This document shows, in pieces, positions 1 to 32,382 of a DNA stretch of 32,382 bases. Origin of the DNA: Azonexus sp. GTDB taxonomy: Bacteria; Pseudomonadota; Gammaproteobacteria; Burkholderiales; Rhodocyclaceae. Location: NCBI GenBank assembly GCA_030824535.1, contig JAVBXO010000209.1, forward strand, positions 1 to 32,382, in the 5' to 3' direction. A program made the position numbers and the translations under genes. The notes beneath the pieces were generated by a model that made no database searches, was not told the DNA's origin, and saw nothing but the letters and a program-made list of their open reading frames with translations. Positions within the stretch are counted from its first letter, which is position 1, and every line of letters begins with the position of its first letter.

Positions 1-569
1 TGTTCGTTGAAAAAGGTTACAGCGCCACCCGACTGGAAGACGTCGCCGCCCGCGCCGAGGTTTCCAAGGGCACGCTCTACCTGTATTACGCCAGCAAGGA
101 AGCGCTGTTCAAAGCAGTAATCCAGGAAGGCATCGTGCCGGTCATCGCCGAAAACGAAGCCATCGTCGCCAACCATCAGGGTTGTAGCTTCGCCTTGCTG
201 GAACGTCTGCTGGACAACTGGTGGAACAAGATCGGCATGACTGACTTTGCCGGCATTCCCAAGCTGATGATCGCCGAGGCGCGCAATTTCCCCGAATTGG
301 CGCAGTTCTACTACGAGCAGGTGATCAGTCGAGGGCGCGCCATGGTTGGTGCGGCCTTGCGGCGTGGCATGGCCAGCGGCGAGTTTCGCGAACTGGAGGT
401 CGAGACGAGTATCGACGTCGTCATCGCGCCCATCCTGATGCTGCTGATCTGGCGTCATTCGCTGAGTTGCTGCCAGTCTGGCGACAACGATCCACAGGCA
501 TATTTGCGTATTCATCTGGACCTCCTGCAGCAAGGTTTGCGCAGGCTGGAAAAGGAGAGTCAGGTATAA
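1..569 (+). CDS. TetR/AcrR-family transcriptional regulator (5' truncated by window edge)
   Basis: The reading frame is open from base 3 with no start codon in the window, so the N-terminus is missing. The visible start carries a TetR-type helix-turn-helix: GYSATRLEDVAARAEVSKG followed by TLYLYYASKEALF, the usual recognition helix and its YxYF/SKEAL continuation. The remaining ~145 residues form the ligand-binding/dimerisation part, with a C-terminal hydrophobic stretch (VIAPILMLLIWRH). TetR regulators next to tolC-type genes commonly repress efflux operons; here a perfect palindrome (591-610) lies just behind the stop codon and ahead of the pcm-rhodanese-tolC run. Control of that run is therefore inferred. 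Family assignment is firm; the ligand is unknown. Confidence 0.9.
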   Translation, partial: FVEKGYSATRLEDVAARAEVSKGTLYLYYASKEALFKAVIQEGIVPVIAENEAIVANHQGCSFALLERLLDNWWNKIGMTDFAGIPKLMIAEARNFPELAQFYYEQVISRGRAMVGAALRRGMASGEFRELEVETSIDVVIAPILMLLIWRHSLSCCQSGDNDPQAYLRIHLDLLQQGLRRLEKESQV

Positions 570-590
570 TTTTGCTTTGTCGGAATCAAT

Positions 591-610
591 ATATTAGCCT
601 GTGCTAATAT
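591..610. promoter_or_regulatory. Palindromic operator candidate (TetR-type)
   Basis: ATATTAGC-CTGT-GCTAATAT is a perfect 8-bp inverted repeat with a 4-bp spacer. It sits between the TetR gene and the pcm-like gene, 20 bp before the latter's start. A TAATAT hexamer (605-610) inside the right arm could serve as a -10 box, so a bound repressor would block it. Binding by the neighbouring TetR protein is inferred, not shown. Confidence 0.55.
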
Positions 611-629
611 TAAGCCTGCGGAGACCCCA

Positions 630-1283
630 ATGAATATCGAGCAAGCGCGCTTCAATATGATCGAACAGCAGATCCGGCCCTGGGAGGTTCTGGATCCGGG
701 TGTTCTTGACCTGCTCTTCGTCGTCAAGCGCGAAGACTTCACCCCGCCGGCCTGCCGCAGTCTGGCCTTTGCCGATCTGGAAATCCCGCTGGGCGATGGT
801 CAGGTCATGCTGTCGCCAAAAATGGAAGCCCGGCTGCTCCAGGAAATGAGCCTGAAGAAAACCGACAAGGTTCTCGAAATCGGCACCGGCAGCGGCTATA
901 TGGCTGCGCTGATGGCGGCGCGCGCCGAACACGTCGTCAGCATCGAAATCCGCCCGGAAATCGCTGTCCAGGCCAAGACCAATCTGGCCAACGCCGGCGT
1001 TGCCAATGTCACCGTGCAAACCGCTGACGGTTCTGCCGGCTGGTCGCAGAACGGCCCCTACGACGCCATCGTGATTTCCGGCTCGGTCCCCAGCATTCCT
1101 GCCAGCATCCTCGCCCAACTACGCGTCGGCGGCCGCCTTGCTGTTGTCGTCGGTCAGGCGCCGGTGATGGAAGCACAATTGGTGACGTGCACGGCCGAAG
1201 GTATCTACAACACGGTCATCCTCTTCGAAACGGTCATCCCGCCGCTCGATGGCTTTACCCCCAAGAACAGTTTCTCCTTCTGA
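630..1283 (+). CDS. pcm: Protein-L-isoaspartate O-methyltransferase family protein
   Basis: A 217-residue SAM-dependent methyltransferase of the PCMT family, which repairs isoaspartyl residues in aged proteins using S-adenosylmethionine. Motif I is clear as LEIGTGSGYMAAL (about residues 82-94), followed by the acidic end of the second strand (VVSIEIRPE). YDAIVISGSVPSIP and LRVGGRLAVVVGQ match the later PCMT motifs. Length is normal for the family. Its stop overlaps the rhodanese start (TGATG), indicating translational coupling. In many betaproteobacteria a gene of this type precedes rhodanese and tolC, and some paralogues have diverged from true isoaspartate repair, so the substrate is less certain than the fold. 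Confidence 0.85.
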   Translation: MNIEQARFNMIEQQIRPWEVLDPGVLDLLFVVKREDFTPPACRSLAFADLEIPLGDGQVMLSPKMEARLLQEMSLKKTDKVLEIGTGSGYMAALMAARAEHVVSIEIRPEIAVQAKTNLANAGVANVTVQTADGSAGWSQNGPYDAIVISGSVPSIPASILAQLRVGGRLAVVVGQAPVMEAQLVTCTAEGIYNTVILFETVIPPLDGFTPKNSFSF

Positions 1284-1606
1284 TGCAGCAGATTCACGTA
1301 CAGCAACTGGCCGAATGGCTTGCCGACTCAGCTCGGCCCCAACCCTTCCTCCTCGATGTACGTGAATCCTGGGAATGCGAGCTTTGTCAGATTGAGGGGT
1401 CGCAGCACATCCCCATGCACCTGGTGCCGATGCGCTGCGACGAACTGGACCCGCAACGGGAAATCGTGGTGATTTGCCACCATGGCGGCCGCAGCATGCA
1501 AGTCGCCATGTTTCTCGAACGCAAGGGTTATGACTCGGTCTTCAACCTGATGGGCGGTGTCGAGGCCTGGGCTTGCGAAATCGAGCCGGGCATGCGCCGC
1601 TATTGA
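1283..1606 (+). CDS. Rhodanese-like domain protein (single domain)
   Basis: A 107-residue single rhodanese domain. The N-terminal FLLDVRESWECE strand and the active-site loop CHHGGRS (catalytic Cys at about residue 71) are intact. The C-terminal end (GYDSVFNLMGGVEAWA) is the conserved family signature. Such stand-alone domains transfer sulfane sulfur to thiol acceptors in the cytoplasm. I chose the ATG that overlaps the upstream stop codon (TGATG), because longer forms run into the pcm gene in another frame. It lies between pcm and tolC and is probably co-transcribed with both; a specific link to outer-membrane export is not evident from sequence. Confidence 0.9.
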   Translation: MQQIHVQQLAEWLADSARPQPFLLDVRESWECELCQIEGSQHIPMHLVPMRCDELDPQREIVVICHHGGRSMQVAMFLERKGYDSVFNLMGGVEAWACEIEPGMRRY

Positions 1607-1614
1607 GAACGCGC

Positions 1615-2940
1615 ATGAAAAGAATTGCCTGGCTGCTCGCCGCCCCCCTATTCGCTAGCTCGCTGCATGCGGCAGACCTGATGCAGGTCTATCGCGAAGC
1701 GCAGGACAACGATCCCGGTTTTGCCGCTGCCCGCGCCGTGCTTGATGCCGGCCGCGAGAAAGCGCCGCAAGCTCGCGCCGGCCTGCTGCCGACGCTGGCC
1801 GTTTCCGGCAACAGCACCTGGAACGACAACGAACTGGCACTGCACAACGGCACGACTTTCGCCAAGCCGCAGTTCAATTCCAACGGTTACCAGCTGACCC
1901 TGTCCCAGCCCTTGTTCCGCTGGCAGAACTGGGTTGGCTACGATCAGGCAACGCTGCAGGTAGCGCAGTCCGAAGCCAGCTTTGCCCAGGCCCGGCAGGA
2001 CTTGATCCTGCGCGTCGCCCAAGCTTATTTTGACGTGCTCAACGCCCACGAAAGCCTGGCTGCGGTACAGGCCAACCAGCAGGCGATCAGCCAGCAACTC
2101 GAACTGGCAAAAAAGAGTTTTGAAGTCGGCACAGCAACCATCACCGACACCCACGAAGCCCAGGCCCGTTTCGATCTCGCTGTCGCCCAGGCCATCGCCG
2201 CCGAGAGCGACCTCGAGGTCAAGCAGCGCGCACTGCAAGCGATCATCGGCAAGGAAGCCGGTCTGCTGGCGCAATTGCGCAAGGCTGCGGAACTATCCCG
2301 GCCGCAACCGGCAGCCATGGCCGACTGGGTCAGCGCCGCCGAAAAAGACAGTTTGGCCGTGCAAATCCAGCAAGCCGCCGCCGATATCGCCGAGCGCGAA
2401 GTCGACAAGCAGCGCGCCGGTCATTACCCGACTGTCGATCTGGTCGCCAATGTTGGTCACAGCAAGAACTACGCTACGACCGGCAATATGGTCGATACCG
2501 ATTTCAAGAACGCCGGCATCCAGGTCAACATCCCGCTCTTTACCGGTGGCCTGACCGTTTCCCGCCAGCGCGAAGCCAGCGCCAATCGCGCTGCCGCCGT
2601 GTCCACGCTGGAAGCGGCCAAACGCAATGCCGCGCTCGGCGCCCGCCAGTACTACCTCGGCGTTTCTAATGGCCTGGCCCAGGTCAAGGCACTGAAGGCC
2701 GCGCTGGTGTCATCGCAATCGGCGCTGGAATCGAACAAGCTGGGTTATGAAGTCGGCGTGCGCATCAATATCGATGTGCTGAATGCCGAGAATCAGGTCT
2801 ATGTCACTCGCCGCGACCTGGCCAAGGCGACCTTCGATACGCTGATGGCGCAACTGCGCCTGAAAGCCGCCGTCGGCGCCCTCGGCGACGACGACGTCGC
2901 GCAAATCAACGCGCTGCTGGATCCGTCCAGCGCGAAATAA
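1615..2940 (+). CDS. tolC: TolC-family outer membrane efflux protein
   Basis: A 441-residue outer-membrane channel of the TolC family, the exit duct for tripartite efflux pumps and type I secretion. The first 20 or so residues form a signal peptide (MKRIAWLLAAPLFASSLHA, cleavage before ADLMQVY). The mature protein shows two internally repeated halves of long amphipathic helices: ALxxAxxxxA-type heptads near residues 40-200 and again 260-430. The repeat signatures LVANVGHSKNY and VNIPLFTGG mark the beta strands that enter the outer membrane. No inner-membrane pump or periplasmic adaptor genes lie in view, so the partner is encoded elsewhere. The start 8 bp past the rhodanese stop gives the signal peptide. 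The last 35 bp overlap the convergent waaA gene. Confidence 0.93.
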   Translation: MKRIAWLLAAPLFASSLHAADLMQVYREAQDNDPGFAAARAVLDAGREKAPQARAGLLPTLAVSGNSTWNDNELALHNGTTFAKPQFNSNGYQLTLSQPLFRWQNWVGYDQATLQVAQSEASFAQARQDLILRVAQAYFDVLNAHESLAAVQANQQAISQQLELAKKSFEVGTATITDTHEAQARFDLAVAQAIAAESDLEVKQRALQAIIGKEAGLLAQLRKAAELSRPQPAAMADWVSAAEKDSLAVQIQQAAADIAEREVDKQRAGHYPTVDLVANVGHSKNYATTGNMVDTDFKNAGIQVNIPLFTGGLTVSRQREASANRAAAVSTLEAAKRNAALGARQYYLGVSNGLAQVKALKAALVSSQSALESNKLGYEVGVRINIDVLNAENQVYVTRRDLAKATFDTLMAQLRLKAAVGALGDDDVAQINALLDPSSAK

Positions 2941-4168
2941 GCGCCAGCATCCGCCCTGCCGCACCGCGGTGGGCAGCAGCAAAATCACTGGCCGCGAGTC
3001 GCATCGCGGCCAGTTTGGTTTTACCGGCTAAAAGACCGTCGACCGCAGCAATCAAACTTTGCACATCATCGACCCGCTGCGCCGCCCCGGCAGCGATGGC
3101 ATCTTCGGTCGCCTGCAAAAAATTGAAGGTGTGCAGTCCGACCAGCACCGGACAGCCGCAGGCTGCGGCCTCAATCAGGTTTTGCCCGCCGAGCGGCAGC
3201 AAACTGCCGCCGATGAAGGCCAGATCGGCCAAGGCATAGTAGGCCACCATCTCGCCCATGCTGTCGCCCAGCCAGACTTGTGTATCCGCTTGCGGCGAGG
3301 CGTCGCTACGCAGGACACAGCGCAAGGGCGTGGCGGCCAGCAGCGCCGCGACTTCAGAGAAGCGTTGCGGATGCCGTGGCACGATGACCAGCAAGGCGTC
3401 ATCCTGCTCGATCCGGCGCTGCCAGGCGTCAATGATCAGCGCCTCCTCGCCTTCACGGGTACTCGCCGCCAGCCATACCGGCCGCGCGCCGATGGCCGCG
3501 CGCCATGCGCGCCCGAGCGCCAGCTTTTCCGGCGGCGGGGTGACATCAAATTTCAGATTGCCGCAGACCTCGACCGGCTGCGCGCCCAAGGCCAGCAAAC
3601 GCTCCGCATCGCCGGCTGTCTGCGCAGCAACACCACGCAAGGCAGCAAAAGCCGGTCGAACAAGGGCCGAAAAACGCTGGTAACCACGCGCTGAACGCGC
3701 TGATAGCCGGGCATTGGCCAACATCACCGGAACCCCCCGCCGACGGGCGGTAGCCAGCAGATTGGGCCAGATTTCAGTTTCCATCAGCACGCCAAAGGCT
3801 GGCGAAAAGTGCCGAAAAAAGCGGTCGACCGCAAAAGGGTAGTCGTAAGGCAGATAGGCCTGGATCACCCGCTCGCCATAGACGCTGCGCCCGGCTTCAC
3901 GGCCAGTGGGCGTCATGCCGGTCAGCAGGATGCGATGCGTCGGCCATTGCGTCAGCAAAGCCTCAATCAGCGGCTGGGCGGCGCGGGTTTCGCCGACCGA
4001 AACGGCGTGCACCCAGATCAGCTTTTCCGGCGCCGGCTGCTCATAAATACCGTAACGCTCGCCTATATTCTGCAAATACTCCGGTTGCCGGCGAGCCCGC
4101 CAGGCCAGGCGCAGCCAGATCAGCGGCGTGATGGCAAACAGCAGCAGGGTGTAAAAAAACCGCGCCAT
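2906..4168 (-). CDS. waaA: 3-deoxy-D-manno-octulosonic acid transferase (Kdo transferase)
   Basis: A 420-residue GT30 enzyme that adds Kdo from CMP-Kdo to lipid IVA at the inner-membrane surface, the first LPS core step. An N-terminal membrane anchor (FFYTLLLFAITPLIWLRLAW) is followed by the family signatures: WVHAVSVGETRAA, LLTGMTPTGREAG, METEIWPNLL with the catalytic Glu region, and FIGGSLLPLGGQNLIEAAACG in the CMP-Kdo binding half. Length is typical. The start overlaps the waaC stop by one base (TGATG), so waaC and waaA form a coupled operon on the minus strand. The 3' end overlaps tolC by 35 bp tail to tail. Confidence 0.95.
   Translation of the reverse strand: MARFFYTLLLFAITPLIWLRLAWRARRQPEYLQNIGERYGIYEQPAPEKLIWVHAVSVGETRAAQPLIEALLTQWPTHRILLTGMTPTGREAGRSVYGERVIQAYLPYDYPFAVDRFFRHFSPAFGVLMETEIWPNLLATARRRGVPVMLANARLSARSARGYQRFSALVRPAFAALRGVAAQTAGDAERLLALGAQPVEVCGNLKFDVTPPPEKLALGRAWRAAIGARPVWLAASTREGEEALIIDAWQRRIEQDDALLVIVPRHPQRFSEVAALLAATPLRCVLRSDASPQADTQVWLGDSMGEMVAYYALADLAFIGGSLLPLGGQNLIEAAACGCPVLVGLHTFNFLQATEDAIAAGAAQRVDDVQSLIAAVDGLLAGKTKLAAMRLAASDFAAAHRGAAGRMLALISRWTDPAAR
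2987..3014 (+). terminator. tolC terminator embedded in the waaA coding end
   Basis: ACTGGCCGCGA-gtcgca-TCGCGGCCAGT is a perfect 11-bp stem with a 6-nt loop, followed on the + strand by TTGGTTTT. It lies 46 bp after the tolC stop but within the 3' part of waaA on the other strand, so the hairpin also occurs in the waaA mRNA as coding sequence. Confidence 0.7.
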
Positions 4169-5121
4169 CAGCCTAGGGCGCCCTGCAATTCGCCCAGCAC
4201 TGCCGCGACCGCAGGAATTTGTCCCTTGCCGCCGAGATTACGCCAGAAACCGACCCCGAGCACGCCAGTCAGCCCCGGATCGGTGGCGGTGTACAAGGCA
4301 ATGGTCGGCACTTTCAGCGCCACCGCCAGGTGCGTCAGGCCAGTATCAACGCCGACACAGGCCTTGGCGCTGGCGAGCAGCGAGGCAAGCGCCGGAATGC
4401 TCAGCGCCGGCGCCGCCACGGCACCGGGAATCGCTGCCCCCAGGCGGGCCGCACGCGCCCGCTCGACAGGATTTCCCGCCGGCAGCACGACGGCGTAGCC
4501 TTGTTCAGCCAGTTCCCTGCCCAATTGCTGCCAATGATCTTCCGGCCACAGCTTGTCATCGCGGCTGGTGGCCGTCAGCAAGACCACATAAGGCCGTTCC
4601 GGCAGCCAGTCAAAATCGGCCGGCGGCGCAGTAATGCCGTAATCAGGCTCGCCAATCAGATCGTAGCCCAGCGCTTCGGCCGCCAGCCGCCGGTTGCGCT
4701 CAACGGCATGCAATTCGCGCGACACCTTGAAATGGCGCTCGTAGAGATAGGCAACTATCGGCTCACGCGCCGAATCACGGTCGTAACCGAGCACCGGCCC
4801 GTTGGCCCAACGCGCGAGCAGCGCGCTTTTCAGCAGCCCCTGGGTGTCGACCACAGCATCGTAGGCGCTATCACCCAGCGCCCGCCGCACGGCGACAATC
4901 TCGCGCCAGGTTGCCGCCTTGAACAGGCTCCGGCGCCAGCGCCGTACCGCCACCGGCACGACATTTTCAACGCCGGGATGCAGACAGGGAATGCTGGCGA
5001 AACTCTCCTCGACGCACCAATCGATGCTCGCACCGGGAAAATGCCGGCGGATGTCGCTGACCACCGGCAAATTGTGGATCACATCGCCGAGCGAGGAAGT
5101 TTTCACGAGCAGTAGACGCAT
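4168..5121 (-). CDS. waaC: Lipopolysaccharide heptosyltransferase I
   Basis: A 317-residue GT9 heptosyltransferase that adds the first L-glycero-D-manno-heptose from ADP-heptose to Kdo2-lipid A on the cytoplasmic face. The N-terminus LLLVKTSSLGDVIHNLPVV is diagnostic of WaaC (Gly-Asp in the SLGD loop). The C-terminal half has the nucleotide-sugar pocket, ACVGVDTGLTHLAVALKVP and ALYTATDPG. The size matches the family. It is the first gene of the waaC-waaA operon and is divergent from the glycosyltransferase at 5161, with only 39 bp between the two start codons, so promoters must overlap there. Confidence 0.95.
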   Translation of the reverse strand: MRLLLVKTSSLGDVIHNLPVVSDIRRHFPGASIDWCVEESFASIPCLHPGVENVVPVAVRRWRRSLFKAATWREIVAVRRALGDSAYDAVVDTQGLLKSALLARWANGPVLGYDRDSAREPIVAYLYERHFKVSRELHAVERNRRLAAEALGYDLIGEPDYGITAPPADFDWLPERPYVVLLTATSRDDKLWPEDHWQQLGRELAEQGYAVVLPAGNPVERARAARLGAAIPGAVAAPALSIPALASLLASAKACVGVDTGLTHLAVALKVPTIALYTATDPGLTGVLGVGFWRNLGGKGQIPAVAAVLGELQGALG

Positions 5122-5160
5122 CGGCAGATAAAATGGGCGCTTTCAAAAGCCCGATTATAA

Positions 5161-5916
5161 ATGTCCGCACCGCGTCAGCCGCTTTCTGTTGCGATCATCA
5201 CCCTCAATGCAGCCGCACAATTGACCGATTGCCTGGCCAGCGCCGCCTTTGCCGACGAAATTGTCGTCGTTGATTCGGGCAGCAGCGACGGCACCGCCGA
5301 ACTGGCCGCAAGCTTTGGCGCACGAGTGATCCAGCAGGACTGGCTGGGTTTCGGGCGGCAAAAGCAATTTGCCGTCGAGGCCGCCAGCCACGACTGGGTG
5401 CTCTGCCTCGATGCCGACGAGCGCGTCAGCCCGGCGCTCCGGGCGAGTATCGAAAATGCCCTCGTAGCGCCGTCGACCGCAGCATTCCGCTTTGCCCGCT
5501 GCAATCGCTTCCTCGGCCGCTATCTGAAGTTCGGCGAAGGCTATCCCGACTGGTCGCTACGCCTGTTCGACCGCCGCCAGGCACACTGGTCGAACGATAC
5601 CGTGCATGAAAAGGTCGTCACCAGTACCGCCGTAGCAACGCTGGCCGGCGATCTGCTGCACGATTCCGCTGAAACTCTGGCCGCCTATCTCAGCAAGCAG
5701 AACCGCTACACCTCGCTGGCCGCCGACATGGCGCTGGCTGCCGGCAAGCGCAGCAGTTTCGCCCGCATCGCCATCAGCCCGCTGGTTCGTTTCATCAAGT
5801 TCTACCTGATCCGCCAGGGCTTCCGCGACGGTCTGCCCGGGCTGATCCATATAGCCATCGGCTGCTTCAACAGCTTTTGCAAATACGCCAAGATCTTGGA
5901 ACGCCAGCAGCGATAA
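5161..5916 (+). CDS. Family 2 glycosyltransferase, WaaE/KdtX-like LPS core enzyme
   Basis: A 251-residue GT2 enzyme with a GT-A fold. It opens with LSVAIITLNAAAQL and IVVVDSGSSDGTAELA (UDP-sugar binding), then CLDADERVS (DxD metal motif), and FGEGYPDWSLRLFDR with VHEKV near the acceptor site. This pattern matches the WaaE/KdtX group, which adds glucose to the first heptose of the LPS core. Position beside waaC and waaA supports an LPS role. A C-terminal amphipathic segment (RFIKFYLIRQGFRDG) may associate with the membrane. Exact sugar specificity cannot be read from the sequence. Confidence 0.88.
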   Translation: MSAPRQPLSVAIITLNAAAQLTDCLASAAFADEIVVVDSGSSDGTAELAASFGARVIQQDWLGFGRQKQFAVEAASHDWVLCLDADERVSPALRASIENALVAPSTAAFRFARCNRFLGRYLKFGEGYPDWSLRLFDRRQAHWSNDTVHEKVVTSTAVATLAGDLLHDSAETLAAYLSKQNRYTSLAADMALAAGKRSSFARIAISPLVRFIKFYLIRQGFRDGLPGLIHIAIGCFNSFCKYAKILERQQR

Positions 5917-5946
5917 AATACGCGCTTCTCAAGCAGGATTCCCCCC

Positions 5947-6954
5947 GTGAAAATTCTTGTCACCGGCGTTGCCGGCTTCATCGGCTCAGAGACTGCGCTG
6001 CGCCTGCTGGCGCGCGGCGATGAAGTCGTCGGCATCGACAACCTCAACGACTATTACGAAGTTTCGCTCAAGGAAAACCGCCTGGCCCGGCTGAGCGGTG
6101 ACGCGGCTTTCCGCTTCATCAAGCTCGATGTCGCCGACCGCGCCGGCATCGAAAAGCTGTTCGCCGACGAGAAGTTCGACAAGGTCGTCCACCTCGCCGC
6201 CCAGGCCGGCGTGCGTTATTCGCTGCAGAATCCACACGCCTACGTCGACAGCAACCTGGTCGGCTTCGTGAATATCCTCGAAGGCTGCCGCCACCACCAG
6301 ATCCAGCATCTGGTCTATGCCTCCAGCTCAAGCGTCTATGGCGGCAATACCAAAATGCCCTTCTCCGAGCACGACAGCGTCGACCACCCGGTCAGCCTGT
6401 ATGCCGCGACCAAGAAGGCCAACGAGCTGATGGCCCACACCTACAGCCATCTCTACCGCCTGCCGACCACCGGCCTGCGCTTCTTTACCGTCTATGGCCC
6501 GTGGGGCCGCCCGGACATGGCCCTGTTCCTGTTCACCAAAGCCATCCTCGAAGGCCGGCCGATCAATGTCTTCAACCATGGCGACATGCGCCGCGACTTC
6601 ACTTACATCGACGACATCGTTGAAGGCGTCATTCGCGTGCTGGATCGCAATGCTGCGGTGAACCCGGTCTACGACCCAAATTCCGCTGACCCGGCGACGA
6701 GCAACGCGCCTTATCGCGTGTTCAACATCGGCAACCACGATCCGGTGCCGCTGCTCGATTTCATCGCCGCCATCGAAAAAGCCCTGGGGCTGCAGGCTGA
6801 AAAGAAACTGCTGCCGATGCAGGACGGCGACGTGCCGGCGACCTATGCCGATACCGAATTGCTCGACGACTGGGTCGGCTTCGCCCCCGCCACGTCCGTC
6901 GAAGAAGGCGTTTCACGCTTTGTCGCCTGGTATCGCGAGTACTACAGTTGCTAG
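5947..6954 (+). CDS. NAD-dependent epimerase, UDP-glucuronate 4-epimerase-like
   Basis: A 335-residue short-chain dehydrogenase/reductase of the extended type. The Rossmann motif GVAGFIG is at residues 7-13, DNLNDYYEV follows the second strand, and the catalytic YAATK (Tyr-x-x-x-Lys) is near residues 151-155. The DYY and [13 protein letters not shown] signatures are typical of UDP-glucuronate 4-epimerases (CapI/LpsL type), which make UDP-galacturonate for surface polysaccharides. The start is GTG at 5947, the first codon that yields the [14 protein letters not shown]-terminus. It lies 30 bp after the glycosyltransferase, so the two are probably co-transcribed. The stop codon falls inside a 7-bp tandem repeat. 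Confidence 0.88.
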
Positions 6955-6966
6955 TTGCTAGTTGCA
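6946..6966. repeat. Three tandem 7-bp units AGTTGCT/A
   Basis: AGTTGCT, AGTTGCT, AGTTGCA follow each other directly and cover the epimerase stop codon (TAG at 6952-6954). They lie in the 65-bp spacer before glmS. This is likely a slippage-prone microsatellite with no evident function; changes of copy number would alter only the spacer. Confidence 0.7.
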
Positions 6967-7019
6967 GTCATTAGCAAACCCTTCCGCCAACCTCTAACCA
7001 CTGGAAACTAACAACCATC

Positions 7020-8843
7020 ATGTGTGGCATCGTCGCGGCAGCAGCTCAGTACAATATTGTCCCGGTCCTCATCGAAGGACTGATGCGTCTTGAATACCGG
7101 GGCTACGACTCGGCCGGTCTGGCGATCATCGGCGATGGCCAGATCGAACGCCTCCGTTCGGTCGGCCGCGTCGCCGAACTGGCCGCCGCGGCAGCGACGA
7201 CCACGGCGATCACCGGCATTGCCCACACCCGCTGGGCAACGCACGGCGTACCGTCGGAACGCAATGCCCACCCGCATGTTTCCGGGGCGATTGCCGTCGT
7301 GCATAACGGCATCATCGAGAATTACGAAAGCCTGCGCCGCGAACTGAGCGCCCAGGGCTATGTCTTCACCTCGGATACCGATACCGAGAGCATCGCCCAC
7401 CTTATTGAAGCCACGCTGCAGACCGAACCCGACCTGTTCAATGCTGTCCAGCGGGCCTGTCGCCGCCTGGTGGGGGCGTTCGCCATCGCCGTCATCGACC
7501 GCAGCCAGCCGGGGCGCATCATCGTCGCCCGCGAAGGCTCGCCGCTGCTGCTTGGCCTGTCGGAAAACGGCAATTACGCCGCCTCCGATGCCTCGGCCCT
7601 GCTGCAAGTCACGCGCAACATGGTCTATCTGGAAAATGGCGATATAGCCGAGTTGACCGCAGCAGCGGTCCGTATCGAACGCCTCGACGGCACCCCGGTC
7701 GAGCGTCCGGTGCATGTCTCGCAACTCTCCGCGGCTGCTGTCGAACTGGGCAATTATCAGCACTACATGCAAAAGGAAATCTTCGAGCAGCCGGATGCCC
7801 TGGCCAACACGCTGGAAATCGTCGGTGGCAGCAAGAGCATCCAGCCCGGCATTTTCGGCGCCGAAGCCGCACATCTGCTCGCCGATATCGACCACATCCT
7901 GATCCTCGCCTGCGGCACCAGCGCCCACTCCGGCCTGACCGCCCGCTACTGGCTCGAAGCCCTGGCCGGCATACCCTGCACCGTTGAAGTCGCCAGCGAA
8001 TACCGTTACCGCATCTCGGTGCCGAACCCGCGCCAACTGGTCGTCGCCATTTCGCAATCCGGCGAAACTGCCGACACGCTGGCGGCATTGCGCCACGCCA
8101 AATCGCTGGGCCAGATGAAGACCCTGGCCATCTGCAATGTTCCGGAATCGGCCATCGTCCGTGAATCGGCCCTGCGTTTCATCACCCGCGCCGGCCCGGA
8201 AATCGGCGTTGCCTCAACCAAGGCCTTCACCACCCAGCTCGCCGCACTCTTCCTGCTGACGCTGGTTGTCGCCAAGATCCGCAATCGCCTGAGTGCCGAG
8301 CAGGAAAGCAACTACATCGACCAGTTGCGCCACCTGCCGGTCGCGGTCAACAAGGTGCTGGCGCTGGAAGATGACATTCGCCAATGGGCTCAACGCTTCG
8401 CCGACAAACACCATGCCCTCTTCCTCGGCCGTGGCCGACATTATCCGATTGCCATGGAAGGGGCGCTGAAGCTCAAGGAAATCTCCTACATCCACGCCGA
8501 AGCCTACCCGGCCGGCGAGCTCAAGCATGGCCCGCTGGCGCTGGTCGATGCCAACATGCCGGTAATCTCGGTCGCGCCGCGCGATGACCTGCTGGAAAAG
8601 CTCAAGTCCAACCTGCAGGAAGTCCGCGCCCGAGGTGGCGAGCTGTATGTCTTCGCCGACGGCGACTCGGAAATCCCGGCCTCGGAAGGCGTGCACATCC
8701 TGCGCCTGCCCGAGCACTACGGCGAACTCTCGCCCATCCTGCACGTCGTGCCCCTGCAACTACTGTCCTACCACGTTGCCCTGGTCAAAGGCACCGACGT
8801 CGACAAACCACGCAATTTGGCAAAATCGGTCACCGTCGAATGA
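7020..8843 (+). CDS. glmS: Glutamine--fructose-6-phosphate aminotransferase (isomerizing)
   Basis: A 607-residue GlmS that makes glucosamine-6-phosphate from fructose-6-phosphate and glutamine, the entry step to peptidoglycan and LPS amino sugars. The N-terminal Ntn glutaminase domain starts [10 protein letters not shown] with the nucleophilic Cys2, then [19 protein letters not shown] and [10 protein letters not shown]. Two SIS sugar-isomerase domains follow, with [11 protein letters not shown] and [10 protein letters not shown] in the first and [19 protein letters not shown] in the second. The C-terminus [13 protein letters not shown] is the invariant end recognised by Tn7 TnsD. No glmS ribozyme or other riboswitch was seen in the 65-bp leader. 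The gene is intact, as expected because Tn7-type insertion falls after the stop codon. Confidence 0.97.
8807..8843 (+). other. attTn7 target-recognition segment in the glmS 3' end
   Basis: The last glmS codons (encoding [11 protein letters not shown]) include GGCAAAATCGGTCACCGTCG, closely matching the E. coli glmS end that TnsD binds (from memory of the attTn7 sequence). The transposon-like end starts 23 bp past the stop codon, the distance expected for Tn7-type insertion. Confidence 0.75.
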
Positions 8844-8866
8844 AAAAAGCCCGGAAAAATGAGTCC

Positions 8867-8927
8867 TGATGGGAAATAATAAAGTCTGTCGCGCGAGAAT
8901 AAAGTCTGTCGAACAATAGATATGAGA
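8867..8927 (+). mobile_element. Tn7R-like transposon end with TnsB-type sites
   Basis: The tip TGATGGGAAAT is followed by AATAAAGTCTGTCG (8878-8891) and a second identical copy (8898-8911), 20 bp apart. A weaker third unit GAACAATAGATATGAG follows (8911-8926). Tn7's right end has TGT, 11 bp, then AATAAAGTCTTAAACT sites in overlapping array, so the 11-bp offset, the core AATAAAGTCT and the close spacing all agree. The terminal trinucleotide is TGA here instead of TGT. TnsB binding is inferred by this analogy. Confidence 0.65.
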
Positions 8928-8934
8928 GGGAGCC

Positions 8935-8957
8935 CTGCGATAGCCGGGCTTTCATTT
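8935..8957 (+). terminator. Hairpin terminator after the glmS/transposon end
   Basis: AGCCCTGC-GATA-GCCGGGCT forms a stem with one T/C mismatch and is followed by TTCATTTT. CCGGGCTTT (8944-8952) is also an exact complement of AAAGCCCGG (8846-8854), directly after the glmS stop. It may be the original glmS terminator or an element-borne replacement. Confidence 0.5.
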
Positions 8958-8971
8958 TGAATTTCCGTTTT

Positions 8972-8992
8972 TCGGCCTTTGCTGTCGTTCGC
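8972..8992 (+). repeat. Dispersed repeat copy 1
   Basis: TCGGCCTTTGCTGTCGTTCG here recurs at 12718-12738 with one change (TGTCG versus TGACG), in the same orientation. Both copies are intergenic and flank the STAND gene unit. Confidence 0.55.
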
Positions 8993-9084
8993 TTGGCTAG
9001 CCATCTAGGTCAGCAATGTCGCGGATACCTGCCCCACTATGAAATCTCGCATTTAGTATTTCGGTGGCAGGGATCACGTAATCC

Positions 9085-9375
9085 TCAGCCCTCGTCCTTG
9101 CCGACGCCGTAGCGGTACTTGCGAAGTGCCAGCCCTTCGTCGGCTCTCCGCTGCTCATGCTCGATCAGGCGTTGCAAGCCCTCGGTGAGCCACTGGGCGA
9201 ACGCTCGGACGCGGTCATCCTCATCGTTCTTCCAACAGGAAATCTCTTGCAGTTTGCGCGCGAACGCCTGGGCCATACCGTACTCGCCAATCACGACGCC
9301 TGTCGTCTCGATCGCGGCCGCGACCTCGTTCCAGATGTGTGAGCGTTGGCAAATGCAATAGCTTATCGGTGCCAT
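9085..9375 (-). CDS. Small hypothetical protein downstream of the STAND ATPase
   Basis: A 96-residue soluble protein that I do not recognise. It begins MAPISYCICQRSHIW and is followed by a helical, charged part rich in Arg/Glu (DRVRAFAQWLTEGLQRLIEHEQRR). Two cysteines near the start (CIC) could bind metal but no full motif is seen. I chose the ATG at 9375 because AAGGG lies 10 bp upstream; a GTG at 9426 would extend it by 17 residues but has its purine run too close. It follows the STAND gene on the same strand after about 65 bp (14 bp with the GTG start), so co-expression is likely. A role as partner or effector of that ATPase is only a guess. Confidence 0.55.
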   Translation of the reverse strand: MAPISYCICQRSHIWNEVAAAIETTGVVIGEYGMAQAFARKLQEISCWKNDEDDRVRAFAQWLTEGLQRLIEHEQRRADEGLALRKYRYGVGKDEG

Positions 9376-9440
9376 CGGAATTGACCCTTGTCTTGAGGAG
9401 TGCGTGAACGTCCTCCCGATTGTCACGCCCTCGGCCTACG

Positions 9441-12400
9441 TCAAGGCCTCATTCGGCCTTGGACGATGGCTAAGGCCATGCTATTGATATAGGAGAGTTC
9501 CGGAGCGTCTTCTCCCCTATACCGCTTCACGAATGTGCCAGCCTCTGTAAGCAACTTGAGCGCGCCGACCACATCTCCTTTCATGTGCAGAATTTCGGCC
9601 AGGTTGTAGAGCGCTTTTGGAAGATGGCCCTCTGCAAACCCTTCTATTGTCCTCAGCAGATTTACTGCTTTGGTCAGATGGCTCTTAGCCTCATCAAACT
9701 GATATCTTTCGAGTGCATTTGCCCCCCAGTTCGCGAGGGCAATCCCTCTGTCAAAGTCGCTTGCATCAGGGTTCGCCATAACCGCAGTGAAGGCTCTTTC
9801 GAAAAGAGTGCGGGCCTCTTGTTCGTCTTCGCCTGCCTCCATGATGGCATTCGCCAAATTGATAAGTGCAGTTATGACTTCCTTGTGATCGTCGTCTAGG
9901 TCACGCTCAACAATCTCAACGTTCTTGCGCAGGAGGGACACCGCTTCTGTCGGTGTTCCCTGGGCAATCAGTCCATGCGCTAGCGCGGTGCGGACCGGTA
10001 CGCAGAGATGTGATTCTGGACCATCGGACGCTTCGTACAGGCTGAGCGACTCTCGAAGAATCTGTAACCAGTCATCGGCAGCGTTAGCATCTCGCAGCAC
10101 TGTTCCTGCGTCCGCGAGTATCTGCGACTTCGACTGCTCGCGAACACCTTCGATGCGGTTGGCGCTTCGAACCGCATTTCGGGCCATAGCGATGGCGCTT
10201 TCACGATTGCCTTGAGCCAACGCAATCCCTGCCTTCTGCATGAGAATGTTTGCATCGGTGATCGGGTCGATCCAAGCGCCCGACGCCTCAGAATCCGGAA
10301 ACGCGTTCGATAAAACCTTGGATGCACGCTTCAGGTCGTTGATTTTGAGCGCGAGGTGAGTCTCTACCACTGCCAGGAAGTTTCGCAGCTCAAGATCGAA
10401 CTGGCGCTTGCAAGCTTCGCCCTGACTGGTCACAAGCCAATCGATAAATTCGAGCCCGCGCTCAGGTTGAAACTCCCCCAACGATCCGGCAAGCTTTGAG
10501 GCCATGCGCAATCCTTCAAAACTGAGTTCGAACCAGTCGGTGCGGGTCGAAACCAGGCTTGCGAGGATCGCCTCACCTTCAGGAACACGAGCGGTACGAA
10601 TCAGGGAAGCACCTTGATGCAACCTCAACGTCGCTTCGACGATCGTCTTCGGCGTGGCATCGGGCTCAAATGCCTCGTCAAGTGCAAACTCGACTGTGGA
10701 TAGGCAGTGTTCGTAGTCTCCAATGCCATACATCAGTTCAGCCGCGCGCGTTATCCCCGCGACGAAGTGGCCGAACGAGCCGGCGCCGCACTCAATGTCG
10801 GCCTGATTCGCGTTCGCATGCTCCAAATAAGCTTTGATCCTTAGTTCCAAGCCAAGCCATGCCGGGGCATGCATGTCGATCTCAGCGAGCGCTTGGTACC
10901 AGTCCGCGTTATGACCGGACAGGTCCATGGCGTAGTTTTGTAGCACGACCAAGTAGGAGATCAGGTACTCTTCAGCCCGAGTGTAGGACGTCTGCGCAAC
11001 TTCGTTGATCGCCTTCAGCAGATCTTCAAGCAATAGGTGGCAGGCACGGAAGTAGGAAGCCTTTCGCTGCGCGTCCCCCATGCACCATGAGCGCATAGAA
11101 CGCACCAGCTGGGAATGCACTCGGTAGCAGTCGCCGTCCACGTGCGATATGCAGTACCGTCGCTCCCCCACTACGCGCTGAAAGTGATGTGAACCGACTC
11201 CCGGTAGCAGGCCGACACGTAGAGCGGCCGCGAATTGCTTCTCCGAGAACTCACCGAAGATCGAGAACACTTCCAATAAGTCGCGCTCGGGGGCCGTTAG
11301 ACCACGGAGGAATCGATCGTACATGTCGGAGGCGCTGCGGCCGAGAAGATCGATCGTAAAGTTGTCGTGGTGTCGCGCAACTTGCTCGACAGCAACCGTC
11401 AATGCCAAAGCGTGAACCGTCGCAGACTCATCACTTTCCCGACATCCTGCCAAGATGTCTCGCCTATGCTGGCGAAGCAGCTTTGCGATCGCTTGGCCTT
11501 CTGGAGCCTCACACTGGTCGTACCAAACTTCAACCCGGGACACGAAGGTCTCAGCGGCGGCTTGCTGCAAGCCAAGCAAGTCCCTCTGTTCAATGAGTTC
11601 CGGCCAACCGCTGGACGATCCAGCAGCGTCGTACTTCGCCCAAGCGATTGGCGTTCGGGAGAAGACTACGCATCGGACGGCGCGGCCCACGGGGCTTAGG
11701 AGCAGATTTGCTAGGAGCTGTTGGATGGCCCACTCGGCGTTATGCTCCTTCGATTCGGACTGGAGCCGGTCAAAGCCGTCAATGAAGAGCGTAAGCTGGC
11801 TATGCCGCTCTTGAAGTTGGTGGATGATGTCCGCCGCTAGCGCCTTCGGAGCCAGTGGGTCCAACGCCGCCGGAGCAATCGTTGCCAAATCGATGTCCGC
11901 AAAGCGTTCGGCAAACCGATTGCGCTGGCGAGACGCCTTCAAGTACGTCGCGCCTTTCAGGAGAAGCTTGGCGGTCCCAAACCCCTCGGCCGCCTCGCCA
12001 AAGACCTCTAGCCAGTCGGCCTTGAAGAGCGCATCCTTCTCTTCAAGGGCCTCGCTGGTGTCCTTTCCCTGATCGAGGAGATCCTTGAACAGTGTGGACT
12101 GGGAGATCGCCGACTGCTCATTCAGCCTCGCAGCCCAAGTCGTGTACATCACAAGGAACAGCGGACATCTGAATCCCGCAGCCCGCAAGGCCGGATAGAG
12201 TGCTTTGCCAAAGAGCTCGAACAGCGGATACGCGGAGTAATACCGAGGAGAGTCGAAGTCCAGCGAACAAATGCCGGTCTTTCTTCGCACCTCCGGCGTC
12301 ATGCGTGCATGTGCGTTGGAGCAAAGGGCTGTCTTGCCGATGCCAGATACTCCGCAAAAGGCCAGCACTGGTGGCGTGGTTGGCCCTTCCACTGCTGAAT

Positions 12401-12500
12401 CGATGTGCCTCAGAATCAGGTCAAGCTCGTCCGAGCGCGCGACGAATAGTTTGTCCCACTCTGGAAGTAGGACCGAAGGGAGAAGCTGGCTGTCTGGCAT
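9441..12500 (-). CDS. STAND-type NTPase with TPR-like C-terminal repeats
   Basis: A 1019-residue P-loop ATPase of the STAND/NACHT-like type. Walker A is GVSGIGKTA at residues 50-58 and Walker B is LTLFIDGFDRL with Asp241. A sensor-1-like strand CVVFSRTP follows, then a winged-helix-like region (LTAPERDLLEVFSIFGEFSE, about 415-435). From about residue 520 to the end the protein is helical with TPR-like units, such as IALAQGNRESAIAMARNAV and ALYNLAEILHMKGDVVGAL. STAND proteins oligomerise when their repeats bind a trigger; many bacterial ones (Avs and relatives) sense phage proteins. No N-terminal effector domain is visible, since the P-loop starts at residue 50. The ATG at 12500 is preferred over an upstream TTG at 12554. 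A MalT-like signalling role is an alternative. Confidence 0.8.
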   Translation of the reverse strand: MPDSQLLPSVLLPEWDKLFVARSDELDLILRHIDSAVEGPTTPPVLAFCGVSGIGKTALCSNAHARMTPEVRRKTGICSLDFDSPRYYSAYPLFELFGKALYPALRAAGFRCPLFLVMYTTWAARLNEQSAISQSTLFKDLLDQGKDTSEALEEKDALFKADWLEVFGEAAEGFGTAKLLLKGATYLKASRQRNRFAERFADIDLATIAPAALDPLAPKALAADIIHQLQERHSQLTLFIDGFDRLQSESKEHNAEWAIQQLLANLLLSPVGRAVRCVVFSRTPIAWAKYDAAGSSSGWPELIEQRDLLGLQQAAAETFVSRVEVWYDQCEAPEGQAIAKLLRQHRRDILAGCRESDESATVHALALTVAVEQVARHHDNFTIDLLGRSASDMYDRFLRGLTAPERDLLEVFSIFGEFSEKQFAAALRVGLLPGVGSHHFQRVVGERRYCISHVDGDCYRVHSQLVRSMRSWCMGDAQRKASYFRACHLLLEDLLKAINEVAQTSYTRAEEYLISYLVVLQNYAMDLSGHNADWYQALAEIDMHAPAWLGLELRIKAYLEHANANQADIECGAGSFGHFVAGITRAAELMYGIGDYEHCLSTVEFALDEAFEPDATPKTIVEATLRLHQGASLIRTARVPEGEAILASLVSTRTDWFELSFEGLRMASKLAGSLGEFQPERGLEFIDWLVTSQGEACKRQFDLELRNFLAVVETHLALKINDLKRASKVLSNAFPDSEASGAWIDPITDANILMQKAGIALAQGNRESAIAMARNAVRSANRIEGVREQSKSQILADAGTVLRDANAADDWLQILRESLSLYEASDGPESHLCVPVRTALAHGLIAQGTPTEAVSLLRKNVEIVERDLDDDHKEVITALINLANAIMEAGEDEQEARTLFERAFTAVMANPDASDFDRGIALANWGANALERYQFDEAKSHLTKAVNLLRTIEGFAEGHLPKALYNLAEILHMKGDVVGALKLLTEAGTFVKRYRGEDAPELSYINSMALAIVQGRMRP

Positions 12501-12861
12501 GTCTGCGTAGTATTGATTTGTCGTTGGTTTGCAGAAAGTGAAAGCGTGCCACAACTTAACGTCACGGTCGATGCACCAAGCACAATTCTCGTTCGAGGAG
12601 CCGAACCTTTACTGCTTAATGGCTGCTTTGGGGTTGGCAGCAGCCAAGCGCTTTAGAAGGGGTGACGGTCTTCTTAGGCCGATCACCAGCCTGATGCCAA
12701 TTACAACAGGCGGCACGTCGGCCTTTGCTGACGTTCGCCGTCGCTGAAGGTAAAGACTGCTGACAAAAACAAAGCAGCCCTTCAATGTAAATACATAAGC
12801 CGGTGGCGATTTCCCACTTCCCATATGTGTCGGCCGCTGAAGATGCCATCGGACAGTTGTA
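12501..12861. other. Intergenic region between STAND gene and histidine kinase gene
   Basis: 361 bp without a convincing gene. It should hold the STAND promoter on the minus strand, but no clear -35/-10 pair stands out. It contains repeat copy 2 (12718-12738). Short open frames here are compositionally poor and lack start signals. Confidence 0.5.
12718..12738 (+). repeat. Dispersed repeat copy 2
   Basis: TCGGCCTTTGCTGACGTTCG matches the copy at 8972-8992 at 20 of 21 positions, in the same orientation. The two copies lie on either side of the STAND transcription unit. Confidence 0.55.
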
Positions 12862-15069
12862 TTAGATAACCAGGACTCCCTTCGAGAGGGGGAGAGTAAT
12901 GACGAAGGCGACGCCTCCCTCACGGTTTTGAGCCACAATATTGCCGCCCATTCCGCCAATCTGGATTTTGGCGGCATAAAGCCCCAACCCCATGTTCTCG
13001 GATGATGACCTGTCCGTGACCCCGAGTGAAAAGATAGCGACAGTGTCCTCGATGTGCTTTCCGTAATTGAGCACTTCGATTACCGCCATTTCGCCCTCGG
13101 CGCAAACGCTGATTTCGATGGTCGTCCCGTTAGCATAGCGCAACGCGTTATTCACAACGTGATCGAGGTGCTGATCGAGGGTGATTGGGTCATACACTGC
13201 AACGATTCCACTCGTCGGCCCGCTAGCCGTGACCGAATGTCTTTCTTCTCGTAGACGTTCAGTGAATTCAGCTACGTATTCCGCAATGTCCTGGTGGGAA
13301 ACGACAATTTCGCCGTTCTTCAACCCATCTTCCAGGCGGTTGGCTTCATAGAGCGCTTCTACGTTGCGCCGCATGCCTTCCAGGGCCCTACGATGCCGCT
13401 CAGACAGATCCTTGCTGGCCAACAACGTCCCGAGTGGCGATTTGATCCCGTGTCCGATCGCATGCAGATTGTGCTGCCGGATCTTCAGCAGTTCCAATTC
13501 CTTGGCGAACGCCTGTTGCCGCAGTAGCGTGTCACTGTCGACGCGACGCAGATGTCTGTTCAGGCGTTTTTGGTCCCGCTGAAACAGCACATGCATGACG
13601 CGTCCCAAGGTGCCGATCTGGTCCTTCTCGTGCGCGAACTGTTCCAGTCCGCCCAGTCGATGCGCCTTGGCAATCGAATGGGCTGTCCGGGTCAGCCGAT
13701 CAAGCTTGGACAACTTGACGATGGCAATCACGATCAGACATAGGATGGTGATCAGCAGGGCCACGATCCACATGAAGGCTCTTGCCGCGATATCCGGAAT
13801 CACGATGCGTTCTGCGGTCAAGGTTGCAGTCATGCGTGGCAAACCGTCGATGTCCTGCAGCTGGCTGACGTGGACCGGGGGCACGCCCCTGACTACAAGA
13901 CGGGCGATCCAGTTGCTGAGCGCTTGCCACTTCGTCGAGGGCGCTGAATCTTGATGTATCCCCAGCGCCGTCGAGTTCCATATGTCCGGGTCGGACGCCG
14001 AGCGATTCTCGGCCCTGACGATGAGCGCCGCGCGCGAAATAACGGAAGACATGTAGGCCTGTTCCAGCGACATGACTCCCTTTCCTATTTGGCCGGGTGT
14101 GAAGCCATAAGCTGACGATGGCTTGCCGACGGCCGGAGCAACTACGATCTCTGTCCCGATACGAAGGGCTTTGATGCCGCTCGATGGCCATGCCTCGCCA
14201 TCATTGAAGCCGGGGAGGATTCTCGAATCGATGCGGCCGAGGATGGTGACGACCGAGGATTCTCCGTCTTGGGCACGCTCATAAGCTTGAGCTTGCACAG
14301 CACGGTTTGGCTTTCCTCCATCACCGGTCAAGAACCCCGCCACCTCATGGAAGCCGTTCAGTTTCTTTCCCGGTGCGCGGCGACGGGTAATTGGCGTTGG
14401 GGGGGCCTCGAAGGCTAGGGTGATCGTCACCGTCCTCTGTCCATCAAACTGCAGGATGACGCGATCACTCTCAGCAAGCGGCTTCCCGGGGGAGTGGCGG
14501 GTAATCGGCGGCGATGGATAACGCAGGGCAAAGTAGACGAACCGGCCCGCAGGATCCAGCGGAAGCGCCGAAAAGCAAGCCTGAACGGTGTTGTTGGCTC
14601 CGGGACTCTGCTGAACACTGCCACGATTGGTTTCGATGGCGAATTCCGTTGAACAGCTGCGCGGCGGGGAGAACCGCAGTTCATCAGCCTGAAAGGAACG
14701 CTGGTTATCGCGCGTCAGGAAGTAGGAAAAAAACGGACGGCGGATGGTCATCACCTGCACTGAGCGGGCTGACCGGGTGTTTTCGGCAGGGTTTTCCAGC
14801 AGAGAGGAGCCGTCCGGCTCTCGCGTGCTCAGGAGGAATTCCGCCAGTTGACTGCGGAGTACCGACTCCTGGTGCATCTCATCCTTTGTCTTTGCCGCTC
14901 GAACGAAGTCGGCAATAGCCCATACCGTCAGGATCAGGAGGGCAATCCCCCCCAGGGCCATGGTCAGCGTAAAATTCCGAGCACTCCACCATTTCCGTAA
15001 GCGCTTTACGCGTGGATGCTCGCTAAACCTTCCAGCGATAGCCTTGGCGTGCGACAGCTTGAATTTCAT
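12862..15069 (-). CDS. Membrane-bound sensor histidine kinase
   Basis: A 735-residue kinase with TM1 at about 33-55 (LTMALGGIALLILTVWAIA), a large extracytoplasmic sensor region of about 370 residues, TM2 at about 425-450 (MWIVALLITILCLIVIAIV), a HAMP-like linker, a DHp helix and an HATPase domain. The H-box reads GHGIKSPLG with the phospho-accepting His near residue 540. The N-box is VVNNALRYA, G1 is VLNYGKH and G2 is NMGLGLYAAK. The residue after the His is Gly instead of the usual Glu/Asp, which may alter phosphatase or kinase balance. The ATG at 15069 is used; a GTG at 15090 is possible. It overlaps the response regulator gene by 47 bp, so the two form one operon. The stimulus is unknown; no matching family was recognised for the sensor domain. 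Confidence 0.85.
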   Translation of the reverse strand: MKFKLSHAKAIAGRFSEHPRVKRLRKWWSARNFTLTMALGGIALLILTVWAIADFVRAAKTKDEMHQESVLRSQLAEFLLSTREPDGSSLLENPAENTRSARSVQVMTIRRPFFSYFLTRDNQRSFQADELRFSPPRSCSTEFAIETNRGSVQQSPGANNTVQACFSALPLDPAGRFVYFALRYPSPPITRHSPGKPLAESDRVILQFDGQRTVTITLAFEAPPTPITRRRAPGKKLNGFHEVAGFLTGDGGKPNRAVQAQAYERAQDGESSVVTILGRIDSRILPGFNDGEAWPSSGIKALRIGTEIVVAPAVGKPSSAYGFTPGQIGKGVMSLEQAYMSSVISRAALIVRAENRSASDPDIWNSTALGIHQDSAPSTKWQALSNWIARLVVRGVPPVHVSQLQDIDGLPRMTATLTAERIVIPDIAARAFMWIVALLITILCLIVIAIVKLSKLDRLTRTAHSIAKAHRLGGLEQFAHEKDQIGTLGRVMHVLFQRDQKRLNRHLRRVDSDTLLRQQAFAKELELLKIRQHNLHAIGHGIKSPLGTLLASKDLSERHRRALEGMRRNVEALYEANRLEDGLKNGEIVVSHQDIAEYVAEFTERLREERHSVTASGPTSGIVAVYDPITLDQHLDHVVNNALRYANGTTIEISVCAEGEMAVIEVLNYGKHIEDTVAIFSLGVTDRSSSENMGLGLYAAKIQIGGMGGNIVAQNREGGVAFVITLPLSKGVLVI

Positions 15070-15715
15070 TCCAGTTCTGGTCGATGTCACAGAAAGCTCT
15101 TCGGATGTTCGAAAAATGGGTGGCCAACGCCGACGAACCTTGGGCTGACTTCAGGATGGCGGTCAAATCACGGTAGGGTACCGCGACACCCGGTTCCCGC
15201 GCGAGACGGTCTACCAGACTGCGTTGTGTGAGCGTCAAATTTACCCGCTTACCTTTCCAGAGCAGTTGCATCCTATCGTTGGGATCAACCTCAAGCCCTT
15301 CTGGCCACTCCATCGGAATCGCATCCCTATCCCGCTCCTTGGTCCACGTCAGTGCGTTCTCGACCTTGGTGATCAGGTCGAGCGGATTCACCGGCTTGCT
15401 AACGAAATCGTAACGGTTGAAATAGACAGCGACACTCTTCAGGGTGTCGTCAGCGGTCCCCGAGACGAATAGCGTAATGCAGCCCATTTCCTGAAGATCG
15501 CGCTGCAGGCCTAGCCCAGCGAATCGACCTCTTGCCGTAGGCGCCAGATTGATGTCGAGTAGTGCGATGTCATAGCGCTTTGTGAAAATCAGTGCACGCG
15601 CAGTTTCCTCGTCGCCCGCAGTGTCGATCTCGAGCCCTTGTATTTCCGCAAGGATGTCCTTCAGCTGCTGCTGAATGTCAGGCTCGTCATCGACGATCAA
15701 AACCTGGTTCTTCAT
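15023..15715 (-). CDS. Response regulator, receiver domain plus winged-helix-like C-terminus
   Basis: A 230-residue response regulator. The receiver domain has the acidic pair Asp9/Asp10 (LIVDDEP), phospho-acceptor Asp54 (ALLDINL), Ser85 (FVSGTA) and Lys107 (VSKPV). The C-terminal ~90 residues, ending SNIRRAFCDIDQNWNEIQAVARQGYRWKV cut at the usual GYRW/hairpin wing, resemble an OmpR/PhoB-type DNA-binding domain, although the recognition helix is atypical. It precedes and overlaps the kinase gene and starts on the minus strand just before a 520-bp spacer, so its own promoter faces the divergent CBASS promoter. Regulation of the adjacent CBASS genes is possible but unproven. Confidence 0.85.
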   Translation of the reverse strand: MKNQVLIVDDEPDIQQQLKDILAEIQGLEIDTAGDEETARALIFTKRYDIALLDINLAPTARGRFAGLGLQRDLQEMGCITLFVSGTADDTLKSVAVYFNRYDFVSKPVNPLDLITKVENALTWTKERDRDAIPMEWPEGLEVDPNDRMQLLWKGKRVNLTLTQRSLVDRLAREPGVAVPYRDLTAILKSAQGSSALATHFSNIRRAFCDIDQNWNEIQAVARQGYRWKV

Positions 15716-16235
15716 GGGGCCTCCCCGCTATCTACGCTCTCGTTTGCATCTTGGCGCATTCGCCGCCGCCTGTGCGTTCAGGATTCTTAATGGACGGACA
15801 CAAATATCAAGAAACGTTAATCGCTATCTGCGCGCATTGAAGCGCCCCGCCACCGCTTCACAAAGCTGAATCCGGGTATCAACCCTTCTTCATTGCATAA
15901 GTCAGACACTTGAGGCTATGGCGACATGGTGCGTACTAGCCCGGTCGGAACCGACTTTAGGAGTCTCATGTTGAACGCGTATAGCAGAGCAGTTTTGGAA
16001 CAGATTGGACGCCAGCTTGACCAGTCCATCTTTCCTGAAGTCCACAATGGCGGGCCGGTTTTGCCCGGTCCAACCGCCGTTGATTCCATCATGCCGGGGA
16101 AGGAGTTAGTTCGATTTGATTGTGCGTACATATACTATATGTAGTGTTTATGCGGCCATGTTGAACTATATGTAGTAGAAGAAAAATTTCTTTGCAGTTA
16201 AAGAAGAATGCCTGAAAGACCTAGGGAGATTGGCA
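15716..16235. other. Divergent intergenic region between two-component and CBASS operons
   Basis: 520 bp, lower in GC toward the CBASS side. It must contain the promoters for both flanking operons. Visible elements are a pair of ACTATATGTAGT repeats and a TATACT box close to the S-4TM start. An open frame at 15926-16144 was considered and not accepted, because its start context and composition are weak. Confidence 0.5.
16131..16176 (+). promoter_or_regulatory. Duplicated ACTATATGTAGT operator over the CBASS promoter
   Basis: ACTATATGTAGT occurs at 16134-16145 and again at 16165-16176, 31 bp apart (about three helical turns). Each copy is an ACTA/TAGT dyad with a 4-bp centre. The first overlaps a -10-like TATACT (16131-16136). 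This is the layout of a repressor or activator site bound by cooperating dimers. No dedicated CBASS regulator gene is adjacent on this strand; the response regulator at 15023-15715 or the XRE protein at 30978-31208 are candidates. Confidence 0.5.
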
Positions 16236-17159
16236 ATGAATGACATACCGGGCGACCAAAACCGTGACGATCGGCTCGACCTTTTGCGTGCACAACGTAC
16301 TTACTACGGTCGCGCTAAGCACTTGCAGACAGCGTTTCTCATCCTGGCGCTTGTCTTGCCTTGGGTTGGTGTATTTTGGAGTGTGGAGTACCCCGAAATT
16401 CGCCCCAAGGTGGCATTGGCCAGTATCGTGCTGCTGCTCCTTGAAATCGGCCTTGCAACAGGGCTTCAGCGCGATTGGGTCAAGACTGCAGCACGGATTC
16501 AAGAGCAGTTCGATACCGAAATATTTCAGCTTCCGTGGAACCAGTTAGTTGTTGGTTCGAAGGTGGCTCCAGAAATTATTCGCTCCGTGACGCGTAAACC
16601 CATCACGGCTAAGAAACGCAAAGACCTTGAGGATTGGTATGAGCACTGTGTCGGCTCTGTCCCTCTTCCTTTTGGTCGCCTTGTCTGCCAACGCACCAAT
16701 GTTGCCTACGACATGGAGGTCCGGAAAACTTTCGCTTGGGGTTTACTTATTACTGCAATCGGGATGGTCGTGTTCCTGATCTACCACCATGGCTTTCAGG
16801 AAGGCATTTCCTTTGCCGACTTGCTACTCACCGTCCTAGTCCCCTATATGCCGTTCGCTGCGTTCGTTCTTCGCGAATACCGTAGGCAGTACGATACCGT
16901 GGAGAGCCTTACCACGCTGAAGTCTGAAGTCGACAAGCTTTGGGCAAAGGCAGTAAAGATACCTGACGCCGCCGAACTGAGACAAGATTCTCGGAATCTT
17001 CAGGACGCAATCTATCGCAACCGTACGTCCAACCCGTTGGTGTACGACTGGGTCTATTGGTTGATGCGGAAACTCAACGAGGACTCTGCTCGACATGCGG
17101 TAGAGACCCTTGTCGCAGAAGTCAAGCGCAGCCTCACTCCGGCCAAGGAGGTTCAATGA
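16236..17159 (+). CDS. S-4TM family pore-forming-type CBASS effector
   Basis: A 307-residue membrane protein with four hydrophobic segments in two pairs: about 30-47 (FLILALVLPWVGVFW), 55-72 (VALASIVLLLLEIGLA), 168-188 (GLLITAIGMVVFLIYH) and 195-212 (FADLLLTVLVPYMPFAAF). The N-terminal QRTYYGRAKHL and the spacing match the SMODS-associated 4TM (S-4TM) family, whose members are thought to open the inner membrane when a cyclic nucleotide binds. A good Shine-Dalgarno (GGGAG, 16224-16228) supports the ATG at 16236 over an upstream TTG. Its stop overlaps the CD-NTase start (ATGA), so effector and cyclase are translationally coupled. Family call comes from architecture and context. Confidence 0.85.
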   Translation: MNDIPGDQNRDDRLDLLRAQRTYYGRAKHLQTAFLILALVLPWVGVFWSVEYPEIRPKVALASIVLLLLEIGLATGLQRDWVKTAARIQEQFDTEIFQLPWNQLVVGSKVAPEIIRSVTRKPITAKKRKDLEDWYEHCVGSVPLPFGRLVCQRTNVAYDMEVRKTFAWGLLITAIGMVVFLIYHHGFQEGISFADLLLTVLVPYMPFAAFVLREYRRQYDTVESLTTLKSEVDKLWAKAVKIPDAAELRQDSRNLQDAIYRNRTSNPLVYDWVYWLMRKLNEDSARHAVETLVAEVKRSLTPAKEVQ

Positions 17160-18601
17160 AACTGCTCAACCACTTCGAGACGTTCCTGGAAGACCACGTC
17201 AACCTTAACAATACTAGACTCAGACTGCTGACCGACAGCGTTGAGGCGGTAAAGAATGCGGTCAAGCAACTCGAATGGGGGCCGGAGATTGTCGACTTTG
17301 CTGAACAAGGCTCCTGGGCTCACGAGACCATTATCAAGCCTCAATCGGACAAGCCTTTTGATGCGGACTTACTTGTGTTCGTGAAAGCTGTGCCGGACTG
17401 GACGGCGAAGGACTACGTCAACAAACTGGTGACTGAACTAGATGCCCTTCCTGCATACAAGGAAAAAGTACGTCGCTTTTCCCATTGCGCCACTATCGAG
17501 TACGCCGGTGAACGAAAGATAGATATTGCCCCCTGTATTGTCGACCGGCTCTACCCTGGGACTTATGAAGTCTGCAACCGCGCTACGGATCAGTTCGAGC
17601 AATCCGAGCCGATTGCCTACACCGACTGGGTTAGGGGCAGGAATGCTATCGCCGGCGGCAATGACCTGAAGAAGGCTACGCGTTTGTTGAAGTACATGCG
17701 CGATATCAAAGGCAATTTCACCTGCCCTTCCTTCCTGCTCACAACTCTTCTCGGTTACCACGTCTACGATTTTGACCGCGATAGCGCTCAGTTTGCTGAC
17801 CTACCGACTACGCTCAAAACGTTGGTCGGTCGCTTGGATGACTGGCTACAGGCTCGCCCCGACGTGCCAGAGGTGGCCAATCCCGTACTCTACGGTGAAG
17901 ACCAGGCTTGCGGATGGGATCAATCCAAGTACGCGAATTTCCGCGACAAGGTGAACTTGTATCGTGGATGGATTGATGACGCGTACGACGAGGTTGATAA
18001 GGAAGAGTGCATTGGCAAGTGGCGTCGAGTGTTCGGCGATGGATTTGCAGAAGGCGAAACTAAGCGAGCCGCTGAGCAAGTCAGCGAAGCAGTTATGCGC
18101 ACAGATGGAACATCGCTAGTTCTTGGCAACCACTACGCGGACTTGGTCGCGATGGTCAAGGCACTCGGGGTCAAGGCTGTCCCACCACGCATCCACCGAC
18201 TGCCCCACATTGAGCGGCCGAAATGGCGCCGCGCGAGCGAGCAACTAACCGTTCGTGTGACAGCCGAGTTGAAAACCTCGAAAAACGGCCAGTTGATTCG
18301 CCAGATAAAGTCAGCAGAAACACTTCAGCAAGGTTACTCGGTAAAGTTTTGCGCGAAAACCGTACTCGGCGCTCCGTATCAGACAGATAACTACAGCATC
18401 AAGTGGCGCGTTACGAATACCGACAAGGCAGCGGTGGCCGCTAACCAACTGCGAGGTCAATTCTACCCATCCGATGAAGGTGCTTTTCGCAGCGAATCTT
18501 TGAGCTATCGCGGGGTGCACTTTGTCGAGGCCTTTGTCGTACGCAAGCGTGATCAGAGTCTAATGGGTCACTCTGAGCCCTTCTACGTCGTCATTGAATA
18601 A
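17156..18601 (+). CDS. CBASS CD-NTase (SMODS) with AGS-C sensor domain
   Basis: A 481-residue cyclic-oligonucleotide synthase. The polymerase-beta core shows GSWAHETI with Gly52-Ser53, the metal-binding pair Asp69/Asp71 (FDADLLV) and the third carboxylate Asp123 (RKIDIAP). About residues 190-280 form the C-terminal helical half of the SMODS domain. The last ~130 residues (IKWRVTNTD, QLRGQFYPSD, SLSYRGVHFVEAFV) form an AGS-C domain, a proposed ligand sensor attached to many SMODS enzymes. On phage infection such enzymes make cyclic di- or trinucleotides that activate the coupled effector, here the S-4TM protein. The product nucleotide cannot be deduced. The AGS-C tail is unlike the short Gly-ending tails of E1/E2-primed cyclases. 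Confidence 0.88.
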   Translation: MKLLNHFETFLEDHVNLNNTRLRLLTDSVEAVKNAVKQLEWGPEIVDFAEQGSWAHETIIKPQSDKPFDADLLVFVKAVPDWTAKDYVNKLVTELDALPAYKEKVRRFSHCATIEYAGERKIDIAPCIVDRLYPGTYEVCNRATDQFEQSEPIAYTDWVRGRNAIAGGNDLKKATRLLKYMRDIKGNFTCPSFLLTTLLGYHVYDFDRDSAQFADLPTTLKTLVGRLDDWLQARPDVPEVANPVLYGEDQACGWDQSKYANFRDKVNLYRGWIDDAYDEVDKEECIGKWRRVFGDGFAEGETKRAAEQVSEAVMRTDGTSLVLGNHYADLVAMVKALGVKAVPPRIHRLPHIERPKWRRASEQLTVRVTAELKTSKNGQLIRQIKSAETLQQGYSVKFCAKTVLGAPYQTDNYSIKWRVTNTDKAAVAANQLRGQFYPSDEGAFRSESLSYRGVHFVEAFVVRKRDQSLMGHSEPFYVVIE

Positions 18602-18624
18602 CTCAATGGAATAATGGCCATATC

Positions 18625-19881
18625 ATGCTTCGTGAAAAATTATTTCATCCCTCCAGAGGTAGCCTTGCTTCCCAGGCATCAGCCCGGTTTACCTATCTAG
18701 CGGAGGTCGTTGCTAAGGCGTTTGAACCGACGCAGACGCAGTTGGAGGATTTGGAGCGTGCCTACAATGCTACTGGCGAATACCTAGCTGCTTGTCCAGA
18801 GTTTGATGGGTTGCTCACCCAGGTTCACGCCCAAGGCTCTCGTCAGATGGGAACCATTATTCGCCCGATGAACTCAAGCCGCGAAGGGTTCGACATTGAC
18901 CTAGTTGCGAAGTTGTCGACGAATGCAATTGCACTCTATAGCGGTAGCCAAGGTGCATCTCTCCTGCTTAGCCATCTTAAAACTGCCCTCACGCGATACG
19001 CAAAGAGCCATGAACTGAAAATCGAACCTTGGGATCGCTGCGTGACCCTTGTGTACGCAGGGGGAATGCGTGCCGACTTCGTTCCCATCATTGAGGATCC
19101 CCGATTCTCGCTCTCTTACGGCGAGCATCACGGCTTGATTCCTGACAGAAAGCTCCAAAGCTATATGTCGACCAATCCCAAGGGCTACTGCTTAGGATTC
19201 GACAAGGTGGCCAAAATTCAGGCCAATTTCACAAGTCAGTTTGCGTTGGACTCCATTGCCACCGAAGCAATGAAGGCGGAACTGGTACCTCTCCCGGACG
19301 CGGCGGAAGTATTGGGGCGGCTGTTGTGCCGCTTCGTGCAATTAGCCAAGGTTCATCGCAACTTCTCATTCGCTGATGCAAATGAGGCATTTGTACCAAC
19401 GTCAGTCTTCCTTACGTCGCTCATTGCTCTCGCTTACGAACGACTGGCGCCACACCCTCACGATGGGCCACTTGAGTTGTTCGTGGATATCATTGATGTG
19501 CTGCCCAATATGTTTGAGCGCCATAGCTTTGGAAATGGCCGTCAACATTGGATTCTGAGAAATCCCTTCGCCCTCAATGATAATCTCGCCGACTCCATGA
19601 ATACGCCTGAGCGGCAAGAGGCATTTAACCAGTGGCATGAAAAGCTGAAGAGCGATCTAAAACAACTGGTCTATGCAATTGACGATATGTCTAACTCCGA
19701 CGGTGTGCTTGATGTCGTCAAGAAGTCGTTCGGGCCGAGGGCGTCCATGGCAATGGTTGAGCACAACGCTAAAACTCGGGAGGCTCGCCGTGCAAACGGT
19801 AGAGCCAACTATTTCGTAGGCGGAGCAGCAGCTTCAATTAGCTCTGTGTCACGCTCGCACACCTTCTTTGGCGACCACTGA
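18625..19881 (+). CDS. Second CD-NTase-like nucleotidyltransferase
   Basis: A 418-residue nucleotidyltransferase of the same superfamily as its neighbour but not a close copy. The core is QGSRQMGTIIRP with Gly71-Ser72, then FDIDLV (Asp90/Asp92) and MRADFVP (Asp151), so all catalytic positions are present. It lacks an AGS-C domain; its C-terminus is a flexible tail (GGAAASISSVSRSH then TFFGDH). CD-NTases that are substrates of CBASS E2 enzymes usually have such a tail ending at or near Gly; here Gly is third from the end. It starts 23 bp after the first cyclase and its stop overlaps the E2 start (TGATG), so the strongest coupling is to the E2 gene. It could form a type II-short CBASS core. Product unknown. 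Confidence 0.82.
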   Translation: MLREKLFHPSRGSLASQASARFTYLAEVVAKAFEPTQTQLEDLERAYNATGEYLAACPEFDGLLTQVHAQGSRQMGTIIRPMNSSREGFDIDLVAKLSTNAIALYSGSQGASLLLSHLKTALTRYAKSHELKIEPWDRCVTLVYAGGMRADFVPIIEDPRFSLSYGEHHGLIPDRKLQSYMSTNPKGYCLGFDKVAKIQANFTSQFALDSIATEAMKAELVPLPDAAEVLGRLLCRFVQLAKVHRNFSFADANEAFVPTSVFLTSLIALAYERLAPHPHDGPLELFVDIIDVLPNMFERHSFGNGRQHWILRNPFALNDNLADSMNTPERQEAFNQWHEKLKSDLKQLVYAIDDMSNSDGVLDVVKKSFGPRASMAMVEHNAKTREARRANGRANYFVGGAAASISSVSRSHTFFGDH

Positions 19882-20345
19882 TGGCGATACCGTGTCGCCG
19901 CCTTTCATTGGCTCAGCGTGGCTCGGAGCTACAGGCGTTGCGGTGGCCAAACTCCAAGATGGAGTATTGGCAAGGCCGGGAAATGCGTTTTTCCTTTAGT
20001 ATGGCACCGACGCCGATGTCTAGAAGCTACCGGTGCTTGTTAAAGGTGCCAAGGTCTGGTTTCCCTGAAATGATCGTCCTCGAACCGGATTTGAAGCTGC
20101 TTGCCGGTGGCCGGCCGATTCCGCACGTGTACCCGTATAACAACAAAGGCACAAAGCTCTGCCTCTGGCTCCCAGGTTCGGGCGAGTGGAATTCAAACAT
20201 GCGATTCGAGGAGACGTACCTCTCGTGGACTGCGGAGTGGCTCGATTACTTTGAAGAGTGGCTCGAAACGGACAAGTGGGCAGGAGGCGGTGCTCATCCC
20301 GAGCCACATTCGAGCAAAAAGAATCTTGGAAAGAGGTCGCTTTAA
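19881..20345 (+). CDS. E2-like (prokaryotic ubiquitin-conjugating type) CBASS protein
   Basis: A 154-residue protein matching stand-alone E2-like proteins of CBASS loci. The pattern is PHVYPYNNKG followed by LCLWLP with the presumed catalytic Cys94, then WTAEWLDYFEEWLETDKWAGGGAHP, the conserved C-terminal helix and GGGxHP end. No E1 (ThiF) or JAB peptidase gene is present, which is the 'type II short' layout, where an E2 alone attaches or primes the cyclase. It is translationally coupled to the second CD-NTase (start and stop share a base). Which of the two upstream cyclases it modifies is unknown. The assignment rests on the Cys and WL..YE.W..T..W.GGG..H pattern recalled from known loci. Confidence 0.72.
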   Translation: MAIPCRRLSLAQRGSELQALRWPNSKMEYWQGREMRFSFSMAPTPMSRSYRCLLKVPRSGFPEMIVLEPDLKLLAGGRPIPHVYPYNNKGTKLCLWLPGSGEWNSNMRFEETYLSWTAEWLDYFEEWLETDKWAGGGAHPEPHSSKKNLGKRSL

Positions 20346-20735
20346 GTGTTTATCGAGCTGCGAAGCTTGACCATCCTTTTTGTAGTGCGACGAATCGAAA
20401 ACCATGAATGTCGATATCTGCGTCCCTGAGCGGTGCAATCATGGTGCTTCGGCGGTAAGAACCGGTCAAAAAGGAATCGAGACAGTGAATCAGTCTCGAA
20501 AGCTTCGCGCATGTGCTTTTACCGGGTTGAGACGGTCGTCGCCTGTAAGTCTGTGATTTCCAGATTTGACGTCAATTTCTGAAAGCTCTGATAGATGGTT
20601 GTCGGCATGAATGCCCCCAATATTGGATGTCGATAGCCTCATATTATTCTTGTGGAATTATACTTACAGATGCAGGCAAACCTATAACTTCGACATATGT
20701 GTCATGGAATTTTCCTGAGGACAGGCTGGCGGTTT
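20346..20735. other. Intergenic region after the E2-like gene
   Basis: 390 bp, AT-richer, without a convincing gene. TCGAGAC/GTCTCGA (20477-20483 and 20493-20499) is a perfect 7-bp inverted repeat with a 9-nt loop. TATACT at 20659-20664 could be a -10 box for the next gene, although no matching -35 was found. Confidence 0.45.
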
Positions 20736-21512
20736 ATGGCTACCCAACCCCAACGCAGCGACCCAATTAGTGAAAAATACTTTAAGCCTCTTGAGCGGGC
20801 TGACGCGGCTGGAGACTGGCTTTTCGTCGGCGCCGCAGTTGTATCGATCATCACAGTATTGATCGAAAAAGGCGATTTACCCCGCGCCTACAATCTGATT
20901 CAGGGCACTTTCGTTGTACTCGTCCTGAGTCTCTTCGTGGCCGGACAGATCAGTCGCCTTTATTTTTCCCCCCGCGCCGAAGACAAACGCCGAGAAGAGT
21001 TCCTATCCAACGCGCTCAGTGTCAATCTGACCCATGAGCGTACCATTGGCTATTACAACAACAGTGAGATTGACCCAATCCGGAAAGTGGGTCTCAATAT
21101 CCTGGAAAACACGCATTTCACGAAGGCAATTGCCCTTGAGATGGTGAAAAGAGAGCGGCTGGTGAGTGGCACTTACCTTGCCATCTGGCTTGTTCTCCTG
21201 CTCAACAGGGATACCGACCTTGGCTTAATTTCAGCGGCCGCGCAGGCTGTATTCGGCGAACAGATTATTTCCCGCTGGCTACGCTTGGAATGGCTACGCA
21301 TCCGGTCGGAAAAAATCTTCCGGGAGTTGCATAGAGCTTTTCTGTCAAATCCGGCACCGCATGTTTTGGGTGCCCAAATCTTGGAAGCGTTTTCGACCTA
21401 CGAGGCAACGAAGTCGAGCGCTAGCATCGTGCTATCGACCAGCAGCTTCGACCGTCTCAACCCTTCGCTGACCCAAGAATGGGAGGACATCAAGGCATCG
21501 CTCACTACGTAG
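20736..21512 (+). CDS. Four-TM membrane protein with S-4TM-like architecture
   Basis: A 258-residue membrane protein with two pairs of hydrophobic segments: about 29-46 (FVGAAVVSIITVLIEKG), 54-72 (IQGTFVVLVLSLFVAGQ), 140-157 (VSGTYLAIWLVLLLN) and 163-178 (LGLISAAAQAVFG). A charged, conserved-looking stretch separates the pairs (RAEDKRREEFLSN, GYYNNSEIDPIRKVGLNILENTHFTK). This is the same topology as the S-4TM effector at 16236, though sequence identity by eye is low. It lies 390 bp after the E2 gene with its own promoter region. I chose the ATG at 20736; an upstream ATG at 20697 is possible. It could be a second CBASS effector or an independent defence protein; no direct evidence decides. Confidence 0.65.
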   Translation: MATQPQRSDPISEKYFKPLERADAAGDWLFVGAAVVSIITVLIEKGDLPRAYNLIQGTFVVLVLSLFVAGQISRLYFSPRAEDKRREEFLSNALSVNLTHERTIGYYNNSEIDPIRKVGLNILENTHFTKAIALEMVKRERLVSGTYLAIWLVLLLNRDTDLGLISAAAQAVFGEQIISRWLRLEWLRIRSEKIFRELHRAFLSNPAPHVLGAQILEAFSTYEATKSSASIVLSTSSFDRLNPSLTQEWEDIKASLTT

Positions 21513-21809
21513 GAAGGTGAGTTCCGGCTGGAAAATCTGCCATACAGAGTGCTTGGCCACCGAAGGGCCGCTTATTGATGCTTTGTTGACCGAATCAGCC
21601 TGTCTCTCAAATGGCGGCTCTGGCCGAGTTGAGGTCATCGCGGGGCGTAGGGACCCGACCATCGGGCGCAACAGTACAAGGGCCAAGCCAGTCTGACGCA
21701 ACATCGCATGAGCGCCCGCTTTTGAAAACCTGAAGATAGCGTAATTAGTGCCAGCGTCGTTGCACCGTTGCAGGAGCTCCAGCAAGCAGGCCAAACTCAA
21801 TGCAGATTC
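21513..21809. other. Convergent intergenic region without a gene
   Basis: 297 bp between two convergent genes. Open frames on the minus strand lack a plausible start and composition. It contains CTGGCCGAG and similar CGGCC-rich words also seen at the end of the window (31890-32040), perhaps decayed intergenic repeats. No strong terminator hairpin was found. Confidence 0.4.
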
Positions 21810-22664
21810 TTATCCGCTTTGAATAGTGAGCTCCATCAAGATAACTTGGGCGAGTTCGGACGAATCGAGTACCCGACCTCTCTCCTCCTCGACCCTGGTC
21901 TTCATCCGATCCAGCGCTTGGATGGATTTCAAGTAGTAGCTTGAACAAAAGCAAACGCTCCCTGCCAACGGATCGCGGCAACAGTCTGGAAACAGTACAT
22001 ATTCATAGTACTCGCTGATCGCCTGAGCGATGCCGTGCCTGAAGAACCAAGGGCCGAGAGTCAGTAAGCATCGCGTTGCCGCTCGATAAAAGATGATGGC
22101 TGTATCGATGAGCTTCGCTTCTCCAGCCAGCCGCATGCAGATGGTGAGAACTCCGAGGCTCTCGAGATTTCCGATCATTAAAACTGCAGTGCAGCGCTTT
22201 TTTAGCCAGCGCGGATCGTAGGGAGTTCCACTGGCTGATCCGAACATTCTCGACAACAGCTCATCACCCTCCGCGCACGTGCGCCCCGCCAAGGCGAGCC
22301 CGACCTGAGTCGCTGGCCGATCTAACCGAAGCGAGTCCCAAAGGGGCGATTGAAGTATCTGCGTCGTCCCGGGGCAGCGACGCTCTGCCAAGGCGATGGT
22401 CTGTGCTGCGGGCGAATGAACTCCTGAGCGGTAATCCCGCCATCGCCTTCTAGCCCCCTGTGGATCCTCGTACTCTTCGTCAATCGGCTCCAGAGTGCGC
22501 TGGATGTCCGTCGGTGTGTCTGCATCGAGGCGGAGCCGAATTTCATTGAACCAACAAATCGTGGCAAACGCGGTGGAGACATGTCGCCTTCCGGACGCGA
22601 AAGATCGCCGTTCGATGGATGCGAAAGTAAATGCCGCTAACGATTTATGTGAAGAATCAACCAA
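21810..22664 (-). CDS. Hypothetical protein, 284 residues
   Basis: I do not recognise this family. The frame is long, uninterrupted and of natural composition. The central part is rich in Arg and charged residues (PTDIQRTLEPIDEEYEDPQGARRRWRDYR), followed by several mixed helices and a Cys-rich stretch (FPDCCRDPLAGSVCFCSSYYLK) that could hold metal or disulfides. No signal peptide or TM segment is clear. The start shown is TTG, so the true start is uncertain and could be further upstream. It stands alone, convergent with the 4TM gene and divergent from the small gene at 22762, whose promoter it may share. It may be cargo of the Tn7-like element; function unknown. Confidence 0.5.
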   Translation of the reverse strand: MVDSSHKSLAAFTFASIERRSFASGRRHVSTAFATICWFNEIRLRLDADTPTDIQRTLEPIDEEYEDPQGARRRWRDYRSGVHSPAAQTIALAERRCPGTTQILQSPLWDSLRLDRPATQVGLALAGRTCAEGDELLSRMFGSASGTPYDPRWLKKRCTAVLMIGNLESLGVLTICMRLAGEAKLIDTAIIFYRAATRCLLTLGPWFFRHGIAQAISEYYEYVLFPDCCRDPLAGSVCFCSSYYLKSIQALDRMKTRVEEERGRVLDSSELAQVILMELTIQSG

Positions 22665-22761
22665 TTGAGCGTGACTTCATGAGCGACTGTAATAACAACC
22701 GTTACCTAGGTCATTTAGAACCCAAACGATAGCATGGTGACAGAGCACGACAGGGGATGCC

Positions 22762-23064
22762 ATGACTATTGCAATACATGACGAGGCCGACATTCGGCAG
22801 ATCGCTGAGGAACTCTCCACTCGATTGACAGCGCAGTACGGTGCAGTACTGGGCTCGAGTGCACTGATCAAAGAGCTGGGGTATCCATCGTCAGGTGCAT
22901 TTCAGCAGGCGTTGGTACGTGGAACGGTTCCTGTACCCGTGTTCCGCATCGAGCATCGGCGGGGCAGCTTCGCGCTGACGCGTGATGTTGCGCTGTGGCT
23001 GAGTCGGCGGCGCGCCCAGGCCCTTGCCAGCCGACGAGCTCAAGGCAGGGGGCTATCTCAGTGA
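22762..23064 (+). CDS. Small DNA-binding-like protein upstream of tnsA
   Basis: A 100-residue protein with an N-terminal helix (IRQIAEELSTRLTAQYG) and a likely winged/helix-turn-helix fold: SSALIKELGYPSSGAFQQALVRG then VPVFRIEHRRGSFALTRDVALWLSRRR. The order 'select-element' helix, then a strand with arginines, then 'DVALWL' resembles excisionase/AlpA-type proteins. A GGGG run lies about 7 bp before the ATG. It precedes tnsA by 237 bp on the same strand, but a strong terminator lies between them, so it is not simply the first gene of the tns operon. A role in regulating transposition is plausible but inferred. Confidence 0.6.
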   Translation: MTIAIHDEADIRQIAEELSTRLTAQYGAVLGSSALIKELGYPSSGAFQQALVRGTVPVPVFRIEHRRGSFALTRDVALWLSRRRAQALASRRAQGRGLSQ

Positions 23065-23140
23065 TTGCCAAGATTCATCGCAACGGCAAGAACAAAGCAG
23101 CAAGGAGTGAGATGACCGCATGAAAGCATGAGCACAAACA

Positions 23141-23172
23141 AAAACGCCGCCGGCTGGCAGGCCGGCGGCGTT
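23141..23172. terminator. Strong hairpin terminator between the small gene and tnsA
   Basis: AAACGCCGCCGGC-tggcag-GCCGGCGGCGTTT is a perfect 13-bp GC-rich stem with a 6-nt loop, flanked by A and T runs on both sides so it could act in both directions. It lies 129 bp before the tnsA start codon and would insulate the tns operon from read-through out of the cargo. Confidence 0.85.
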
Positions 23173-23300
23173 TCGTACCAAGGAAGACCCTTAGATTTAC
23201 TTTAGTGATTCGAATCTACTCGCGCCACCTGCGCGAGTCAAGGGCCTTCCTTTTCCTATCGATATTTCAGACCGGAGATCCCGGTCGGAAAGGAACTGGC

Positions 23301-24287
23301 ATGCCCAAAGCCATCAAACTGACCCTGGCGCGCCTGCAGGAAGTCCTGCGCCGTCAGGACCCGCCACAATGGGGCAAACCATACGACCCCGCGATTCGCG
23401 CAACGCGGGAGGAGGCGCCCTCCAGAAGTCGGCCAGCACAAGTCTGGTCCGAACGCTTAGATCGCTACTGCCATACCTTGTCCCTAGTAGAGCAGAAAGT
23501 GCTGTTACTGGCTCTATTCAATCCACATCTGTTTGAACTCCAGGAGCAGCGGATGCTCACAACAGAGCCAAGACCACATCCGCTGACAGGACACAGTCTG
23601 GCCATGGGACTGGAGCTACCCGGCTTACGCGGCATAATTGATGTGTGCGAGCGACTGAACATGATTGATCGGCTCCCGTGGATCCTCATCGATCACCCTG
23701 ATAGTACCGACCGGGTTCCCGTACCAGCCCCCTTCATTGGCGACTTCCTCTTATTCCTGAGCGATGATAACGGTCCGTATTGCGTGAACTGGACAGTCAA
23801 GGCTTCGAAGGAGGATTTTCTGCGCCGCCCGATTGACCAACGCCCGGCTCGCCGCGCCGAAGTGCAAGAGGCTGCTGTGCGTGCTCGGCATGCCATTGAG
23901 GAGCGCTACTATTTGGACGCGTGCATTCCCACCATCCGCATTGTGGATTCCGATATCCCCGAGCTGTTTGCGCAAAACCTCCGGAGCCTGATTCTAGTAC
24001 AACACCGCGCCGCTGGCGTCGATGCCTCAATCTACGCAGAGGTCTGCGATCGCTTGCGGGCGTCGCTGCAGACGGAGCAGCCGCCGCTCGAAATCCTGCT
24101 CTCCGTCATTCATCGACACGATCTGGACTTGGAAACGGCTAAAGCCCTGTTTTTCCGGTCGCTCTGGCGACGCGACGTACGCCCGGAGTTGACGGAGGAG
24201 GTCATCTTTGTTGACCGCCCATTACGGCCGGAGCGCCATGATCCGCTTCAGGTCTACGCGAGTTGGTTTGCGCGGCAGCAGGCATGA
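23301..24287 (+). CDS. tnsA: Tn7-like transposase subunit TnsA (endonuclease)
   Basis: A 328-residue restriction-endonuclease-fold subunit that cuts the 5' ends of the transposon. It aligns by eye with Tn7 TnsA: HTLSLVEQKVLLLALFNPHLFELQEQ corresponds to the LSDLELAVF...DIREQ block. That gives catalytic Glu64, then Asp148 (FIGDFLLFL) and Lys167 (WTVKASKED). Tn7 has Gln two residues before this Lys; here it is Thr165. The C-terminal region (ETAKALFFRSLWRRDV) is the wHTH-like part that contacts TnsC in Tn7. The ATG at 23301 has a good ribosome site (GGAAAGGA, 23287-23294); an upstream frame start at 23205 looks spurious. tnsB follows after 9 bp. Intact catalytic residues imply cut-and-paste transposition. 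Confidence 0.9.
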   Translation: MPKAIKLTLARLQEVLRRQDPPQWGKPYDPAIRATREEAPSRSRPAQVWSERLDRYCHTLSLVEQKVLLLALFNPHLFELQEQRMLTTEPRPHPLTGHSLAMGLELPGLRGIIDVCERLNMIDRLPWILIDHPDSTDRVPVPAPFIGDFLLFLSDDNGPYCVNWTVKASKEDFLRRPIDQRPARRAEVQEAAVRARHAIEERYYLDACIPTIRIVDSDIPELFAQNLRSLILVQHRAAGVDASIYAEVCDRLRASLQTEQPPLEILLSVIHRHDLDLETAKALFFRSLWRRDVRPELTEEVIFVDRPLRPERHDPLQVYASWFARQQA

Positions 24288-24296
24288 GGAGCGACC

Positions 24297-26435
24297 ATGC
24301 GTACCGGTACTCAGTTATGTGCCCCTGAGGGCTTTGATGCCCTTTGCAAGGGTGTACGGTATCACCTGCTTCGCAGCGACCCGGCCCGGCAGCGCGTTTT
24401 GCTGGTGGAATTCCAGCGGAAACACCAACGCAGTGGTGAAGGCCAAAGGAGTAGTGCCGACACCGGCACCAAAGGGGGCGCATCCGGGGGGCATTCGGGA
24501 GTCTCTGATCAGGGCGCGGGTGGAACATATGCCAGCTACCGGCCTGTTCTGCATTTCTTGTCTCGCCATCAATTCGAGCAGGCCCTGGAGCGTGGGCTGA
24601 TTTTCGCGTGCGAACCACAGGACGAGCTTCCCCCTTGGCTCGCCGGCGTGACCATTGTGGAACTCCAAGCGTACGCAGAACTTCGCGTGGGCCAGAAGCG
24701 CAGCCACGCTGCGCGTATCGACCAGATTTTGGTGCATCTATGGCCGCTGGTGCAGAACCTGGACCAGATTCTGGGTGCCGAGTCTCCCGACACACTCATC
24801 AACGCACACGCGAGAGCGTGCAAGCCTCCACAGCATGAGACGCGCTTTAGGACTGCGTTCTATGCGTACGTGTGCTTCGGTTGCAATCGGTGGGCTTTGC
24901 ACTATCCGGTGCATCATATTGGTCACTGGGACCGGATGGGGCGCGAGCGGAAGTTTGGCCGGCCATCAAGGCTCAATGGTGCCCATCACGGCCACGGTTC
25001 CAACGACCAGGAGATGATTAATCGGATTCTGGAGGGGTACCGAAAGTATGCCGGTCCGGGGCAACACCTGAGCGCAATCTATCGCCGCACCCTGCGCACC
25101 GTGTTCGGCTGTCTGGTGCAAACCGACCCCCAGGGCAGAAAGTACTTCGTACACCCCGCCGGCAAGGCATTTCCGACCTTTGGTCAGTTCGCCTACCGGG
25201 TCGGTCAGGCCTTTCCACTGGAGATGCGCCAAGTCTACAAGTATGGTCATACCCGGGTCAGGACCCGGCTGCAGCATTCGCTCGGTCGCTTTGCTGAGAG
25301 TGTGGGCAACCTAATGGAACGGACCGAGCAGGATGCCTATTGCTGTGATCGGGTAGCCAAAGGTTACTTGCCAGACAGCCACCTGCCGGCACTCTGGGTT
25401 GTACGCACGCGCTGCATTGCATCTGGGATGCTCGTCGGGATTGGATTCTCCATCGGTGCAGAGGCGGCGTCAGCGTATCGCCTGGCCAAGTTCTGCGAAG
25501 CCATCGACAAGGTGAAGTTCTGTAGCCTGTTCGGCTTGCAGATTAAGGAAGGCGACTGGCCGAGTGTCGGCGTGTCACCCCATGTGATCCATGACCGAGG
25601 TCCTGGCGCCACAGCCAGAGCCGAATCGGCCAATCCCGTTCTAAGGCCCGTCATCAAGGAATCTGCTCCCAGTTACTCTGGCCAATCCAAAGCATCAATC
25701 GAAACGACCCACCCAAAAGCGATCAAGCTCGAAGGAAAACCCCACTATCTCGAGACACGCCTTTCAATTACCCAATTGGCGGCCCAGGAAATCATCAGGA
25801 CGATCGCCGACAATCACAGCATCGATGTGGCGGACCGGCTCAACAACGATGCTGTCGAGGCTGGTGTGTTTCCGACCCCTGTTGCGTTGTGGAACTACCT
25901 TGATCGTCGAGGACGCAACCACGCCATCTCAATGCGCTTCGAAGAGGCAGTCCGGGCATACTTGACGCCAATTGAGCTGACCGTTCGGGACGATGCGGTG
26001 TACTTCAAGGAAATGCGCTTTGACTCCACGGCCCTACAGCGGTCGGAGGCACTGCAGAAGGCACACACCTGCGGAACCTACCGGCTAGGCGGCTACATGT
26101 TGGATGTCTGCGTGCGCCATCTGTGGGTGGAGGCGGGCACGGATCTGATCGAGGTGGATGCGATGCTGGCCATTCGGGATGGGGAGGAACAACTCTACAT
26201 CTCGGTGGTGGAACTTGAACAGCTTGATCGCTTGCGACGCGACGGGAAACTGGAGCTCAAATACCACCAGCTTGCTGCGCGATCCGAGTACGAGGCCACA
26301 TTCGAGCAGCATATGGGACAACAGTTCGACCAGTGTATCGTCAAGGGTGGAAGAAACAAGAGATCGAAGGCCGCTTCAGTAGAAGAACGCCAGCAAATCA
26401 TGCAATACCTGCGAGCAAAAGGAGGAAAGCGATGA
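24297..26435 (+). CDS. tnsB: Tn7-like transposase subunit TnsB (DDE integrase)
   Basis: A 712-residue rve-fold transposase that binds the end repeats and joins 3' ends to target DNA. The DDE triad is visible at Asp346 (TEQDAYCCDR), Asp433 (VIHDRGPGA) and Glu469 (ASIETTHPK). N-terminal HTH domains occupy about 120-330, including SYRPVLHFLSRHQFEQAL and the AGPGQHLSAIYRRTL helix. The C-terminal beta-barrel and tail (RFDSTALQRSEALQKA, LEQLDRLRRDG, YEATFEQHM) should contact TnsC. A glycine-rich stretch at about 46-78 is unusual and may be a linker or mark compensated frameshifts. The stop overlaps the tnsC start (ATGA). TnsB is separate from TnsA here, as in Tn7. Confidence 0.93.
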   Translation: MRTGTQLCAPEGFDALCKGVRYHLLRSDPARQRVLLVEFQRKHQRSGEGQRSSADTGTKGGASGGHSGVSDQGAGGTYASYRPVLHFLSRHQFEQALERGLIFACEPQDELPPWLAGVTIVELQAYAELRVGQKRSHAARIDQILVHLWPLVQNLDQILGAESPDTLINAHARACKPPQHETRFRTAFYAYVCFGCNRWALHYPVHHIGHWDRMGRERKFGRPSRLNGAHHGHGSNDQEMINRILEGYRKYAGPGQHLSAIYRRTLRTVFGCLVQTDPQGRKYFVHPAGKAFPTFGQFAYRVGQAFPLEMRQVYKYGHTRVRTRLQHSLGRFAESVGNLMERTEQDAYCCDRVAKGYLPDSHLPALWVVRTRCIASGMLVGIGFSIGAEAASAYRLAKFCEAIDKVKFCSLFGLQIKEGDWPSVGVSPHVIHDRGPGATARAESANPVLRPVIKESAPSYSGQSKASIETTHPKAIKLEGKPHYLETRLSITQLAAQEIIRTIADNHSIDVADRLNNDAVEAGVFPTPVALWNYLDRRGRNHAISMRFEEAVRAYLTPIELTVRDDAVYFKEMRFDSTALQRSEALQKAHTCGTYRLGGYMLDVCVRHLWVEAGTDLIEVDAMLAIRDGEEQLYISVVELEQLDRLRRDGKLELKYHQLAARSEYEATFEQHMGQQFDQCIVKGGRNKRSKAASVEERQQIMQYLRAKGGKR

Positions 26436-27901
26436 GCGCTGCTTCTACTGCAAACGGGTGGCTGCATTGGTTTGATCGGCTGGATACCGACGATGCAATC
26501 CGGACGGCGGCATACCGCGCGGTGACGCCAGTCAAAGATCTACAGGCCTTGCCCGTTGAGAGGGCCTGCAGCGCTTTGGGCGCCGCATGGAGCGAGGTCT
26601 TCATCCCCGGACCTCGCCATATCGAAATCTTGCGCATGCTGGTAGACCAAGCGAAGGAATACTCCTTGTCGATGTATCCAACGCTGAGGGATTACAACCG
26701 GCGGCTCAGCGGCGAGATCGAGACTGTTCGGAAGCCATACCCGATTCGCTGCCTGACGGGGCTGGCCGGTGTCAGCAAGTCGTCCCTCATGCAGGCCCTC
26801 GTCCGTATCTGCCAAGTTACCCCGGATAGCCAATTCGTTACGGACTCGCAGCGGCTGACGATCCATCCGGTTCGACACATTTCCGTGCAGGCGCATCTCT
26901 CCGTGCGAGCGCTGCTCAAGAGCCTCTCGAATCCTGTGGCGGTCAGCGGCCGCACGATGGTCGATGTGAGTGTCCTGCTCACACACGTACGGGACTGGTT
27001 TCAGGCGACAGGTACTGCGCTGCTCATCGTCGATGAGATGCAGTTCTACACGCAAAGCGGCACGGCCAGCACCAAGACGGCGCAGCTCATCATGACCCTG
27101 GCAAGTCCTGGCATTCCGCTTGTCTATGCGGCCAACTACTCGCTGGTCAAGAAGCTGCTCGAACGTCCCCATGAGGAAAAAGATCGTCTTCTGGCGCATC
27201 CGATCGTGCTTGACCCACCGGATGCCGACTCTGCGGCCTGGTGCGAGGTGCTTGGCGAGTACCTTGCTGTCGCGCCCGAGCACTTTCATCTGGAGGTGTC
27301 TGCTCACGCCCACGAGCTGCACCGGCTTACCGCCGGACTGTTCAGAATCTTGCGGCAACTGCTTCTGGAGGCCTATCGAGTGACCGTTGGGCGAGGTGCA
27401 CGAGCTGTGACCATGGATGACGTCAGGCAGGCCTTTCGCGGTGCTGCATTCAGTAGCCACCGCAAGGATGTGGAGGACTTGGCATCCCTGGCCGTGTCTG
27501 GCTTGATCGCCCAGCAGCGTGCCGACTTGGCGTGCCCATTTGCACCGGCCAAGGGTCTCCAGCGACAGATATCTCATGGTCGAGCAACCGGTAATGTTGA
27601 AACTGGCGCCACTCCCCCGGTGGCAATGTTGGAAAGCACCCTGAGTATCGACGCCCAGAAGACCCTCCGGGTATTACGTCAGGCAGCCGACCATCCTCTA
27701 CGGCCGAACGATGCTGCCAAGGTGACGCCCTTGCCCCGTCGTTCCACCATATCCGCTCAGACCTTACGCGATGGAGCAGAGCTGTTGCGGAGTACCTTGG
27801 CCAAGCCCAAACCGTCCTCGGTCAAGAGCTTGTCACCCTCCAGCGAACACGCACAGGGACAGGGAGAGGGAGAGGGAGAGGATCGTGTCGAGACAAGCTG
27901 A
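26432..27901 (+). CDS. tnsC: Tn7-like transposition regulator TnsC (AAA+ ATPase)
   Basis: A 489-residue AAA+ protein that links the target selector (TnsD/TniQ) to the TnsAB transposase. Walker A is GLAGVSKSSL at residues 110-119, where the usual Gly before Lys is Ser115 (AGC, one base from GGC). Walker B is ALLIVDEMQ with Asp201-Glu202, and a sensor region LVYAANYSL follows. A polar, Ser/Pro-rich tail from about 390 may carry the TnsAB contact. The ATG at 26432 overlaps the tnsB stop by 4 bp and has AGGAGG-type ribosome site (AAAGGAGG). The next gene overlaps by 17 bp. Translational coupling along tnsB-C-D is evident. Whether the altered P-loop still hydrolyses ATP is open. Confidence 0.9.
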   Translation: MSAASTANGWLHWFDRLDTDDAIRTAAYRAVTPVKDLQALPVERACSALGAAWSEVFIPGPRHIEILRMLVDQAKEYSLSMYPTLRDYNRRLSGEIETVRKPYPIRCLTGLAGVSKSSLMQALVRICQVTPDSQFVTDSQRLTIHPVRHISVQAHLSVRALLKSLSNPVAVSGRTMVDVSVLLTHVRDWFQATGTALLIVDEMQFYTQSGTASTKTAQLIMTLASPGIPLVYAANYSLVKKLLERPHEEKDRLLAHPIVLDPPDADSAAWCEVLGEYLAVAPEHFHLEVSAHAHELHRLTAGLFRILRQLLLEAYRVTVGRGARAVTMDDVRQAFRGAAFSSHRKDVEDLASLAVSGLIAQQRADLACPFAPAKGLQRQISHGRATGNVETGATPPVAMLESTLSIDAQKTLRVLRQAADHPLRPNDAAKVTPLPRRSTISAQTLRDGAELLRSTLAKPKPSSVKSLSPSSEHAQGQGEGEGEDRVETS

Positions 27902-29663
27902 GATTTTCGAGTCGACGGTTGGCCTGGCGCCATTGCCCGACGAGACGCTGTTCAGTTGGTGCAGCCGCTACCACCGTTTGGCTGCCAATGGACTTGATCG
28001 CGCGACTTGTCTCCAACTCTTCGGACATGCGCGCATCGGCTCGGCACATGACTTTCCGGGCCGGATCGATACGCTGGTGGCTCGAAGCAAAGGTGCCTTG
28101 GGAAGCGCGGAGCAAGTTATCCGAGATCGGACGCTGTTGCCTTTCTACTGGCCTTTCAAGCCTTCTGATCTGGCAAGGCAATCCGTGGCAGCCATGAGGG
28201 GCAATGGCATTGCCCATCTGAAATACCAGCTCGGTCTGCTGACCAGTGGGCTCGGAGCCGCGCATCCCTTGAAGACCTGCCCTGAATGTATGCAGGCCGA
28301 TCTGGAGGGGCATGGTTGGACGTACTGGCGCCGGGCCCATCAGCTACCTGGTGTGTGGTTGTGCCCCAGCCACGGCATTCCTCTGCGGATATCCCACATG
28401 AAGCTGGATCAGGTGGCGCGATTTGCCTGGACGCTTCCTGTAGCTGCGTGCTGCCAAGAAGTAGTGTGTCTGGACAGCGCCGCTGACAAATCTACCCAAG
28501 GCGATTGGTTACGCCGGCTGGCAGCCCAAGGAGTCGCGCTTGTCGGCATGAGCCCGGGACGCTTTGCAGATCCTGTTCGGATTGCCCATGCCTTCCGATT
28601 TCACATGGAGGGTATCGGAATGCTCCACGCCAGCGGCCGTGTCCGCTGGCGCGAGGTTGAGCCTTGGTTGCTCCAGCTGGCAACGAACCTGACTTGTCTT
28701 CCTGAGGCGCGTCAGGATGCCGACTTGGGCTTGCTTCGAGGGCAACTCGCTCGTCTTCTGTCTGCACGCTCCCTGACACATCCTCTGCGATATCTGACTT
28801 GGATCACCGCTTGGTTTGACGGGATCGACGATTTCGAACAAGCCTACGAAAGCTGTGGGATGGCAACAGATCAAGCGCTGGAAATCGCAGCCTCCCCTCG
28901 GACAAGCCGCGATGTAGCGACCCAGCGGCAGGTTCCGAAGGAGATCCTGACCTCCCTTCGGGACTGCAACCTTAGCATGACTGCGGCCGCGCGGCAGTTG
29001 GGGGTCAGCTACGCGACACTCGCCGCGTGGGCATGTCGTGTCGCGATTGAGCCGCCAAGACGGCCAAAGAAACTTGATGCCCCGTCGTGGAGCTTGGCCC
29101 TTGGTATGCTAAGGAATGGCGCCGAGAAGAAGGCGGTTGCGGCAGCGACCAAGATATCGGTACCGACCGTCACCAGGATTCTGCGGACTGTTCCGGGGCT
29201 TCAGAATGAATGGCATAGCGTCCGTCATGAAAGTCGCCGGATGGCGGCCAGGGCCGCCTGGGCGCAGGTGGCAGCGCTAAACCTTCATCTGGGCGTCAAG
29301 AGGCTTCGGCGGCTTGAGCCCGCTGCTTACGCTTGGCTCTACCGCAACGATCACTGTTGGCTCAAGGCATCGCTTGAGCGTGTGGTAACCGTTCCCAGAG
29401 CGAATCACGCCACGGTGCGGATGGAGCGATCGGATGCGCGGATGGCCGATGCGCTGCGCAACGTCGCTCTGTCCTGCAGCAAGGAAGCACCGCGATGGCT
29501 ATATGATGAATTGAAACGAGCACTCCCTGCACTACGTAAGGCCATCCACAGCCCGGAACAGTGGCCTCTGACCGTTGAGGCGCTAACGGATAGCCTACGT
29601 TGTCATAGGCCCGCGCATCCGCTTCTAGATCCAGCAGGTTCAGATGAACAAGCCTCTCGGTGA
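27885..29663 (+). CDS. tnsD: TnsD/TniQ-family target selector
   Basis: A 592-residue TniQ-family protein. The N-terminus has the family signature PLPDETLFSWCSRYHRL. A zinc finger follows as Cys132-x2-Cys135 and Cys160-x2-His163 (TCPEC...WLCPSH), after AYW/YWRRAHQL. A helix-turn-helix near residues 365-400 (SMTAAARQLGVSYATLAAWA) and a second near 415-445 (EKKAVAAATKISVPTVTRIL) suit sequence-specific DNA binding. In Tn7 the TnsD of about this size recognises the glmS 3' end, so this is the likely attTn7 selector. The start is GTG at 27885, inside tnsC, preceded by a GGGAGAGG purine run. It ends the tns operon. Confidence 0.87.
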   Translation: MSRQAEIFESTVGLAPLPDETLFSWCSRYHRLAANGLDRATCLQLFGHARIGSAHDFPGRIDTLVARSKGALGSAEQVIRDRTLLPFYWPFKPSDLARQSVAAMRGNGIAHLKYQLGLLTSGLGAAHPLKTCPECMQADLEGHGWTYWRRAHQLPGVWLCPSHGIPLRISHMKLDQVARFAWTLPVAACCQEVVCLDSAADKSTQGDWLRRLAAQGVALVGMSPGRFADPVRIAHAFRFHMEGIGMLHASGRVRWREVEPWLLQLATNLTCLPEARQDADLGLLRGQLARLLSARSLTHPLRYLTWITAWFDGIDDFEQAYESCGMATDQALEIAASPRTSRDVATQRQVPKEILTSLRDCNLSMTAAARQLGVSYATLAAWACRVAIEPPRRPKKLDAPSWSLALGMLRNGAEKKAVAAATKISVPTVTRILRTVPGLQNEWHSVRHESRRMAARAAWAQVAALNLHLGVKRLRRLEPAAYAWLYRNDHCWLKASLERVVTVPRANHATVRMERSDARMADALRNVALSCSKEAPRWLYDELKRALPALRKAIHSPEQWPLTVEALTDSLRCHRPAHPLLDPAGSDEQASR

Positions 29664-29668
29664 GCACG

Positions 29669-30733
29669 TCAAGCGACCTCAGTTTCGTGTGCTGTGCTAC
29701 ATCTGCTTCGTAGCAGACTCTCAACGTCTTCCATGCCGACACCGAAAGTTTTACAGGCCTGTTGGAGTCCTGCTCCTGCAAGAAAGGCGCCGAGAGCCTG
29801 GCTGGCCGCATCGACTGCATTCCCGTGGGGGGCAATCCGCCGATTTGCCAGGTCCAAGGTAATCAACGCATCTTCTGCATTGTCGAACAGTACGGCAAGG
29901 ATGGCCGTGCAAGCCAATGCTGGGTAAGTGACGTGCCGATCAACGCAGGCACCGTCGACCTTTCTGATGTATGTCAGTGCCTGCTTGGATGCCACCTCCG
30001 GCATATGCCGCTTCAGCCAGCTTTGCGGGAAGTGCTCCAGGATCAGGTCGCTGGTGACAGGACGCTTCCCCATTTCTCCTATACGCAAGTCGAGGGCGTG
30101 GCAGCGTTCGCGAACAGCATCCCCCCAAGCCCGCACGTGAACGGGCTCTGGTCGTTGAAGCCATCCGAGCAAGATGCCCTGCAGACGATGAATCGCAGAC
30201 GACGCCAGCTCGTTCTGAAGGTCGATCTCGGAGACAGCCACATGGCTGAGGGCGGGTGGCTGCTCGGGTACGGATATCTCCGATCCCTCCGCAAGGATGC
30301 CAAGAGGGATATGGTGGGTCGGACACCAGTCGATGCCATTGATCTGGTGTCGCCGCCTCCAGTAGGCGAAACCATGGTCGCCATGGTCAATCTGGACGCA
30401 TATCGGGCACCACCGGCACCCGCTCGCAGAGGTACTGAGGCCGTAGACTTTGGCCAAATGTCGCCGATGATTTGCCTCACGCTCGGAGCCCGCGTGACGG
30501 GATACCGGGTACAGCACGGGAATCATCGAGTGCTTGGCCGTGAAGTCAGCTATGCGTGCGCCGCAAGCCTGGGCGAGCAACCAAAGGACAGGGACATTGT
30601 CATCGCTCGTGAACGCCGCTTTGATCGACTTGGTGGCCCATGTGACGGAGGGCATTGCGTTTAGGCGTGCAAACCGGCCAAGCACGCCCATGGCTAGTTC
30701 GTCGTCGAGAGGAATCGGTAGATTTTGAATCAC
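29669..30733 (-). CDS. tniQ: Second TniQ-family protein, shorter and on the opposite strand
   Basis: A 354-residue TniQ homologue with a zinc finger at Cys109-x2-Cys112 and Cys137-x2-His140 (CPICV...WCPTHH) after the conserved AYWRRRHQINGIDW. The N-terminal PIPLDDELAMGVLGRF matches the family opening. It is shorter than the TnsD above and lacks its long C-terminal HTH part, which in other Tn7-like elements marks selectors for a different target or a partner TniQ. It starts at GTG (30733) and ends 5 bp from the TnsD stop, tail to tail, so it is expressed separately. Its target is unknown; it could direct the element to an alternative site such as plasmids. Confidence 0.85.
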   Translation of the reverse strand: MIQNLPIPLDDELAMGVLGRFARLNAMPSVTWATKSIKAAFTSDDNVPVLWLLAQACGARIADFTAKHSMIPVLYPVSRHAGSEREANHRRHLAKVYGLSTSASGCRWCPICVQIDHGDHGFAYWRRRHQINGIDWCPTHHIPLGILAEGSEISVPEQPPALSHVAVSEIDLQNELASSAIHRLQGILLGWLQRPEPVHVRAWGDAVRERCHALDLRIGEMGKRPVTSDLILEHFPQSWLKRHMPEVASKQALTYIRKVDGACVDRHVTYPALACTAILAVLFDNAEDALITLDLANRRIAPHGNAVDAASQALGAFLAGAGLQQACKTFGVGMEDVESLLRSRCSTAHETEVA

Positions 30734-30977
30734 GACGTACTCCGGTCTTGCAAAGGGGACGCTATGAACAAACCGAACCTTCGAGTGACTGTAGCCAGCA
30801 CACGGGCATGTGCGGGAACTCCATCCCAGACATAAATTCGTCCGATCATGGAATTCGCTGCAAAGCTATCTTTCGAGTGCCCAAGAAAATACGGCACGAT
30901 CTCCCGCTGTACCCAGAAGAAATCACTGCTCGCTCGGTCGCATAATTTGTACCGAACTGGGCAAAGACAAACCTCAT

Positions 30978-31208
30978 TTACGGCTTTAAGAGATCGCACA
31001 CTTGGACTCGTAACGCGCGAGCGAGCCGCTCAATGTTATCCAACGAAATATTCCGAACACCGCGTTCCACATGTGCGACAAACGTTCGATGCAGCTCAGC
31101 CTCAAGAGCGAGATCCTCCTGCGACCACCCCCGTACTGCGCGCAAAGCACGCAAGTTCGCAGCGAGGATTTGTCTGGCAGTAAGCGGTATTTCACCGGTT
31201 GTGGACAT
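30978..31208 (-). CDS. XRE-family helix-turn-helix regulator
   Basis: A 76-residue single-domain XRE/Cro-C1 type protein. The HTH runs from LRALRAVRGWSQEDLALEAELHRTFVAHVERG through NISLDNIERLARALRV, typical for the family in length and order. It lies on the minus strand, divergent from the hypothetical gene at 31378. The 170-bp spacer between them could hold an autoregulated promoter pair. Such small regulators often control restriction-modification, toxin or conjugation modules; no such module is in view, so target genes are unknown. Confidence 0.85.
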   Translation of the reverse strand: MSTTGEIPLTARQILAANLRALRAVRGWSQEDLALEAELHRTFVAHVERGVRNISLDNIERLARALRVQVCDLLKP

Positions 31209-31377
31209 GTCCCCGATGTTGGTGAAATGCTGCTTTTGTGTCAGCCGTGTTTAAGTCACAATTGACCTATTCGCGAGACTCTTCCTAAGGCGTGCGATGC
31301 CCCAGGGAAATTTCGTACGTCCGTGAAGATATCCCCCCAAAGCCTGCCTCGTTCCACCTATCACTGAGTTTGCTTCT

Positions 31378-31809
31378 ATGATCCACACGAGACCCGAAGG
31401 TGAACTGACTCTTCCCGCATCACTGGCGCCAGCAGGTGAACGCTCTTGGTGGTGGGTTGAACTCGGACTTCCGATTCCATATTTGTTAATCTCTATCCGC
31501 CAAACTACGGAACAAGGTGAGTTCGAGACGACCTTACTGACATCCAGGGTGGACGATCTGCTGCACATCGCCAGCAACGAAGCTCCCTCGCTTCGGATAC
31601 GCCAAGTTCAGTTACTAAGCCCTCATTACATGAACGGAACCGAGGATTATCAGTTCGCCGCCGTTCTCCAAATCTGGCGTTGCGATGATGGAAGGGAGGA
31701 TGTGGTGTTCGTGCTGCTTGACGGTAGCAGGCAAAACTATTTCACAAGCTCAGAGCCCCCCGAAATGGATGAGCTGTCGCTGGCTTATAGCCGCAACAAA
31801 GCGGATTAA
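31378..31809 (+). CDS. Hypothetical protein, 143 residues
   Basis: A 143-residue soluble protein I do not recognise. It begins MIHTRPEGELTLPASLAP and contains WWWVELGLPIPYLLISIRQ, an extended hydrophobic segment that looks like buried beta strands and not a TM helix. The second half (VQLLSPHYMNGTEDYQFAAVLQIWR, VVFVLLDGSRQNYFT) has alternating strands and charged turns. It is divergent from the XRE gene by 169 bp. It could be regulated by that protein or be part of the element's far-end cargo. No better assignment is possible from sequence alone. Confidence 0.5.
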   Translation: MIHTRPEGELTLPASLAPAGERSWWWVELGLPIPYLLISIRQTTEQGEFETTLLTSRVDDLLHIASNEAPSLRIRQVQLLSPHYMNGTEDYQFAAVLQIWRCDDGREDVVFVLLDGSRQNYFTSSEPPEMDELSLAYSRNKAD

Positions 31810-32382
31810 TACGAACTCTCACAATAGTGGGTGACGTCGGTACGAAGTAACGAGCATGACCAACATGCATTGGCGGCTTGCGCTAAACGCAGCTCTGGCC
31901 GATGAACTGTCTGCAGGGCATCCGGCAGTTGGTCGGCCAGAGCGGACATTTGGCTTCTGTTCGGCGTCGGGCAGCTCTAGGCCGGTAAGCGGTCTTTCCG
32001 CCGCTGATGGCGTCTAATGGCCGCTTCCTGATTGACGCTACAGCCGGCCCCGACCCAAAGTGGAAGTTCGGATGAGCCCCCATTAAAACCGGCTTAGCAG
32101 CGAAAAGGGGCTGTTGCTTCGCCGAACAGAGAACCACAAAGTAGCCCTACAGCACGCCCCAAATGGAACTCTCTCGAGGCAGAGGCGCCGGGTCTGTACC
32201 GCCTAAGATTGTTCCGACCTAGATATCGCACGCAGAGTCTTGGCGCACTGTTCTGCTGGAGGCGTGGATGGGGCGCGATTGGTGTACTACGCAAGATTGC
32301 CGAACTCGGCTCCGTCGCTTGGCCCGGGTGGCTGCGCACGCTTCGGTCTGCGCGGATAGAAGCCTTGCCGTCCGCGAGTGTA
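31810..32382. other. Terminal region without a convincing gene
   Basis: 573 bp. Open frames on the minus strand (31883-32137, 32094-32339) have skewed composition and no ribosome sites. A strong hairpin lies at 31893-31942. CGGCC-, TGGCCG- and GCGGAC-type words recur, suggesting decayed intergenic repeats. No copy of the TnsB-like sites seen at 8878 was found. Confidence 0.45.
31893..31942. repeat. Long imperfect hairpin near the window end
   Basis: CTCTGGCCGA (31893-31902) and TCGGCCAGAG (31933-31942) are perfect complements; inside them AACTG (31905-31909) pairs with CAGTT (31926-31930). The loop is 16 nt. It could be a repeat unit or terminator-like structure, but no T-run follows. Confidence 0.6.

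Follow-up and report, generated by a model that had tools for sequence, protein, structure and literature searches.

Right end beside glmS

The window, by which we mean the whole 32,382-nucleotide stretch analysed here, is the entire contig C416 of a fragmented Azonexus MAG (451 contigs, 88% complete). It encodes glmS, downstream of which lies a short array of repeats with the following features:

7020-8843, + strand: glmS (open reading frame), whose 3' end is an attTn7-type target
8867-8877, + strand: terminal 11 bp of the right end, TGATGGGAAAT, placed by the TG that precedes the first unit by 11 bp at 51 of the 53 places with the same double unit
8878-8891, + strand: first TnsB-type unit, AATAAAGTCTGTCG, identified by sequence and predicted to be bound
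8898-8911, + strand: second TnsB-type unit, AATAAAGTCTGTCG, likewise
8931-8950, + strand: weak hairpin AGCCC...GGGCT inside the right end, identified by sequence

The glmS stop codon TGA occupies 8841-8843 and is separated by 23 bp from the TGA tip at 8867-8869. The two exact units follow in a 20-bp register, the first beginning 11 bp inside the tip and 37 bp from the last glmS codon. An earlier note on this DNA had described these paired units, their spacing and offset, the TGA tip and the distance past glmS, and the sequence is exactly so. With up to 3 mismatches allowed, there are no further copies of AATAAAGTCTGTCG across the window. The same note was also correct in seeing no mirrored end, which the window, as a complete contig, does not reach.

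At the DNA level the 3' end of glmS is 78-87% identical to the glmS 3' ends of nearly all of 77 genomes of the same genus. The comparison with element-free relatives that had been proposed shows apaH or other sequence after glmS, without homology across position 8867. We also considered apaH as a guide to empty sites; it is unusable as such a marker because in one genome (G000) it lies elsewhere, beside a secretion operon and without a transposon end. A terminator scan detected none in the window's right end. Across the family, a hairpin with a T-run is found just inside 12 of 48 right ends, against 0-3 in control stretches; strong terminator-like hairpins in this position (L062, L073, L078, L102, L111 and others) come mainly from Rhodocyclaceae elements.

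Transposition genes and cargo

The earlier note had recognised the right end but had not reported the tns genes, which lie at 23-31 kb:

23205-24287, + strand: tnsA-like endonuclease (family profile against Tn7 TnsA structures, E 9e-9; start codon uncertain)
24297-26435, + strand: tnsB-like DDE transposase (family profile matches only Tn7 TnsB, 7pik, E 6e-7)
26333-27901, + strand: tnsC-like AAA+ ATPase (profile, AAA domain and operon position; start uncertain)
27771-29663, + strand: tnsD (Pfam TnsD 1e-24, TniQ 2e-15; Tn7 TnsD profile E 8e-23; start uncertain)
29669-30733, - strand: second, short tniQ (Pfam TniQ 6e-15)

Neither TnsA nor TnsB has any Pfam or NCBIfam match. Their assignment comes from profiles that combine them with relatives found in a few genomes; run against solved structures, these match only Tn7 TnsA and Tn7 TnsB, respectively. 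Residues D346, D433 and E469 of the window's TnsB align to the conserved D, D and E stretches. The TnsC profile retrieves the TnsC proteins of Tn6677 (2e-4) and Tn7 (5e-4), along with unrelated P-loop proteins. The tnsD product is presumably the selector of the glmS target. The short tniQ is convergent with tnsD, and the related elements of three other genomes (G052, G084 and G049) likewise carry TnsD together with a shorter second TniQ.

Between the right end and tnsA the window encodes:

9441-12554, - strand: NACHT/TPR ATPase (Pfam)
12862-15090, - strand: histidine kinase (Pfam)
15023-15715, - strand: response regulator (Pfam)
16230-18601, + strand: CBASS operon 1, with a 4TM effector and a cyclase (Pfam S_4TM 4.5e-84, SMODS 1.6e-35; PADLOC)
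18625-21512, + strand: CBASS operon 2, with a cyclase, an E2 and a 4TM effector (PADLOC Cyclase 1.5e-173, E2 4.2e-48, Effector 2.1e-99)

Two CBASS operons are thus found side by side within one element (window 16230-21512).

The same end in other genomes

We scanned about 85,000 GTDB genomes with the pattern AATAAAGTCTGTCG-N6-AATWAAGTCTGTCG, leaving the tip unspecified, and obtained matches in 49 stretches from Pseudomonas, Alcaligenaceae, Rhodocyclaceae, Gallionella and others. Including the window and one further genome (G041), 53 places were available for counting tips. In 51 of these a TG stands exactly 11 bp upstream of the first unit, and base conservation begins abruptly at this -11 position, with none just outside it. 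The tip reads TGA in 44 of the 53 places and TGT in 6. Given this preponderance, the lineage normally has TGA at its tip; the earlier remark that the window has TGA instead of TGT was correct, but it describes no anomaly.

At about 20 of these loci the distance past glmS is constant at 22-25 bp; roughly a dozen others stand a few bp past amtB. The end is linked to tns genes elsewhere too: in G041 it stands immediately before tnsA, and in several Pseudomonas elements tnsA follows at a distance of about 4-5 kb. In most of the glmS-linked loci 36-39 bp separate the last glmS codon from the first unit. Complete relatives possess mirrored left ends, which in Pseudomonas comprise three units with spacings of 52-53 and 59 bp.

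Several individual loci show further arrangements. In G052 (L058, 8364-8413) the TGA tips of two AATTAAGTCTGTCG ends abut with zero bases between them, while in G003 (L060, 14416) a lone AATTAAGTCTGTCG unit stands right after glmS without a second one, possibly as a leftover solo end. A second glmS 3' tail is seen about 90 bp downstream of glmS in L015, L024, L029 and L041, with a hairpin-like stretch between. On contig C81 a stretch of about 540 bp beside amtB (L009, 3816-4412) combines one exact unit with decayed right-end-like sequences; these are remnants of elements at the second landing site.

Length of the target duplication

For 13 complete elements both ends could be read, and we looked for a repeat directly outside TGA...TCA. 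An exact 4-bp target duplication is present in 11 of the 13 and a 5-bp one in none; the remaining two border on other transposon ends or on sequence resembling them. None of the other tip offsets or duplication lengths comes close to 4 bp at the tips in these elements. A 5-bp duplication with shifted tips was also tried and rejected, the best variant accounting for 5 of 13 and being put down to a chance T. As a control, Tn7 in R721 was read in this way and returned its 5-bp duplication, CGCAC. Two genomes, G077 and G078, serve as mutual empty sites: GGAGGCCGTAGACC versus GGAGGCCTTAGACC, with one 4-bp copy removed. For the Pseudomonas elements a search of 80 genomes gave no match to a direct empty site, and this pair takes its place.

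Judged from these flanks, the lineage duplicates 4 bp of its target, unlike the 5 bp that a 2024 review describes as characteristic of Tn7 and all its relatives. We found no report of 4-bp duplications in Tn7-like elements in the literature searched, a search that had most subscription journals outside its reach. The earlier note had expected AGTCC (8862-8866) as the duplication in the window. Its location holds but its length does not, since the lineage value is 4 bp and the corresponding sequence GTCC (8863-8866). The window's own duplication fits either 4 bp (GTCC) or 5 bp (AGTCC, with the left tip read one base shorter), and taken alone it is ambiguous because AGTCC fits both sides once the left tip is shortened.

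A left end on contig C445 and a probable nested insertion

A search for an inverted end with the flank of the right end, which had been suggested at the outset, led to a left-type end on a separate contig of the same genome, C445. It contains three units spaced 60 and 52 bp apart. Directly outside its tip come GTCC, then GTGA and then two units of another right end, and this GTCC equals the 4 bp preceding the window's right end. Joining the flanks of the window and C445 with one GTCC gives TGAGTCCGTGA-AATAAAGTTGGTCG-N6-AATAAAGTTGGTCG, in which TGAGTCCGTGA is a full 11-bp TGA tip, 16 bp past glmS. The same type of end stands 17 bp past glmS, with the tip TGACTAGAGGG, in an independent genome of the same family (G269). 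Two further features of the window are defined by this comparison:

8863-8866, + strand: GTCC, probable 4-bp target-site duplication (C445 flank and the family 4-bp rule)
8860-8866, + strand: TGAGTCC, probably the opening 7 bp of a right tip, TGAGTCCGTGA, that belonged to an older element (B) and was interrupted (flank joining)

As joining the flanks restores an 11-bp TGA tip, an older element probably already occupied glmS, and the window's element would have split the tip of this resident by landing at its fixed distance of 23 bp. This older element carries Shango defence genes; on C445, SngA, SngB and SngC (L010, 599-6770) adjoin the right end of the TTGGTCG type.

The C445 left end, which lies on a contig not joined to the window, is probably that of the window's element; the window's end and C445 have no common 15-mers. 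The units of the C445 end read TTGGTCG, TTCGTCG and TGTGTCG, as against the CTGTCG type in the window, and because of this difference the end could belong to another element at the same position. This would be a further element, inserted between the two at the same spot, with GTCC being its own duplication. Repeated insertion at one spot does yield identical duplications, as seen in L097 and L109. However, ends of the TTGGTCG type stand 16-17 bp past glmS rather than 23, and the only other left end of the CTGTCG type in the assembly is the amtB-linked one on C81, so that we regard a further element as the less likely option.

Nature of the element

Taken together, these observations indicate that the feature is very probably the glmS-proximal right end of a divergent, cut-and-paste Tn7-like transposon with phage-defence cargo. 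The end is real, of the TnsB type and adjacent to glmS, which supports its earlier interpretation as a Tn7R-like end. Its association with the distant tns genes deserves comment, as the window could instead hold two stacked elements, with an orphan right end at 8867 and tns genes contributed by a second element or a remnant. Tandem arrays are common in the family (L071, L097, L109, G104 and G105), and tnsA adjoins the right end in G041, whereas 14 kb separate the two in the window. Against this, no second end, left or right, occurs between 8912 and 23205 with up to 3 mismatches, and an Azospira element (G084) has a layout like that of the window, with more than 12 kb of cargo between the right end and the tns genes; stacking is thus improbable. 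That the repeats are a chance or otherwise unrelated intergenic occurrence can be dismissed for practical purposes: although about 1.6 matches to a single unit with 3 mismatches are expected by chance per window, both units here are exact, and the double unit recurs across many genera with TG 11 bp upstream, beside glmS or amtB, with mirrored ends and target duplications.

For the single Tn7-like element that we favor, the mode of action can be proposed by analogy with Tn7. TnsB would bind both units and cut at the TGA tip, while TnsA would cut the other strand; TnsD would read the end of glmS, and TnsC would direct insertion to a point 23 bp beyond the stop. From the combined evidence we infer transposition of the window's element. 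More broadly, it likely belongs to a deep Tn7-like lineage, with TnsA and TnsB proteins that Pfam models do not detect, a 4-bp stagger, TGA tips and both glmS and amtB as sites, one member of which probably disrupted the outermost base pairs of an element that already resided at glmS.

How far apart a transposase places its two strand-transfer sites shows in the length of the target duplication. Finding a 4-bp stagger within the Tn7 group contradicts the general claim of 5 bp for every relative, and the lineage offers a natural comparison for what sets the strand-transfer distance in TnsB, a question that matters for CRISPR-associated insertion tools. The probable nested insertion, in turn, suggests that the insertion point stays tied to glmS, also where the site already holds an element.

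Comparison with known systems

The components of a Tn7-like element are all found here: a TnsA-type endonuclease, a TnsB-type DDE transposase, a TnsC AAA+ regulator and a TniQ/TnsD selector. So are arrays of TnsB sites at both ends: close-set next to the att site, as in the window, and spaced out at the far end, as seen in relatives and, for the window's own left end, through the probable link to C445. Recurrent insertion past glmS, 23 bp from the stop in the window, is a trait of Tn7 proper, with recognition by TnsD being putative. In place of the typical TGT/ACA tip there is TGA in the window and in most of the places counted above; TGT/ACA tips are typical but not universal, with exceptions in some CASTs (PMC11406308).

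Counted from the TGT tip, the Tn7R of plasmid R721 has AATAAAGTCT cores at +11 and +31 and two more sites at +52 and +72. In its core, its offset and its spacing the window's end therefore agrees with Tn7, as had been claimed. Close-set right-end sites, the tnsA-tnsB-tnsC-tnsD set and landing at glmS are common to both (see PMC11406308). Tn7, however, has a TGT tip, a 5-bp duplication and four right-end units, whereas the window's lineage has TGA and 4 bp, and the window itself two recognised units and a second TniQ. Their TnsA and TnsB proteins are related at the profile level only. General scans of the window proteins gave no match to Tn7 TnsE, the distal part of the element lying outside the window.

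A TnsD accompanied by a second TniQ, as here, is also found in the type I-B1, I-B2 and I-D CASTs and in CMGI-E of Cupriavidus metallidurans CH34 (PMC11406308, PMC3384475). In distinction to these two-TniQ elements, the window's lineage targets glmS or amtB and makes a 4-bp duplication. Unlike in CASTs, no cas-like match was seen among the window proteins scanned with Pfam and PADLOC, which again cover the element without its distal part. The Tn7-like transposons of Benler et al. 2021 (PMC8649781) likewise carry defence cargo between their ends; the comparison extends to cargo, as a term search of that text for glmS, TSD and tip sequences returned nothing. The end itself is real and Tn7-like, and the lineage to which it belongs departs from Tn7 in its tip and in the length of its duplication.
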